A stretch of 64,000 bases of DNA. Source: Halorubrum salinum (GTDB lineage: Archaea; Halobacteriota; Halobacteria; Halobacteriales; Haloferacaceae). Made by a program: the position numbers and the translations under genes. The notes beneath the pieces were generated by a model that saw only the letters and a list, made by a program, of their open reading frames with translations, did no database searches and was not told the origin of the DNA. Location of the stretch: NCBI RefSeq assembly GCF_024494575.1, contig NZ_JANHDO010000005.1, positions 124,001-188,000 on the forward strand, written 5' to 3'. Positions 1 through 64,000 of this stretch are shown piece by piece; within the stretch, counting starts at the first letter, position 1; every line of letters begins with the position of its first letter.

Positions 1-165
1 ACGGTCGATGAAGGATACACCGAGCGGTCGGTCGACGAGATCGAAGCGATCCTCGACGACCACGACCTGCTCGCGACCGAGGAGGCCGACGCTGAGGACG
101 CGGAGGCCGACGGTGACGACGCGGACGACGACGCTGAGGACGCGGACGAAGACGCCGACGCCTGA
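1..165 (+). CDS. psmA: proteasome alpha subunit, C-terminal end (partial)
   Basis: The window opens inside a reading frame that stops with TGA at 163-165. The visible 54 residues contain SVDEIEAILDDHDLLATEE followed by a long Asp/Glu/Ala tail. This agrees with my memory of haloarchaeal proteasome alpha C-termini, where an EIE...L...DLLATE stretch precedes an acidic tail. PsmA forms the outer rings of the 20S proteasome that gate substrate entry. The catalytic-core fold lies outside the window, so the call rests on the tail alone. It could be another acidic-tailed protein. Confidence 0.6.
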   Translation, partial: TVDEGYTERSVDEIEAILDDHDLLATEEADAEDAEADGDDADDDAEDADEDADA

Positions 166-233
166 CGGCCCAGTCACGCGTCGGCGTCTGCCGCGGCCGC
201 TGTCTTCTTGTGTGCCGGCCGGTCGGGAGAGTT

Positions 234-1118
234 ATGCCGCCGGGGGCCGACGGCAGAGGCGTGCAGAAGACGGCACTCATCACCGGCTGTTCCTCCGGTA
301 TCGGTCGCGCCGCGGCGCACGCCTTCGCCGACGAGGAATGGACCGTGTACGCGACGGCGCGGAACCCGGCGGACATCGAGACGCTCGGCGAGGCGGGCTG
401 TGAGATCGCGACTCTCGACGTGACGGACCAGTCCGACGTCGACCGCGTCGTCGACCGCGTCCTCGACGAGGAGGGCGCGTTCGACGCGCTGGTCAACAAC
501 GCCGGCTACGGCCAGTTCGGTCCGATAGAGGAGGTGCCGACCGAGAAGGTCCGCGAGCAGTTCGACGTGAACGTATACGGCCCGCATCGACTGATCAGGG
601 CGGTGCTGCCGAGCATGCGGCGCGAGGGCGACGGGACGATCGTGAACGTCTCGTCGGTCGCCGGCCGCGTCTCGTTCCCCGGCGGCGGCGTCTACAGCGG
701 CTCGAAGTTCGCGATCGAGGCGATGTCGGACGCGCTCCGAAACGAGGTCGGAACCCACGGGATCGACGTGGTGGTCGTCGAGCCCGGCCCGGTTCGGACC
801 AACTTCGCGGACCGCGCCGAGCGCGAGGCCGGCGGACGAAGCGGCGAGACGCGAGGCGACGGCTCCGACGCGGGCCGAACCGGCGCGTACGAGGACGTGT
901 ACGCCCTGTTCGAAGACGCCGAACTCGTCGGCGGTGACGGCCCGGGATCGGTCGAGCCGGAACTGGTCGCCGACGCGATCGTGAACGCCGCGAGCGCGAC
1001 GCAGCCCCCGGCCCGCGTCCAGCCCGGAACCGCCGCCCGGGTCGGCGTCCTCGCGCGGTTCCTCCCCGACGCGGTGCTCGACGCCGGGTACGACTTCGTC
1101 CGGAAGCTCGTCTCCTGA
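234..1118 (+). CDS. short-chain dehydrogenase/reductase (SDR family)
   Basis: Classical SDR oxidoreductase using NAD(P)H; the substrate cannot be read from sequence. Near the N-terminus is the dinucleotide-binding motif TGCSSGIG, then NNAGYGQFG, and the catalytic Tyr/Lys pair YSGSK at about residues 154-158, followed by the PGPVRTNF loop typical of the family. About 294 residues, slightly long for a classical SDR because of an acidic/Gly-rich insertion after the active site (around EAGGRSGETRGDG). Start choice: ATG 234 is used. GTG 261 would begin directly at VQKTALITG and is a good alternative; ATG 210 would add only unrelated residues. It stands alone between the proteasome gene and a convergent hypothetical gene. 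Confidence 0.85.
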   Translation: MPPGADGRGVQKTALITGCSSGIGRAAAHAFADEEWTVYATARNPADIETLGEAGCEIATLDVTDQSDVDRVVDRVLDEEGAFDALVNNAGYGQFGPIEEVPTEKVREQFDVNVYGPHRLIRAVLPSMRREGDGTIVNVSSVAGRVSFPGGGVYSGSKFAIEAMSDALRNEVGTHGIDVVVVEPGPVRTNFADRAEREAGGRSGETRGDGSDAGRTGAYEDVYALFEDAELVGGDGPGSVEPELVADAIVNAASATQPPARVQPGTAARVGVLARFLPDAVLDAGYDFVRKLVS

Positions 1119-1143
1119 CGCCGCCGGCAGTCGAGACGCTCGA

Positions 1144-1683
1144 TCAGTCCCTCGCGACCCCGAACGGACTCTCTCGCTCCCGCCAGTTCCATCCCGGAAG
1201 GCGCGTCTGGAAGCCGGCCGCGAGCGCGGCGTCGAGATCGTCCGCGCCGGCGGAGCCGGGAACGCGCCCCGCGGATCCCTGCTCGCCCTCAGCGCCGTCT
1301 GACCGCTCCCGGGCGTCGCCGTCGACGTGCACGTCGACGAAGTGAAACGTCGCCTGCGCGAGCAGCGAAAGCGGTCTCCCGCCGGCGATCGTCGCCGCCA
1401 GTTCGCGGCCGAGCACTTCGTCCACGACGAACCCCGGGTAGTCGTCCGCGACGTCGAGGTCGCGGAGGATCCCCGCGAGGGCCGCGACGTTGACCGCGAC
1501 CTCGCCGTCGGCGAAGACGGTTTCGACCTCGTCGCGGTACGTCTCGACGGTGACCGTGTCCACCTCCGTCTCGAAGAGCCGACCCAGTCGGTCTCGGGCG
1601 TCGTTTATGAGCGGGACGACGACGGGGGCACGGTCGCGGACCCAGTCGCGCTCGGCACGGACCGACTCGGGAGTGACACGCAT
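1144..1683 (-). CDS. conserved haloarchaeal hypothetical protein
   Basis: 179-residue acidic, mainly helical-looking soluble protein with no signal peptide or membrane segment. I do not recognise a named family. It begins MRVTPESVRAERDW and has the regular codon use and acidic composition of its neighbours, which supports it being real rather than an antisense shadow. Residues about 120-150 are a low-complexity Gly/Ser/Asp linker, after which a short LPGWNWRE segment follows. It is transcribed towards the convergent SDR gene and divergently from the aCPSF1 gene, with about 200 bp between the two starts. Confidence 0.7.
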   Translation of the reverse strand: MRVTPESVRAERDWVRDRAPVVVPLINDARDRLGRLFETEVDTVTVETYRDEVETVFADGEVAVNVAALAGILRDLDVADDYPGFVVDEVLGRELAATIAGGRPLSLLAQATFHFVDVHVDGDARERSDGAEGEQGSAGRVPGSAGADDLDAALAAGFQTRLPGWNWRERESPFGVARD

Positions 1684-1882
1684 GCAACGCGATTCACCTT
1701 CCGGGGGCTTGCCCTTTGCGAAGGGTTTTATAACGGCCGGGACAATCCTGAGCTAAGCGGGTTTTCGCTGGCTGTTCCCGCACGGTACCACCTACGGACA
1801 GTACTCCCATTATGCCTATCCCGTCACGGTCGACCGTTTGCGACTCGACGGCGGCGGCGACCCAGACGACCCGCGGTAAGAT

Positions 1883-3808
1883 ATGAGTCAAGTCGATAAG
1901 CAACTCGATACACTGAAATCAGAGATCGAACAGGAGATTCCGAACGACATCACGGTCACCGACGTCAAATACGAGGGACCGGAGCTGGTCGTGTACACCC
2001 GCGACCCGAAGCGGTTCGCCGGCGACGGCGACCTGATCCGGCGGCTCGCCTCCAAGCTCCGCAAGCGGATCACGGTGCGCCCGGACCCGAGCGCGCTCTC
2101 GCCTCCACGCCGCGCCGAAGAGGAGGTCCGCGAGGTGATCCCCGAGGAGGCGGGCGTCACGTCGCTCGACTTCCACGAGGACACCGGTGAGGTCGTGATC
2201 GAAGCCGAGAAGCCGGGTATGGTGATCGGCCGCCGCGGCTCCACGCTCCGTGAGATAACCCAAGAGGTCGGGTGGACGCCCGAGGTCGTGCGAACGCCGC
2301 CGATCGAGTCCTCGACCGTCTCGAACGTGCGCGGGTTCCTGAAAAACGAGCGCGAGGAGCGCCGCGACATCCTCGAACGCGTCGGCCGGCAGATCCACCG
2401 CGAGGAGATGTCCGACGACGAGTGGGTCCGGATCACGACGCTCGGCTGCTGCCGCGAGGTCGGTCGCGCCGCCTTCATCCTCTCGACGCCCGAGACGCGC
2501 ATCCTCATCGATTGCGGCGACAAACCCGGCGCAGAAGGAGAAGTTCCGTACCTCCAGGTCCCCGAGGCGCTCGGCGCGGGCGCTGCGACGCTCGACGCGG
2601 TCGTCCTGACGCACGCCCACCTCGACCACTCGGCGCTTTTGCCCCTCCTGTTCAAGTACGGCTACGACGGTCCCATCTACACCACCGAGCCGACGCGCGA
2701 CCTGATGGGGCTTCTCACCCTCGACTACCTCGACGTCGCCGCCAAGGACGGCCGGACGCCCCCGTACGAGTCCGCACAGGTCCGCGAGGCGATCAAACAC
2801 ACCATCCCGCTGGAGTACGGCGACGTCACCGACGTCGCTCCCGACGTGAAGCTCACCTTCCACAACGCGGGACACATCCTCGGCAGCGCAGTCACCCACT
2901 TCCACATCGGCGACGGCCTCTACAACGTCGCGTTCTCCGGCGACATTCACTACGAGGACACTCGCCTGTTCAACGGTGCGGTCAACGACTTCCCGCGCGT
3001 CGAGACGCTCGTCCTCGAGTCCACCTACGGCGGCCGCGACGACTACCAGACCGACCAGGCCGACTCCGAGGAGGCGCTCAAGGAAGTCATCAACGAGACG
3101 TACGAGCAGGGCGGGAAGGTCGTCATCCCCGCGTTCGCCGTGGGGCGCTCTCAGGAGATCATGCTCGTCTTGGAGGAGGCGATGCGCGAGGGCGAGATCC
3201 CGGAGATGCCCGTCCACCTCGACGGGATGATCTGGGAGGCGACCGCGATCCACACCACCTACCCCGAGTACCTCCGCGACGACCTCCGCGACCGCATCTT
3301 CCACGAGGACGAGAACCCGTTCCTCGCCGACCAGTTCAACCACATCGACGCCGGAGAGGACGAGCGACAGGAGGTCGCAGACGGCGAGCAGAGTATTATC
3401 ATCTCCACGTCGGGGATGATCGAGGGCGGGCCGATCATGTCGTGGCTCCGCCACATCGGTCCCGACCCGGACTCGAACCTCGTCTTCGTCGGGTACCAGG
3501 CACAGGGAACGCTCGGCCGCAGAATCCAGAACGGCTGGGACGAGATCCCGGTCGACGGCTGGGGCGGTGGCGGCCGCGGAGACACGCTCACCCTCGAGAT
3601 GGGCACCGAAGTCGTCGACGGCTTCTCCGGGCACGCCGACAGGCAGGGCTTAGAGAACTTCGTGAAGACGATGAACCCTCGCCCCGAGAAGGTGCTCTGT
3701 GTCCACGGCGACGAGCGGTCCGTCCAGGACCTCTCGTCGGCGCTGTATCACGACTACAACATGCGGACGTTCGCGCCGAAGAACCTGGAGACGTTCCGGT
3801 TCAAGTAG
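1883..3808 (+). CDS. fttA: KH-domain beta-CASP ribonuclease aCPSF1 (FttA), transcription termination factor
   Basis: Archaeal CPSF73-like nuclease. In other archaea this family is known to cut nascent RNA at U-rich 3' ends and to terminate transcription. The 641 residues are organised as two N-terminal KH-type RNA-binding modules (about 1-150, with the GxxG-like stretch VIGRRGSTL), a metallo-beta-lactamase domain with the zinc motif HAHLDH at 244-249, a beta-CASP insert, and the C-terminal metal motifs FSGHADRQ and CVHGDE. All catalytic motifs are intact. The start MSQVDKQLDTL is typical of the family. A TTTTATAA box at about 1724-1731 could drive it with a leader of roughly 130 nt, and a second TATA-like CATTATG lies nearer to the gene. 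Confidence 0.95.
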   Translation: MSQVDKQLDTLKSEIEQEIPNDITVTDVKYEGPELVVYTRDPKRFAGDGDLIRRLASKLRKRITVRPDPSALSPPRRAEEEVREVIPEEAGVTSLDFHEDTGEVVIEAEKPGMVIGRRGSTLREITQEVGWTPEVVRTPPIESSTVSNVRGFLKNEREERRDILERVGRQIHREEMSDDEWVRITTLGCCREVGRAAFILSTPETRILIDCGDKPGAEGEVPYLQVPEALGAGAATLDAVVLTHAHLDHSALLPLLFKYGYDGPIYTTEPTRDLMGLLTLDYLDVAAKDGRTPPYESAQVREAIKHTIPLEYGDVTDVAPDVKLTFHNAGHILGSAVTHFHIGDGLYNVAFSGDIHYEDTRLFNGAVNDFPRVETLVLESTYGGRDDYQTDQADSEEALKEVINETYEQGGKVVIPAFAVGRSQEIMLVLEEAMREGEIPEMPVHLDGMIWEATAIHTTYPEYLRDDLRDRIFHEDENPFLADQFNHIDAGEDERQEVADGEQSIIISTSGMIEGGPIMSWLRHIGPDPDSNLVFVGYQAQGTLGRRIQNGWDEIPVDGWGGGGRGDTLTLEMGTEVVDGFSGHADRQGLENFVKTMNPRPEKVLCVHGDERSVQDLSSALYHDYNMRTFAPKNLETFRFK

Positions 3809-3837
3809 ACCGACCGATCGAAGAGCGGACCGCGACG

Positions 3838-4209
3838 TTACTCGTCCGACGCGTCTTCGTCGTCTCCCTCCGTTTCGACGATCTCGATGACTTCGAGCGG
3901 CACGTCGCGTAACGCGCCGCCGACTTCGCTCTTGGCGATCCGCTCGGCGTGCTCTTCGCTGTCGGCGTTGAAGATGTCGATCTCCAAGAGGAGGCCGACG
4001 AGGGCCGTGTTAGCGGCGAGAAAGGCCGCGTCGAACGGTTCGCCGCAGGCGGGACAGCCGGTGACGCCGGGTTCGACCTCGACGTACTGCTTGTCCGTCT
4101 CGTTGAGTCGCTTTCCGGCTTCGCTGACCGCGACGCCGATCGCGTCGTCGGTCTCCTCGACGTCACGGACCAACCAGGCTGCTTCCATCGCGACCGAGTA
4201 GTTGCTCAT
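3838..4209 (-). CDS. UPF0212 (DUF555) family protein
   Basis: 123-residue archaeal conserved protein starting MSNYSVAMEAAWLVRDVEETDDAIGV in pattern; function unknown. It holds one CPACG knuckle near residue 58, suggesting metal binding, and an acidic C-terminal tail. An upstream in-frame ATG at 4254 exists, but family members begin at MSNY, so 4209 is chosen. It converges on the aCPSF1 gene with a gap of only 29 bp, and lies downstream of the leu operon in the same orientation after a gap of about 90 bp containing an A6 run (plus strand). Confidence 0.88.
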   Translation of the reverse strand: MSNYSVAMEAAWLVRDVEETDDAIGVAVSEAGKRLNETDKQYVEVEPGVTGCPACGEPFDAAFLAANTALVGLLLEIDIFNADSEEHAERIAKSEVGGALRDVPLEVIEIVETEGDDEDASDE

Positions 4210-4299
4210 ACCCGAGCCGAGGAGCCGCAGGGTTTCCTTTCTTGTGGTTTGCACGCGAGCGACCGACCTCGACCGTGAAAAAACCGGGTCGCGTCCGGC

Positions 4300-5292
4300 T
4301 TACAGCCGCTCTACGACGGCCGCGGTGACCTCTTCGGTGGTCGCGTTTCCTCCAAGGTCCCCGGTTCGGGGGCCGTCGGAGAGCACGCTCTCCACGGCGT
4401 CGCGGATCTGCTGTCCCTCCTCGACGTGGCCGAGGAACTCCACCAGCATGGCCGCAGAGAGAATCGCCGCGGTCGGGTTCGCGACGCCCTCGCCCGCGAT
4501 GTCCGGAGCGGTTCCGTGGACCGGCTCGAACAGCGCGTTGTCGTGGCCGATGTTCGCGGACGGGAGCAGGCCGAGACCGCCGACCAGCCCGGCGGCCAGA
4601 TCGGAGAGCACGTCGCCCGCGAGGTTCGGGCAGACGACGACCCCGTACTGGCCGGGGTCGAGCGGGAGCTTCGTCGCGAACGCGTCCATCAGCTCCTCGT
4701 CGGCGTCGACGCCGCGCTCGTCGGCGACGGAAAGCAGCTCCTCGCGGAACCGTCCGTCGGTCTCGCGCATCACGTTCGCTTTGTGTGCGACCGTGAACCC
4801 GTCGCCGTGGTCGGGACCGCGGCCGTCCTCGACGAACTCGCAGGCGAACTCTGCGAGTTCTCGAGACGCGGACGAGGTGACGACACGCGTCAGCGTCGAC
4901 AGGTCCTCGGAGAGCCGGTCCTCGTGGCCCGCGTACACGCCCTCGGTGTTCTCGCGGAGGAAGACCACGTCGGTCTCCGGTCGGACTGCGTCGACGCCCG
5001 GGTACGCCTTCGCGGGCCGGACGTTGACGAACGAGCCGACGGCCTCCCGCAGCGGGAGGATGACGTCGGCCGCGGTCTCGCCGGCCGCGCCGAACAGCGT
5101 CGCGTCGGCGTCGGCCGCGAGATCGTAGGTCGATTGCGGGAGCGGATCGCCCGTCTCCGCTGCCACAGCGTCGCCCGCTTCCGCCTCGACGAACTCGAAC
5201 TCCACGTCGAGCGCGTCGAGCACGTCGATGGCGGCGGGCACGACCTCGTGGCCGATCCCGTCGCCCTCGATGACGGCGATCTCGTAGCTCAC
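4300..5292 (-). CDS. leuB: 3-isopropylmalate dehydrogenase LeuB
   Basis: Third step of leucine synthesis: NAD-dependent oxidation and decarboxylation of 3-isopropylmalate. 330 residues, the normal archaeal length. It starts with [13 protein letters not shown] and contains the substrate/NAD signature around [14 protein letters not shown] and the Asp-rich cofactor motif [17 protein letters not shown]. The C-terminal [16 protein letters not shown] motif matches the isopropylmalate/isocitrate dehydrogenase family. Context decides LeuB over isocitrate dehydrogenase: its ATG overlaps the stop of leuD by 4 nt (5289-5292). It is the last gene of the ilv-leu operon. Confidence 0.95.
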
Positions 5293-5957
5293 GCGCCGTC
5301 CCCCGCCGCGGGTTCGGGAACGTGTTCGTCGGGGACGTACGGCAGCGAGCGCGCGGTCTCGCGGACTGCCTCCGCGTTCGCGCCCATCAGCGCCGTCGTG
5401 TCCCAGACGCCCTCGACGAGCGCCTTCCGCTGGGCGTCGTGGACCGTCGCGTCGATCACCGTGTCGTCGTAGGTGATCGTCTCCTCGGCCACGTCGATGT
5501 CGACGTCCGCGTCCGGGTTCGCCTCGACGTAGTCCTGTAGCGCCTCGATGGCCTCCTGATCGGCCGTAACGGTGGGGATACCGAGCGCGAGGCAGTTACC
5601 CGCGAATATCTCCGCGAACGACTCGCCGACGACCGCGTCGATCCCCCAGCGCATCAGCGCCTGCGGCGCGTGCTCGCGGGACGATCCGCAGCCGAAGTTG
5701 GCGTTAACGACCAAGACGTTCGCCCCCCGGTACTTCTCCTCGTTGAACGGGTGATCCTTCTCGTTGTCCTCGTCGTCGAACCGCTGGTCGAAGAAGGCGA
5801 ACTGCCCCAGCCCGTCGAAGGTGACGACCTTCATGAACCGCGCGGGGATGATCTGGTCCGTGTCGATGTCGTTCCCGCGGACCGGAATTCCGGTCCCGGT
5901 GACTTCCGTCACCTTCTCCGCCGGAGCCTCGCCGGCGCTGAACTCGGGCGAACTCAT
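5289..5957 (-). CDS. leuD: 3-isopropylmalate dehydratase small subunit LeuD
   Basis: Small subunit of isopropylmalate isomerase, swivel domain. 222 residues from ATG 5957. The family motifs are present: [14 protein letters not shown] near the N-terminus and [15 protein letters not shown] in the middle, the serine/arginine loop that completes the active site with LeuC. An N-terminal extension of about 20 residues ([16 protein letters not shown]) precedes the conserved core. The start overlaps the leuC stop as ATGA, and its own stop overlaps the leuB start, so LeuC, LeuD and LeuB are likely translationally coupled. Confidence 0.95.
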
Positions 5958-7375
5958 ACGGTCGCCACCTCCTCCATCTCGCGGACGTCGGTGACCTCGC
6001 CGGTCACCGCCGCGGCCGCGACCATGATCGGACTCATCAGCACGGTTCGCCCGTCCTTCGAGCCCTGCCGGCCGACGAAGTTCCGGTTCGAGGAGGACGC
6101 GCTCGCCTCGTCGCCCACCAACTGGTCGTCGTTCATTCCGAGACACATCGAGCATCCGGGCTCGCGCCAGTCGAAGCCGGCCTCTTTGAAGATCTCGTCG
6201 AGGCCCTCGGCCTCGGCGGCGTCGCGGACGCGCTGGCTGCCGGGGACGACCATCGCGCGCACGTCGTCTGCGACCTCGCGTCCCTCGACGAACGCCGCGG
6301 CCTCCCGCAGGTCCTTCAGGCGCGCGTTCGTACACGACCCGAGGAAGGCGACGTCGATGTCGTACCCTTCCATCGTGTCGCCCGGCTCGACGCGCATGTG
6401 CTTTTGCGCCCGCCGAGCGGTGTCGCGGTCCTCCTCGGGTAAGTCCTCGGGGTCCGGGATCGGTTCGGTGATGCCCGCGGTCTGCCCGGGCGTGGTCCCC
6501 CACGTGACGGTCGGCTCGATGGCCGACCCGTCGATCGTGACGACGTCGTCGTACTCGGCGTCCTCGTCGGTCCGAACCGACTCCCAGTACGGCTTCAGCC
6601 GCTCGAACTTCTCGGGGTCGTCGGCGAAAGCGTCGGTCTCTTTCAGCCACTGGTATGTGGTCTCGTCGGGGTTGACGTACCCCGCGCGAGCGCCGCCCTC
6701 GATCGACATGTTACAGATGGACATCCGGCCTTCCATCCCCAGTTTCTCGATGGCCTCGCCGGCGTACTCGTAGACGTGGCCGACGCCGCCGTCGGTTCCG
6801 AGCTTCCCGATGATAGTGAGGATGATGTCCTTCGCGGTGACGCCCTCGGCGAGCTCGCCGGTGACCTCGATCCTGCGGACCTTCTGTTTCTCCATGGCGA
6901 CACAGCCCGTCGCCAGCACGTCTCGGATCTGCGAGGTGCCGATCCCGAACGCCAGCGCGCCGAACGCGCCGTGCGTAGACGTGTGGGAGTCGCCACAGAC
7001 GATCGTCATCCCCGGCTGGGTGAGCCCCTGCTCCGGACCGATGACGTGGACGATCCCCTGATCGCCGGAGTCCGGGTCCGAGAAGTCGATGCCGGACCCG
7101 CGGACGTTCTCCTCCAGTTCGGCCATCATGCTTTCTGCGGCCTCGTCGCGGTACGGTCGGTCCCGGTTGCCGGTCGGCACGATGTGGTCGACCGTCGCGT
7201 GCGTCCGCTCGGGGAACGCGACCTCCTGATCGCGTTCTTTCAGCATGCCGAACGCCTGCGGGCTGGTGACCTCGTGGACGAGGTGGAGGCCGACGAACAG
7301 CTGGTCCTGTCCGGTCGGCAGCTCCGTCACCTTGTGGCGGTCCCACACCTTGTCGTACAGCGTCCCCTCGCTCAT
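5954..7375 (-). CDS. leuC: 3-isopropylmalate dehydratase large subunit LeuC
   Basis: Aconitase-family large subunit that converts 2-isopropylmalate to 3-isopropylmalate. 473 residues. It begins [19 protein letters not shown], has the [20 protein letters not shown] region, and carries the three 4Fe-4S cysteines in [10 protein letters not shown] and [10 protein letters not shown]. The last motif is followed by [11 protein letters not shown], characteristic of LeuC. Translation probably couples at both ends: the upstream 21-codon ORF ends in a TGA overlapping this ATG, and the leuD ATG overlaps this stop. Confidence 0.96.
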
Positions 7376-7437
7376 CGGGGATCACCCGCGTCGGCCGCGG
7401 TCTCTCGCGTTCGCTCCGTGACGCCGCATACGCCCAT
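7372..7437 (-). CDS. 21-residue ORF linking ilvC and leuC
   Basis: A short frame fits exactly between two operon genes. Its ATG (7435-7437) shares a base with the ilvC TGA (TGATG) and its TGA (7372-7374) overlaps the leuC ATG (ATGA). The product begins MGVCGVTER and ends DAGDPR; it has no recognisable domain. What is seen is the perfect abutment at both ends. The inference is that ribosomes finishing ilvC re-initiate here and are passed to leuC, so it may be a translational coupling device rather than a functional peptide. Chance overlap is possible in a compact GC-rich operon. Confidence 0.5.
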
Positions 7438-8489
7438 CACGCGGTCACCTCTGCCGACTCCTCTTCCTCCTCGTCTTCCTGCCACGCGAACAGGCCGCGG
7501 AGCTCCTCGCCGACGGCCTCGATCTCGTGATTCTTCTCGGCGTTGCGGAGCTGCGTGTACGACGGCCGCCCCGCCTGATTCTCCGAGATCCACTCGCGGG
7601 CGAAGGTGCCGTTCTGGACGTCCTCTAGGACCTCCTCCATGTTCGCTCTGACCTGATCGTCGATGATCTCGTCGCCCCGGGTGAGGCCGCCGTACTCCGC
7701 GGTGTGTGACACGGAGTCCCACATCGCTCCGAGCCCGTCCTCGTACATCAGGTCGACGATGAGCTTCATCTCGTTCATGCACTCGAAGTACGCCATCTCG
7801 GGGGAGTACCCGGCCTCGACGAGCGTCTCGTAGCCCTGTTTGATCAGCGAGGCGATGCCGCCACAGAGGACGGCCTGCTCGCCGAACAGGTCGGTCTCGG
7901 TCTCCTCTTGGAACGTCGTCTCGACGACGCCGGCGCGGGTACAACCGATCGCGGCCGCGTACGCGAGCGCCTCGTCGTGGGCCTCCCCGGTGGCGTTCTG
8001 ATACACCGCGAGCAGCCCCGGCGTCCCCTGGTCCTCCTCGTAGTTCCGGCGGACGATGTGACCCGGCGACTTCGGGGCGATCATCGTCACGTCGACGTCT
8101 TCCGGCGGCTGGATCTGGTTGTAGTGGATGTTGAAGCCGTGTGCGAACTGGAGCGTGTCGCCCGCTTCGAGGTTCGGCTCGATGGCGTTCTCGTAGACGT
8201 CCGCCTGTACCGTGTCGGGCAACAGGACGCTCACGATGTCGGCCTCGGCGGCCGCCTCGGCGGGTGTCGCGACGTCGAGCCCGTCGCTCTCTGCGACCTC
8301 CCACGAGGAACTGTCCTCGCGGAGCCCGACGACGACGTCGATCCCGCTGTCGGAGAGGTTCTGGGCGTGGGCGTGCCCCTGCGAGCCGTAGCCGAGCACG
8401 GCCACCGTCTTCTGGGCGATCGCCTCGCCGTCCGCGTCTTCGTCGTAGTATACGTTGGATTCGACCGTCTGCATGTCGTTGTCGCTCAT
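7437..8489 (-). CDS. ilvC: ketol-acid reductoisomerase IlvC
   Basis: NADPH-dependent isomeroreductase of the valine/isoleucine pathway, class I (short) form at 350 residues. It has the Rossmann motif [16 protein letters not shown] near residue 32, the substrate region [21 protein letters not shown] and the acidic metal-binding ends EQAVLCGG...YFECMNEMK. The C-terminus carries an acidic EEEEESAE tail usual for halophiles. It lies 17 nt downstream of ilvN and its stop overlaps the start of the 21-codon ORF before leuC. Confidence 0.96.
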
Positions 8490-8506
8490 GTGTATGATGT
8501 GTGTTG

Positions 8507-9184
8507 TCAGTCGTCGTGTGTGGTCGGTTCGCCGGCCGTTCCGGGTTTCTCTCCGGGTGCCGTCGGGGTGTCTCCGCGCGCGAGCGCGGTCTGTCCCGTC
8601 CGGGCGATCTCGATGATACCGAACTGCCTGAACGCGTCGAGCGCGTCGTCGATCCGGTCTTCGTCGCCGGTGAGCTGGACGGTGATCGTCCGCGGCCCCG
8701 CGTCCAGCGTCCGGCCGTCGTACATCTCAGTGACCGCGTGGACCGCGGCCGGGTCGTCCGCTTGTACCTTCAACAGGACCAGTTCGGCAGTGACGGCGTT
8801 TCCGGCGACCTCCCCGACGGAAATAACCGGTTTCAGCTTCGCCATCTGCTTTTCGATCTGGTCGATGCCGGGGTCCGTCTCCTCGACGACCATCGTGATC
8901 CGCGAGTGGCCCTCCACGGTCGTCGGTCCGACGGTGAGGCTCTCGATGTTGAACTGTCGGCGCGAGACGAGCCCGGATACTCGCGCGAGCACGCCGGGTT
9001 CGTCCTCCACGAGCGCCGAGATGACGGCGCGGCGCGACTCGTGTTCGGCCTCGACGACAGGGTCGATCCGGATCCCTTCGAGGTTCCGCCGCCCCTCGGG
9101 GTGGGGTCGCTCGTCGGGTGCCGGCTGTTCTCCGGGCATGGGCCGAGAGTCCGAGTCCGGCGCGGACGACGAGTCTCCGCTCAT
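8507..9184 (-). CDS. ilvN: acetolactate synthase regulatory subunit IlvN
   Basis: Small ACT-domain subunit that confers valine feedback control on IlvB. 225 residues from ATG 9184. After a disordered acidic N-terminal extension of about 50 residues comes an ACT domain ([22 protein letters not shown], then [12 protein letters not shown]) and the C-terminal IlvN domain with [13 protein letters not shown]. The ATG overlaps the ilvB TGA by 3 nt. The extension is longer than in bacterial IlvN; a later start is possible, but the overlap with ilvB favours this one. Confidence 0.93.
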
Positions 9185-10971
9185 AGCTGGTCCTCCGCGG
9201 TGGCGAACTGGCCGTTCGCACCGCCGCTCGGCACCATCGGTAGGACGTTCTCCTCCGGATCGACGTGGAAGTCGATCACGGCGGGACCGTCGTAGTCGAG
9301 CGCTTCCTCGACCGCGGGCGCGACCTCGTCGTAGTCGTCGACGCGGAGGCCTAACGCGCCGAACGCCTCGGCGAGCTTGTCGAACTCGGGCATCCACGTG
9401 TAGTCCGATGCCATGTGTCGCCCCTCGTAGAAGGCGTCCTGCCACTGGCGCACCATCCCGATGTACTCGTTGTTGAGCACGGCGATGGTGATGTCCAGCT
9501 CCTCGCGGACGGCGACCGACAGCTCCTGCATGGTCATCAGGAAGGAGCCGTCACCGTCGAAACAGACGACGTCGCGCTCGGGCTCGCCCATCGCGTCGGC
9601 CGCGACGCGCGCGCCGACGGCGGCGGGGACGCCGTACCCCATCGTTCCCAGCCCGTGCGAGGAGACCCACGTTCGCGGCTCCGTGTACGTCCAGAACTGG
9701 GAGGCCCACATCTGGTGTTGGCCGACGCCCGTCGTCACGATGGTGTCGTCGTCCGTCGCCTCGTCGAACGCCTCGACGACGAACTGCGGCTTCAGCGGCT
9801 CGTCTTCGGGCGTCGCGTACGTGAGCGGATACGTCTCTTTCCACTCGGCGCACTGGTCGCGCCACGCCGACGCGTCGGGCGCCTCGCGGACCGCCGCAGT
9901 CAGCTGGTCGAGGACGTGCCCGGCGTCACCGATGAGCGGGTAATCCGCGTGGACGTTCTTGCTTATTTCGGCCGGGTCGATGTCGACGTGGACGACCTCG
10001 GCCTCGGGCGCGAACGTGTCGATCCCGCCAGTCAGCCGGTCGTCGAACCGGGTGCCGACCGCGATCAGACAGTCCGTGTGCGTGATCGCCATGTTGGCGT
10101 AGCCGGTGCCGTGCATCCCCGCCCACGAGAGACAGAGGTCCTCGTCCTCTGGGAAGCTCCCGATCCCGGGCATCGTCGTCGTCACTGGGATCTCGTACGT
10201 CCGCGCGAACGTGCGCGCGGCGTCGCTCGCATCGGCCTTGATCACGCCGCCGCCGAACAGACACAGGGGACGCTCCGCGTCTTCGATGGCACGAGCGGCC
10301 TCCTCGACCGCGTCGGGGTCGGCGTTCGGGTCCGGGGCGCTCCCCGGGGGCGGCGTCGCCGTCCCGGGCGTCCGGTCGGTCTCGTCCTGCGTGACGTCCT
10401 TGGGGAGGTCGACGAGCGTCGGCCCGGGGCGACCGGACCGCGACAGCTCGAACGCCTCGCCGACGGTGTCGCCGACGGTGTCGGCCCCGCTGGCGAAGTA
10501 GTTGTGCTTCGTTATCGGGCGCGTGACGCCGATCGTGTCCGTCTCCTGGAACGCGTCGTTGCCGACGAACTCCGTCGGCACCTGACCGGTCAAAGCCAGC
10601 ATCGCGTCGGAGTCCATGTCGGCGTCGGCGATTCCCGTGACGAGGTTCGTCGCGCCCGGCCCGGACGTCGCCAGACAGAGTCCGGGTTCGCCGGTGACGA
10701 CGCCGTAGGCGTCGGCCGCGTGGACGGCACCCTGCTCGTGGGCCATCGTCACGTGCGTGATAGACGAGGTGTACAGCGCGTCGTAGACGGGCATGATCGC
10801 CCCGCCCTGGACGCCGAACGCCGTCTCTGCCCCGGCGGCCTCCAGCGCGGCGACCACCGAGTCGGCACCGGTCGACACCGCCTTCTCTGCGTCGTCGGTG
10901 GCCTCCCGCTCCGTCGGTTCCTCTGACCCGTCCGGGTCGTCCTCTCGTGGCTGTGCTGCTGTGTCGCTCAT
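9181..10971 (-). CDS. ilvB: acetolactate synthase large (catalytic) subunit IlvB
   Basis: Thiamine-diphosphate enzyme that condenses pyruvate (or pyruvate and 2-oxobutyrate), the first shared step of branched-chain synthesis. 596 residues. An N-terminal acidic segment of about 35 residues is followed by the PYR domain (VQGGAIMPVYDAL, then the catalytic Glu in TMAHEQGAVHAADAYG), a central FAD-type domain, and the PP domain with VCFDGDGSFLMTMQE (the GDG...N motif; NNEYIGMVRQW follows). It is the first structural gene of the operon. A 5' leader of about 210 nt separates it from the TATA box at 11211-11216 and contains a short leader ORF and a hairpin, described separately. Confidence 0.96.
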   Translation of the reverse strand: MSDTAAQPREDDPDGSEEPTEREATDDAEKAVSTGADSVVAALEAAGAETAFGVQGGAIMPVYDALYTSSITHVTMAHEQGAVHAADAYGVVTGEPGLCLATSGPGATNLVTGIADADMDSDAMLALTGQVPTEFVGNDAFQETDTIGVTRPITKHNYFASGADTVGDTVGEAFELSRSGRPGPTLVDLPKDVTQDETDRTPGTATPPPGSAPDPNADPDAVEEAARAIEDAERPLCLFGGGVIKADASDAARTFARTYEIPVTTTMPGIGSFPEDEDLCLSWAGMHGTGYANMAITHTDCLIAVGTRFDDRLTGGIDTFAPEAEVVHVDIDPAEISKNVHADYPLIGDAGHVLDQLTAAVREAPDASAWRDQCAEWKETYPLTYATPEDEPLKPQFVVEAFDEATDDDTIVTTGVGQHQMWASQFWTYTEPRTWVSSHGLGTMGYGVPAAVGARVAADAMGEPERDVVCFDGDGSFLMTMQELSVAVREELDITIAVLNNEYIGMVRQWQDAFYEGRHMASDYTWMPEFDKLAEAFGALGLRVDDYDEVAPAVEEALDYDGPAVIDFHVDPEENVLPMVPSGGANGQFATAEDQL

Positions 10972-11102
10972 TGTCGTGGTGGTGTTCGATGTAGCATCTC
11001 GCGCGTGTGAGATTCGGTCGGTCCGAACGCCGGGACGGCGCGCGCACGGCGGTCCGTCCGGTGGCGTTCGTCGGTTCCTCGCGTCGGTGTAGAAGGGGTA
11101 GT

Positions 11103-11122
11103 GTAGGGGGTCAGACCCCTAC
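11103..11122 (-). promoter_or_regulatory. hairpin in the ilvB leader
   Basis: A perfect inverted repeat: arm GTAGGGG (11116-11122 read on the minus strand), a 6-nt loop containing the leader-ORF stop codon, and arm CCCCTAC (11103-11109). It starts at the third-last leader codon, so a ribosome on the Ile-Ile-Val codons would block it from forming. A second C-rich copy, ACTACCCC and TTCTACACC, follows within 20 nt and could offer alternative pairing to the GGGG arm. It may act on transcription, on RNA processing or on translation of ilvB; the sequence does not decide. Confidence 0.55.
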
Positions 11123-11185
11123 GATGATCCGCGCGACGGCTCCCTCGACGGCGGCTGTCGTCGGGACGTCGGTGTTCCGTCGCAT
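11111..11185 (-). CDS. putative ilv operon leader peptide (24 codons)
   Basis: On the minus strand a TATA box at 11211-11216 lies 28 nt upstream of ATG 11185, the usual haloarchaeal spacing for a transcript that starts at the ATG. The frame runs 24 codons, begins MRRNTDVP and ends ARIIVGV, then TGA at 11111-11113. The last five codons are Ile-Ile-Val-Gly-Val, residues made by the operon downstream. The GTA-GGG-GTC codons form the 5' arm of a 7-bp hairpin (11103-11122) and the stop lies in its loop. This is the arrangement expected of a leader peptide that senses charged Ile/Val tRNA. Function is inferred; there is no U-run after the hairpin. Confidence 0.55.
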   Translation of the reverse strand: MRRNTDVPTTAAVEGAVARIIVGV

Positions 11186-11207
11186 CTCGCTCGCACCAAC
11201 GCGTTCG

Positions 11208-11220
11208 TGGTATAAATCCC
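11208..11220 (-). promoter_or_regulatory. TATA-box promoter of the ilv-leu operon
   Basis: The minus-strand sequence GGGATTTATACC holds a clear TTTATA element centred near 11213, 28 nt upstream of the leader ATG at 11185. In haloarchaea the start site usually falls about 26 nt below the TATA centre, so a leaderless message starting at the leader ORF is predicted. It is the best TATA match between ilvB and the end of leuA. Confidence 0.65.
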
Positions 11221-11341
11221 TGTCGGGCCGACCGACCGCCTGCGGATCGGATCGGCGACCCGCGAGCGGTCCGCGGACGTCCGATCCGCGAGTGGTCGAT
11301 CCGCCGCCGCTCGGCGGACGCTCCCGTCAGGGACGCGGGCA

Positions 11342-12566
11342 TCAGATCCTGACCTCCTCTTCCGTGCGGTCGACGTTGGCCTCCTCGGCGAACCGCTCGA
11401 CGTCGCCGGCCGTGACCTGCCGCTTGCCCGCGCCGTACTCCTTGACGCGCTTCGTGACTTGTCGGACCTCGCTGTCCGTCGGGTCGAACCCGGCCTCGAC
11501 CATGTGCTTTCGCACGCTGTGCGTGCCGGTGTGTTTGCCCAACACGAACTCGCGTTCGGCCCCGACCATCTCGGGGGTCATCACGCCGGTCTCGAAGGTG
11601 TCGGCGTTCTCGATGACGCCCGCCGCGTGGATGCCGGACTCGTGCGCGAACGCGTTCCGTCCGGTGACGGGCTTGTTCGCCGGCACCGGGATGTCCGAGG
11701 CGTCCTCGACGATCCGGGCCAGCTTCGTGATCTGCGTCGTGTCGATCCCGGTGTCGACGCCGTACACCGACTCGACGGCCATCACGACCTCCTCGTACGC
11801 CGCGTTGCCGGCGCGCTCGCCGATCCCGTTGACCGAGACCTGCGCCTGCTCCGCGCCGTTCTCGAAGCCCATGACCGCGTTCGCCGCCGCCATCCCGAAG
11901 TCGTCGTGGGTGTGGACGTCGACGCGCGCGTCGGTCGCCTCGACGACGGCCTTCACCGTCTCGCCGAAGCTCGTGGGCATCCCGACGCCGCAGGTGTCGG
12001 GGATGTTGATCCAGTCGGTGCCGGCGTCGGAGACGGCCTCGACGATGTCGATCAGGTAGTCCGGGTCCGTCCGGGTGGCGTCCATCGGCGAGAACATGCA
12101 CTCGACGCCGGCGTCTTTGACGTGCTCGACGGCGTCGACCGCCCGTTCTTTCGCCTCCTCGCGGGTCGCGTGCATCGAGTCCTCCAGCTGTACGTCGCTG
12201 GTGGAGACGAACACGTGGACCATCTCGACGCCCGCGTCGATGGCGGCGTCGATGTCGCCCTCGACGACGCGGGCCAGCCCGCAGACGGTGGTGTCCGTCG
12301 CGGCGGCGATATCGCTCACGGCCTCGAACTCCGCGTCCGAGTTGACCGGGAACCCCGCCTCGATGACGTGGGTGTTCATGTCGTCCAGCGTCGCCGCTAT
12401 TCGGCGTTTCTCGTCGTAGCTGAACGACGTCCGTGGTGACTGTTCACCGTCTCGTAACGTCGTGTCGAAGATCCGTACAGGACCGATATCGATGTTAGAA
12501 GCTATCGTGCCCTGGAAGAACTCGATCCGCCGGGGTGTCCGACGAAGCCTCCGTGATGTCTGTCAT
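11342..12566 (-). CDS. leuA: 2-isopropylmalate synthase LeuA, N-terminus apparently frameshifted
   Basis: Acetyl-CoA plus 2-oxoisovalerate condensing enzyme of leucine synthesis (HMGL family TIM barrel). The uninterrupted frame from ATG 12379 gives 345 residues starting MNTHVIEAGFPV, with VDVHTHDDFGMAAAN holding the metal-binding His pair. This start omits the catalytic DTTLRDGEQSP motif. That motif and the preceding EFFQGT are encoded upstream in the same frame (about 12420-12520), but this frame has no ATG, GTG or TTG before a stop at 12563-12565. The only good start, ATG 12566 (MTDITEASSD), is in another frame. Removing one base from the C4 run at 12532-12535 joins the two. No C-terminal allosteric domain is visible, and a citramalate-type substrate cannot be excluded. 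Indel, sequencing error or programmed shift are all possible. Confidence 0.75.
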
Positions 12567-12795
12567 CGACTGACGACAGGAGGGTTAGGAACTTAACCTT
12601 TGTGGCGATCGCAAATTCGACTCGACGCGACCGGAGGCGACCCACGCCCGAAACGGGCGAGAACCGGCAGCACGCGAGGCCGTGTGTGGAATACACACGC
12701 ACGGATGGCCGACCGGGCCGGCGGAGAGGTGTGCGTTCGCAACCGGATTCATATGCGTATTCGACGTTCGTGCGGTTCCTTCGGGTTCCGACGGC

Positions 12796-13899
12796 TCACT
12801 CGCCGAAGTAGTCGGCCAGCCGCTCCGCCGCCTCGGTCGCGCGCGGCGTCACCAGCGCGAACCGGATCCAGTCGTCGCGCGCGGGTCCGAACGCCTCGCC
12901 GGGCATCCCCGCGACGCCGACCTCGTCTATCAGGCGCTTGACGTTCGCCATCGTTCCGGGGAAGCCGTCGAAGCGCGCGAGCACGTAGAACGCCCCCTCG
13001 GGGCGGGTGTACTCCGCTCCGGCGGCGTCGAGCGCGTCGGTGAAGGCGTCGACCCGGTCGGCGAGCAGCTCGCGCGCGTCGGCGTAGTAGCCGGGATCGG
13101 TCTCCGCGAGCGCGTGGGTCACGGCGTACTGCGAGGGGCGCGCCCCCGCGACGTTCACGAGCATGTGTCGCGTCTTCGCCGGGGCGACGTGCTCGGCCGG
13201 GAACACGCCGTATCCGACGCGGAACCCCGTGATAGCCATCGACTTCGAGAAGCCGCTCGTGACGATCACCCGGTCGGAGTCGAGCGTCAGCGCGGACTCG
13301 AACCGCCCGGACAGATCGAAGTGGTCGTACACCTCGTCGACCAACACGAGCGCGTCGACCCGGTCGGCTATCGAGGCGACCGCCCGGACCGTCTCGATGT
13401 CGTAGACGGCACCGGTCGGGTTGTTCGGCGTGTTGAGCGCGATCAGTGCGGTCTCCTCGCTCGCGGCCGCGTCGATCGCCGCCACGTCGAGACCGCCGTC
13501 GCGGTCGGTCGGAACGAGCGTCGCCTCCCCGCCGAGCATGGACACTTTCCCGGGATAGTACGGGTAGACGGGGTCGGTGAGAAGCGCCTCGTCGCCGGCC
13601 TCGCGGTCGAACGCTCGCGCCATCGCGAGGTAGTTCGCCTCGCCGGTGCCGTTCGTGACGACGAGCCTCTCGGGGTCGACCCCCCGGCGCTCCGCGATCG
13701 CCTCGCGGAGTTCTCTGAGCCCCTCGCTCGGAGGGTACTGGAAGGCGTCGGGCGGGAGGTCGGCGTACTCGCGGAGCGCCTCCCTGAGCGCGGCCGGAGG
13801 CTCCCAGTCGGGGTTCCCGCTCACCATGTCGATGACGTCGCCGTCGGCCGCGGCCGCGTACTGCATCACGTGAAAGAACTTCGGCTCCTCGTACTCCAT
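12796..13899 (-). CDS. pyridoxal-phosphate aminotransferase, class I/II
   Basis: 367 residues, fold-type I aminotransferase. Seen: ALNTPNNPTGAVYD (Asn binding the cofactor), LVDEVYDHF (Asp/Tyr pair) and VTSGFSKSMAITGFRVGYG with the Schiff-base lysine in SKSM and the downstream Arg in GFRVGYG. The likely substrate is an amino acid/2-oxo acid pair, but it cannot be assigned. Proximity to the leucine genes makes a branched-chain or aromatic role conceivable, though the operon break and a gap of about 230 bp argue against co-transcription with leuA. ATG 13899 (MEYEEPKFFHVM) is preferred over in-frame ATG 14139, which would add 80 residues that look out of frame and overlap the divergent gene. Confidence 0.88.
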   Translation of the reverse strand: MEYEEPKFFHVMQYAAAADGDVIDMVSGNPDWEPPAALREALREYADLPPDAFQYPPSEGLRELREAIAERRGVDPERLVVTNGTGEANYLAMARAFDREAGDEALLTDPVYPYYPGKVSMLGGEATLVPTDRDGGLDVAAIDAAASEETALIALNTPNNPTGAVYDIETVRAVASIADRVDALVLVDEVYDHFDLSGRFESALTLDSDRVIVTSGFSKSMAITGFRVGYGVFPAEHVAPAKTRHMLVNVAGARPSQYAVTHALAETDPGYYADARELLADRVDAFTDALDAAGAEYTRPEGAFYVLARFDGFPGTMANVKRLIDEVGVAGMPGEAFGPARDDWIRFALVTPRATEAAERLADYFGE

Positions 13900-13977
13900 G
13901 CCGACGCCTCGGTGGCGGGCCCCGTGGCTCTTTCGACCGCTGAACGCAGCGGCGAACCGCGGGGGCGGAGACCCGAA

Positions 13978-13985
13978 CGTATATG
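13978..13985 (+). promoter_or_regulatory. TATA-box of the REC-PAS gene
   Basis: The sequence CGTATATG is centred 29 nt upstream of ATG 14011, the spacing of a leaderless haloarchaeal transcript. This placement is the reason ATG 14011 was chosen over GTG 14005 two codons earlier. Confidence 0.5.
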
Positions 13986-14010
13986 CCTGCCGTTGTGGTA
14001 GTACGTGGCA

Positions 14011-15204
14011 ATGACGGGGACGCCCAGCCGGCCAGACGGCGGTCGCGAAGCGGGCATTCGTGTCCTTCACGTCGACGACGAGCCGAGCTTCCTCGACCTC
14101 GCTGCGACGTACCTCGAACGGCTCGACGCGGAGTTCCACGTCCGCTCCGAGACGGACGTCGAAGCTGCCCTGGACGTTCTCGGGGACGACACGGAGCGGA
14201 TCGACTGCATCGTCAGCGACTACGAGATGCCGGGTGCTGACGGCTTGACGTTCCTCGAACGGGTCCGCGACCGCGGCTTCGAGGTCCCGTTCGTGCTGTT
14301 CACCGGAAAGGGTTCAGAGGAGATCGCGAGCGAGGCGATCTCGGCTGGCGCGACCGATTACATCCAGAAACAGGCCGGCAGCGACCAGTACGCCGTCCTC
14401 GCCAACCGCGTTCGGAACGCGGTGGACCAACACCGCGCGCGGCGTGCGCTCGCCGCGAGCGAAGAGCGGCTCTCGCGGTACATCGAGCAGTCGCCACTCG
14501 GGACGATCGAGTACGACGAGACGTTTCAGATCGAGCGCGTGAACCCCGCCGGGGAGGAGATACTCGGGTACGACGAGAGCGAGCTCGTCGGCGGCACGTG
14601 GCTCCCGTTCGTCCCGCGGGAGCTGCACCGCCACGTCGCGGCGCTCGAACGCGATCTGCTCTCTGATAAGGGCGGGTACAGCAGCGTCAACGAGAACGTC
14701 AGGCGCGACGGGGAGCGCATCCGCTGTACGTGGCACAACCAGGTGGTGACCGACGACGAAGACGAGGTGATCCGGGTCTTCTCGCAGTTCGAGGACGTCA
14801 CCGAGCAGACGGAGCGCAAACGCGAGATAGAACGGACGAACGCGGTCCTCTCGACGGTCCTCGACACCCTCCCGGTCGGTATGTTAGTCGAGGACGCGGA
14901 CAGGCGAGTCATCCGCGTGAACGACCGTCTCTACGACATCTTCGGCATTCCGGGCGACCCGGCGGACGCTCGGGGGCGCGACTGCGAGCGGTTCGCGGTC
15001 GAGATAAGCGGACTCTTCGCCGACTCCGAGGGGTTCGTCGAGCGGATCGACGCGGTCCTCGCCGACCGCGAGCCCGTCGAGGGGGAGCGGATCGATATGG
15101 CCGACGGTCGGACCCTCAGACGGACCTACCGACCGATCGACCTGCCGGGTGGAGACGGGCACCTGTGGGCCTACCGGGACGTGACCGACCGGCCCGGCAG
15201 ATGA
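14011..15204 (+). CDS. response-regulator receiver protein with two PAS domains
   Basis: 397 residues. An N-terminal receiver domain (about 15-130) has the acidic pair VDDEP at 21-25, phospho-acceptor Asp70 in CIVSDYEMPG, and the FTGKGSEE and YIQKQAG switch residues. A first PAS domain (about 150-265, SEERLSRYIEQSPLGTIEYD) and a second (about 280-390, LDTLPVGMLVEDADRR) follow. No histidine-kinase HisKA/HATPase domain or DNA-binding output is present, so it probably relays or integrates signals with a separate kinase. This REC-PAS-PAS arrangement is common in haloarchaea. It is a single-gene unit, convergent with thymidine kinase 40 bp downstream. Confidence 0.88.
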   Translation: MTGTPSRPDGGREAGIRVLHVDDEPSFLDLAATYLERLDAEFHVRSETDVEAALDVLGDDTERIDCIVSDYEMPGADGLTFLERVRDRGFEVPFVLFTGKGSEEIASEAISAGATDYIQKQAGSDQYAVLANRVRNAVDQHRARRALAASEERLSRYIEQSPLGTIEYDETFQIERVNPAGEEILGYDESELVGGTWLPFVPRELHRHVAALERDLLSDKGGYSSVNENVRRDGERIRCTWHNQVVTDDEDEVIRVFSQFEDVTEQTERKREIERTNAVLSTVLDTLPVGMLVEDADRRVIRVNDRLYDIFGIPGDPADARGRDCERFAVEISGLFADSEGFVERIDAVLADREPVEGERIDMADGRTLRRTYRPIDLPGGDGHLWAYRDVTDRPGR

Positions 15205-15243
15205 GACGCGACGACTGCCGACTCGCGGGGCCCGGCGGCTCCG

Positions 15244-15900
15244 TCAGTCGTCCGAGCCGCTCGCGTCGCTCGGCCCTTCCCGCTTCGACAGCCGAGCCCG
15301 CCTGCCGTCCGACCGCTCCCCGGTGACGAGCACGTGGCAGTCTCGACAGCGCGCCTCGTAGGACTCCGCCGCGCCGACGAGGATCGTGGGATCGTCGACG
15401 TGGGCGGGCTCGCCCTCGATGAGCCGCTGGTTCCGCGAGGCGGGCTCGCCGCACTGCGAGCAGATGGCCTGCAGCTTGTCGACGTACTCCGCGGTCGCCA
15501 TCAGCTGCGGGAGCGGCTCGAACGGCTCGCCGCGGAACGTCTGGTCGGTTCCCGAGACGATCACGCGGTGGCCACGGTCGGCCAGCGTCTCGCAGACGTC
15601 GACGAGCGCGTTCGAGAAGAAGTTCGCCTCGTCTACCGCGACCACCTCCGCGGCGTCGACGTCGAGGATATCGCGCGGTCCCTCGCCCTCGTTGTCGACC
15701 ACCGTCGCCTCCCACTGCCGACCGGCGTGGCTCCCGATCGTCGTCTCTCCGTACCGGTCGTCGACCGCCGGGGTGAACACGCTGACTGACTGTCCGGCGA
15801 TCTCGGCGCGCCGGAGCCGCCGGAGGAGCTCCTCGGTCTTCCCGGAGAACATCGACCCCGAGATGACCTCGATCCACCCGGATCGAGTGATGGCGTGCAT
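15244..15900 (-). CDS. tdk: thymidine kinase
   Basis: Salvage enzyme that phosphorylates thymidine with ATP. 218 residues, type II (bacterial/cellular TK1-like) family. P-loop GSMFSGKT at 15-22, the lasso/active region VVAVDEANFF (Walker-B-like Asp-Glu), the SGTDQTFRGEPF loop, and a structural zinc site from CSQCG and CRDC. The C-terminus has a short charged tail (KREGPSDASGSDD). All key residues are intact. It stands alone, convergent with the REC-PAS gene. Confidence 0.93.
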   Translation of the reverse strand: MHAITRSGWIEVISGSMFSGKTEELLRRLRRAEIAGQSVSVFTPAVDDRYGETTIGSHAGRQWEATVVDNEGEGPRDILDVDAAEVVAVDEANFFSNALVDVCETLADRGHRVIVSGTDQTFRGEPFEPLPQLMATAEYVDKLQAICSQCGEPASRNQRLIEGEPAHVDDPTILVGAAESYEARCRDCHVLVTGERSDGRRARLSKREGPSDASGSDD

Positions 15901-15989
15901 GTGAGTAGCGGGACGACACGCCGACTAAACCGTTTCTCTCCGTCGCTCTCGCCGCGCTCACTCCGGCCGAGTTGGATCGCGGTACGGCC

Positions 15990-16445
15990 TCAGACCCCGG
16001 CGGCTGCGACGACGAGGACGGCGGCGACGACGACGTACGCCGCGGCCGAGAGCGCCCAGTCGCGGCGGATCGCTGCGAGCCGCTGCCGCGGAAGCCCCTC
16101 CGCGCGCGGGAGCGGAACGAGCGCGAAGAAGCCGACCATCAGCGCGAGCATGACGGGGGCGGCGACGACGGCCGCCGCGGGCGTTCCGACGCCGAGGACC
16201 GCTCGTACCGCGGCGACCAGTCCCACGAACAGGAGCCCGGACCCGCCGCCGGCGACGTAGTGGACCCACGTCGCGAGCCGCTCCGGCGCGTCTCCGACCG
16301 GAACGCCGGTGAGGACGCTCGCGGCGACCCGCGGCGCGGTCTGTCCCTCGGGAAGTCGAGGCATGGCGCGGTCCATCGCCAGCGTGGCGAGCAGTCCGAC
16401 GATCGGTCCAACCACGAGTCCGCCGAGAAGCGAGAACGGTGCCAT
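15990..16445 (-). CDS. small integral membrane protein of unknown function
   Basis: 151 residues with about four hydrophobic segments: near 5-25 (LLGGLVVGPIVGLLATLAM), 65-85, 88-110 and 130-150. I recognise no family. An early PRLPEGQTAPRVAA loop and a PRAEGLPRQRLAAIRRDW loop are positively charged and would face the cytoplasm. Its start is 91 bp from the end of the amidohydrolase gene in the same orientation, so the two might share a transcript. Confidence 0.7.
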   Translation of the reverse strand: MAPFSLLGGLVVGPIVGLLATLAMDRAMPRLPEGQTAPRVAASVLTGVPVGDAPERLATWVHYVAGGGSGLLFVGLVAAVRAVLGVGTPAAAVVAAPVMLALMVGFFALVPLPRAEGLPRQRLAAIRRDWALSAAAYVVVAAVLVVAAAGV

Positions 16446-16536
16446 ACGAACGGTACGGACGGCGAGGGTTTCAGCCCGTCGCCGGGAGGAAGGCGAGCGC
16501 GTCCGCGACGCCGCGGACGCCGGACACGGGCGTCGG

Positions 16537-17601
16537 TCAGTCGCTCCGCGGAACGACCTCGTCGCCGCCGATCACGACCCGCGAGACGTCCGCCTCGCCC
16601 GCCCGCCGGACGATCGCGCGGACGAGGTCGTGCGCGCCGGCGAGGTTGTCGGAGTCGCCGTCGAGCACGAGCAGGTCGGCGTCTTTCCCCTCCGCTATCA
16701 CGCCGCAGTTCAGCCCGCCGATCGCCGCGCCGTTGACCGTCGCCATCCGGAGCACCTCGCGGGCGGGGAGGTCGGCGAGCTTCGCCGCGAACTCCATCTC
16801 TCGGAACATCGACGGAGAGTCCAGCATGACGTTGTCGGTCCCGAGCGCGACGGTCGTCCGGTCGGCGAGGTCGCGGATCGGCGGCACGCCGACGTTCGTC
16901 ACGAGGTTCGACCGCGGGCAGACGACGACCGGCGTGCTGCGGTCCGAGAGCCGGTCGAGGTGGATCGGCTCCGCGTGGACCATGTGGACGAGGAAGTCGG
17001 GGTCCAGATCCATCGCCGGATTGATGTCGTCCGCGTCGCGCTCGCCCGCGTGGATGCCGAACAGCTTGCCGGCCTCGCGGGTCTCCGAGCGGACGGCGTC
17101 GAAGTCGGCGTCGCGGGCACCCGACGCCCCGTAGCCGTCCGCCGCACCGAGCACGTCGGGATCGTCGCGGCCGAAGACGACGGGCTCGATCGCGCGCTCG
17201 TCGAACGCGACGCCCTCGCCCGCGACCGCGTCCCGCAGCGCGGCGACGCCCTCGACGCCTCCCTCGCGGAATTCGAGGAAGGTTCCGGTCCCCGTCGACT
17301 CCATGTACCGGAGTGTGCGGGCCATCGCAGCGACCTTCTCGTCGTGGGTCGCGGCGCGCAACAGCCGGTGTTTCAGTCCGTCCGGCGGCGCGACGAGTTC
17401 GTCGAGCGAGAGCCCCTCGCCCGCCTCCTTCGCGATGGAGTCGCCGATGTGCGTGTGCGCGTTGACGAACGCCGGGAGGATCACGTCGTCGGAGTCGACC
17501 GCCGTCGCGTCGATCCGGACGATCTCCCCGTCGGCGACGACGACCCGTCCCTCGACGGGGTCGAAGTCGGGACCGCGGAGGATCGTCCCTTCGAGGTGCA
17601 T
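16537..17601 (-). CDS. amidohydrolase-superfamily metal-dependent deaminase/hydrolase
   Basis: 354 residues from ATG 17601 (MHLEGTILRGPDFDP). Amidohydrolase fold: a small beta-sandwich at both ends and a metal-binding barrel with FVNAHTHIGDS near residue 52, GIHAGERD, VHMVHAEPI and LGTDNVMLDSPS. The HxH, His, His and Asp ligands are all present. It resembles the chlorohydrolase/cytosine-deaminase branch (MtaD/TrzN-like), but the substrate is not evident. A TTTTAAT box at about 17626-17632 lies 28 nt upstream of this ATG, supporting it over ATG 17664. Confidence 0.85.
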   Translation of the reverse strand: MHLEGTILRGPDFDPVEGRVVVADGEIVRIDATAVDSDDVILPAFVNAHTHIGDSIAKEAGEGLSLDELVAPPDGLKHRLLRAATHDEKVAAMARTLRYMESTGTGTFLEFREGGVEGVAALRDAVAGEGVAFDERAIEPVVFGRDDPDVLGAADGYGASGARDADFDAVRSETREAGKLFGIHAGERDADDINPAMDLDPDFLVHMVHAEPIHLDRLSDRSTPVVVCPRSNLVTNVGVPPIRDLADRTTVALGTDNVMLDSPSMFREMEFAAKLADLPAREVLRMATVNGAAIGGLNCGVIAEGKDADLLVLDGDSDNLAGAHDLVRAIVRRAGEADVSRVVIGGDEVVPRSD

Positions 17602-17671
17602 ACCCGAGCGTGACCAGCGCGGGATTAAAACGTCACGGCACGGATCGCGGTCGAACGCACCCAACGGCCGA

Positions 17672-19003
17672 TCAAAACTCGTCGAGCGTCGTGGGCATCG
17701 CCTGCCTGACCTCGGTCACGAGCGCGTCGGGGTCGAGCCCGAGCACGTCGGCCGCGGCGCGTCCGACGCGGTCGGTCGCGGGCTCCGGCGCGTACACGCC
17801 GAGCCGCCACTGATTGCGCTGGGCGGTCCGAAGCGCGGACACCAACGGCGACTGCCGCTCCAGCCGGCGGACGTCGCCGTTGACCGTGACCCGCGCCGTC
17901 GACTCGCGCATCGACGGTTCCGGCGGAACGTCGAGAACGACGTGCTCGCGAGCGACGCCGGCGGCCGCCGCGATCTCGCGTTCGAGCGTCACCTCGTCGT
18001 CGTGGTCGGCCTCGTGTATCCGGCCGGGGACGTCGCCGTATTCGGCCCACACCGCGCGCTTGTACAGGTCGCGCTCGTCGTACCGTCGGGAGAGGTCCGC
18101 GGTGGCCGGACAGTCGCGGATCGCGACGAGGAAGTCGTGGTCGTCCATCCGACGCAGCTCGGACGCGGTCGTCGTCGTCGCGGCGAGCAGGTCGCTCGCG
18201 GCGCGGCGCAACATCGCCTTGGAGATCCGCGCGACCGGATGGGTGTAGACGACCGGATTCATCAGCGCCCGGGCGAGGAGCAGGCTCTCTGCGGTCTGTA
18301 CGTTCCCCTCGTCCAACACGAGCGTCGGGCCATCCGCTCTCCGGCCGTCGAAACCGCCTCGTTCGTCGGGCCCGATCCGATCGGTTCCGTCTCGGTCTCC
18401 GTCGTCCGCCTCGTCCCCTCCGTCGTCCGCCTCGTCTGCGAGCGTCGTGAACGTCAGCTCGCGCACGAACCGCTCCGTGTCGATGGTGCCGTACGGGACG
18501 CCGGTGTGGTAGGCGTCGCGGACGAGGTAGTCCATTCGGTCCACGTCGAGTTCGCCCGAGACGAGCTGTCCGTACGTCCCCTCGCCGGCGACGAGCCCGG
18601 CGATCCGTTCGGGGTCGAGGCCGTGGTCGCGGAGTACCTCGCCGACCGCGCCGGTGGCGAGGAGTTCGTCGACGTCGTCGTGGTACTTCCCCGTCCGCCG
18701 GTGCGTCAGGGCTTCGAGGTTGTGACTGAATGGTCCGTGGCCGACGTCGTGAAGCATCGCCGCCGCCTCGATTCGGTCGGCCTGCACCCCGTCGATACCG
18801 AGGTGATCGAGCGCTCGGCTGGCGAGGTGATAGACGCCGAGGCTGTGCTCGAACCGCGTGTGGTTCGCGGAAGGGTACACGAGCTGTACCGTCCCGAGCT
18901 GTTTGACGTGCCGAAGCCGCTGGACAGCGGGCGTATCGAGGAGGTCGGCTGCGACACCGTCGATCTCGATGTGATCGTGGACGGTGTCTTTGACCGTAAT
19001 CAT
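17672..19003 (-). CDS. HD-domain phosphohydrolase (dGTPase/SAMHD1-like)
   Basis: 443 residues. The HD motif is complete: H in SANHTRFEHSLGVYHLA, then the diagnostic AAMLHDVGHGPFSHN and, later, LDVDRMDYLVRDAYHTG. This pattern is typical of the YdhJ/SAMHD1 group that cleaves nucleoside triphosphates or related phosphates. The C-terminal half is helical and acidic with an extended Asp-rich insert (about residues 205-235). ATG 19003 (MITVKDTVHDHIEID) is chosen because a TTTTTATC box lies about 27 nt upstream. Divergent from the UspA gene, with about 130 bp between the starts. Confidence 0.9.
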   Translation of the reverse strand: MITVKDTVHDHIEIDGVAADLLDTPAVQRLRHVKQLGTVQLVYPSANHTRFEHSLGVYHLASRALDHLGIDGVQADRIEAAAMLHDVGHGPFSHNLEALTHRRTGKYHDDVDELLATGAVGEVLRDHGLDPERIAGLVAGEGTYGQLVSGELDVDRMDYLVRDAYHTGVPYGTIDTERFVRELTFTTLADEADDGGDEADDGDRDGTDRIGPDERGGFDGRRADGPTLVLDEGNVQTAESLLLARALMNPVVYTHPVARISKAMLRRAASDLLAATTTTASELRRMDDHDFLVAIRDCPATADLSRRYDERDLYKRAVWAEYGDVPGRIHEADHDDEVTLEREIAAAAGVAREHVVLDVPPEPSMRESTARVTVNGDVRRLERQSPLVSALRTAQRNQWRLGVYAPEPATDRVGRAAADVLGLDPDALVTEVRQAMPTTLDEF

Positions 19004-19130
19004 GGAGCCACCTTCGGCGGCATGAGATAAAAACCGGCGGCACGAGACGAACACGGCCGGAGTACCCGGATCCGCGCGGCCGTCCCGGACGGCGGTACGA
19101 CTTATGAGCCACCCCGTCGAACCGTCGCCC

Positions 19131-19535
19131 ATGTACGACGTACTCGTGGGGATCGACAACGCCGACGACGGTCGCGCGGTCGCACAGGGCGACGCCATCG
19201 CTGCCCTTCCGGCGCGCGCAGACGCGGTGACCGCACACCTCTGTCACGTGTTCCGAGACAATCCGGAGGGAGCGTCAGTCCACCAGATCGCGGCGGTTCG
19301 ACGCGCGAGAGAGTCGCTGGAAGACGCCGGGGTCGACTGCGTCCACTACGAAGCGAGCGGCGATCCGGCCGACGAACTGCTCGCGGCGGCCACGGACATC
19401 GGCGCGGACGCGATCTGCGTCGCCGGGCGGAAGCGCCGCCCCTCGGGAAAAGCCGTCTTCGGGAGCGTGACCCAAGACGTGATCCTCGGCGCCGACGTTC
19501 CCGTGCTCGCCGTTCCGTCACCGGACGGGAACTGA
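19131..19535 (+). CDS. universal stress protein UspA family
   Basis: About 134 residues from ATG 19131 (MYDVLVGIDNADDG). UspA Rossmann-like fold with an N-terminal VLVGID strand, ADAICVAGRKRRPSGKAVFGS, and the terminal VTQDVILGADVPVLAVP. The ATP-loop GxxGxG pattern is modified to GRKRRPSGKAVFGS, so nucleotide binding is plausible but not certain. An in-frame ATG at 19104 would add nine residues (MSHPVEPSP); the ACTTATG element at about 19101-19107 sits 28 nt before 19131 and favours the shorter form. Confidence 0.87.
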   Translation: MYDVLVGIDNADDGRAVAQGDAIAALPARADAVTAHLCHVFRDNPEGASVHQIAAVRRARESLEDAGVDCVHYEASGDPADELLAAATDIGADAICVAGRKRRPSGKAVFGSVTQDVILGADVPVLAVPSPDGN

Positions 19536-19631
19536 GCGGCCGAAGCTCCGGGCCCGATCGTTGTCACCGCCGCGTCGCCGCCGCGACCGTCAGCGGTCTG
19601 CCGGTTCGGCCGCGGGTCTCGTCGCGCCGGA

Positions 19632-20189
19632 TCACTCGTCGACGATCTCGACGCCGAGCCGCTCTTCGAGCGCGCGGACCACGGACCCGCCGACGCCGGC
19701 GGTCGCGGCGCGCCCGTCCTCGACGGCGAAGACGTCGTCGTCGTCGACACCGAGTTCCTCGGCGAGTTCTTCCACCGTCAGGCCGGCGTCTTGGCGAGCC
19801 GCCGCCACGTCGTCGCCGTACCCGGAGACGAGGTACGGGAGCCGGTCCGACTCGTAGTTGGTTCCGCCCTCCTCCCAGTGCTTGGAATCGCCCGCCGCGG
19901 AGTCGTACATCTTGGCCTGCTTGCGGGCCAGTTCCTTCTTCCGGCTCTCGTTCCCGCTCGTCCCGGCGCTCGCGCCGCCCGGGCTGCCGCTCGTGCTCCC
20001 GCTGCCGCTCGACCCGCCGCGACCGCCGGGCGCGTTCCCGGCGTCGTCGTGCGGGCGGCAGTCGGAGCACACGAGCAGCTTCGCGCCGGCGACCGTCGCC
20101 CGCTCGAGATCCGTGGTCTCGCGCCCGCAGAGCTCACAGGCGTCTCCGTCGTCGCCGCCCCCGCCGCCGCCCGTCGAGTACTTCGCCAT
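19632..20189 (-). CDS. archaeal multiprotein bridging factor aMBF1 (zinc ribbon plus HTH)
   Basis: 185 residues. Seen: an N-terminal zinc ribbon with CELCGRET and CSDCRPHD, a low-complexity Gly/Ser linker (about 55-80), a basic patch ESRKKELARKQAKMYDS, and a C-terminal Cro-like helix-turn-helix (AARQDAGLTVEELAEELG). aMBF1 in archaea is linked to TBP/TFB-dependent transcription and to the ribosome; which applies here is not known. A TTTTTAAC box at about 20212-20219 is 27 nt from the ATG. It is downstream of the PurD-like gene in the same orientation. Confidence 0.9.
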   Translation of the reverse strand: MAKYSTGGGGGGDDGDACELCGRETTDLERATVAGAKLLVCSDCRPHDDAGNAPGGRGGSSGSGSTSGSPGGASAGTSGNESRKKELARKQAKMYDSAAGDSKHWEEGGTNYESDRLPYLVSGYGDDVAAARQDAGLTVEELAEELGVDDDDVFAVEDGRAATAGVGGSVVRALEERLGVEIVDE

Positions 20190-20249
20190 ACCGCGAGTAG
20201 TGGACCCCGACCGTTAAAAAGTCGTGGAGGCCCGGTCGGCGTGGACCGT

Positions 20250-21569
20250 TCACGCGTCGGCCGGCCCGAGGTATCCCCACGCCTGCAGCCGGTCGCCGTC
20301 GCCGTCGACCCAGCGCTCGCCGATGTCGTCCCGGTAGTACATGTTCGGCATGACGATATCGTCGATCCGGTCGTACGCCTGTTCGCGGGCCGCCTGCATC
20401 GTCTCGCCTCTGCCCGTCACGACGATCGGCATCCCGTTGTCGCCCGCGACGCGCCACTGGCTCTCGACCTTCTTCGCGTCCTCGATGTGGATCCCCTCTC
20501 GGCTCTCGGTCTGGAAGACGACGGCCGCGTTCCGGGAGTTCTCGTCGTACGTCTTCTCGTCGTCGAACGGGAACGGTGGGAGGACGACTCGCACCGCGAT
20601 CTGATACCCGTTGTGAACCTCTACCTCGGGCTCGTTGCCGTGCGCGAGATCGTAGAAGAATTCCCCGGTAGACGACTCGATAGACTCCTCTTGCAGCGCG
20701 ATCGTCGGGTACCCGAACCGCGGCGTGAACTCGAGCGGATAGATCCCGGTCTCGTTCACGATGCAGTTGATGTCGATGCTCCCGACGTAGCCCTCGTCGG
20801 CGAGCCAGTCTTCGAGTTTCCCGAAGGTTTCTTCGAACAGTTCGTTCTGGCCCGCCCAGAACATGGAGGTCCCCATCTCCCCGGTCGAGGGGCCGATATT
20901 TCCCGGGAATAATTTCTTATGCTCGAAATTGAAATTGACTTGGTCAATGAACTCGTCCCCGTTGAAGAACCCGCAGATAGCGACTTCGACACCCTCGACT
21001 TTGCGCTGAAGTTGGAAGCCCTTCATCCGGTGACCCCACGCCTTCTTGTACGCCTTCAGCACGTCTACGACGTCGCTCCCGTCCTCCTCGTTCCCGACGT
21101 ACAGTAAGCGCTTGACGTTCTGGACTTCGCCGAGTGGTTTGATCACGTACGGGGCAGGATTCTCTTGGACGTGTTGTATCCCCGCGTCGAAACTGTCGAA
21201 GATGTGGTGTTCGACGGTGTTCACGCCGTGTTCTTCGAGGATCTCCATCGCGTACCCTCGATCCTCTTCGAGATGATCGGTGTTGGGCGTCCCGCCGACG
21301 ACGGCGTTCCCGTCCTCGCGGAGTTCCTCGGCGAGTTCACCCGTGCCGATGTCGGAACCGACCCAGATATCGTCGAAAATGATGACATCCGCCCAGTCGA
21401 CCTCTGCGCGCCAGTCGTCCGTCTTCGGGACGAAGCCGTCGCCGATCTCTTGATCGCCTTCGGCCTCGATGTAGTACTTCACGTCGTGGCCCTCGCGGTG
21501 CACGTGCCAGGCCAAGTCGGTGATCAGCGCGGCGTCTGCGGAGACGAACAGGAAGCGGTTCGATCCCAT
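20250..21569 (-). CDS. PurD-like ATP-grasp protein
   Basis: 439 residues. N-terminal Rossmann-like part (NRFLFVSADAALITDLAWH) and an ATP-grasp domain with APYVIKPLGEVQNVKRLLYVG, GFQLQRKVEGVEVAICGFF, and metal ligands near DINCIVNETGIYPLEFTPRFGYP. Haloarchaeal homologues are generally annotated as phosphoribosylamine-glycine ligase. The N-domain does not read like canonical PurD (no GxGGREHA), so the actual carboxylate/amine substrates are open. ATG 21569 is used; the 103 upstream residues of the open frame look non-coding. Conserved in haloarchaea by my recollection. Confidence 0.8.
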   Translation of the reverse strand: MGSNRFLFVSADAALITDLAWHVHREGHDVKYYIEAEGDQEIGDGFVPKTDDWRAEVDWADVIIFDDIWVGSDIGTGELAEELREDGNAVVGGTPNTDHLEEDRGYAMEILEEHGVNTVEHHIFDSFDAGIQHVQENPAPYVIKPLGEVQNVKRLLYVGNEEDGSDVVDVLKAYKKAWGHRMKGFQLQRKVEGVEVAICGFFNGDEFIDQVNFNFEHKKLFPGNIGPSTGEMGTSMFWAGQNELFEETFGKLEDWLADEGYVGSIDINCIVNETGIYPLEFTPRFGYPTIALQEESIESSTGEFFYDLAHGNEPEVEVHNGYQIAVRVVLPPFPFDDEKTYDENSRNAAVVFQTESREGIHIEDAKKVESQWRVAGDNGMPIVVTGRGETMQAAREQAYDRIDDIVMPNMYYRDDIGERWVDGDGDRLQAWGYLGPADA

Positions 21570-24123
<2,554 letters not shown>

Positions 24124-24180
24124 GCGGTCGGCGCTGACGCGGGCGGACTCACGGCGGTCGGGCGCGTCCCGGCCCTTCGG

Positions 24181-25134
24181 TCACGCGACCAGATTTTTGA
24201 GGTCGTCGCCGGCGTCGAGGCGACGGACGTTCTCCGCGAGGATCTCAGCCACACGATCGTAGTAGTGCGGGGTGTGACCCGCGTTGTGCGGCGTGATCGT
24301 GACGTTGCTGAGTCCCCACAGCGGGTGGTCCTCGGGCAGCGGCTCGGGATCTGTGACGTCGAGGGCCGCCCCGCGGATCCGGCTGTTTCGGAGGTCGGAG
24401 ACGAGCGCGTCGGTGTCGACGATCGGCCCGCGCGCGACGTTGATCAGGACCGCATCTGATCGCATCGTGCGGAGGGCCTCGGCGTCGACGAGCCCGCGGG
24501 TCGCCTCCGTGAGGGGACACGCGAGAACGACGTACTCGGCGTCGGCTATCGCCTCGTGGAACTCGTCGAAGCCGTACACCTCGTCCGTCGGTCCCCCCTT
24601 TTCGGGGGAGTAGCGGACCCCGATCGTCTCGACGTCGAAGGCGTCGAGCCTGTCGACGACGGTGCGCCCGATCGCGCCGAGCCCGACGACGGCCGCGGTG
24701 GAGCCGTACACCTCGGTCGTCTCGTAGTTCCGCCACTCGCGCCGGGCCTGCTGGCGGTGGGCCCGCTGCCACTGCCGGGCGTGGGTCACCATCGCGCCGA
24801 CGACGTACTCTGAGATGTTCGGGCCGTGGACGCCGGAGGCGTTCGTCACGGCGACGCCGTGGTCCGCGAGGGCGTCTCGCGGGAGGTGGCCCGTCCCCGC
24901 GAACACGCAGGCGAAGAGTTCGAGGTTCTCGGCGGCCGCCAACTGTGGCTCGTCGATGTGGAGCCCGACGGCGATCCGCGCCGTTTCGAGCAGGTCGCGC
25001 TCCTCGTCCGGCGTCCGCGCCATCGCGACCGTGCTGTTCGGGAGTCGCTCGCGGACCGCCGCGGTCAGGTCGCGGGCGTCCGAACCGTGGATCGTCTGTC
25101 GCAACACGACGACGTCGGGGTCGCTCTCGCTCAT
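24181..25134 (-). CDS. D-2-hydroxyacid dehydrogenase (NAD-binding)
   Basis: 317 residues from ATG 25134 (MSESDPDVVVLRQTI). D-isomer-specific 2-hydroxyacid dehydrogenase fold: catalytic Arg in LINVARGPIVDTDAL, NAD motif AAVVGLGAIGRTV, Glu in DPEPLPEDHPLWGLSNV and His in TITPHNAGHTP. The substrate (glyoxylate, 2-oxoisovalerate, phosphoglycerate-like) cannot be told. A TTTTTGTA box at about 25158-25165 is correctly spaced for the chosen start. Convergent with katG, gap 57 bp. Confidence 0.9.
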   Translation of the reverse strand: MSESDPDVVVLRQTIHGSDARDLTAAVRERLPNSTVAMARTPDEERDLLETARIAVGLHIDEPQLAAAENLELFACVFAGTGHLPRDALADHGVAVTNASGVHGPNISEYVVGAMVTHARQWQRAHRQQARREWRNYETTEVYGSTAAVVGLGAIGRTVVDRLDAFDVETIGVRYSPEKGGPTDEVYGFDEFHEAIADAEYVVLACPLTEATRGLVDAEALRTMRSDAVLINVARGPIVDTDALVSDLRNSRIRGAALDVTDPEPLPEDHPLWGLSNVTITPHNAGHTPHYYDRVAEILAENVRRLDAGDDLKNLVA

Positions 25135-25445
25135 GGCGATGGACTCGCCTCGGCGTACAAAAAGCGTGGCCGTTCGGCGAGGGGTGCCGGTTTCCGGTGG
25201 CGTCGCCGGTCGCCCTGAGAGCGGCACCTGCGGTCTACGGCCCTGTGCCGCCGGCTCGAACTCGGAAGGCCGCATAACGATAGCTTCAACTTCGTCGCGA
25301 CAGTCGGTCCTCACACGCCCCGCGGCGGTGGATATCGTCGATTCACGCACGGCTCGGTCCGGGCGAACCGACTGACGCTCACCGTTCGACCCGCCTTCGG
25401 AACGCCGAGGGCACACGACCGTGTGGGGGCGATAGCACGCATCGC
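25135..25445. other. intergenic region between the dehydrogenase and tRNA-Ser
   Basis: About 310 bp. It contains the divergent promoter of the dehydrogenase gene (about 25158-25165) and the upstream flank of tRNA-Ser. Nothing else recognised. Confidence 0.4.
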
Positions 25446-25529
25446 GGTGGGATGGCAGAGCGGCCCATTGCGCCTGCCTTGAAAGCAGGTAGCCTCACGG
25501 CTTCCTGGGTTCAAATCCCAGTCCCACCG
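25446..25529 (+). tRNA. tRNA-Ser (anticodon TGA)
   Basis: 84-nt type II tRNA: acceptor GGTGGGA pairs with TCCCACC, anticodon stem CCTGC/GCAGG with loop CTTGAAA (anticodon TGA, reads UCA), a variable arm AGCC/GGCT and T-arm GGGTTCAAATCCC, discriminator G. No CCA is encoded and no intron is visible. Its 3' 24 nt are repeated downstream at 25630-25653. Confidence 0.95.
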
Positions 25530-25653
25530 TACGAACGCGACACACTTCCTACCGTCATGAGTCACGCCGACGGATTTGAACCCTGCCAGTCGCAGCGCCC
25601 GAGCGAAGCGAGGGCGATCGTCTGGCTCCGGTTCAAATCCCAGTCCCACCGTA
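25508..25653 (+). repeat. duplicated tRNA-Ser 3' end enclosing an inverted T-arm hairpin
   Basis: The last 22 nt of tRNA-Ser plus two flanking bases (25508-25531) occur again, identical, at 25630-25653, a direct repeat 122 bp apart. Between them GGATTTGAACC (25572-25582) is the exact inverted complement of GGTTCAAATCC (25630-25640), with further paired blocks CCAG/CTGG and CGCCC/GGGCG. This looks like a scar left by integration and loss of an element using the tRNA 3' end as attachment site. Confidence 0.7.
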
Positions 25654-25914
25654 GTGCACGCGGCGCATCTTCGTGATTCGAGAGAGGAACGCACGCGCTG
25701 TTTCGCGCGCCATATAACCATTTATGGTTACCCTATCGTGCGGTGCTACTGAGACGAACGACCGCGCCGGTGGACCGACGTTCCGCCTGAACCGCGAGCG
25801 CATCCCTCGCACGCGAGCGTCTCGGGTTCAACTCACGTCCAGTGACGTGTGGTATCAGGTGCCGCATTATCTTTAACAGGTTTCCGGCGCATGTGCATAA
25901 CAGGTGATACAACG
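25654..25914. other. intergenic region upstream of sod
   Basis: No gene seen. It holds a palindrome TAACCAT-TT-ATGGTTA at 25715-25730, a small hairpin CACGTC-CAGT-GACGTG at 25834-25849, a TATA-like CATTATCTTTAACA at about 25865-25878, and an AGGTGA ribosome-binding site at about 25902-25907 before the sod ATG. Confidence 0.45.
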
Positions 25915-26514
25915 ATGAGCTACGAACTCGATCCGCTGCCGTACGACTACGACGCGCTGGAGCCGCACATTTCCGAGCAGGTGCTCGAATGGCATCACGA
26001 CACCCATCATCAGGGGTACGTAAACGGGTGGAACGCCGCTGAAGAGACGCTCGAAGAGAACCGCGAGGCGGGCGACTTCTCGTCGTCTGCCGGCGCGATC
26101 CGGAACGTCACGCACAACTCGTCGGGCCACATTCTGCACGACCTGTTCTGGCGGAACATGAGCCCCGAGGGCGGCGACGAGCCCTCGGGCGAGCTCGCGG
26201 ACAGAATCGAGGAGGACTTCGGCTCGTACGAGGCGTGGAAAGGCGAGTTCGAGGCCGCGGCCTCGGGCGCGAGCGGATGGGCGCTGCTGGTATACGACAC
26301 GTTCTCGAACCAACTGCGCAACGTCGTGGTCGACAAACACGACCAGGGCGCTATCTGGGGCGGTCATCCCATCCTCGCGCTGGACGTGTGGGAACACTCC
26401 TACTACCACGACTACGGCCCCGCCCGCGGCGAGTTCGTCGACAACTTCTTCGAAGTCGTCGACTGGAACGAACCCGCCGCCCGCTACGAACAGGCCGTCC
26501 AACTCTTCGAGTAA
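25915..26514 (+). CDS. sod: superoxide dismutase (Mn/Fe family)
   Basis: Cytoplasmic superoxide dismutase, 199 residues. The four metal ligands are visible by alignment to the family: His27 in EWHHDTHHQGY, His75 in GHILHDLFW, Asp157 and His161 in ALDVWEHSYYHDYG. Halophile homologues use manganese; metal choice is not decided by the sequence alone. ATG 25915 is 7 nt after AGGTGA, one of the few clear Shine-Dalgarno sites in the window, so this message probably has a short leader. The longer frame from 25849 lacks homology upstream. Confidence 0.96.
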   Translation: MSYELDPLPYDYDALEPHISEQVLEWHHDTHHQGYVNGWNAAEETLEENREAGDFSSSAGAIRNVTHNSSGHILHDLFWRNMSPEGGDEPSGELADRIEEDFGSYEAWKGEFEAAASGASGWALLVYDTFSNQLRNVVVDKHDQGAIWGGHPILALDVWEHSYYHDYGPARGEFVDNFFEVVDWNEPAARYEQAVQLFE

Positions 26515-26524
26515 CGAGGGGTTC

Positions 26525-26558
26525 CGCGCGCGACGCGCGTCGAGTTCTGCGATTTTTT
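26525..26558 (+). terminator. likely transcription terminator of sod
   Basis: A CG-rich self-complementary stretch (CGCGCG and CGCGCG, about 26525-26539) is followed by a T6 run at 26553-26558, 11-44 nt after the sod stop. The T-run is the part expected to matter in archaea. Confidence 0.5.
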
Positions 26559-26671
26559 GCTGTGTTGTCCGAGAGTGACGCCGCTCGCGGAGCGACAGCG
26601 ACACCGGACCACGAGCGTGTGAGAAACAGTCGGTGGACCGAGACCGGCCCCACGTTCGTGGGTGAGCGACG

Positions 26672-27238
26672 CTACTCGTCGACGGTGACGCCCTCGATCT
26701 CGACCGCGTCGCGCGGCTCGTCGCGTCGGTCGGTGGGAATGGAGCCGATCTCCTCGACGACGTCCATCCCGTCGATGACCTGCCCGAAGACCGCGTGTTT
26801 CCCGTCGAGGTGCGGGGTGGCGTCGAGCGTGATGAAGAACTGCGAGCCGTTGGTGTTCGGCCCGGAGTTAGCCATCGAGAGGATACCCGGACCGTCGTGG
26901 GTCAGCTCGTCGTGGAACTCGTCGTCGAACTGATAGCCGGGGCCGCCGCGGCCGTTCCCCTGCGGGTCGCCGCCCTGGATCATGAAGTCCTCGATGACGC
27001 GGTGGAAGACGGCACCCTCGTACAGCGAGTCGCCCCGCGTCTCGCCCGTCTCGGGGTCCTCCCAGGTGTTCGTGTCGCGGTCGGGCTCGGCGTCTGCGGC
27101 GGGGTCGTGACGCGCCAGCCCGAGGAAGTTCTCGACCGTCTTCGGAGCGCGGTCGGCGAACAGTTCGACGACGACCTCGCCGTGGTTCGTCTGAAGCGTC
27201 ACCTGCGGGTTGTCGGGATCGGAAACGTCTCGTGCCAT
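26672..27238 (-). CDS. cyclophilin-type peptidyl-prolyl cis-trans isomerase
   Basis: 188 residues, cytoplasmic (no signal peptide). Cyclophilin core with [20 protein letters not shown], catalytic [20 protein letters not shown] (Phe-His-Arg), [21 protein letters not shown] and [20 protein letters not shown] halophile-specific acidic insert (about residues 44-68, [19 protein letters not shown]) lies after the first helix. ATG 27238; GTG 27244 two codons earlier is possible. Divergent from the substrate-binding lipoprotein gene. Confidence 0.95.
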
Positions 27239-27352
27239 GTTCACGGGGACGACCGCACGCCGGAAAACCCTACCCATATCGAGCGTGGCACGCGGCCGCG
27301 ACCGCTCCCGGCACGTACGTTTATGTCTATGCTGTCCGATATGTTCGCACGT

Positions 27353-28309
27353 ATGCCTCCGACTCGCCGGCAGTATCTCGCGCGTGCCGCAGGAGTCGGG
27401 AGCGGCGTGACCGCCGGTGTTTCGGCCGGGTGTCTGGGGGACACCTCGCCCGCCGGTCCCCGGTTCACTCTCCGGATCGGTTCGAAGGGGTTCGACGAGC
27501 AACGCATTCTCGGATACCTCGCGTACCACAGCCTCCGAGACCTCGAACGAGTTCGGCTCGTCGACCGAATCGGACGCGGCGACACACAGACGAACTGGGC
27601 GGCGGTGCGGGACGGCACGATCGACCTCTACTGGGAGTACACGGGAACGGTATGGGGTCGCCTCCCGCCCGTCCGCGACGAGCGGATCATGGATCCCCGA
27701 GCGGTCTACGAGCGAGCCGCAGCGGACGCTCGCGACCAGGGGGTAGCGATGGCCCCGCCCGCTGACTTCTCGAACGAGTACGTGCTCGTCACCGATGCGG
27801 CGTGGAGTCGCGACACCGGAGTCGAGACGATCGGAGACCTGCTGGCGTACGCGAGCGCGGCGGAGCGTGCAGTCCCGGTCGCGGTCAACGGAGCGTTTTA
27901 CCACCGCCGCGACGGTTGGCCGGGACTCTTCGACCACTACGACGCCGATCCGGCGGCGCGGGCCTCGCTCTCCGGCGACGCGCTCACCGTCACCTCCATC
28001 GGTCTCACGTACGAACTCCTCGCGAGCGGCGACGCGACGGTCGCGAACGGGTTCGCGAGCGATCCGCAGCTCGACCGAGACGGAATCGTCACGCTCGACG
28101 ACGACGGAGGATACTTTCTCCCGTACAATCCGGCTCCGACTGCACACGCTCCGACCGTCGACGCGCATCCGGCGGTGTTCACGGCGCTCGAACCCGTGGT
28201 CGACGCCCTCAGCGAGCCGGCGATGCGACGGCTCAACCGACGCGTGTTCGTCGACGGCGAGCTTCCGAGCGCCGTCGCCGAGTCGTTCCTGTCGGCGGAG
28301 GTCCGGTGA
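27353..28309 (+). CDS. Tat-exported lipoprotein, OpuAC-like osmoprotectant/amine binding protein
   Basis: About 318 residues. The N-terminus [16 protein letters not shown] has a twin-arginine and a lipobox-like VSAGC, so a membrane-anchored extracytoplasmic protein is predicted. The mature part resembles the glycine betaine/choline-type binding proteins: [16 protein letters not shown], then [12 protein letters not shown] and [15 protein letters not shown]. No permease or ATPase gene adjoins it. Its TGA overlaps the ATG of a histidine kinase gene (TGATG), so it probably delivers a ligand signal to that kinase. Start codon ATG 27353 is preferred from promoter spacing (GTTTAT at about 27319); ATG 27341 and ATG 27323 are in frame. 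Confidence 0.85.
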
Positions 28310-30129
28310 TGTGGTCTCCGCCCGGTGCCGCGCGCCTTCGGTCGTTCGTTCGGTCTTCGTATCGGCGGAAGCTCGCCGTGGCACTGCTCGCCGTGTTCCT
28401 CGTCACCGCGGTCGGTGGGGTCGGGCTGTACGTTCAGGTCGGCGGGCTGTTGAACGAGAACGTCGAGGACTCGATGACTGCCGCGGCGACGGCCGAGGCC
28501 GGCGAACTCACCGAGTGGGACACCCGGAACCGGCTCACGGCACAGATCCTCTCGGAGCATCCGGTGTACGCGAACGACGACGAGGCCATCCGATCGTACC
28601 TCGAGGGGCAACGACGGACGCGCGACGAGATCGCCATCGAGGCCGCGTACGTCGTCGACCGTCGGAATCGATCGATCAGAACGAGCACCGATCCGTCGAT
28701 CGAGGGCGCGCCGACGACCGCGCTCCCGTGGAACGAGCGGCTCGCGTTCCGCGGGTTCGACGACGTTCGATCGACGGACCCGTACGAACGCGTCGATGGA
28801 ACGACGGTAGTCAGCTACGTGACGCCGATCCGCCAGCGGCCCGAACTGCTTCTCGTCGTCGCCGTCGGGACCACGAGCGCGTTCGACAGGTTCACCTACC
28901 CGGTCGCCGGCGGCTTCACGCGCGTCGTCGACTCGAACGGGACCATCGTGCTCGCGGACGACGCGTCGGCGACGCTGCAGCCGTACGACGACGGCGGAGA
29001 ACGACCGTACGCTCTCCGTTCCGGGCTTCGCGGCGAGTCCGGGTTCATTGCCGACCCGGAACCGTCGGATTCTGCCCTGTCCGCGAGCGACGGGGACGGA
29101 TACGTCGCGGCGTACGTTCCCGTCACGGGGACCGACTGGGTACTGATCAAACACGCGCCGGAACGCGAGGCGTTCGCGATCCTTCACGAAACCCGAACGT
29201 GGATCGGGATCGTCGGCGCGTTCATGCTGACCGGCTTCGTAGGTGTCGTGTCAATACTTGGCGCGGACGTGACGGGCGCGCTCTCACGACTCACCCAGAA
29301 AGCGAGGCGGATACGAGACGGCGAGTACGACGTGACGTTCGAGACGGAGCGCGCGGACGAGTTCGGTGAGCTGAATCGGACGTTCGCGGCGATGCGAGAC
29401 GCCCAGCGGGATCGAATCGCGGAGATACGCGAGACGCGCGACCAGCTCGAGGCGTCGAACGTCGCGCTCGAAGAGCGTACGGAGATGCTGAGCGTCCTCG
29501 ATCGGATCCTCCGCCACAACGTCCGTAACGACATCAACATCATCGCCGGACGCGCGGACCTGCTGTCACGGAACGCCGAAAGCGACCAGCAGGACGGCCT
29601 CGACACGATTCGAGAGACGGCGATGAAGCTGGCGGATGTCTCGGAGCAGACGCGGCGGATGCAACAGCTGTTGGCCGACGACGACGCCGACCAGCTGCCG
29701 GTCGACATCGCGAGCGCGTTGGACGACGCGCTCTCGCGGGTGCGTGTCGGCGACTCGGACACGGCGATCGCGCTCGACGTCGACGACGACGTGCCGGAGC
29801 GAGTCACCGGCGTGTCTATTTTACCAGAGACGATAGCGGACGTCGTCGCGCAGATCGCTCGAAACAACGAGGGCGTCACCGTCGAGGTTCGCGTGACCCG
29901 AGCCGATACCGACGACGCCGTGCTCGTCGCCGTCGAAGACGACGGCTGTGGGCTTCCGGAGTTCGACGTGCAGGCGGTCGAACGCGGCGAGGAGACGCCG
30001 CTCGCGCACGCCGAAAACGTCTCTCTCTGGTGTCTCAAGTGGGCCGTGGACAACGCCGACGGCGACCTCGCGCTCGACGAGAACGGCACGACCGTGCGGA
30101 TGACGCTGCCACTCCCTTCCGAACCGTAG
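28309..30129 (+). CDS. membrane sensor histidine kinase (cache-HAMP-HisKA-HATPase)
   Basis: 606 residues. TM1 about 21-43 ([20 protein letters not shown]), an extracytoplasmic sensor domain about 45-295 that reads like a double-cache region, TM2 about 302-325, HAMP ([20 protein letters not shown]), a coiled-coil linker, an H-box [16 protein letters not shown] (phospho-His) and an HATPase domain with N-box IARNNEGV and G1 motif VEDDGCGLP. No receiver domain is fused and no response regulator adjoins. Start overlaps the stop of the binding-protein gene by one base, so the two are translationally coupled. The binding protein may be its ligand receptor (inference). Confidence 0.92.
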
Positions 30130-30397
30130 CTTCGACCCGGAAGAGCGTTCTATCCCGGCCCGTAGAATCCCTCGGCAACTGACGCCGTGCCGGCAACGAC
30201 GACCGTCGAACCCACGCCGGCAGAGACCGTGAACCGCGGTCGTTCCGCTCGACACCTCGCTTCGCTCCCGGTTCAAATGGCTCTTGCAGCTCTTCGGTCC
30301 CGCTTCGTTTCGTCAGAAGAGCCGGAGGAGGGATTTGAAACCCCTCGACGCGGGCACACGAGCGCGGCGTTCTGCCGGGGAGTACACGAGACCACCC
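30130..30397. other. left junction of the tRNA-Thr element
   Basis: No gene is supported. It contains a GGTTCAAAT (30270-30278), a stem GCTCTTC/GAAGAGC (30289-30295 with 30316-30322) and the left attachment copy at 30319-30349. The layout (inverted T-arm, GC hairpin, direct T-arm) resembles the tRNA-Ser scar at 25.6 kb. Confidence 0.45.
30319..30349 (+). repeat. attL: partial tRNA-Thr 3' end
   Basis: The 21 nt at 30319-30339 are identical to 41726-41746, the 3' end of tRNA-Thr read on the plus strand. The following CCTCGAC also matches after a 2-nt insertion in the T-loop region. This is the expected left attachment remnant. Confidence 0.8.
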
Positions 30398-31405
30398 ATG
30401 GAACTCAAACCTACTCCCCCGAGGGACGCACGGACACGGTACCTGAACAAGAAGCGAACCCACGTCACCGAGAAGACGATCTACAACTACGACACCGCAC
30501 TCACGCGACTTATCGAGTTCTTGGATAGCAAGGGAACCGCCGACATGCGTGACGTGAGCAGCGACACTATCGCACAGTTTGAGGAATGGCGGTTGGAGTC
30601 GGTCAAGCCGATCACCGCCCGGAACGATATGCGGACGATCCGGAACTTCATTCAGTTCTGCGAGTCCATACAGGCCGTCCCTGTCGGGCTCCACGAACTC
30701 ATCCAGATCACGAAAGTCAAACAGGAGGACGAGATTTGCAACGACGTACTACTCCGCGAGGAGGCAGTTCAGATCCTCAACCAACTTGAGAAGTACCAGT
30801 ACGCGAGCCTCCGCCACGTCACCATCCTACTCCTGTGGAAGTGCGGAATGCGAATCAGCGGCCTCCGTACGCTTGACGTGGACGACTTTGATGAGGGACG
30901 GCCGGCGATCGAGATCCGACACCGGCCGGAGACAGGAACTCCTCTGAAGCGGAAACACAACAGCGAGCGGGACGTGCTGATTCGGCCCGACACCGCCGAT
31001 GTGGTTGCCGATTTCATTCAGAACCGCCGGCCTGACGTGATCGACGACCACGACCGCGAGCCGCTAATTGCTACGGACCACGGCCGGGCAAGCCGTACGA
31101 CCATCACGAAGCACGTCTACCTGTCCACGTCACCGTGTTTCTACAACGGCGGCACCTGTCCGTTCAACGAGGACCCGCAGGAGTGTCAGTCGACCAGTTG
31201 GGGCCACGCCTCGAAGTGCCCCGGTTCAGTCAGTCCGCACGCGCTTCGTCGGGGCTACGTGACGGCTGCGAGAAACGCAGGGCAGCCGAAAGACGTGACC
31301 GGAAATAGAGTCAACATGAGCGGACCGATCTTGGACAAGCACTACGACAAGGGTACCCACGATGAGAAGGCCGAGCGACGGAAAGACTACTTGAAGGATA
31401 TTTGA
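30398..31405 (+). CDS. tyrosine recombinase/integrase (XerC/D-like)
   Basis: 335 residues from ATG 30398 (MELKPTPPRDARTRYL). N-terminal SAM-like DNA-binding domain (about 10-100; TIYNYDTALTRLIEFLD) and a C-terminal catalytic domain with first Arg in WKCGMRISGLRTLDVDD, a His-x-x-Arg box HALRRGYVT and the nucleophile Tyr in LDKHYDKGTHDEK. A cysteine-rich insertion (CFYNGGTCPFNEDPQECQS...CPG) before the H-x-x-R box is characteristic of many haloarchaeal integrases and may bind zinc. The gene starts about 50 bp after attL and reads into the element. It is apparently intact. Confidence 0.93.
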   Translation: MELKPTPPRDARTRYLNKKRTHVTEKTIYNYDTALTRLIEFLDSKGTADMRDVSSDTIAQFEEWRLESVKPITARNDMRTIRNFIQFCESIQAVPVGLHELIQITKVKQEDEICNDVLLREEAVQILNQLEKYQYASLRHVTILLLWKCGMRISGLRTLDVDDFDEGRPAIEIRHRPETGTPLKRKHNSERDVLIRPDTADVVADFIQNRRPDVIDDHDREPLIATDHGRASRTTITKHVYLSTSPCFYNGGTCPFNEDPQECQSTSWGHASKCPGSVSPHALRRGYVTAARNAGQPKDVTGNRVNMSGPILDKHYDKGTHDEKAERRKDYLKDI

Positions 31406-31454
31406 TCGAACTAATGACCGGCACAGACATATCAATCAAATTCAAATAGAGACT

Positions 31455-32138
31455 ATGACAATACCAAATCCCAACCAATTGAGCAACGGAGACGTACTCC
31501 GCTTAGACTACCACAGGACGGCGTTCGACACAGATGCAAGAATGGAGGTGGTGGTAGATTCAGTCAGAGAACATGGCGAGGAGACCTTGATCACCCTTCT
31601 TGATGAGTGGGGAAACACAATCGACGATGAAGTAAGCATCACCAGTTCGGGAGCTTATTATTCGGCACATCCCATCAAAGAGGGACCGATTGACTCTATC
31701 AAAATAATTGGTGAGGTGCCACCCGACTTTGGCAAGCACTACATTCTGTTTCGACCTCCACCGTACCGGGATCACGTCCTGAGAAAGTCGAGGACCGGAA
31801 AGGTCGAGAATGTCTGTAAACATAATGTTGACATTCATGATGGGGAGAAGATTCGAGAGGATAAGATCACCCGAAGACAACGGTCCTTAATTAACATCTG
31901 TGCTGATTGTCATTCCCACTTTGAGGAGCACCTCCGTGAGAAACTACCGGAACCCATGGAACGGGGCCAAATTGAGGAAGAGGCTCCATTTCTCTGTCCT
32001 TCTTGTGGGATGCCTCCTGAAAGTGTAGAGTATGTTAGAATGTTAAGAGGGATGGTGAGCCATCATAAGGATGGAAACTGTGCGACGTGGCCGAAGCAGA
32101 TCTACCACGATTGGCGAGTAGAGGGGTACGACCGGTAG
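31455..32138 (+). CDS. hypothetical protein with CxxC/His motifs (possible HNH-like)
   Basis: 227 residues, AT-rich codon use unlike chromosomal neighbours. The N-terminal third is beta-rich (GDVLRLDYHRTAFDTDARMEV). The C-terminal half has VCKHN, ICADCHSHFEEH and FLCPSCGMPPES, then MVSHHKDGNCATW, which look like one or two zinc-binding sites and vaguely like an HNH-type fold. I cannot name a family. It lies 49 bp after the integrase and about 20 bp before one copy of the dispersed element repeat. Confidence 0.65.
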   Translation: MTIPNPNQLSNGDVLRLDYHRTAFDTDARMEVVVDSVREHGEETLITLLDEWGNTIDDEVSITSSGAYYSAHPIKEGPIDSIKIIGEVPPDFGKHYILFRPPPYRDHVLRKSRTGKVENVCKHNVDIHDGEKIREDKITRRQRSLINICADCHSHFEEHLREKLPEPMERGQIEEEAPFLCPSCGMPPESVEYVRMLRGMVSHHKDGNCATWPKQIYHDWRVEGYDR

Positions 32139-32155
32139 GACAGCCGGACTTGTTC

Positions 32156-32228
32156 CCACACTCATAGATCCCACACCATCTCACGGATTATGATATAGTC
32201 TGGATCACGACAGAACCGCCGCCCACTC
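32156..32228 (+). repeat. dispersed element repeat, copy A (diverged)
   Basis: Contains CCACACTCAT at its start and AGAACCGCCGCCCAC at its end with the same spacing (about 54 bp) as copies B and C, but the middle has diverged. It begins about 18 nt after the stop of the 31455 gene. Confidence 0.5.
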
Positions 32229-32234
32229 GTATTT

Positions 32235-32434
32235 GCCGGGCGAGCTATCTGCTATCACGTGTTACGGAATCTATAAGACAAATTGGGTTGTTAGTATAGT
32301 GAAGAGAGTTTCTGCCGGCAAGTCTGCGATCTCGTGTCACGGTATCTATAATAGGATAGAGGTAGTCTGTATAGTGAAGAGGACTTCCTGCCGAGCAGCT
32401 ATATCACCTTCCTGAACGGTATCTATATATACTT
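32235..32434 (+). repeat. 2.5 imperfect tandem copies of a 76-79 bp unit
   Basis: Copies begin with GCCGGGC/GCCGGCA/GCCGAGC at 32235, 32314 and 32390. Shared blocks are a cACGTGTtACGGxATCTATAA segment and GTATAGTGAAGAG; the third copy is cut short after the ACGGTATCTATA block. Spacing is 79 and 76 bp. Confidence 0.8.
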
Positions 32435-32598
32435 ACTCGTAGATTAGTGGGTGGAAAGGAGACGCTGTCAGACAGCATCCATTCTAATCTCGTAAGTTCG
32501 ATATCCGGGATTGTATGAGTATGACTGAATCGTAGTTCTTGAGATGCTTATCTAAGTCTCAGTCTAATCTGTATTCCGGCGATCCTCTCCATTCGAAA

Positions 32599-32841
32599 AT
32601 GTCTAACAAAACTATAGGCGGTTATTGCGAGCGGTGTGGCGATCTGATTAATTGTATGACTGGCTACGAGATGATTGACCGGACATACCGCCCACCTCAT
32701 GGGCGAGATATTGAGCAGGAGATTCACTTCCATTTCTTTTGTCATGGATGTAGTCTCTCGTTCGGTGAATGGCTGAGTGAATCCGGTGGCGATATTAGCT
32801 ACCCGGGTGCGACCGACCTGAAACTCTCTGATTTAGTCTAA
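32599..32841 (+). CDS. small Cys-rich (zinc-binding) protein
   Basis: 80 residues from ATG 32599. Two CxxC knuckles, YCERCGDLI near the N-terminus and FCHGCSLSF in the middle, probably bind one zinc. The C-terminus is a short hydrophilic tail. TAA is 2 bp before the next ATG, so it is likely co-transcribed with and translated just before the replication-like helicase gene. Function not recognised. Confidence 0.7.
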   Translation: MSNKTIGGYCERCGDLINCMTGYEMIDRTYRPPHGRDIEQEIHFHFFCHGCSLSFGEWLSESGGDISYPGATDLKLSDLV

Positions 32842-32843
32842 AA

Positions 32844-34907
32844 ATGTCTGCTAAACCTACATCTACAGCGATAGAATCGTACCGAAAGTCCGTTGATCCG
32901 AATTGCTACCAGACAATCTGTGAAGCATTTGTGAGCGACAGGCCAGGACTGGTTGATGCCCTGCCGGCGATGGGCAAAAGTCGTGGTATACCTCTTTGGG
33001 AGACCGATACCGGAGAACCGATTACGATCTACACCCTCAGACACGACCTGTATCGTCAGTACGAAGAGTCGTGTGAGGAACTTAACCAGCGATACGCGCG
33101 TATTCCGTCACAGCGAGCCGACTGTCCACTTGGAGAACAGTATAAGAATACCCACGGTAAGTCTCGTCATCCAGAAGCGGACGAGTGGGACGACAAGGTT
33201 GAAGAGGTCTACGAACGGCTCGAAAGTTTCACCGCAGTACATGAGCACTTCGGGGATCAGCTTCCGTGCCAATCCGATGGTCCGTGTCCTTACGTCCAAA
33301 GCCGCGAGGGGTTCCACCGGATGCTGGACGAGATCGAGAAGGGAAATGCGGAACCATATGACGTGATCATCGGTAACTATCTCCACTCGTTTACACCGTA
33401 CACCGAGACGATCCAGAAGTCGGACGGAAAAGAAATAACGATCCAGAAACCTGGCCGGTATCACAAGGATCGGTACGTCGTCTTCGACGAATTCCCCGGA
33501 GAGGATGCCGTTCGGAAAATCGGCGGAGAGACTGTTCAAGAGAGTATTACGGCATATCTCCAGACAGAACCCGATCTCCCGTTCAAGAACTATGCCGATC
33601 TAAACGAGAGGAAAGACGATCCGGAGATCCAGTCTGAGATTAGCAAGTGGCGATCGTCACAGGGAAAGAACCGCTCGTTCTGGTCAAGCCGTTTTAATGG
33701 TCGAGGTAACGCGGTAGCCGAAGCACCCTTGCTAACTGAACTGGCGCTTTCTGCCAAGCCACTTCCAGTCAACAGATACGGTCGTGCTGAGGTCGGCCGG
33801 GACACCATAGGGGTAATGAACGGTGGAAACGGCTCTGTGTGGCTTCTGACTCGGCCACCGGTTACGAACGCTCGGGGAGTCATTGCTCTCGATGGAACGC
33901 CGACGCTTGAGCTATGGGACCTTCTGCTGCCCGGTATCGAACATCACCCGGTACTCCCGACTGAGGAGTACAAAAACGAATATATCCGCGATCAACTTGG
34001 CTTACGATTCATCCGGACGAGTGCCTACGTCAAGCCCTACGCATCAGGGGAAGAGTTCGACCCCGATAAGCCGAGCAATCAGATCCACAGTATGAACGAG
34101 GCTACAGTAAGAGATGTGCTCGCGTTCAAATGGATGATCGGCTCACACGGGAGCGACGACCCGCCCTCACTAATCAGCACCAAGGCCGTCAACGAAGCTT
34201 ACGGGCGTGCCGGCTTCTTGAATGAGGTCGACCAATACGAGCACTACAACAACCTAATCGGGACGAACGCACTCGGTCGCTCCCGGTTCGGGATCGTATC
34301 CGGCTGTAACTACCCCGGCGACGAAGTTGTCAAAATGTGGGCGGCGCTTTGCGGTGTTGGAGTTGAAGCTGTGACTAACGACGATGGAGAGCGTCTCTCA
34401 GGACGGAATCTAAGTTTCGGAACCGCAGGCGAACCGTTTCTCCACGCAGTCCGTGAAAACGTTGTTCTCCAAGCTGCGATGCGCTATGGTCGACAACCAG
34501 ACGAGAACGGAAATCGCGGAGCGACTGTGTTCGTTCACACTTCGGCACTCCCGGAGTGGGTCGAATACGATGATCGGTTGATTAGTCCTAAACTGTGGGT
34601 GAACAGCGATGGACTGACCGATGTTCTTCGTGTACTTCGGGAGTACGGAGACGAAACTACAGAGTGGACCGCAAGAGAGGTTCAGGAGGTCTTAGAGACG
34701 ATCCATGGCGAGGAGGATGCCATCTGCGTGGAAACAGCACGCCGTAACCTGAATGGTCTCTCCGAGGATGGAATCGTGACAGGAGAAAAACGGACAGGAA
34801 AAGGCTCGGGCCGAGGCCGTCCATGGCGGTATACCCCCGAGAACCTTTCCGAGCTGATTGAGTTCGGTCCGGGCTATGTAGTTCCTCCGCGGGAGACTGC
34901 TATGTGA
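32844..34907 (+). CDS. helicase-like (SF2/DEAD-type) replication protein of the element
   Basis: 687 residues. Helicase-like motifs are spread along the chain: Walker-A-like LPAMGKSRG (40-48), Walker-B/DEAD-like VVFDEFPG (about 213-220), ALDGTPT (about 348, resembling motif III SAT/DATP), and QAAMRYGRQ (about 542, resembling motif VI with its arginine finger). A winged-helix-like C-terminus (VETARRNLNGLSEDGIVTGEK) and a Cys-containing PYVQ/CQSDGPCP insert follow. Size and location resemble the large replication proteins of haloarchaeal plasmids and pleolipoviruses (inference). AT-rich codon use marks it as acquired. Cytosolic. Confidence 0.65.
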   Translation: MSAKPTSTAIESYRKSVDPNCYQTICEAFVSDRPGLVDALPAMGKSRGIPLWETDTGEPITIYTLRHDLYRQYEESCEELNQRYARIPSQRADCPLGEQYKNTHGKSRHPEADEWDDKVEEVYERLESFTAVHEHFGDQLPCQSDGPCPYVQSREGFHRMLDEIEKGNAEPYDVIIGNYLHSFTPYTETIQKSDGKEITIQKPGRYHKDRYVVFDEFPGEDAVRKIGGETVQESITAYLQTEPDLPFKNYADLNERKDDPEIQSEISKWRSSQGKNRSFWSSRFNGRGNAVAEAPLLTELALSAKPLPVNRYGRAEVGRDTIGVMNGGNGSVWLLTRPPVTNARGVIALDGTPTLELWDLLLPGIEHHPVLPTEEYKNEYIRDQLGLRFIRTSAYVKPYASGEEFDPDKPSNQIHSMNEATVRDVLAFKWMIGSHGSDDPPSLISTKAVNEAYGRAGFLNEVDQYEHYNNLIGTNALGRSRFGIVSGCNYPGDEVVKMWAALCGVGVEAVTNDDGERLSGRNLSFGTAGEPFLHAVRENVVLQAAMRYGRQPDENGNRGATVFVHTSALPEWVEYDDRLISPKLWVNSDGLTDVLRVLREYGDETTEWTAREVQEVLETIHGEEDAICVETARRNLNGLSEDGIVTGEKRTGKGSGRGRPWRYTPENLSELIEFGPGYVVPPRETAM

Positions 34908-34926
34908 GGTCATTCATCGGGCATGC

Positions 34927-34995
34927 CACACTCTAATATGAGTGTGATGTGTCCGGAAAGAGAGCCAACATTGCGAGAGAACCGCCGCCCACAAT
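34927..34995 (+). repeat. dispersed element repeat, copy B
   Basis: About 68 bp beginning CACACTCTAATATGAGTGTG, a hairpin with arms ACACTC/GAGTGT, and ending AGAACCGCCGCCCAC. About 80 percent identical by eye to copy C at 41240-41310. It starts 20 nt after the stop of the helicase gene. Confidence 0.7.
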
Positions 34996-35714
34996 ATCAG
35001 CGACCGCTGCTTACTGCGAGCTAACTCAGGGAACGCTCATAAGGAAATACACAATCCACCTTCTGAGCCCTGTCTGTACCTTTCCGAGGGGCCTATAGAG
35101 GTATCTCAAAAATTCAAAAATATCTGCGGGGTAACACTCTCTATACCTGTAGAGGGAATTGACGGTGTAGCAACCGACCGGGCCTTACCTCGCGCGCAGA
35201 ATTCTGGTGGGTCGACGCCGGCCGACGGTGGGAGCGACGGGACCCCGAACCCACGGCGGAGCCCGACAGAGACAGGGGGATATGCGGGCGGTTCCTTCAC
35301 CGGTCGGACTCCACGACGGGGACAACGGACCAGACCCCGGATCGGCAAGCCCCTAACACGTCGACTACGAGCCCGGCAGACCCCGGACCCGGATCCGTCC
35401 ATGCAAGCCGTTTCGAGCCTTTGGTATAGGCGGTTTTTCGCCATGAAAAGTTAGTACCAGACCTTCGGCCGGAACCCTACCGGACCCCAAATGGATCCCC
35501 GTCGACGGCGAGCCACGATAGGACCTGTGAGGAGAGCCCAAGGCGGATCCGAGGGGGCGATAGAACGCCGCCGACCCCGCCGGCCGCTTTCTTCGCTCGT
35601 AGGCTCTCGGTGAGTCCCGTGGTGAGCTTTGGGACGGGAACAGGACCCCATCTACGGTCTGTTGCTTGGAGCCCGTAGGGAGCATCCTCGGCCGCCTGAG
35701 GCGACCCTGTTCGG
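34996..35714. other. gene-poor GC-rich region within the element
   Basis: About 720 bp without a supported gene. From about 35160 to 35700 it is GC-rich with several partly open frames on the minus strand (for example 35451-35651 and 35106-35444). Their codon use is not typical and none shows a domain. It may be a structured RNA, a control region or decayed coding sequence. Confidence 0.45.
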
Positions 35715-35960
35715 TCACTCGTCGTCGCCCGAAACCCACCAAACCACCGCTCGACTTCCGACCTTCTTTTTGTGAATACGACCCTCCTCGGCGAGTTCGT
35801 TCAGCTTGTTCAAGGCCGTCCGGCGTACGATCCCGAGTTCATCCGCTACCTCGGTCGCAGTCCGGGGCTCCGTGTCGGTGAACAGCGCCAAGACGTCTTC
35901 GGGAGTGACGGTCTCGGCATAGGTCCCGTCGTCCGAACGCTCGCGATTGTCGGCAGTCAT
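35715..35960 (-). CDS. winged helix-turn-helix transcriptional regulator
   Basis: 81 residues. After an acidic N-terminus comes a MarR/ArsR-like winged HTH: PEDVLALFTDTEPRTATEVADELG, RRTALNKLNELAEEGRIHKKK and GSRAVVWWV. Short size indicates a DNA-binding domain alone. Divergent from the SWIM protein gene with about 170 bp between; an inverted repeat ATAGCTGT...ACAGCTAT lies there and is a possible operator. Confidence 0.82.
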   Translation of the reverse strand: MTADNRERSDDGTYAETVTPEDVLALFTDTEPRTATEVADELGIVRRTALNKLNELAEEGRIHKKKVGSRAVVWWVSGDDE

Positions 35961-35985
35961 ACCGGGCGGTTCTATCCGAATCCAG

Positions 35986-36027
35986 ATAGCTGTTTCCAGT
36001 TCCTTCGAGGGTAACCGATACAGCTAT
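35986..36027. promoter_or_regulatory. inverted repeat in the HTH/SWIM divergent region
   Basis: ATAGCTGT at 35986-35993 and ACAGCTAT at 36020-36027 form an 8-bp inverted repeat 26 bp apart; the right arm runs into a TATATCC element. A second palindrome CTACGTAG lies near 36037-36044. Plausible operator for the HTH protein. Confidence 0.45.
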
Positions 36028-36132
36028 ATCCTATTCCTACGTAGGTAGTGGTAAGAAGGACCCATCCCTCGGGGCGTATCGGAAACGCCCGGCGGTAGTG
36101 ACGCCGGACGGTGGCCTTCTTGGGGAAGACCA

Positions 36133-36567
36133 ATGGCAACTACAAGCCGAACCGGAGAAAAGCGTACCGCTGTCGAATACCTTGATTACACCTCGCGAAC
36201 CCTTCGCCGAGTCGAGTGGGAGTCATGGGAGTTCACCGTGACCGGCCCGCACCTGATCGAAGTCACGAACGCGAGCTACGGCTACCTCAAAGACGATCAT
36301 TCGTACACGGTCGGCGTGGAGGTGCGGGACGGCGTCGCAGTTCCAGCCGAGTGCGAGTGCCCGGCCGACGTTCATCACGACTCGGACTGTAAGCACAAGA
36401 CCGCACTCGCGATCGTCGGGGGCCCGACCGTCCTGAACGCGGCCGTGGACTTCGAGGGCTCAAGCCCGGCCCTCGGCGTCGCCACCGACGGCGGGTGCAA
36501 GTGTGACGGCGACCGGCTCCCGTGTTTTGACTGCTACTCCGTCGGCCGGCGCGAATTCCCCGAGTAG
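36133..36567 (+). CDS. SWIM zinc-finger protein
   Basis: 144 residues. SWIM-type signature CECPADVHHDSDCKHKTALA (about 76-95; CxCx(n)CxH) within a beta-rich DHSYTVGVEVRDGV scaffold, then a second cluster CKCDGDRLPCFDCY near the C-terminus. SWIM domains bind DNA or proteins. Stand-alone SWIM proteins of this size are frequent in haloarchaeal mobile regions by my recollection; function is unknown. It lies about 140 bp upstream of the type IIG enzyme in the same orientation. Confidence 0.82.
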   Translation: MATTSRTGEKRTAVEYLDYTSRTLRRVEWESWEFTVTGPHLIEVTNASYGYLKDDHSYTVGVEVRDGVAVPAECECPADVHHDSDCKHKTALAIVGGPTVLNAAVDFEGSSPALGVATDGGCKCDGDRLPCFDCYSVGRREFPE

Positions 36568-36704
36568 GCGGGAACCCCGCCGCCTGCGATCCTTTGCTCG
36601 GCATATCCGAACGCCAGAACGGACTATTCTCGCCGGGGTTCTATCGCGATCGAGTACCCAAGTAGTCAGCAATCATTAAGGAACACCGGTCGACACAAGA
36701 GGCT

Positions 36705-39700
36705 ATGCCCGACGCCGCCGCCGTCTCCGAGTCTCTCCACGCCGTCAGTACCCTCTCGGCGGGGGACATGAGTGAGCGCGACGTGGAGAACTTGTTTCTC
36801 GAAACCGGCTTCTACGATGCTCTTGGTTTCGAGGGAACCGGCACCGATCTCCGAAGCGAGTTCACCCTTCCCGACGATCGCCGCCCTGACTACATCACGC
36901 TGGACTCGAACGAGGCCGTCACGACCGTATACGAATTCAAGACCACCGGCGAGTCCCTCCCGCAACACAGGTCACAGCTGTTCGGTTACATGGACTTCCT
37001 CCGGGCGGAACACGGAGTTCTGACGAACGGCGAGGAACTGCGCCTCTACCGACGTGGGGAGGACCGCCCCCGACTCGTCGTTTCTCTCGACGCCGTCACC
37101 GACTCGGACGCCCGCGACCTCGCAAGCGCGCTCCAGAAACGCGAGTTCGACCTCACCGATCCCGACGACGTGAACAACTTTCTCGGGAACCTCGATCCGA
37201 TTCCCTTGAATCAGCAGGCCGAACTCGGGCAGGAACACTTCTTCGACACGTTCCGGCTTGAGGAGGGCAGCCCGTTCGCCGACCTCGTTACGGGCATGAT
37301 GGACCTCCTCGAAGAACTCCGTGACGAACAGGAAGCCAAGTTCGTGAAGGGGGCGTACGACTTTTGGGAGGCGACATACGCGAGCGAGCCCGACGAGGTG
37401 CCAGATTCGTGGGAGCCGTTCATCGGCGGGAACCAGTCGCTCCGGGACTTCATGTTCTGTCTCGAAAGCGGACACGCACTTCTCGCCCGTCTCCTCCTCG
37501 CGAAGGCCACCGAGGATCACGACTTCTTCGCCGGCACCCCGTACGGGGGGATGGACGACTACTTCCGCGGACTCCAAGGGTTCGGCCGGACGATCAATCT
37601 CGACGCGTTCCCTGTCGCCGCGGACAATCTCATTGACGACATGTCGGATCAGCTCGTTGAGGGGCTGTTTCAGGACGACATTTTCGTGTGGTGGACGGAC
37701 GGCTACGCCGAGGAACTGTCTCGGGGGCACGAGACGGGTGCGAGCCAGTTCGAGGAAGTCGCCAAGGAGGCCGGCGGGGTGGACCGGATCAGCGACGCGA
37801 CCCGAGACCGATTCAGCCGGGCGGTAGCGGAGGTGTTCTTCAACGTACTTCGGTTCGACTTCGGGGACGTTGAGGGGGACCTCCTTGGGGACCTGTATCA
37901 GCGATACTTCGACCCGGAGACGCGGAAGGCCCTCGGAGAGTTCTACACGCCGCAACCGGTGATCGACTACATCATGGACGGCGTCGGCTACGAGCGGGGA
38001 GTCTCAAACGAGCGACTCATTGATCCAGCCTGTGGCTCCGGGACGTTCCTCGTGGAAGCCGTCGAGCGGTACATCGCGGACGTGGAGCAGTACGAGGAGG
38101 ACCCGGATTGGAAAGACCACCTACAGGACCTATGTACCCGCCCGCGCGTGGTCGGGCTCGACATACACCCCTTCGCCGTTCTCATGGCGCAGATTCGGTT
38201 TGTCGTGGCAGTTCTCCCCGCGTATCGGAAGGCAAAACAGGAACATCCGGAATACACGATCCGCCGTCTACCCATTTACCGGACCGACACTCTACGGAAC
38301 GAGCGGGAACTAACCGGGACCGACCTCGGTGACGACGGCTCCCGGCAGATGACCTTCGACGCGATGGTCGACGATGAGAAAGACGTGCGGATCCCGGTCC
38401 CGCTCCCAGTCGAAGTGGACGAGGACGAGGTGGATGAGACCGAGGACGGCTTTTTGGTGCGACGCGTTCGGATGCCGCTGTTCGACACCCTCCAAGTTCA
38501 GACGGGCGTGAGCAACTTCGGGGAGTACTTCGCCGCGTTACAGGGCGTTCTCGACACGGTGAAGGACCACATGGCGCTCGCGGAGGAGTTCGGCGGGGAC
38601 TTCGACTGGACCTACCAGAGCGGGCTTGAGGAGCGTATCCACCACCACACCAAGCGCGAGTACGACGGCGTCGAGGAGTTCTTCGCCCCGTACGTGAACG
38701 ACATGCTGGAGAACGTCCGGTATCTCAAGGAGGAACACAACGACGGGCGGCTGTTCAAGATGTTCGAGGACACGGTGCTGGCACTCGTCGTCAAGAACTA
38801 CATGGAATACGACTACGTGGTGGGGAATCCACCGTACGTCCGTATCCAGAACCTCCCGGACAGTCAGAAGGCGATGATGGACACGCTGTACGACGCGACA
38901 ACCGGGAACTACGACATATACTGCCCATTCTACGAGCGCGGTCTCGACTGGCTCGCGGAGGGCACGGGGAAGCTCGGATTCATCACGCCGAACCAGTTCA
39001 TGGTCACGGACTACGGGGAGGGGCTTCGGCGCGTTCTCCTCGAAGACAGCCAGATCGAGGAGGTGTACGACTTCCGGGACTCGGGCGTGTTCGAGGACGC
39101 CACCAACTACCCCGCGGTCGTGATCCTCGAAGACGAGCCCGACCGAGCGGCGCGCGAAGACAACGAAATTCGGTGCGTCCGGGTGAAGGCGAACACGGAC
39201 GGAGAGGACGACCGAGAACTGGACGAGGAGATTGTGACTTCGGTGCGAGAGAACCGCGGCTCCCCGGGCTATTCTGACGAGTTCATCGACGTGTTCGACT
39301 ACCCACAATCGAAGCTCTCGGGAGACGAGTATTGGGCGTTGATGCCTCCCGAGGAGCTACAGGTCTTCGAGAAGCTGGAGAGGCAGGCACCAGCGACGAT
39401 TGGGGACGTGACTGACGCCGTTTTTCAGGGAATCCGAACCAGCGCGAACAAGATCTATGTGGTGGATGTGCTGGATGCCGACAGAATTGAATCGGATGAT
39501 ACTGACGGGGTAGTGACCGTAGTCCCGATCGGAGAGTCACAGGAGTACGAGATCGAGACCGACCTACTTCGCCCGTTCTTGGAAGGAGACGAAGTGAAAC
39601 GATGGCGAGGCGATTGGGGCGGACTCCATGTCGTTCACCCGTACTATGCCGAGGAGACAGACAGCGGCGAAGTTGAGGCCGGGTTGTACTCGCAAGAGTA

Positions 39701-40616
39701 TTTAAGCGAGAACCTTCCGAAAACGTGGCAGTTCTTCCTCGAACATCGAGACGCGCTTGAGGCCCGAGAGAGCGGTCGAAAAGAAGGTAAGGACGACTGG
39801 TACGGCTACATCTATCCGAAGAACCTCGGGAAATTCGAGGCACCCAAGATCATCCAAGCACACATCGCTACCGATGCGACATTTATGATCGACGAGCCGG
39901 GGACTTGGTATTTCACGACCGCGTATGGAGTCCTCTTAGATCCCGACCACCGAAGCCTCACCGAGGAGATCACATGCCAGCTCAACTCGAAAGCCCTCGA
40001 CTTCTATTTCAAGCACATCACGACGGTCAAGATGGGCGGATACTACGAGTATAGATCGCAGTACGTCGAGAAGCTCCCCTGTGTCACCGAGGACACGGCG
40101 GGCGTCTTCGGATCGATGCGCGGGACGGCAGGAGAGATCGTAGACACCATCGACCTCGATAGCCGGACCGACCGCTTCCCGGAGGCATACCTCGGCGACT
40201 ACGACGGTGAACTCGACTACATCAATTACGAGTGGCAGACCCGGCGGTACCCGGTCAATGCCGAAATTCAGGGGGACATGGACGGCGACTTTACCGTACA
40301 GGCGGGGCGTTCTGACGAGATCAACGACCCGGCGATGTACTCCGATGATCGAGACGCTCGCAAGCGCCGCGCTGAGTACGTTCACGCCGCCGTAGACGGT
40401 CGGAGCGTCAAGAGCAGCGAGGAAACGACCATTCCCATTCCCCGGAGCGATGATGGCGTGGTGGAACTACTGGAGCGTCTGGAGACGGATCGTACCGAGG
40501 TCGAGGAGACGAACATAGCCGAACTCGAAGCCGAGATCGATGATGCGGTGTACGATCTGTTCGACCTAACTGCGGAAGAACGCGCCGTCGTGGAAGACTA
40601 CCTCGACGTGTTCTAA
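36705..40616 (+). CDS. single-chain type IIG (Eco57I-like) restriction-modification enzyme
   Basis: 1303 residues. The N-terminal nuclease-like part has PD at 61-62 and EFK at 77-79 (PD-(D/E)xK pattern). A helical linker (about 150-380) follows, then an N6-adenine DNA methyltransferase core: RKALGEFYTPQPVIDYI, SAM motif DPACGSGTFL (about 440-449) and catalytic NPPY (about 708), then ITPNQFMVTDYGEGLR. The rest (about 860-1290) is a probable target-recognition domain with a KFEAPKIIQAH segment. A single polypeptide with all three functions would cut foreign DNA and methylate self. The frame is intact, so it may be active. It stands between the SWIM gene and the 114-aa gene. Confidence 0.85.
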   Translation: MPDAAAVSESLHAVSTLSAGDMSERDVENLFLETGFYDALGFEGTGTDLRSEFTLPDDRRPDYITLDSNEAVTTVYEFKTTGESLPQHRSQLFGYMDFLRAEHGVLTNGEELRLYRRGEDRPRLVVSLDAVTDSDARDLASALQKREFDLTDPDDVNNFLGNLDPIPLNQQAELGQEHFFDTFRLEEGSPFADLVTGMMDLLEELRDEQEAKFVKGAYDFWEATYASEPDEVPDSWEPFIGGNQSLRDFMFCLESGHALLARLLLAKATEDHDFFAGTPYGGMDDYFRGLQGFGRTINLDAFPVAADNLIDDMSDQLVEGLFQDDIFVWWTDGYAEELSRGHETGASQFEEVAKEAGGVDRISDATRDRFSRAVAEVFFNVLRFDFGDVEGDLLGDLYQRYFDPETRKALGEFYTPQPVIDYIMDGVGYERGVSNERLIDPACGSGTFLVEAVERYIADVEQYEEDPDWKDHLQDLCTRPRVVGLDIHPFAVLMAQIRFVVAVLPAYRKAKQEHPEYTIRRLPIYRTDTLRNERELTGTDLGDDGSRQMTFDAMVDDEKDVRIPVPLPVEVDEDEVDETEDGFLVRRVRMPLFDTLQVQTGVSNFGEYFAALQGVLDTVKDHMALAEEFGGDFDWTYQSGLEERIHHHTKREYDGVEEFFAPYVNDMLENVRYLKEEHNDGRLFKMFEDTVLALVVKNYMEYDYVVGNPPYVRIQNLPDSQKAMMDTLYDATTGNYDIYCPFYERGLDWLAEGTGKLGFITPNQFMVTDYGEGLRRVLLEDSQIEEVYDFRDSGVFEDATNYPAVVILEDEPDRAAREDNEIRCVRVKANTDGEDDRELDEEIVTSVRENRGSPGYSDEFIDVFDYPQSKLSGDEYWALMPPEELQVFEKLERQAPATIGDVTDAVFQGIRTSANKIYVVDVLDADRIESDDTDGVVTVVPIGESQEYEIETDLLRPFLEGDEVKRWRGDWGGLHVVHPYYAEETDSGEVEAGLYSQEYLSENLPKTWQFFLEHRDALEARESGRKEGKDDWYGYIYPKNLGKFEAPKIIQAHIATDATFMIDEPGTWYFTTAYGVLLDPDHRSLTEEITCQLNSKALDFYFKHITTVKMGGYYEYRSQYVEKLPCVTEDTAGVFGSMRGTAGEIVDTIDLDSRTDRFPEAYLGDYDGELDYINYEWQTRRYPVNAEIQGDMDGDFTVQAGRSDEINDPAMYSDDRDARKRRAEYVHAAVDGRSVKSSEETTIPIPRSDDGVVELLERLETDRTEVEETNIAELEAEIDDAVYDLFDLTAEERAVVEDYLDVF

Positions 40617-40688
40617 TAGACACCGTCTCGGGTTTAGACAATATCCGGTCCGAAAGAACATCGGGGAACAGACACTACGCGCGTTGAC

Positions 40689-41033
40689 TCAATCCCACTT
40701 TCCGGTGTACTGAACTTCAAAAGCAAAATTCCTAACTAAACGCTCAACCTCTCGTTGTTTTTGCTCGGCGCTTAGGTTCAGCTCTAAGTAATATCCGTTA
40801 ACGAGTTCACGAGGTTGTTTCATTTTCCTCTCTCCATGAGAAGTCTGATCATGTATGATTGGTCGCATTGTACCGGGGATATAGGGAAGGGGTTGAATTT
40901 TCGATTCCAAATTATACTCGCTTAGCAGGTGGTTTACGAGGTCTACGAAGGGATCGACTTGACGTGGCCCTTGGAACTCAATACGCACATCCCCTTCCTC
41001 GATAAGCCGTATTCCGTAGAGTTCCTGAGTCAT
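40689..41033 (-). CDS. hypothetical protein, 114 residues
   Basis: Begins MTQELYGIRLIEEGD and ends VQYTGKWD. AT-rich codon use; no membrane segment or known motif. Predicted alpha/beta by eye. Converges on the restriction-modification gene with a 72-bp gap. A TATATA lies immediately before its ATG (about 41034-41040) but is too near for a typical promoter. It could be an accessory or control protein, or an unrelated passenger. Confidence 0.55.
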   Translation of the reverse strand: MTQELYGIRLIEEGDVRIEFQGPRQVDPFVDLVNHLLSEYNLESKIQPLPYIPGTMRPIIHDQTSHGERKMKQPRELVNGYYLELNLSAEQKQREVERLVRNFAFEVQYTGKWD

Positions 41034-41725
41034 ATATACCAGTTCGTGGAAGGCTCATATCAAACTACTTGACGACGTTTTGTAGCGAACACACTTCCAT
41101 GGCGAGTGTCACGGCGAAAATGTTCACAGCCATCTGTGCGCTCTGCTTAGCCGCCTTTCATTCCCCTACAATATTCAGCCCATCTGATCGAGGGTGTCCC
41201 GTCCGTCACTAACCGAGGCTGTATCTTTCTCCGAAGAAACTACACTCTCCAATATGTGTGATTTGTCCGGGGAGAGAGCGGACATTGCGATAGAACTGCC
41301 GCCGTCAACTTTTCTCCACCCTTGGACCAGCCCTACCCGAATCTACGCGGAATCGTATAGGGCCGCCGTAAAATTCGAGATCGACTCTCGCCCTAACTCT
41401 GTGTCACGCACACAAGTCGCCTGACCGAGTTCTAACCGGTCCCCCGTGGGTCGTGTGGTATCGTCGGGGACGTTCTATCGCAACGAGGGGCCGCGCGAGG
41501 CTGCCAGCGAACGGACCCGCGCCTGAAGATCATCCGGATTCGTTTCCTTTGCTTAGACTCCACCACGGCTCACCCGCGACCCCATTACCGAATCAAATGT
41601 TAACGGCAATCCCGTCCGCGAGACCGAATCAAATGGTAGTTATCAAGGTGCTCCTAAATGCGAAAAGACAAGTATGAGGCCCTCTAACGGTTACTCGTAC
41701 TCCCTCGCAGAACGAAGTGAAGCGA
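41034..41725. other. right end of the tRNA-Thr element, no gene seen
   Basis: About 690 bp. It contains dispersed repeat copy C (41240-41310) and a 13-bp direct repeat ACCGAATCAAATG at 41587-41599 and 41623-41635. Short frames here have no coding character. Confidence 0.4.
41240..41310 (+). repeat. dispersed element repeat, copy C
   Basis: Begins CTACACTCTCCAATATGTGTG and ends AGAACTGCCGCCGTCAAC; aligned with copy B over about 68 bp including TGTCCGG, AGAGAGC and ACATTGCGA blocks. No gene end lies just upstream of it, unlike copies A and B. Confidence 0.7.
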
Positions 41726-41754
41726 GAGCCGGAGGAGGGATTTGAACCCTCGAC
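41726..41754 (-). repeat. attR: 3' end of the intact tRNA-Thr
   Basis: Identical 21-nt core (41726-41746) to attL, followed by CCTCGAC. It is the T-arm and acceptor 3' strand of the tRNA-Thr gene, the usual target of tyrosine integrases. Confidence 0.8.
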
Positions 41755-41799
41755 CTATTCCTTACGAAGGAATCGCTCTGCCAGCTGAGCTACCCCGGC
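41727..41799 (-). tRNA. tRNA-Thr (anticodon CGT)
   Basis: 73 nt on the minus strand. Acceptor GCCGGGG pairs with CTCCGGC (one G-U), D-arm AGCTCAGCTGGCAGAGC, anticodon stem ATTCC/GGAAT with loop TTCGTAA (anticodon CGT, reads ACG), T-arm GAGGGTTCAAATCCCTC, discriminator T. No intron and no encoded CCA. The integrated element begins right at its 3' end. TTATTTT about 27 nt upstream is a possible promoter. Confidence 0.95.
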
Positions 41800-42366
41800 G
41801 CGCATGTGACCATTTCCGAACACGAAAATAAGGGTTCCGAAACGGTGGCGGCGACGAAGTCCAGTCGGTACCGATCGGATCGGTTGTTCCGGTCGGTAGA
41901 CACTCGCACGACATCCATGTGTTTTGAAATACACTATATATTACTACATACGAGTAGGTATCTAGCAAATAGTTCGTATGATATAAGGAAAAAGCATAAA
42001 TATGTGGTTGGGGTTTAATCAGAGTGTGATGACACCGAACGCGTGCCGCGATGGCGGGGATCGACTCCCTCGTCGGTGTGTGCCCGGTCGGAGCCCGTAC
42101 CGGGCGTCGACGACCGCGTCGATCGCATCCCCCACGGCGATCTGACGCGCCACTCTCCCCAGCGAGTGATCCACCACGGCACCTGCGTGGCCAACGCTAC
42201 CGGCGTGTCAAGCGCACAATCGCCTCTGACCTCGACGGTCACGGGGCCGTGGACTCTTGTCATGTGACGGGCCCGACGCCGTTCCGACCCGCGATACTCT
42301 CGGGCGGGCGGCGAATCTGCCTTTGCCACCGCCTCTAGACGCCGGTACCAGTTCCACTGGACCGCA
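41800..42366. other. intergenic region between tRNA-Thr and trm5
   Basis: About 570 bp. AT-rich from about 41925 to 42020 (ACTATATATTACTACATACG), otherwise GC-rich. Short frames at 42043-42338 on both strands show no homology I recognise. Nothing further seen. Confidence 0.4.
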
Positions 42367-43362
42367 CTACGGTTCCGTCCGCGTCAGTCTGACGTCCAAA
42401 CAGACGTTGTGTTCGTGTGGCGCGTACGACCGGACGACCCGTTCGGTCTCTACGTCGACCGCGTACTCGTCTCCGACGGCGGCGCGTATCGCGTCCGCTC
42501 CCGGGCCAAACGGATCGTCCTCGTGTTGGATGTCGTAGTAGTGGATCACGCAGTCGTCGCCGGCCAGCGCGGTCGCCGCGTCGAGGAACTCGTCGGCGGA
42601 GTGCGGGAGGTTCATCACGAGCCGGTCCGCCGTGTCGGCGTACTCCGTCGCCGCCTCGCGGACGTCACCGGCGACCGCGGTCACCCGATCGGCGACGCCG
42701 TTTCGCTCGGCGTTTTCCCGGAGGTATTGGATCGCCGTCTCGTTCAGATCGCAGGCGACGACGTCGGCACCGTGGCTCGCCATCGGAACCGCGTAGGGAC
42801 CGACCCCGGCGAACATGTCGACGACCGTTTCGTCCGCGCCGACCTGCGTCACCACGCGATGACGCTCGGTCGCGAGCCGCGGCGAGAAGTACACCTCGGC
42901 GACATCGAGCGCGAACTCGTGGCCGTACTCGCGGTGGACCGTCTCGGTGCCGTTCCCGGCGAGCACGTCCCACCGCCGAACGCGAAGTTCGCCTTCGATG
43001 GGTGACGCGCGATTGAGCACCGTCTCGCAGGGCAGATCGGAAGCCATCACCGCGTCGGCGATCGCGGCGGCGCGGTCGGGATCGTCCTCGTCGACGATGA
43101 CGATATCTCCCAGTCGCTCTACCGAGGGCTCGAATCCGAGGATCTCGGCCGGCGTCTTCGGTCTGTCGCGCTCGGGGGCGTCGCGCCTCTCGATCCGGCC
43201 TCCGAGGCCGCTCGGAACGCGTTCCGCGTCGGTGACCGGTATGTAGATCGTGTCTCCGTCGACGGTGATCTCGTGGTCCCCGTCGATCACGTCGGCGTCG
43301 GCGAGCAGCTCGCGGACGTGCTCGCCGCGCTCGCGCGCGACCGCGACACATGGAACGCTCAT
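42367..43362 (-). CDS. trm5: tRNA (guanine-N1-)-methyltransferase Trm5
   Basis: Makes m1G37 next to the anticodon, guarding reading frame. 331 residues from ATG 43362 (MSVPCVAVARERGEHV). An N-terminal recognition domain, then a Rossmann methyltransferase with SAM motif DMFAGVGPYAVP, the DLNETAIQYLRENAERNGV segment, and NLPHSADEFLD holding the NPP-like catalytic loop in the Trm5 form. A TTTATG element at about 43388-43394 is 28 nt upstream. It is the downstream neighbour of the chorismate mutase gene if the TA cassette is removed. Confidence 0.93.
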   Translation of the reverse strand: MSVPCVAVARERGEHVRELLADADVIDGDHEITVDGDTIYIPVTDAERVPSGLGGRIERRDAPERDRPKTPAEILGFEPSVERLGDIVIVDEDDPDRAAAIADAVMASDLPCETVLNRASPIEGELRVRRWDVLAGNGTETVHREYGHEFALDVAEVYFSPRLATERHRVVTQVGADETVVDMFAGVGPYAVPMASHGADVVACDLNETAIQYLRENAERNGVADRVTAVAGDVREAATEYADTADRLVMNLPHSADEFLDAATALAGDDCVIHYYDIQHEDDPFGPGADAIRAAVGDEYAVDVETERVVRSYAPHEHNVCLDVRLTRTEP

Positions 43363-43527
43363 TGCTGCAACCAGAGGCGAGGCAACATAAACAGTGACGC
43401 TTCGCTGTCGGGGGCACGCTCGCCACGAGACGTCTCGACGGCAAGGCGTTGTATCCCGCTGAAACCGCTCTCTAGGGGCTCGATCGGTCGATGGCCGAAC
43501 GTAGCGTATCCGGTGTGACCCCCCTAC

Positions 43528-43556
43528 CGACTCTCCCGCTGCTCGACCTTGTTCAG
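43528..43556 (-). repeat. left copy of the chorismate mutase 3' end (29-bp direct repeat)
   Basis: Identical to 44300-44328. On the minus strand it encodes LNKVEQRES, then CGG TAG, so this fragment also ends with Arg and a stop. It has no gene around it and marks the left boundary of the inserted toxin-antitoxin cassette. Confidence 0.85.
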
Positions 43557-43645
43557 GTAGCTGAAATCCATTATATCGAACCCCGAACGAAAGTTGCGCA
43601 TGTCGTGGTGGTCTGTCCCCTCTCAGCTCTTCTCCGAGCGAAAAG

Positions 43646-43652
43646 GATATAG
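43646..43652 (+). promoter_or_regulatory. TATA-box of the antitoxin-toxin operon
   Basis: GATATAG centred about 26 nt before ATG 43676, giving a leaderless antitoxin message. The sequence GATATGAATATGATATGAAT between box and gene has short repeated ATATGA units that could be an autoregulatory operator. Confidence 0.5.
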
Positions 43653-43675
43653 ATATGAATATGATATGAATAAAC

Positions 43676-43942
43676 ATGAGCCAGAGCGAGGAACGTAAGG
43701 TCGGTGAACGGGGGCAAGTCACCCTCCCGAAAGAACTGAGAGAGAAACTGGGTATCCACGGGGGGGACGAGGTACTGGTTCACGAAGAGGACGGGAAAAT
43801 CACCATCGAAAAACCGCTGTCTCGTGAGGAACTCGCTGAGGGATACCGACGACGCGCAGCAGAATCCGAAGCCCTCGCGGAGGAGATGGACGGTGTATCT
43901 CGCGAGGCCGACGAGTACCTCGGTGATGTTCCCAAGTGGTAA
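43676..43942 (+). CDS. AbrB/SpoVT-type antitoxin
   Basis: 88 residues. Swapped-hairpin DNA-binding domain: RKVGERGQVTLPKELREKLGI, GDEVLVHEEDGKITIEKP. The C-terminal half is a long helix (REELAEGYRRRAAESEALAEEM) of the kind that wraps the toxin. The antitoxin probably represses its own promoter as a complex with the toxin. Stop is 3 bp before the mazF start. Confidence 0.9.
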   Translation: MSQSEERKVGERGQVTLPKELREKLGIHGGDEVLVHEEDGKITIEKPLSREELAEGYRRRAAESEALAEEMDGVSREADEYLGDVPKW

Positions 43943-43945
43943 TCG

Positions 43946-44299
43946 ATGGACGTTCGCCGCGGAGACATCGTCATCGTCGAGCTTGACCCGACAGAGGGGT
44001 CAGAGCAACGGGGAACACGACCGTGCCTAGTCGTGCAGAACGACGTTGGGAACGAGAATGCGCCGACGACCATCGTCGTCCCGTTTACGACCTCGCAAGG
44101 AGACGAACTGTACCCGTTCGAGGTACTCGTCTCGGCCGCCGAGTCTCCGCTCCGAGAGGATTCGGTCGCTCTCTGTAGTCAGATTCGCACGGTGTCCATC
44201 GAGCATCGTATTAATACCAGTCTCGGCTCCGTGCCGGCGTCCCGTATGGAGGAAGTGGACGAGGCACTCGAATACAGCCTCGGTCTGATGGAACTCTAA
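43946..44299 (+). CDS. mazF: MazF/PemK-type endoribonuclease toxin
   Basis: 117 residues. PemK-like beta-barrel with MDVRRGDIVIVELDPTEGSEQRGTRPCLVV (short signature RGDIV...GSEQRGTRPCLVVQ), TIVVPFT and DSVALCSQIRTVSIEHRI. These match the conserved RNA-binding and active-site strands of MazF, an mRNA interferase. Its TAA (44297-44299) overlaps the stop of the opposite-strand chorismate mutase gene, so the cassette was inserted with no spare sequence on that side. Confidence 0.92.
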   Translation: MDVRRGDIVIVELDPTEGSEQRGTRPCLVVQNDVGNENAPTTIVVPFTTSQGDELYPFEVLVSAAESPLREDSVALCSQIRTVSIEHRINTSLGSVPASRMEEVDEALEYSLGLMEL

Positions 44300-44589
44300 C
44301 GACTCTCCCGCTGCTCGACCTTGTTCAGTTCGATCAAAAGCCGGAAGATCGCCTTCACGAGGTTGGCGTCGACGTCGAAGCGCTCGGCGTTGTCGCCGGC
44401 GCGCTCCATCACGCGCTCTTCTTGGCCCTCGTCGGTCGTCGGGAGATCGCGCTCCGCTTTCACGGCCGCCACGGTGTCGGCGACGTACGTCCGACGGGCG
44501 ATCAGCTCGACGATCTCTCGGTCGATGTCCTCTATCTCGCGGCGCAGTTCGTCCAGACTCATCTCTTCGGGATTCGGTGTTTCGCTCAT
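44296..44589 (-). CDS. aroQ: chorismate mutase (AroQ type)
   Basis: Converts chorismate to prephenate for Phe/Tyr. 97 residues, all-helical AroQ class: LDELRREIEDIDREIVELIARRTYVADTVAAVK (shortened signature IDREIVELIARRTYVAD), the ERVMERAGDNAE region and a C-terminal helix with IELNKVEQRESR. Catalytic Arg, Lys, Glu and Gln positions are present by pattern. It follows the shikimate kinase gene after 4 bp. Its 3' end is rebuilt across the boundary of the TA cassette. Confidence 0.93.
   Translation of the reverse strand: MSETPNPEEMSLDELRREIEDIDREIVELIARRTYVADTVAAVKAERDLPTTDEGQEERVMERAGDNAERFDVDANLVKAIFRLLIELNKVEQRESR
44300..44328 (-). repeat. right copy of the 29-bp direct repeat (functional aroQ end)
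   Basis: This copy lies inside the intact chorismate mutase gene and supplies its last ten codons (LNKVEQRESR and TAG). Paired with 43528-43556. Confidence 0.85.
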
Positions 44590-44593
44590 TGGT

Positions 44594-45493
44594 TCACTCT
44601 CGGAGAACGGCCGCGCCGTCGTTTCTCGTTGTCGTTCGTCGCAGCGCTCCGGGTCGGTCGTCCCACGCGTCGGCGACAGCGTCGAGGTCGGCGTCGGGGT
44701 CGTCCGGGTCCGCGACGGCGACGACGCTCGGTCCGGTACCCGACAGCGAGACGCCGGACGCGTGCGGCATCGCCTCGACCGCGGGATCGGCGTCGAACCC
44801 GAGCGCGGCGGAGAAGGCGAGGCCGTTGACGGTCATCGCCTCGGCGTACCGCCCGTCGAGGGCGAGATCGGCGACGAGGTCGGCCATGGGCGCGACGGAC
44901 TCACAGCGCGCCACGTCGGCGTCGGCGGTGTAGGCGCGTTCGGGCGGGGTCCACACGAGCACGTCCCAGTCGACCGGGTCGCGCGACCGGAGCTCGTCGC
45001 TCCCGTTGTCGGTGACGGCGACGCCACCGAGCATCGAGGCGGCCGCGTCGTCGAACGCGCCCGTGACGGTGACGCCGGCCTCTCGGGCCGCGCGGACGCC
45101 GAGTCGACAGGCCTCGAGACGCGTGACGTCGACCGACGAGTCGTCGGCGTCGTCGCCGACCTCGAGGCCGAGCGCGTCACAGGTCGCGAGGACGGTCGCG
45201 TTCGCGGCCGCGCTGGAGCTTTTCAGCCCCGCCGCGAGCGGGACGTCGCTGTCGGTGCGGACGGTTCCCCCCTCGCCGCCGCCCCAGCGATCGACCGCGA
45301 GGGCGACGCAGCGCTCGATCAGGTCGGTGTCGGCGTCGGCGTCCTCGGCGATCCGTCCGTCGACGCCGTCGCTGTCGGGGTCGAGCGCGACCGTCGCGCG
45401 CGTCTCGACGTCAATACCGAAGGCCGCGCCGGTGCCGGTCGCGAGCGCGTTCAACACGGTTCCGGCTCCGAGCGCCGCTGCCCGTCCCTCCAT
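44594..45493 (-). CDS. aroK: archaeal shikimate kinase (GHMP family)
   Basis: Phosphorylates shikimate with ATP; archaeal form unrelated to bacterial AroK. 299 residues from ATG 45493 (MEGRAAALGAGTVLNAL). GHMP ATP motif PLAAGLKSSSAAANATVLA (the P-x3-G-L-x-S-S-x-A loop), and a C-terminal SGTGPSVVAVA motif. Context with chorismate mutase confirms the aromatic pathway role. TTTATTT at about 45512-45518 lies about 25 nt upstream; three 18-bp repeats are further upstream. Confidence 0.93.
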   Translation of the reverse strand: MEGRAAALGAGTVLNALATGTGAAFGIDVETRATVALDPDSDGVDGRIAEDADADTDLIERCVALAVDRWGGGEGGTVRTDSDVPLAAGLKSSSAAANATVLATCDALGLEVGDDADDSSVDVTRLEACRLGVRAAREAGVTVTGAFDDAAASMLGGVAVTDNGSDELRSRDPVDWDVLVWTPPERAYTADADVARCESVAPMADLVADLALDGRYAEAMTVNGLAFSAALGFDADPAVEAMPHASGVSLSGTGPSVVAVADPDDPDADLDAVADAWDDRPGALRRTTTRNDGAAVLRE

Positions 45494-45604
45494 GCACTCA
45501 CGGCTCGCGAGCGCAAATAAAGAGGTAGCGATCACGGCGAGTCTCTCACGGCGTCGGTTCGCGGTGGCGGCGCACGTCCGCTCGCTTATGATCGCAATCG
45601 CGAT

Positions 45605-45658
45605 CTCCTGTTGCCATCTCCGCTTCTATTGTTATCCACTCTTCTATTGCTATCTGCC
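45605..45658 (-). repeat. three imperfect 18-bp tandem repeats
   Basis: CTCCTGTTGCCATCTCCG, CTTCTATTGTTATCCACT and CTTCTATTGCTATCTGCC follow directly on each other at 45605, 45623 and 45641 (plus-strand reading). They lie between the divergent aroK and DUF5796 promoters, about 110 bp from each gene start. Confidence 0.7.
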
Positions 45659-45757
45659 GTCTCGCACGCACCCGCGAGTTCGGCCATGCCGGCGTGAGCC
45701 CATCGCTCGTCGGCGCGTCCCGCGTCGCTTTTGAGGGGCGCGCTCGGACCGGTTCGT

Positions 45758-46216
45758 ATGTCAGCGCCTTCGCGAAGCGACGTTCCGCCGACGTCGATCG
45801 GGATCGACCTCCGGGAGGAGGGCGTCGTCGTCGAATACCTCGACGGGCGGACCACCCTCTACCGCGGTGTTCCCGATTCCGTGGAGGGGTCGGTGACGGC
45901 CGGCCCGGGCAAGGAGACGCACGTCCTCGTCACCGATCCGACGGAGACCGAGGGTGTGATGACGTACGTCAACGACTACAACACCGACGACGAGATACTG
46001 GAGGACTCTGGCGTCGGCCGCGTCATGGTCGAGGAAGGGGACCGCGAGGAGGTGTTTCCCGGCGTCATCGTCGGCCGCACGGGACAGCGCAACGAGGTGA
46101 TCGCCGACCCCGAGATCGCCGGCGGGCGGGTGTTCGTCTTCGTCGAAGACGGCTGGACGGAGGGGAGCTACGAGATCGTCGAGGGGCCCGAGGACGGACT
46201 CGACGCACACCGGTGA
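45758..46216 (+). CDS. DUF5796 family haloarchaeal protein
   Basis: 152 residues from ATG 45758 (MSAPSRSDVPPTSIGIDL). The stretch VVVEYLDGRTTLYRGVP, ETHVLVTDPTETEGVM and VNDYNTDDEILEDSGVGRVM matches, from memory, a small beta-rich family restricted to haloarchaea. Function unknown. No membrane segment. A GCTTTTGAGG box lies about 28 nt upstream. Confidence 0.82.
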   Translation: MSAPSRSDVPPTSIGIDLREEGVVVEYLDGRTTLYRGVPDSVEGSVTAGPGKETHVLVTDPTETEGVMTYVNDYNTDDEILEDSGVGRVMVEEGDREEVFPGVIVGRTGQRNEVIADPEIAGGRVFVFVEDGWTEGSYEIVEGPEDGLDAHR

Positions 46217-46363
46217 GCCGCCGGAGGGAGACCCGTGCGGTCCGAGAAGAGACCTGCGTGATCCGAGAAGAGACTCGGAGACCACCGGGACGACGAGAAC
46301 CATCGGTCGCCGATCGGCGAGAACGATCGACAGACGAAAGTCGCGTCGGCGCCGACGAAACGT

Positions 46364-46750
46364 ATGAGCGACGCCGACGAGACGGCGGCGGACACGGACG
46401 AGGCCGAACCGGAGACCGACCGCGACGAGGTCGTTCGGGCGAGCGACATCGGCGGCGAGGGGCCGCCGGTCGAGGAGAAGCCGTACAAGATCGTCTTTGA
46501 AGCCAACAAGTGCTTCGGGGCGGGCAAGTGTGCGGAGGTCGCGGACAACTGGGTGATGGACATCCAGAGCGGCATGGCGAAGCCGCGGTCGTACTACATC
46601 GGCGAGGACGAACTCGACGAGAACATCCGGGCCGCGGAGGTGTGTCCCGCGAAGAAAGAACAGGGCGTGATTCACGTCGTCGACCGGCGGACGGACGAGG
46701 AGATCGCACCCGATCCGCACGGCGACGGGACGCTCTCGGTCGACTGGTAG
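46364..46750 (+). CDS. ferredoxin-like iron-sulfur protein
   Basis: 128 residues. After an acidic N-terminus of about 40 residues come FEANKCFGAGKCAEVADN and, later, RAAEVCPAKKEQGVIHVVD. The CxxxxxC and C-P residues give three visible cysteines, fewer than a classic 4Fe-4S ferredoxin, so the cluster may be 3Fe-4S or use another ligand. The fold reads like ferredoxin (4Fe-4S single-cluster type, ferredoxin-1/ P450-like). Role is electron transfer, partner unknown. Followed 136 bp downstream by tRNA-Leu. Confidence 0.75.
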   Translation: MSDADETAADTDEAEPETDRDEVVRASDIGGEGPPVEEKPYKIVFEANKCFGAGKCAEVADNWVMDIQSGMAKPRSYYIGEDELDENIRAAEVCPAKKEQGVIHVVDRRTDEEIAPDPHGDGTLSVDW

Positions 46751-46886
46751 GTCACCGACACGTCGTCGCCCACATCTCGGACGCACGTGGATCGCTGTCT
46801 GTGGATCGACATCCGTGGACCGCCCCGCGGATCGCGGCCCGATCATTCGAAAGGGGTTTGACTCCGCCGCTTGAACCCGGATCTGC

Positions 46887-46971
46887 GCGGGGGTGGCTGA
46901 GCCTGGCCAAAAGCGGCGGACTTAAGATCCGCTCCTGTAGAGGTTCGAGGGTTCGAATCCCTTCCCCCGCA
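46887..46971 (+). tRNA. tRNA-Leu (anticodon TAA)
   Basis: 85-nt type II tRNA: acceptor GCGGGGG/CCCCCGC, anticodon stem GCGGA/TCCGC with loop CTTAAGA (anticodon TAA, reads UUA), long variable arm CTCCTGTAGAG, T-arm GAGGGTTCGAATCCCTT, discriminator A. No intron or encoded CCA. Confidence 0.95.
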
Positions 46972-47133
46972 TGCCTGCGGCGCTCACACCTCGTGAGCGC
47001 CGCGGCCGGGCTGGTAGGGACTCGAATCGGGGAGCGGAAAGTGAGAGAGCCGCGACGCGGACCGGGCGTGTTCGCGGTGGGGTATCGGAGTCGAATCCGG
47101 AGGTATTTGTCCGCCGCTCGCGTCCGATGGGCC

Positions 47134-48495
47134 ATGCGAACGCTCGTCTTCGACGGCCGAACCGGTGCCGCCGGCGACATGATCTGCGCCGCGCTGATCG
47201 CGGCCGGCGCTGACCCGGCCGTGCTCGCCCCCGTCTCGAAGCGGCTGCCGGTCCGGTACGAGGTTGGCGAGACGACCCGAAACGGGATACGCGCGACGAC
47301 CGTGGACGTGCTCCTCGACGGGCCGAGAGACGATATCGAGCCGTCGAAGGGACACGACGACCACGACCACGACGACCACGGACACGGCCACGACCACGAC
47401 GACCACGGACACGACCACGACCACGGCCACGACCACGACCACGACCACGCCGAGGGGGCCGGAGTCACTCGGAGTTATTCCGAGGTAGTGGCGCTCGTCG
47501 AGTCGATGGATCTCTCCGGATCTGTCGAATCGACGGCGCTCGACGCGTTCGAGCGACTCGGCCGCGCCGAGGCCTCGGTCCACGGCACGGACCTCCACGA
47601 GACGCACTTCCACGAGGTCGGCGCGGACGACGCGATCGCCGACGTCGTCGGCGCGGCGCTCCTCCTCGACGACCTCGACCCGCACCGCGTCGTCACCACC
47701 CCGGTCGCCGCCGGGCGCGGCGAGGTGGCGATGACACACGGAGTCTATCCGGTCCCTACCCCGGCGACGGCGGAGATCGCGGCTCAGGCCGACTACGCGG
47801 TTCGCGGCGGCCCCGTCGACGCCGAACTTCTGACTCCCACGGGCGCGGCGATCCTCGGTGCGGTCGCCGAGGGCGTCGATTCGGTGCCGGACCTCGCGCT
47901 CGACGGGGTCGGGTACGGTGCCGGCGACGCGACGTTCCCCGAGCATCCGAACGTGCTCCGCGTCCTCGTCGGCGACGGAAGAGGTCGCGCCGCTGGGGAC
48001 GAGCGAGACCGAGACGCCGGCGGACTCGTCCGCGACGACGTCGCCGTCCTCGAAACGAACCTCGACGACGCCACGCCGGAGGTGCTCGGCGGGCTCCAAG
48101 AGACGCTCTCGCGGGCGGGTGCGCGAGACGTGACGGTCGTCCCGACGACGATGAAGAAATCGCGGCCCGGCCACCTCGTGAAGGTGATCTGTCGCCCGGC
48201 CGACGCCGAGGCGGTCGCGGAGGCGCTCGCCCGCGAGACGGGGACGCTCGGCGTCCGACAGTCGGGAGCGAGCCACCGCTGGATCGCCGATCGCGAGTTC
48301 GAAACGGCGACGATCTCTCTCGACGGCGCGGACCACGAGGTGTCGGTGAAGGTGGCGTCGACGGCCGACGGCGAGGTCTACGACGTCAGCGCCGAGTACG
48401 ACGACGCGGCCGCGGTCGCGGCGGAGACCGGACTCGCTGTGCGGGAGGTGCTCCGCCGCGCGGAAGCGCAGGTCCGCGCGCCGATAGACGGGTGA
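47134..48495 (+). CDS. larC: nickel insertion/ pincer cofactor protein LarC
   Basis: LarC is known to insert nickel into the pyridinium-3,5-bisthiocarboxylate pincer cofactor of lactate racemase. 453 residues starting [18 protein letters not shown]. The N-terminal GxxGDM motif is intact; a His/Asp tract (about residues 70-108) with more than 15 His is a probable Ni store. Conserved parts resume with [24 protein letters not shown] and [13 protein letters not shown]. Neither LarB, LarE nor a racemase is near, so it may serve a pathway encoded elsewhere. ATG 47134 is supported by a GTATTTG element about 28 nt upstream. Confidence 0.92.
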
Positions 48496-48601
48496 CCGCG
48501 ACGGAGATTACGGACGAGACGACCCAGCGCGTCGGGTTCTGTCGAGGCGAGACGACAGGCCTATGACGGCCGCCCGACCAGTGGGACGTAACTCAGTCTC
48601 C

Positions 48602-49906
48602 ATGATAGAGCGTATCCACACGTCGGACGTCGAACCGGACGCGGACGAGGTCGCCATCGCCGGCCACGTTCACGAGATCCGCGATTTAGGCGGGCTGGTT
48701 TTCCTCATCGTACGCGACCGTGAGGGGCTCATCCAGATAGTCTTCAAAGAGGAGCGGGAGCCGGACCTGTTCGAGGCGGTCCAAGACGTCGGAGCCGAAG
48801 ACGTCGTTCGCGTCGTCGGCGAGCCGCTGGAGAGCGACCAGGCGCCAGGCGGCGTCGAGATCGCGCCGACCGAGTACGAAGTCATCGACGAGGCGGGCTC
48901 GCCGCTGCCGCTCGAGATCTCGAAAGACATCGAGGTCGACCTCTCCACCCGGCTCGATAACCGCGCGCTCGACCTCCGGAAACCGGAGACGCTCGCCGTG
49001 TTCACCCTGCGCTCGAAGCTGATCACGGCGATGGAAGAGTGGTTCGACGACGAGGGGTTCGTCGACATCAAGACGCCGCTCATCTCGAAGGGCGGAGCCG
49101 AGGGAGGCGCGGAGCTGTTCCCGATCCTCTATTACAACCAAGACGCGTTCCTCTCACAGAGCCCGCAGCTGTACAAGCAGATGCTCATGGCCTCCGGCTA
49201 CGAGGCAGTCTACGAGACCGGCACCGCGTTCCGCGCCGAGGACTTCGCGACCTCACGGCACGTCTCCGAGATCGCGATGTTCGACGTCGAACTCGCGTAC
49301 ATCGACGACCACGACGACGTGATGGACGTCCAAGAGGAGTCGCTCCGCTACGCGCTTCGCGCGGTCGCAGAGGACGCCGAGCGCGAACTGGACTTACTCG
49401 ACGTCGACCTCGAGGTGCCAGAAGACGACTTTCCGCGGGTCACCTTCGAGGAGGCGCTCGACATCCTCGAAACCGAGTACGGCCACTTCCCGGACGACCC
49501 GACCGACCTCGACACGAAGGGTGAGAAGCTGCTCGGCGAGCATTTCGAGGAGCAGGGACACCCCGCCTTCTTCGTCGTCGGGTACCCCGACGAGAAGTTC
49601 TACTACATGCAGGACGTCGACGAAGACGACATCGCGTCTCGGAAGTTCGATCTGATCTACAAGGGACAGGAGTTGTCGTCGGGCGGGCAGCGTGAACACG
49701 ACGTCGATCGGATGGTCGAGGTCATGGAAGAGGAGGGCGTCGAGACCGCCAACTTCGAGTTCTACATCGAGGCGCTGAGCTACGGCACGCCGCCGCACGG
49801 GGGCTACGGGCTCGGTATCGACCGACTGGTTCAGAAGGTCGCCGGGCTCTCGAACATCAAAGAGGCGATCATGTTCCCGCGGGACCCGAACCGTTTAGAA
49901 CCGTAG
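48602..49906 (+). CDS. aspS: aspartyl-tRNA synthetase (archaeal type)
   Basis: Class II synthetase, 434 residues from ATG 48602 ([15 protein letters not shown]). OB-fold anticodon-binding domain (about 1-100), then the catalytic domain with motif 1 [17 protein letters not shown], motif 2 [15 protein letters not shown] and motif 3 [11 protein letters not shown]. Archaeal AspRS of this type may be non-discriminating and also charge tRNA-Asn when a GatCAB amidotransferase exists; this cannot be judged here. The upstream ATG at 48563 would add a 13-residue extension without homology. Confidence 0.96.
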
Positions 49907-49958
49907 AGCGCGCCGTCGCTGCCGGCAGGGAGTCCGCGTATCGGCGTACAACCGCCTT

Positions 49959-50237
49959 TCAGATCTTGTTTTCGGCGTCGTCGGCGAGTTCTTTCATCCG
50001 CTTTCCGACGCGGCCCGCAGGCGAGAACTCGTCTTCGCTCATCGCGTTCGCGAGGGCGTTGCCGAGCACGAACACGGCGTGTTTGTGCTCGCTCTTCGAC
50101 TTGTGGACGTGCGACGGGTCGACGTCGAGTTCGTCGTACGGATCGAAAAGCGAGCCGTCGACCGTCTCGTGGTCGCGGAAGTGCTCCATTATCGTCACCA
50201 TCTGTTCGTGAAGTTCGAGCAGCTCGTCTTTGTGCAT
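49959..50237 (-). CDS. UPF0058 family protein
   Basis: 92 residues: MHKDELLELHEQMVTIMEHF start, HVHKSKSEHKHAVFVLG and SPAGRVGKRMKELADDAENK. Small helical archaeal family, several His in HVHKSKSEHKHAV suggest metal contact. Function unknown. Converges on aspS, gap 52 bp. Confidence 0.87.
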   Translation of the reverse strand: MHKDELLELHEQMVTIMEHFRDHETVDGSLFDPYDELDVDPSHVHKSKSEHKHAVFVLGNALANAMSEDEFSPAGRVGKRMKELADDAENKI

Positions 50238-50356
50238 ACCCGCAGATACGGGTCCTCGCCCCTTTAAGCGTTGTTGAGGGGGGTACGCACGGTTTTGTCG
50301 GTGCGATAGCGGTCGGATATCGCCGCGTCGGCGAGACCGGGCCCGACCGCCGCCGG

Positions 50357-50572
50357 TCAGAACACGTACTCGTCTTCGTGGCCCATCATCCCCTCGTCCT
50401 CGAAGCCACTCGACTCCTCGTCGTCTCGGGGACCGCTGGTTTTGTACGCCTTAATTCCCGTCGACAGGAGTTCTTCGACCGCTTCTTCTCGGTTGAGGAA
50501 CTCCCCCTGCTCCACCATCTGGGCGATCTGCATCTCCAGATGCTCCGGCACGGTTATCTCCACTCGTGGCAT
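50357..50572 (-). CDS. ribbon-helix-helix (CopG-like) DNA-binding protein
   Basis: 71 residues from ATG 50572: PRVEITVPEHLEMQIAQMV, then FLNREEAVEELLSTGIKAY (short signature EAVEELLSTGIKAY) typical of RHH proteins. Acidic flexible C-terminus. TTTATA at about 50598-50605 is about 28 nt upstream and supports this start over ATG 50656. Possible transcription factor or antitoxin-like protein, but no toxin gene adjoins. Confidence 0.82.
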   Translation of the reverse strand: MPRVEITVPEHLEMQIAQMVEQGEFLNREEAVEELLSTGIKAYKTSGPRDDEESSGFEDEGMMGHEDEYVF

Positions 50573-50793
50573 TTCCTGTCCGGGAGTAATGGCAATGGGG
50601 ATATAAATGTGGCGTCGAAGATGCGGGTATAAGAAAACAAAAGTAGAATACTTCAAAAGACTACTTCGAATTCATCTAACTCTATTTCAGAATATGCGTA
50701 TTAGTGAGTGTGTGCGTATGTGTTCGCCGCGTCGGATTGCGCTCTCCGGCCGGGAGCGACACCGATAGGTGCGTACGCCACTGATCGGCACGC

Positions 50794-51402
50794 ATGGCCG
50801 ACACCGACGGCGTGACCGATCTCACGGGGCTCTTTCGAGAGTACGGCGACGACCGGCTCCCGCCCGGACAACGCGAGACCGACCGCTTCCCGGTGCTCTC
50901 GAAGGGCGAGACGCCCGCGTGGGACGCGGACTCGTTCGCCTTCGAGGTGTGGGGTGCCGTCGACGAGCCCCGGTCGTTCTCGCTCGCGGCGTTTCGCGAC
51001 CTCCCCTCTGTCACGCAGCGGCAGGACTTCCACTGTGTCACCGGCTGGAGCAAGTTCGACTGCACGTTCACGGGCGTCGAGTTCGCCGAGATCGCGGCGC
51101 GTGCCGGGCTCGATGACGACGTCTCTCACGTGGTGTTCCACGCGCTCGACGGCTACACGACGAACCTTCCGATAGACGAGTGCACAGAGCCCGGGGTGCT
51201 GTTCGCGTACGGCTACGACGGCGGCGACCTCCCCGCCGACCACGGTGGCCCGATCCGGGTCGTCACTCCCCACAAGTACGCGTACAAGGGCGCGAAGTGG
51301 GTCACGGGCGTGGAGTTTCTCACCGAGAAGACGCTCGGGTACTGGGAGAAGCGCGGGTACAGCGACACGGCGAACCCGTGGGAAGAAGAGCGGTACAGCT
51401 AG
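50794..51402 (+). CDS. sulfite oxidase-like molybdopterin-binding oxidoreductase
   Basis: 202 residues. Oxidoreductase molybdopterin-binding domain (MsrP/YedY-like): the RDLPSVTQRQDFHCVTGWSKFD region with the Mo-ligating Cys (near residue 80), the THxxNLPIDEC-like loop TTNLPIDECT and GPIRVVTPHKYAYKGAKWV. No signal peptide, so a cytoplasmic or loosely associated enzyme is possible. Substrate unknown. AT-rich promoter region lies upstream (about 50640-50720). Confidence 0.87.
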   Translation: MADTDGVTDLTGLFREYGDDRLPPGQRETDRFPVLSKGETPAWDADSFAFEVWGAVDEPRSFSLAAFRDLPSVTQRQDFHCVTGWSKFDCTFTGVEFAEIAARAGLDDDVSHVVFHALDGYTTNLPIDECTEPGVLFAYGYDGGDLPADHGGPIRVVTPHKYAYKGAKWVTGVEFLTEKTLGYWEKRGYSDTANPWEEERYS

Positions 51403-51527
51403 CGGCCGCGTGCGGCACGACGAACCGCACGTCGGCCGGTCGAGTCGGGGATCGTCGCGCCGGTCGACGGGCGGGCGGGTTCCCCCGATAGTCAGGATAA
51501 AGGTTCCTCGGCCCGGAGTTCACGGCA

Positions 51528-52910
51528 ATGGAACAGGCGCGTTCGACGTCGCCGCCGTCGCTCGTCAGCCGCACGACCGCGATCGACGCCCCGACGTTCG
51601 CGGCGGCGTTCGACGCGCTTCCGGCACCGCGGACGACGTGGAACGCACCCGACGACGCGCTGGTGCTCGGGAGCGGGGCGGCCGCGACGCTGACCGGCCG
51701 CGGCCCCGACCGTTTCGCCGAGATCCGCGCCGCCGCCGCCGACCTGTTCGACTCCGGCGACGTCCACGCCGGCACCGAGGCCGCCCGCCCTCGCGTGTTC
51801 GGCGGCTTCGCGTTTCACGCGGGGAGCTGTGACGGCGACCCGTGGAAACCGTTCCCCGAGGCGCGGTTCGTCCTCCCGCGCGTGCAGGTGACGTTCGCCG
51901 ACAACGGCGTCTGGCTGACGGTGAACGCGAACGGGTCGGACGCGTCCGTGGGCGACGTAGAGCGTCGGCTCGAAGCCGAGGCGGATCGACTGTCCGGGCT
52001 CGACGCGGAGACGGAACGGCCGCCGCGTCCCGGGATCGCAGCGAGCCACCGCACCACGAGCCGCGAGGCGTGGCGCTCAGGGGTGGAGGCCGCAGTCGAC
52101 CGGATCCGAGGCGGCGATCTACAGAAGGTCGTTCTCGCGCAGGCGCTCGAAGCGGAGCTTTCCGCGCCGTTCCCGCGCTCGGCGACCCTGGAGCGGCTCG
52201 CGGAGAAGTACCCCGACTGTCACCGGTACTACTTCGAACCCGCGGGCGACGAGCGCGGGAGCGCCTTCTTCGGCGCGACTCCCGAACGGCTGGTCGCGCT
52301 CCGCGGCCGAACGGTGGAGACGGACGCGCTCGCCGGGACCACCGGCCGCGGCGAGACGCCGACGGAAGACGAGTGGCTCGCGCACGAACTCCTCGACGAC
52401 GCGAAGAACGTCCACGAACACGAACTCGTCGCGGAGACGGTCCGCGAGCAGTTGGAGCCGTTCGCCGCGTCCATCTCGGCCGGCGACAGGCGCGTGCGTC
52501 GGCTCGCCACGGTACAGCACCTCCACACGCCGATCACGGCGGAGCTCGACGACGACCGCCACGTCCTCGAACTGGTCGAGGCGCTTCACCCGACACCCGC
52601 GGTCGGGGGACTTCCGCCGGACCGCGCGCTCGACACCATCCGGGAGGCGGAGCCGTTCGATCGCGGGTGGTACGCCGCGCCGGTCGGCTGGATCGACGCC
52701 GCCGGAAACGGCGCGTTCGCGGTCGCGATACGCTCTGCGGTCGCGCGTCCGCGTCGAGCGACGCTCTTCGCCGGCGTGGGTCTCGTCGCCGACTCCGACC
52801 CCGACCGGGAGTGGGACGAGGTGCAACTCAAGTACCGGCCGATCCTCGACGAACTGGAGGACGGAACCGCCGCTCCCGGCGAGGAGACGGGGGCGGCGGA
52901 CGGCGGCTAG
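51528..52910 (+). CDS. menF: isochorismate synthase MenF-like
   Basis: 460 residues. Chorismate-utilizing enzyme: the core GDLQKVVLAQALEAEL, FFGATPERLVALRGRTVETDALAGTTGRG, EHELVAETVREQL and HPTPAVGGLP signatures match MenF/EntC. Makes isochorismate for menaquinone. The usual partners MenD and MenB are not adjacent; the next gene is a convergent PAC2 protein. Salicylate- or anthranilate-type synthases are less likely because the motif pattern follows isochorismate synthases. Confidence 0.9.
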   Translation: MEQARSTSPPSLVSRTTAIDAPTFAAAFDALPAPRTTWNAPDDALVLGSGAAATLTGRGPDRFAEIRAAAADLFDSGDVHAGTEAARPRVFGGFAFHAGSCDGDPWKPFPEARFVLPRVQVTFADNGVWLTVNANGSDASVGDVERRLEAEADRLSGLDAETERPPRPGIAASHRTTSREAWRSGVEAAVDRIRGGDLQKVVLAQALEAELSAPFPRSATLERLAEKYPDCHRYYFEPAGDERGSAFFGATPERLVALRGRTVETDALAGTTGRGETPTEDEWLAHELLDDAKNVHEHELVAETVREQLEPFAASISAGDRRVRRLATVQHLHTPITAELDDDRHVLELVEALHPTPAVGGLPPDRALDTIREAEPFDRGWYAAPVGWIDAAGNGAFAVAIRSAVARPRRATLFAGVGLVADSDPDREWDEVQLKYRPILDELEDGTAAPGEETGAADGG

Positions 52911-52920
52911 GCTACTCTCG

Positions 52921-53661
52921 TCACTGGAACATCTTCAGCGGCTCCGCCTGCGAGCTCTCCTCGGTCGCCTCCCGCATCTGCTCTGCGAGCTGCTGTTTGG
53001 CGTTGCGGATCTCGGTCGCCTGATCCACGAGGCCGTCGGTCGGCGTCTCGGTCCCGGCGATCGGGTCGATGCCGTCGCGAACGAGGACCCGTGCGGCCTC
53101 CGGGTCGGGGAACTGTGGATCCGATTCGACGATCAGACCGACGGCGTCGCGGCCGCGCTCTAACGCCGCCGCGATCATCGCGCCGGTCGGCCCGGAGACG
53201 AGCCCGGACTCCGGGGGGTCGTCGACCGACGCGCGCGACAGTGCGTCGCCGCCGTCGCCGGTCGCGATCCCGTACAGCGCCGGCGGCTCCTCGTCCTTCT
53301 CGCGGCCGAGTCCGGAGAGGAACACGGGGAACGCTTTCGTCTCGTCGAACCAGCCGTCGAGGCAGTTCGCGACCTCCGTGGCGGCGTTCGGGTGGACCGG
53401 CACGTCGCTTCTGAGCGCGACGAGATCGAGTTCGGGGTCGGCGTACAGCCGCACGGGAGCGGTCACCGTCGGATCGTCTTCCCGGTACACCGCCACTCGC
53501 GGGAGGCCGTCGCAGTGGACGTTGGCGTAGTGAGTCATCTCGTGTGCGTCGATCATGTGATCGGTCGCGATCTTGCCGACGAGCCCCACGCCGGGAAACC
53601 CCTCGACAAGGGTCGGTTCGGACAGCGACACCTCGTCGTCGAGTACGGATATTCGCGCCAT
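52921..53661 (-). CDS. PAC2 family proteasome-assembly-chaperone-like protein
   Basis: 246 residues from ATG 53661 (MARISVLDDEVSLSEP). PAC2 signatures: TLVEGFPGVGLVGKIATDHMI, YREDDPTVTAPVRLYADPELDLV and ALYGIATGDGG, SGPTGAMIAAALERG. Archaeal members (PbaB-like) are thought to assist proteasome assembly; other members act on ATP-independent chaperoning. C-terminal coiled helix (QATEIRNAKQQLAEQM). TTTTAG at about 53687-53692 supports the start. Confidence 0.88.
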   Translation of the reverse strand: MARISVLDDEVSLSEPTLVEGFPGVGLVGKIATDHMIDAHEMTHYANVHCDGLPRVAVYREDDPTVTAPVRLYADPELDLVALRSDVPVHPNAATEVANCLDGWFDETKAFPVFLSGLGREKDEEPPALYGIATGDGGDALSRASVDDPPESGLVSGPTGAMIAAALERGRDAVGLIVESDPQFPDPEAARVLVRDGIDPIAGTETPTDGLVDQATEIRNAKQQLAEQMREATEESSQAEPLKMFQ

Positions 53662-53780
53662 GTGCGGCGGTACGCCGCCGACCGACCTAAAACGGTGGGG
53701 CCGTCGGGCCACGGGAGCGCGGCGAGTTCCGGACCGTTCCGTGCCGAAACCGACTAACGCCCCCGCGGGGTAGACAGGCC

Positions 53781-54746
53781 ATGAATCCGCTCGACCGGTA
53801 CGAGTCACTCGTCGACGACGTCGACGCGTTCCGGGCGGCGTGTGACCGGCCGCTGCCGTCGGTCGTGCGCACGAACGGGATAGCCGCCTCGCCGTCGCGC
53901 GTCCGCGAGGCGTTCGAAGAGGAGGGTGTGTCGTACGAGCCCGTCGACTGGCACGACGGACTGTTTCGGCTGCCCGACGGGAACCCCGGCGGGAACTGGC
54001 CGTACGTCCACGGCTGGACCCACGGCCAGGAGGAGGTCTCCGTCTTGCCGGGGCTCGCACTCGACCCGCAGCCCGGCGAGCGCGTCTGGGACGCCTGTGC
54101 CGCTCCGGGGAGCAAGACGACGCAGATCGCCGACGCCATGGACGACCGGGGGACCGTCGTCGCGAACGACAACAATCTCGGTCGGCTCTCGGCGCTGCGG
54201 CACAACGCCGAGCGGCTCGGCGTGACGAACGCGATCGTCACGAACCAGGACGCGCGCAACTTCTCCGTGAAACCGCTCGCGTTCGACGCGTTCGACCGCG
54301 CGCTGGTCGACGCCCCCTGCTCGTGTGAGGGGACTTGCCGGAAGAACCCGGACGTCCTCGACCAGTGGACGCTCGATCACGTCCACGGCGTCGCCGGGAT
54401 CCAGAAGGGGATCCTCTCGCGCGCCGTGCAGGCGACCCGTCCCGGCGGGACGGTCGTCTACTCGACGTGCACGTTCGCGCCGGAAGAGAACGAGGCGGTG
54501 CTCGACCACGTGCTCGCGAACGAGGCGTGCGAGGTGGTCGAGTTCGACCTCCCGCTTGTAACCGATCCGGGCGTCACCGAGTGGGAAGACGAGACCTACG
54601 ACGAGGCGGTGACCCGCGCGAAGCGGATCTACCCGCACCGGAACGACACGGGCGGGTTCTTCTGTGCGAAGCTGCGGGTTGACGGTGGCGATGCCGACGG
54701 TAACTCCCCCGACGAGGGGGTCGACGAGACGGAGGTGGCGACGTGA
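53781..54746 (+). CDS. RNA cytosine-C5 methyltransferase (NSUN/RsmB family)
   Basis: 321 residues. N-terminal part (PLPSVVRTNGIAASPSRVREAF), then SAM motif DACAAPGSKTTQIAD, catalytic DAPCSCEGTCRKNPD and TCTFAPEENEAVLD with the two catalytic cysteines (PCSC and STCT). Adds m5C to tRNA or rRNA. Its stop overlaps the GTG start of the next gene by GTGA, so they are translationally coupled. C-terminus has an acidic tail. Confidence 0.93.
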   Translation: MNPLDRYESLVDDVDAFRAACDRPLPSVVRTNGIAASPSRVREAFEEEGVSYEPVDWHDGLFRLPDGNPGGNWPYVHGWTHGQEEVSVLPGLALDPQPGERVWDACAAPGSKTTQIADAMDDRGTVVANDNNLGRLSALRHNAERLGVTNAIVTNQDARNFSVKPLAFDAFDRALVDAPCSCEGTCRKNPDVLDQWTLDHVHGVAGIQKGILSRAVQATRPGGTVVYSTCTFAPEENEAVLDHVLANEACEVVEFDLPLVTDPGVTEWEDETYDEAVTRAKRIYPHRNDTGGFFCAKLRVDGGDADGNSPDEGVDETEVAT

Positions 54747-55294
54747 GCGACAACACCGACGGCGAGAAGCGAGGCGACCCGGCCAACGACGGCCAGCGGT
54801 TCGACCGTCTGCCCGAGACGCCGGCGGACCGGGTGGTCGAGGGGCGCGCGAGCCGCGCCGAGGTGCTCGACTGGTGGCAAGAGCGGTTCGGGATCGGAAC
54901 GGGCGTGTTCGAGGGGTACAGCTTCTGGGAGAAGGGGGCCGGGAAGATCTGGATATTCAACGGGGAGGCGAGCGACCCGAGCGAGGTGGAGGCCGTCGGG
55001 ATGACGTTCCTCCGGACGCGACAGGAGCACTGGAAGCCAACCGGTCGGGCGGCGTCGCGGTTCGGGGCACACGCGACGCGAAACGTGATCGACTTGGGTC
55101 CCGAACGGGCCGCCCGGTTCGCGGCCGGCGAGGACCAGGACCTCCCCGAGTGGGACGGCGACTGGGGGTACCTGATCGCGACCCACGAGGTCGCCGGCGA
55201 ACCGGTCCCGATCGGCGTCGGGCTCTACCTCTACGACGAGCTTCGCTCCGTCGTGCCGAAGGGGAGCCGAGCGGACCTGCCGGTCGTCGAGTGA
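54743..55294 (+). CDS. partner protein of the m5C methyltransferase (PUA-like, haloarchaeal)
   Basis: 183 residues starting at GTG 54743. Segments FGIGTGVFEGYSFWEKGAGKIWIFN, VGMTFLRTRQEHWKPTG and PIGVGLYLYDELRSVVPKG resemble the C-terminal PUA-like RNA-binding part fused to RsmF-type methyltransferases. Here it is a separate chain, coupled by overlap, so it may supply RNA recognition (inference). Long acidic N-terminus. Confidence 0.75.
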   Translation: MSDNTDGEKRGDPANDGQRFDRLPETPADRVVEGRASRAEVLDWWQERFGIGTGVFEGYSFWEKGAGKIWIFNGEASDPSEVEAVGMTFLRTRQEHWKPTGRAASRFGAHATRNVIDLGPERAARFAAGEDQDLPEWDGDWGYLIATHEVAGEPVPIGVGLYLYDELRSVVPKGSRADLPVVE

Positions 55295-55297
55295 CGG

Positions 55298-55795
55298 CTA
55301 CGCTCCGGGATCGACCGTCAACCGCAGCGCCGCGGGCGCGCCGGCCGCGAGCGCGTCGACGAGGTCGCGGGCGAGGTCGCCGGCCGCCGCGTTCCCGTCG
55401 ACGAGGACCGTCCGCTCGTCGTCGGTGTACGCGCTCGTCCGAGCGACCATGGAGCGGTCATCGAGGAGCGTCAGGTCGGGGTCGCCCCGGCCGACGATCG
55501 CCCCCGCGTGGGCCGGGTCGTCGAGCGCAACCGTTTCGTCGTCGGGCGATCCCACCGCGATCTCCGCGGTGATCGTCGCCTCGGCGTCCCGACACGCCTC
55601 GCGGAACTCGGCGGAGAAGTCCCGCGGGGTACGGTCGGCCGCGACGCCGACGATGCAGTCGCCCGCGGGCGTGAGCCAGTCGTCGGTGGTGAACTCGACG
55701 GTGCTCGCGTGCTCGGCGGTGACGTTCTCGTGGCCGGTCGCGCGGACGACCTCGACGAGGGGGTCGTCGGGGCCGTCGGCGTCTGCGTCGCTCAT
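55298..55795 (-). CDS. DUF371 domain protein
   Basis: 165 residues from ATG 55795. Signature VVRATGHENVTAEHASTVEF, TPAGDCIVGVAADRTPRDF and HAGAIVGRGDPDLTLLDDRSM matches archaeal DUF371. Function unknown. Convergent and only 3 bp from the end of the PUA-like gene. Confidence 0.87.
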   Translation of the reverse strand: MSDADADGPDDPLVEVVRATGHENVTAEHASTVEFTTDDWLTPAGDCIVGVAADRTPRDFSAEFREACRDAEATITAEIAVGSPDDETVALDDPAHAGAIVGRGDPDLTLLDDRSMVARTSAYTDDERTVLVDGNAAAGDLARDLVDALAAGAPAALRLTVDPGA

Positions 55796-55902
55796 GGTCG
55801 CGAGTGGGCGACGCGCCGGCAAGTGGCTACCGCTTGGCGTCGGCGGTGCGGTCGGTAGGAGTCGTCGGCAGCGCGTCAGTCGGCAGCGCGGCACAGTCAG
55901 GG

Positions 55903-56733
55903 TCAGACGTCGGCCCCCTCGGCGAGCGCGGGCACCAGCCGAACCGGGTTCTTCGCGAACACCCGGCGCATCAGGTCCTCGGAGACGTCGAGCGTGAGCA
56001 CCTCCATCACGCCCACGTTCGGATGGGCGTCCGGCGCGCCGGAGCCGAACAGCACGCGGTCCGGGTGTTCCAAGATACCGCGTTCGAGCACCTCGCGGTA
56101 GCGCACGGCGGTCGTGTCGACGTACAGCCGGTCGTGGTCGTCGAGCAGGTCGAGCGTCTCGTTCATCAGGTCGGCGTCGAGCGGATGGCCGCCGAAGCCC
56201 CCGAGCACCACCGGGAAGTCGTACCCGAGCAGTTCCGTCTCGACCGCCGACGGCGGGAACCGCTTGCCCGCGTGGACGATGAGCGGGAGGTCCGCGTCCG
56301 CCAGCCGCGTCAACACGTCTTCGTTGGGGAGCCCGTCGACGTGCGGCGCGAGCGTGAACCCGTGAAAGCGGTCGTCGTAGGAGTACTGCTCGACGTCGTC
56401 CGGTCGCGTGTGGTGGTCCTCGCGCTCCGCGCGGAGGTTCCGAACCACGGACATCGGTCCGGTTCCGGCGTCGCGCGGACCGTTGAGGCGGGCGAACGCG
56501 ACGAAGGGGCGATCGATGGAGAGCCGCGCGACGGCGTTGTTCGCGCGGAGGTAGCTCCGTCCCGCCGCGCGCTGTCCGGGGCTCGCGACGGCGCGGACGA
56601 TCCCGGCCTGCAGCATCTCCCGTTCCAGCCGCTCGGGGGAGATGTCACGGCCGTGGGTCGCGACCGACGACTCGTCGGGATCGAGCGTCGCCCGCGTGTC
56701 GACGATCCGGAAGTCGTGTTCGAGCCCCAGCAT
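55903..56733 (-). CDS. amidohydrolase-like (TatD/amidohydrolase-2) metal-dependent hydrolase
   Basis: 276 residues. FRIVDTRATLDPD start, DADLPLIVHAGKRFP (barrel His), VVLGGFGGHPL and VLFGSGAPDAHPNVGV fit an amidohydrolase barrel, though the N-terminal HxH is replaced by DTRAT, so it may be catalytically changed. It is downstream of the GTPase gene in the same orientation with about 90 bp between. Substrate unknown. Confidence 0.75.
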   Translation of the reverse strand: MLGLEHDFRIVDTRATLDPDESSVATHGRDISPERLEREMLQAGIVRAVASPGQRAAGRSYLRANNAVARLSIDRPFVAFARLNGPRDAGTGPMSVVRNLRAEREDHHTRPDDVEQYSYDDRFHGFTLAPHVDGLPNEDVLTRLADADLPLIVHAGKRFPPSAVETELLGYDFPVVLGGFGGHPLDADLMNETLDLLDDHDRLYVDTTAVRYREVLERGILEHPDRVLFGSGAPDAHPNVGVMEVLTLDVSEDLMRRVFAKNPVRLVPALAEGADV

Positions 56734-56825
56734 GGCCGGTGTCTACCGGTCCCTCTCTCCCGAATCGGATGTGTCTATCGGTCGCACGGCGGGGAGCGTC
56801 CGACGCCAGCGGCTCCCGGAACCGG

Positions 56826-58013
56826 TCACGGCCCCGCCGTCGAGACTATCTTGATCACGTCGCCCTCCGACAGCTCGTGACTCTCTCCGATCCGGCGCGA
56901 GGAGCGCGCGTCGACCGCGTGGAGGTACCCCTCGCCGATGTCGGTGTGAACGGCGTACGCCAGATCGGGCGGCGTCGACCCCGCGGGCAAGAGGTGGGCG
57001 TCGGGGAGGACGTTCCCGGTGCCGTCGGTCCACTTCCCGGCGTCCTGGACCGGATACACCGTGATCCGATCGAGGCGGTCGTAGACGGCCGCGTTCAGCG
57101 CCGCCTGCACGCCCGTTCCCCCGTGGCTCGCCATCGCGTCGGCGATAGCGTCGAGGCCAGCCCGCTGACTCTCGGAGACGTCGCCGACGACCTCGAACGA
57201 CTCGTCGCCCGGGTCGTAGTCGACGACGCCGGCCTCGGCGGCGCGGCGGAGGGCGCGCTCGCCGTCCGCGGTCGCGGGGACCACGGGCTTGTCGGTCCCC
57301 TCGCGGATGCGGTCGACCGCGCCCTCGGGCGCGGCGTCGACCTTGTTGGCGACGACGACGATCGGCTTGGTCCGGCGGCGGACCGCCCGCGCCAGCGCCT
57401 CGCGGTCGTCGTCGGTCCACGCCTTCGGGTCGGCGGGGTACTCCAGCCCGCGGAGCACCGCCGCCACGTCGTGCTCGCTCGCGCCGAACCCCGTGAGCAT
57501 GTCCGTGAGCGCCGCCTCGATGTCGAACTCCGGCGACCGCGACTTGCGCTCGACGCCCTCCCAGTTGCGGTCGACGATCCCCGTGAGCCACAGGTCCATC
57601 TCCTCCTCGATGAAGTCCACGTCGTCGAGCGGGTCGCGGCTCCCCGGTTCGACCGGCTCGCCCTCGGCGTTCGTCGCCCCGGACGCGTCGACGACGTTCA
57701 CCACCACGTCCGCGTTCGTCAGCTCGTCTAAGAACTGGTTGCCGAGCCCCTTCCCCTCGTGTGCGCCCGGGACGAGCCCGGCCACGTCGAGGAGTTCGAC
57801 CGGGACGTACCGCTTGCCGGCACGGCAGCGCTCGTTGCCGCAGCGCTCGTCGCGGTCGAGACAGGGGCACTCGGTCCGGACGTGGGTCACCCCGCGGTTG
57901 GCGTCGATCGTCGTGAACGGGTAGTTCGCGACGTCGACGTCGGCCATCGTCGCGGCGGTGTAAAAGGTTGACTTGCCGGCGTTCGGCTTTCCCGCCAGCG
58001 CGACCGTGATCAT
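56826..58013 (-). CDS. YchF/DRG-type OBG-family GTPase with TGS domain
   Basis: 395 residues from ATG 58013. G1 GKPNAGKSTFY (8-18), G2 NYPFTTIDANRGV, G3 DVAGLVPGAHEGKGLGNQFL, G4 ANKVDAA. A cysteine cluster CPCLDRDERCGNERC lies in the G2-G3 region, a feature of archaeal members. The C-terminal TGS-like part has GSTPPDLAYAVHTDIGEGYL. Ribosome-associated translation or assembly role by family. All G motifs intact. Divergent from the DtdA gene. Confidence 0.92.
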   Translation of the reverse strand: MITVALAGKPNAGKSTFYTAATMADVDVANYPFTTIDANRGVTHVRTECPCLDRDERCGNERCRAGKRYVPVELLDVAGLVPGAHEGKGLGNQFLDELTNADVVVNVVDASGATNAEGEPVEPGSRDPLDDVDFIEEEMDLWLTGIVDRNWEGVERKSRSPEFDIEAALTDMLTGFGASEHDVAAVLRGLEYPADPKAWTDDDREALARAVRRRTKPIVVVANKVDAAPEGAVDRIREGTDKPVVPATADGERALRRAAEAGVVDYDPGDESFEVVGDVSESQRAGLDAIADAMASHGGTGVQAALNAAVYDRLDRITVYPVQDAGKWTDGTGNVLPDAHLLPAGSTPPDLAYAVHTDIGEGYLHAVDARSSRRIGESHELSEGDVIKIVSTAGP

Positions 58014-58162
58014 ACGCGAGGGTCGCGGGCCCGCGAAAAGCGCCTTTCGGTCGTCGTTCGCCGGCGGCCGCTCGTCCGCCCGCGACCGGAAACGGCCCGA
58101 CAGCCGTTCGAGCCCGCCCGCGAACCGACGGCTATTCGGGCGACGCTCCCGGAGCGACGGGC

Positions 58163-59638
58163 GTGATAGCGATCGTCGTGAGTCGGGCAGACAGCGCCTC
58201 GGTACACATCGGAGAGCAGCTGCTCGCGGTCGGCGACTGGGAGCCGCACGAGGACGAGACGCGCCCCGACGCGGCGGGAGGCGGTACCTACTACCGGACC
58301 GACGGGTTCGAGCTCCGCGAGTTCGACGACCTCCACGTCGATCTGGACGATCCGACGGACGCGTTCGGTACGGACGGCGAGACGCCGGCGGTCCTCGTGT
58401 TCGTCTCCAGGCACTCGGGCGAGAGCGGCGAGCTGCTGACCGCACACGTCACCGGGAACTTCGGCCCAGCGCCGTACGGCGGCGCGTCCGAGACGCTCTC
58501 GCGGGCCGCGCCCGGCACTGAAAAGCGCGCGGTCGCGGCGCTGGCGTCGCACGCGCCCGCGGGGTACGACGTGGGGATCGAGTGCACGCACCACGGACCG
58601 ACAGACGTGGGCGTCCCGTCGCTGTTCGTCGAACTCGGCTCGGACGAGCCGCAGTGGAGCGACCCGGACGCGGCCCGCGCCGTCGCGCGGGCGGTCCTCG
58701 ATCTGCGGGGCACGGGGCCGGACCTGCTCGTCGCCGGCGACGACGGAGGGGAGCCGACCCCGCGCCACGTGGTCGGATTCGGCGGCGGCCACTACGCGCC
58801 GCGGTTCACCCGGATCGTCCGCGAGACGGCGTGGGCGGTCGGTCACGTGGGCGCGGACTGGGCGCTCGGGGAGATGGGCGCGCCCGACGCGAACCGAGAC
58901 GTACTACGGCAGGCGTTCGAGCGGAGTCGAGCCGACCTCGCCGTGGTCGAGGGAGACAGACCGGCCCTCGAAGCGGTGATCGACGACCTCGGGTACCGCG
59001 TCGTGAGCGAGACGTGGGTGCGGGCGGTCGGCGACAGACCGCTCGGGCTCGTGGAGCGACTGGAGGCCGACCTCTCGGCGGTCGACGACGGGCTCCGGTT
59101 CGGCGAGGTCGCGCCCGCGTCGACGGACTCCGACGGGCTCCGGCGACGCGACCTGCCCGACGCCCTGCTCTCTCGGGCGCAGGGCATCGACTCGACTGCG
59201 GCCCGCGCGGCGGTCGAATCGGCGACGGTCGCCTTCGAGACCGAGCAGGCCGGGACGCGAGCCGCCGGGCGAGCGGCGTTCGCGACGGCCTCCGAAACGC
59301 CGGACTACGCCGACCTCGTCACCGAACTCGCGGGCGTCTTGGAACGACGGTACGACGCGGTCGACGTCGAGTACGGTGACTCCGGTGCCGGACCGACGGC
59401 TGGCTCCGGTACCGAACCGGCCGCTGACGCTGATACCGAACCGGCCACTGGCACCGGAGAACCGACGGCGGTCGTCGCCCGCGAGACCGCCTTCGATCCG
59501 GGACTCGCCGCCGAGGAAGGCGTACCCGAGGGGCCGGCGTTCGGGCGACTCGCCGACGGCGAGCCGGTGGACGTCGGCGACGGGACGGTCGAGCCGGCGG
59601 ACGTGTCGCGGACGCAGGTGGATCGGTTCCCGGTCTGA
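58163..59638 (+). CDS. dtdA: D-aminoacyl-tRNA deacylase DtdA
   Basis: Removes D-amino acids from tRNA. 491 residues from GTG 58163 ([20 protein letters not shown]). DTD2-type signatures: [42 protein letters not shown] and [12 protein letters not shown]. The archaeal core is about 280 residues; here a further 200 residues extend the C-terminus, including a Gly/Ala/Thr/Glu low-complexity part (about 410-435). Located just before ftsZ. Confidence 0.92.
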
Positions 59639-59780
59639 ACCGCGGAAGACGACGACCGTCACGGCTGATCGGCCTCCCGGCGCATGTCGGGTACGGAGCC
59701 TCCGATCGACGGAATACGTCCGACTATCGTCAGACGATCGGGCAAAAATAAATACGTCCGGGTCGCAACCACACCACATA

Positions 59781-60938
59781 ATGGACTCCATCGTAGAGGA
59801 CGCCATCGACGAAGCCGAGGAATCCCCGGGCGACGACGCCGGGGAGGCCGGCGCGGACGCCGGCACCGGCGACGGAACCGCCAGTGCGCCGCCACAGACC
59901 GGAACGATGACCGACGACGAACTGCAGGACGTTCTCCAAGACCTCCAGACGAACATCACGGTGGTCGGCTGCGGCGGGGCGGGCGGCAACACCGTCAACC
60001 GGATGACGGAGGAGGGGATCCACGGCGCGAAGCTCGTGGCCGCCAACACGGACGTGCAACACCTCGTCAACATCGAGGCGGACACGAAGATCCTGATGGG
60101 ACAACAGAAGACGCAGGGGCGCGGTGCCGGCTCGCTCCCGCAGGTCGGCGAGGAGGCGGCGATCGAGTCCCAAGAGGAGATCCAGGACGCCATCGACGGC
60201 TCCGACATGGTGTTCGTCACCGCCGGGCTCGGCGGCGGCACGGGCACCGGCTCCGCCCCGGTCGTCGCGAAGGCCGCCCGCGAGTCGGGCGCGCTCACCA
60301 TCGCCATCGTCACGACCCCGTTCACCGCCGAGGGCGAGGTGCGCCGGACGAACGCCGAGGCCGGCTTAGAGCGGCTCCGCGACGTGAGCGACACGGTCAT
60401 CGTCGTCCCCAACGACCGCCTGCTCGACGCGGTCGGCAAGCTCCCCGTCCGACAGGCGTTCAAGGTGTCCGACGAGGTCCTCATGCGCTCCGTGAAGGGT
60501 ATCACGGAGCTCATCACGATGCCCGGGCTCGTCAACCTCGACTTCGCCGACGTCCGCACCGTGATGGAGAAGGGCGGCGTCGCGATGATCGGCCTCGGCG
60601 AGTCCGACTCCGACTCGAAGGCGCAGGACTCGGTGAAATCGGCGCTCCGCTCGCCGCTTCTCGACGTCGACATCTCCGGCGCGAACTCCGCGCTGGTGAA
60701 CGTCACCGGCGGGCAAGACATGTCGATCGAGGAGGCCGAAGGAGTCGTCGAGGAGATCTACGACCGGATCGACCCCGACGCGCGGATCATCTGGGGCACC
60801 TCCGTCGACGACGATCTGGAGGGGGAGATGCGGACGATGATCGTCGTCACCGGCGTGGAGTCGCCGCAGATCTACGGCCGCAACGGCGAGGCCCCGGAGG
60901 GCGCGTCCGAGGTCGAAGACATCGACTACGTGGAGTGA
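59781..60938 (+). CDS. ftsZ1: cell division protein FtsZ1
   Basis: Tubulin-like GTPase that builds the division ring; haloarchaea have FtsZ1 and FtsZ2. 385 residues from ATG 59781. An acidic N-terminal extension of about 40 residues, then [19 protein letters not shown], the GTP loop [10 protein letters not shown] and the T7 synergy loop [12 protein letters not shown]-terminal tail ends EVEDIDYVE. Upstream of secE-spt5, the conserved haloarchaeal order. A frame open further upstream overlaps dtdA but is non-coding. Confidence 0.95.
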
Positions 60939-61015
60939 TCGAGGCAGGACGGTCCGACCTGCGACCGGCCAGCATCAAAAGGTAAAAACCGTCGCGTCTC
61001 GAAGCCGGTCGTAAC

Positions 61016-61192
61016 ATGGACGTTCCGTACGACCTCAACAGCTACATTCGGGTGCTGAAGCTGGCGAGCACGCCGAGCACCGACGAGTTCCTCCAGGTGT
61101 CGAAGATCGCCGGCGCGGGCATCCTCCTCATCGGCTTCATCGGGTTCCTGATGTTCGCGATCATGAGCCTCCTGCCGGGGGTCGGCGCGTAA
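61016..61192 (+). CDS. secE: preprotein translocase subunit SecE (Sec61 gamma)
   Basis: 58 residues, too short for many ORF filters. Begins MDVPYDLNSYIRVLKLAST, has an amphipathic helix PSTDEFLQVSKIAG and one TM segment IGFIGFLMFAIMSLL. Its TAA shares a base with the spt5 ATG (TAATG). Together with FtsZ1 upstream and Spt5 downstream the order is canonical. AAAAGGTAAAAACC at about 60977-60990 is the likely promoter. Confidence 0.92.
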   Translation: MDVPYDLNSYIRVLKLASTPSTDEFLQVSKIAGAGILLIGFIGFLMFAIMSLLPGVGA

Positions 61193-61644
61193 TGCCGATC
61201 TTCTCGGTCAAAACCACCGCGAGCCAGGAGCGGACCGTCGCCGACATGCTCGCCGAAAAGGAGATGCCGGAGATTCAGGCGGTCATCGCCCCCGACCAGC
61301 TCACGAGCTACGTGATGGTCGAGGCGACGGACGGGAGCGTGTTCGCGCGTATCCTCGACGAGATCCCGCACGCCCGCGGCGTGATTCAGGGCTCCGAGGG
61401 ACCCGCGGAGAGCCCCTTTTCGGAGGTCGAACACTTCCTCTCGCCGACCCCCGACGTGGAGGGGATAGCGGAGGGCGACATCGTCGAGCTGATCGCCGGT
61501 CCGTTCAAAGGCGAGAAGGCCCGCGTTCAGCGGATAGACGAGGGGAAAGACCAGGTGACCGTCGAGCTGTACGAGGCGACCGTCCCGATTCCGGTCACCG
61601 TGCGCGGGGACCAGATCCGCGTGCTCGACTCGGACGAACGCTGA
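61192..61644 (+). CDS. spt5: transcription elongation factor Spt5 (NusG-like)
   Basis: 150 residues: NGN domain (MPIFSVKTTASQERTVADML...HARGVIQG; short signature KTTASQERTVADML) and KOW domain (GDIVELIAGPFKGEKARVQRI). Works with Spt4 to bind RNA polymerase. Start overlaps the secE stop. Confidence 0.95.
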   Translation: MPIFSVKTTASQERTVADMLAEKEMPEIQAVIAPDQLTSYVMVEATDGSVFARILDEIPHARGVIQGSEGPAESPFSEVEHFLSPTPDVEGIAEGDIVELIAGPFKGEKARVQRIDEGKDQVTVELYEATVPIPVTVRGDQIRVLDSDER

Positions 61645-61759
61645 TCGGATCGGCGGCGACCCGACGCCGCCGAACTCCCGTTCTCGTCCCGCGTCCGGAT
61701 ACCCGACGCATCGTCGGCAACGACAAGGGCTTTATTCGGCGACGACCGACAGGTCGGAT

Positions 61760-62722
61760 ATGTTCGGTTCCGGCGTGCCGGCGGTTTTGAGCCTTATCCC
61801 GGACACGTTCACGTTCGCGTGGATCGTCGCGATCTTGTTCGCCACGGCGTGGCTTCTGGACAGCCGCGGGCTGGCGGCCGGACGCGCGCTCGCGGCCGGG
61901 ACGTGGGCGCTGTTCGGGCTGTTCTGGCTGTCGACGGTGCCGTACTTCGCGTTCGAACACCAGAGCTACGTCGAGTCGATCCTCGCGCTCGTGGGCTTTC
62001 CCGCGAGCGTGTACGCCGGCTACCTGCTGTACAGCGGTCGCGCGTCGCTTTTCACCCTCACGCGAGCGATCGCGATCATGCTGTTCATCTACCTCCCGTT
62101 CGAGACGATCCCGGCGTTCACCGTCGCGGGCGTTGCGGTTCCGGAGCCGCGACGGGTGCTGATCGAGATCGTCGCGGCGCAAACCGGGGCGCTCATCGAC
62201 CTGCTCGGCTACGCGCCCGAGGCGGTGACGAGCAGCGAGGGGTACGACGCGGCGTACTCGTGGACGCTTGAGGACGGCCACACCGTCGTCATCCACATCG
62301 TGCTGGCGTGTACGGGACTCGGGAGCATGGCGATCTTCGGCGGGCTCGTCGCCGCGGTGCAGGCTCCGCTGTCGCGGAAGTTCCGCGCGCTCGCGGTGTC
62401 GCTCCCGCTCATCTACGTCCTCAACATCCTCCGGACCACGTTCATCTCCGTCGTCGCCGGCAACCAGTACATGCACTGGTACCCCGATCTCGTGTTGACG
62501 ATGTTCGGCGCGACCGACCCGTACCGCGTCTCCTTTCTGATCTCAGACCGGATCATGAGCCAACTCCTCGCGGTCGTCGCGCTCGTCGGGATCACGTTCC
62601 TCGTGGTGCGACAGATGCCCGAACTCGTCGTCATCCTCGAAGACGTGCTGTACCTCCTCACGGGCGAGGAGCACGACCTCACCGAGTCGCTCGACCTTCC
62701 GCGAGAGCCGACGAACCGGTGA
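61760..62722 (+). CDS. artA: archaeosortase A
   Basis: Membrane transpeptidase that processes and lipid-anchors PGF-CTERM proteins such as the S-layer glycoprotein. 320 residues with about seven or eight TM segments. Catalytic Cys184 in VLACTGLGSMAIFG, Arg in LNILRTTFISVVAG, and a further conserved SFLISDRI motif. All key residues intact. Follows spt5 by 115 bp. Confidence 0.95.
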   Translation: MFGSGVPAVLSLIPDTFTFAWIVAILFATAWLLDSRGLAAGRALAAGTWALFGLFWLSTVPYFAFEHQSYVESILALVGFPASVYAGYLLYSGRASLFTLTRAIAIMLFIYLPFETIPAFTVAGVAVPEPRRVLIEIVAAQTGALIDLLGYAPEAVTSSEGYDAAYSWTLEDGHTVVIHIVLACTGLGSMAIFGGLVAAVQAPLSRKFRALAVSLPLIYVLNILRTTFISVVAGNQYMHWYPDLVLTMFGATDPYRVSFLISDRIMSQLLAVVALVGITFLVVRQMPELVVILEDVLYLLTGEEHDLTESLDLPREPTNR

Positions 62723-62792
62723 CCGGAGCGGCCGTCGCCGGGTAACGCGTTGCATGGCAAACTATAGGCGTCGCTGTCGAGTGGTTCGGCGT

Positions 62793-62858
62793 ATGCGAGG
62801 TACAGCTTCGACGGCGAACGGGCGCGGGTTCGCGACCCGGCGGTGGTGGAGATGGTAG
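62793..62858 (+). CDS. 21-codon ORF overlapping the DUF4010-type gene start
   Basis: A frame of 21 codons beginning MRGTAST and ending RRWWRW, with TAG at 62856-62858. An ACTATAGG element lies about 29 nt upstream of its ATG, so it could be the first ORF of a leaderless message. It overlaps the start of the next gene by 7 nt in another frame. The in-frame upstream part of that next gene also reads like coding sequence, so the true start of that gene may be earlier and this ORF a coincidence. Confidence 0.3.
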   Translation: MRGTASTANGRGFATRRWWRW

Positions 62859-64000
62859 ACGCGGTCGACCCGCTCGTGTACCTCCAGACGAACGTCGCCA
62901 AGCTGGCGTTGGCGACGGCGCTCGGGATGTTCCTCGGACTGGAGCGGGAGTGGTCCCACAAGTCGGCCGGGATACGGACGTTCGCGCTGATCAGCCTCTC
63001 GGCCGCGGTGTTCTCTCTCGTCGACAGCGACGGGCTCCTGATCGTCGGGGGGATCCTCATCGTCGTCATCGCGGTGCTGCTCGCGGTCCGCAGCTTCGTT
63101 GAATCCGACGTCGAGGGGCTCTCGCTCACGACGTCCGTCTCGATGCTCGTCACCTACGGAGTGGGCGCGCTGGTCGCGAACGAGTTCTTCATCGAGGCGG
63201 TGACGGTGGCCGTGCTCTCCTCGCTGCTCCTGGTGTTGAAACGCGAGCTTCACCAGTTCGCGTGGGGACTCTCCAGAGAGGAGGTGCGAAGCGCCGTCGA
63301 GTTCACCATCCTCGCGTTCGTCGTCTTCCCGCTGCTTCCGACGGAGACCGTCGACCCGTGGGGGGCGATCCAGCCGCGGCTCGTCTGGTCGCTCGTCGTC
63401 GCGGTCAGCGGTATCGGCTTCGTGAACTACGTGCTCGTGAAGCGGTACCAGAGCAGGGGGTACGCGGTCACCGGCTTCTTCGGCGGGCTCGTGAACTCCA
63501 CCGCGGTCGTCGCCGAGATGGCCAAGCGAGCGCGGGGGCGCGAAGACCTCCGACGCGTCGCCGTCGGGTCGATCCTGCTCGCGAACGCGGCGATGGCGCT
63601 TCGAAACGCCGCGGTCGTCGCCGTCTTCGTACCGGACGCCGCCCTCGTCGTCGGCGTGCCTCTCGGCGCGATCACGGTCGTCGGGGTGGCCGTCGCGGTG
63701 TGGCGAAGCGACTGGGAGACGCCGATAGAGACGGACCTCACCTCGCCGTTCAGCCTCCGGAACGCGCTGACGTTCGGCGCGCTGTTCCTCGCGGTCCTGT
63801 TCGTCTCTGCGGGCGCGGAGCGCGCCTTCGGCGCGGGCGGATTCGTCGCCACGTCGTTCCTCTCCGGTCTCGTCTCTTCGGGGACCTCGACGGCGACGGC
63901 GGTGTCGCTTCTCGGAACCGGACAGATCGGCGTCGAAACCGCGGTCGCGGGCGTGATCGCCGGAACGGTAGCGAGCATCCTCGTGAAGACCGCCTTCGCC
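62852..64000 (+). CDS. MgtC/SapB-type membrane protein with DUF4010 (partial, truncated by window end)
   Basis: 383 codons visible, no stop before the window end. N-terminal MgtC-like part LALATALGMFLGLEREWSHKSAG, with the LGLEREW signature, then four to five TM segments; the C-terminal DUF4010 part has VTGFFGGLVNSTAVVAEMA and FLSGLVSSGTSTATAVSLLG. Start ATG 62852; GTG 62843 or 62846 are in frame, and upstream residues (RYSFDGERARVRDP) look protein-like, so the real start could be earlier. Function uncertain (Mg2+-related in the MgtC name). Confidence 0.85.
   Translation, partial: MVDAVDPLVYLQTNVAKLALATALGMFLGLEREWSHKSAGIRTFALISLSAAVFSLVDSDGLLIVGGILIVVIAVLLAVRSFVESDVEGLSLTTSVSMLVTYGVGALVANEFFIEAVTVAVLSSLLLVLKRELHQFAWGLSREEVRSAVEFTILAFVVFPLLPTETVDPWGAIQPRLVWSLVVAVSGIGFVNYVLVKRYQSRGYAVTGFFGGLVNSTAVVAEMAKRARGREDLRRVAVGSILLANAAMALRNAAVVAVFVPDAALVVGVPLGAITVVGVAVAVWRSDWETPIETDLTSPFSLRNALTFGALFLAVLFVSAGAERAFGAGGFVATSFLSGLVSSGTSTATAVSLLGTGQIGVETAVAGVIAGTVASILVKTAFA

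Follow-up and report, generated by a model that had tools for sequence, protein, structure and literature searches.

SCC composite islands at rlmH/orfX are bounded by direct repeats of the 3' end of a protein gene and consist of tandem elements, some of which have no recombinase. The arrays described here, which sit at the 3' end of the haloarchaeal chorismate mutase gene aroQ, are like them in their protein-gene repeats, their tandem layout and their partial lack of recombinases, whereas SCC elements are large resistance islands of Staphylococcus with serine recombinases. Toxin-antitoxin (TA) cassettes are also frequent in large integrons.

Archaeal integron gene cassettes (PMC9668308) form arrays of small mobile cassettes as well, each bounded by a recombination site. 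The aroQ arrays differ in that their recombination site is where the coding sequence of a housekeeping gene ends, not an attI/attC site, and their units are complete TA operons that include the upstream regions. No IntI was found beside the aroQ arrays, where the only adjoining integrases are copies or fragments of the recombinase that we call IntQ. The accretion of recombinase-less, att-flanked islands (CIMEs) is known (PMC5704250), and in the ICESt1 family and others such islands are stacked at one gene end near integrase-bearing relatives. The cassette studied here has attL/attR-like direct repeats, as CIMEs do, but aroQ units are minimal (0.7-1.5 kb), their cargo is nearly always one TA pair, and their site is the haloarchaeal aroQ. 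Thaumarchaeota have integrative elements in protein genes that undergo site-specific integration with gene reconstitution (PMC6563490); these and casposons share with aroQ the 3' protein-gene integration, the replaced stop codon and the capacity for tandem insertion. They are large, however, and many have their own integrase or Cas1, whereas the aroQ units are mostly without a recombinase and form multi-cargo arrays. Acinetobacter dif modules (PMC6449649, PMC13141974) are likewise short TA modules with sites of about 28 bp and a recombinase acting in trans, but they reside on plasmids and use XerCD, whereas the aroQ sites are chromosomal copies of a gene end in one orientation.

Open-access full texts yielded nothing relevant on chorismate mutase as an archaeal attachment site or on haloarchaeal TA cassettes at integration sites, although subscription literature may hold an earlier description. 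The aroQ arrays are a fresh variety of tandem att-flanked islands.

Results

The window, the whole stretch of 64,000 nucleotides that was analysed, comes from the 2.7-Mb genome of Halorubrum salinum, a member of a genus represented here by 52 species genomes. Its aroQ is followed by a convergent MazE/AbrB and MazF/PemK pair, then by an untranslated copy of the aroQ end, and then by trm5 (Table 1). The 29-bp repeat enclosing the pair (CGACTCTCCCGCTGCTCGACCTTGTTCAG) occurs as two exact copies, with no further copy in the window at up to 3 mismatches; chance matches numbered 0 in 100 shuffles (expected count 0), and similarity between the copies reaches 43 nt at 88%. On the minus strand both read CTG AAC AAG GTC GAG CAG CGG GAG AGT CGN TAG, or LNKVEQRESR and a stop, just as a preliminary description of this DNA had reported. 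It had also correctly described the tail-to-tail overlap of the MazF stop (TAA, 44297-44299) with that of the mutase (44296-44298), and the absence of an integrase: the only ORFs of the cassette are MazE and MazF, with no recombinase or transfer gene among them. Pfam supports both members, so that a MazF-family toxin adjoins its antitoxin as in type II MazEF systems. The island of about 770 bp that was envisaged is a real unit of 772 bp, but the scale was underestimated, for it is a single cassette in a class-wide system of arrays.

Table 1. Features of the aroQ-trm5 region, in window coordinates
Feature	Coordinates	Strand	Evidence and remarks
trm5, native downstream neighbour of aroQ here	42367..43362	-	NCBIfam Trm5b 5e-68
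Distal 29-bp repeat, trm5 side: untranslated old aroQ end (LNKVEQRESR, stop)	43528..43556	-	exact match
Cassette right-end motif, minus strand CGATATAATGGATTTCAGCTAC	43557..43578	-	conserved next to the distal repeat in cassettes whose cargo is unrelated
Cassette unit, 772 bp (repeat-to-repeat spacing)	43557..44328		95% identical cassette in L068
MazE/AbrB-type antitoxin, 88 aa	43676..43942	+	Pfam MazE_antitoxin 1.7e-15
MazF/PemK-type toxin (117 aa), transcribed towards aroQ	43946..44299	+	Pfam PemK_toxin 4.6e-33
Chorismate mutase gene aroQ (97 aa), whose 3' end is targeted by integration	44296..44589	-	ORF; NCBIfam chorismate mutase models, best 7.7e-20, slightly below curated cut-offs
Proximal 29-bp repeat: functional aroQ 3' end	44300..44328	-	exact match

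The whole region has a near-identical copy on another contig of the same assembly (window 35603-52558 against L057, G000:C3:383000-400000; at least 17 kb, 99.9-100% identical, inverted), and the repeat is therefore present four times in the genome. This copy is either a true segmental duplication or the product of redundant assembly contigs (contamination estimate 3.2%).

All 52 Halorubrum genomes have aroQ, and the DNA downstream of it was taken from every one (only 242 bp long in L009). A TA gene, as matched to the TA types defined here, lies within 4 kb downstream in 36/52 genomes, and at least one additional aroQ-end repeat lies within 4 kb of aroQ in 23/52; the second repeat of G017 (L088), 5.6 kb off, falls outside this limit. 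Arrays comprise one to three cassettes (three consecutive units, the maximum, in L087), typically of 0.7-1.5 kb and mainly of the MazF or VapC/PIN kind, with direct copies of the aroQ end between them. These repeats have one orientation throughout, and their usual spacings are 711-714, 733-737, 772-773, 811, 844, 883, 1077-1090 and 1232-1235 bp. The genome search that the preliminary description had proposed thus finds repeat copies throughout the Halorubrum aroQ arrays, and across the genus the pattern is practically confined to these arrays or to displaced array ends (reversed-pattern control, 0). Its suggestion that the repeat might instead be a shared promoter element was rejected, because what is repeated is the end of the aroQ coding sequence, copies of which occur only in such places.

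Several types of cassette occur. Alongside the MazE/AbrB-MazF cassette of the window there are cassettes with a second MazF and a small partner, a PIN/VapC with a short partner, a PIN_9-like toxin with a weakly RHH-like partner, a small putative antitoxin with a PIN-like fragment, and an AbrB-like protein with a PIN, some of the antitoxins being assigned solely from their position and weak profile hits. An exception is L080, where, judging from sequence, an acetyltransferase-like gene accompanies MazF. Of the genus matches to the window MazF at 77% identity or more, 11/12 are inside the aroQ array, and the MazFs of the 713-bp type are likewise at aroQ, bar one on a contig with a detached array. 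The third MazF group, with a frame of 121 aa, does not occur at aroQ. Cassettes with unrelated cargo have a common right-end motif, ATGGATTTCAGCTACC, then TGAACAAGG. The downstream neighbours beyond the array or aroQ vary between genomes and species.

Several loci depart from this plan. In L079 (G031) an IS200/IS605-like pair (TnpA- and TnpB-like) lies inside a PIN cassette of the 1235-bp type at aroQ, and in L088 (G017) the two aroQ-end repeats enclose a 5.6-kb unit (0-5588 downstream of aroQ) that has no TA pair and includes a heavy-metal/copper-ATPase-like gene and a halocyanin-like protein; both assignments were made from sequence. Detached array ends or native aroQ flanks were seen in L170 (G051:C66), L169 (G043:C150), L171 (G033:C24) and L218/L254 (G135), either on separate contigs or, inverted, at a distance of about 765 kb, which suggests that arrays are places of chromosome rearrangement or contig breaks. 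Relatives of the PIN_9-like toxin at 72-75% (L325, L327, L328, L329) are located away from aroQ. An exact 14-mer check gave no obvious flanking direct repeats around them, and they may use other sites.

The preliminary description had called for a comparison of aroQ-trm5 junctions in relatives, on the understanding that identical TA genes in all of them would speak against an insertion. Empty sites do exist. In L064 the flank past the final repeat aligns to L073 right behind its aroQ stop (88.5% over 495 nt), and the same holds for the arrays of L076, L077 and L081 against the empty genomes L060, L061, L067 and L093. The nearest syntenic relative, G018 (L058), is the sole other genome with the aroQ-trm5 order and has a PIN/VapC cassette at that junction where the window has MazEF. 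Cargo therefore varies and some sites are vacant, and the possibility of identical TA genes in all relatives is rejected. Together with integrase elements at the same site that have the same right end (see below), these empty sites and this other cargo make integration at a protein-gene end, mobilised in trans, the best reading, as had been proposed.

The system extends well beyond the genus. The joint pattern of right-end motif and repeat occurs in 13/28 genera and 44/170 genomes of the family (reversed control, 0), where non-Halorubrum genomes were mostly picked via the motif and counts among them are no frequency estimate; most of the loci fetched have aroQ just upstream, often with known TA types between. 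An exact 21-base version of this joint pattern matches 25 records in the species-genome collection, 22 of them haloarchaeal and 3 bacterial, the latter looking like chance. Haloarchaeal matches include Halorussus, Haloarcula, Haladaptatus, Natronomonas, Halovenus, Halovivax, Halostella, Natronorubrum, Halorientalis, Halogranum, Haloparvum and others.

Where the same cassettes occur at aroQ in different genera, their DNA is 92-94% identical, as against 82-86% for aroQ, and the window cassette is 95-97% identical to cassettes of two congeners whose aroQ is 88-89% identical. The cassettes have therefore moved horizontally. The same figures make it hardly credible that these are ancient resident cassettes exchanged solely by homologous recombination or unequal crossing-over between repeats, with no dedicated recombinase. 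Repeats can certainly recombine, haloarchaea swap long tracts, and some arrays show rearrangement; yet cassettes in different genera would not be expected to outstrip their flanking aroQ in identity, one right end is found across unrelated cargo, and the post-array neighbours differ between genomes. Homologous exchange, which the preliminary description had offered as an alternative, is possible for local reshuffling, but dedicated integration is preferred overall.

A candidate for such a dedicated enzyme is found at the site itself. Two elements of 37-38 kb, from different genera, are located at the aroQ 3' end, one in G006 (Halorubrum californiense) and one in G103. In G006 the aroQ tail is recoded and ends LNKVEQRHNRKTD before the stop, while the next aroQ-end copy lies 38 kb off, preceded by TATTATGGATTTCAGCTACC, which is the right end of the TA cassettes, and followed by a MazF cassette. 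The recoded tail of G103 ends LNKVEQRDNRKTE before the stop, with the right end 37.5 kb off. This change of the gene's tail has the anatomy of site-specific integration with gene reconstitution. The G006 element encodes a tyrosine recombinase of 379 aa (Pfam Phage_integrase 2e-9) 1.2 kb inside its left end, and that of G103 is 50-52% identical, in the same position and with the same two neighbour genes. We use the name IntQ for this left-end recombinase, which has the conserved tyrosine-recombinase motifs TGVRSxEL, PHYxRHW and HRYIHxxY; its next-closest relatives across the 170 family genomes reach at most 41% identity.

Small cassettes and these integrase-bearing elements have att-like sites in common, although their left ends are unlike each other, and no small cassette carries IntQ. 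Intact IntQ is at aroQ in only 2/170 family genomes, which means that nearly all cassettes sit without it. In all aroQ regions examined, an integrase profile matched near aroQ only in L094, L253 and L260 (G006, G103 and G073), the last having integrase fragments beside a PIN cassette; L218 also has a match, not at aroQ. On account of this rarity a host enzyme has to be considered, namely that the same site-specific integration is carried out in trans by a host-encoded Xer-like recombinase and that IntQ elements merely happen to use the site as well. A tyrosine recombinase weakly similar to IntQ (28-35%), often in a frame of about 344 aa, is present in nearly every Halorubrum genome, and a 28-29 bp site with TA cargo is reminiscent of dif modules. 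We nonetheless judge this unlikely, since every site is directly oriented in the gene end, the recombinases adjoining aroQ in the regions examined are IntQ copies or fragments only, and the IntQ elements have the cassette right end.

Besides IntQ, the element of G006 encodes a second integrase, which G103 lacks, and a DUF262-like protein. Both elements share a block (L167/L168 against L253/L211) of DUF499, DUF7680, a DUF1156 methyltransferase and a large SNF2-PLD-helicase, 60-90% identical in amino acids and resembling defence genes. No conjugation genes were identified, and neither Cas1 nor DNA polymerase B was found in the window cassette or in Pfam scans of most ORFs of the G006 element. 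Viral contigs contained 0 attP matches, phage records no IntQ, and plasmid records only matches of 24-33% identity to IntQ; no free circle or virus with attP was found among these viral, phage and plasmid records.

The repeats themselves bear on how insertion takes place. Pairs mostly differ, at a median of about 6 of 29 positions, and a minority are near-identical, including those of the window and of L063. Similarity is 23.2 of 29 within genomes and 22.4 between them (p = 0.0002, concentrated at position 10). We do not claim position 10 as a crossover overlap region, as clade structure (LNKA versus LNKV) may explain the correlation. Because copies within a genome are only marginally more similar than copies between genomes, plain target duplication fails for most pairs. 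Moreover, repeat positions 24-29 and the stop codon context are linked to the downstream cassette (permutation p 0.003-0.01), whereas the permutation test found no linkage for positions 9-23. From this difference it appears that each cassette brings the last aroQ codons with it, and the exchange point probably falls within the first 23 bases of the repeat; in the window, the final bases of the proximal repeat and the stop were probably delivered by the cassette. The 29-bp coding duplication of the preliminary description is thus borne out by the exact pair in the window but is not clean in general, the last 6 bases being apparently cassette-borne, and we reject a plain 29-bp duplication as the general rule.

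A transposon- or casposon-like insertion that duplicated a target of about 29 bp, with the copies diverging later, consequently has a slim chance of being correct. The identical or near-identical copies in the window and L063 would fit it, casposons insert at gene ends and may do so in tandem (PMC6563490), and a subset of cassettes has inverted similarity between its ends. This last signal is weak (mean 7.1 of 16 against 6.5 when shuffled), and we rejected it as a transposon signature. Same-genome copies hardly closer than those of different genomes, and final positions that track the cassette, are not what later divergence predicts. In G006 and G103 the elements recode the tail of the gene without duplicating it, and the ORFs of small cassettes include no transposase or Cas1, bar the IS-like insertion in L079.

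Discussion

We propose that an IntQ-type recombinase integrates the TA cassettes, its non-autonomous passengers, site-specifically at the aroQ 3' end, and we put the probability of this reading at roughly 0.7. Under it, the aroQ 3' end would serve as the chromosomal attB for a family of haloarchaeal integrating elements. The element's attP, consisting of the right-end motif and a copy of the aroQ tail, would recombine with the resident aroQ tail, so that aroQ is rejoined to the element-borne tail and the old tail stays on the far side. Because attB would be rebuilt in each round, the next elements could insert at the same place, and a directly oriented array would result. The large elements would supply IntQ as the catalyst. 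Small cassettes, retaining only the ends and the TA pair, would be mobilised by an enzyme supplied in trans, or in cis through accretion with a large element, presumably with cassette excision through a circular intermediate. Once in place, they are likely to be retained for reasons familiar from other TA systems, either because a functional TA pair would stabilise the array against loss by addiction or because it would contribute to phage defence.

A wider proposition is that the aroQ 3' end is a class-wide capture platform analogous to integrons, at which minimal TA cassettes with standard ends dock, are swapped across genera, and are stacked by a trans-acting IntQ-type recombinase. We regard this as evenly balanced between true and false. 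What lies at the aroQ 3' end, an array system of TA cassettes that is site-specific, class-wide and accompanied by a candidate recombinase, is real.

The aroQ arrays bear on the question of how chromosomal TA genes spread and persist. A mobile unit could hardly be smaller than theirs, a TA pair with recombination ends, and it can be traced across many genera at one site. That site offers empty, filled and multiply filled versions together with a candidate recombinase. The arrays also show in aroQ a housekeeping gene with a C-terminus that mobile DNA rewrites again and again.
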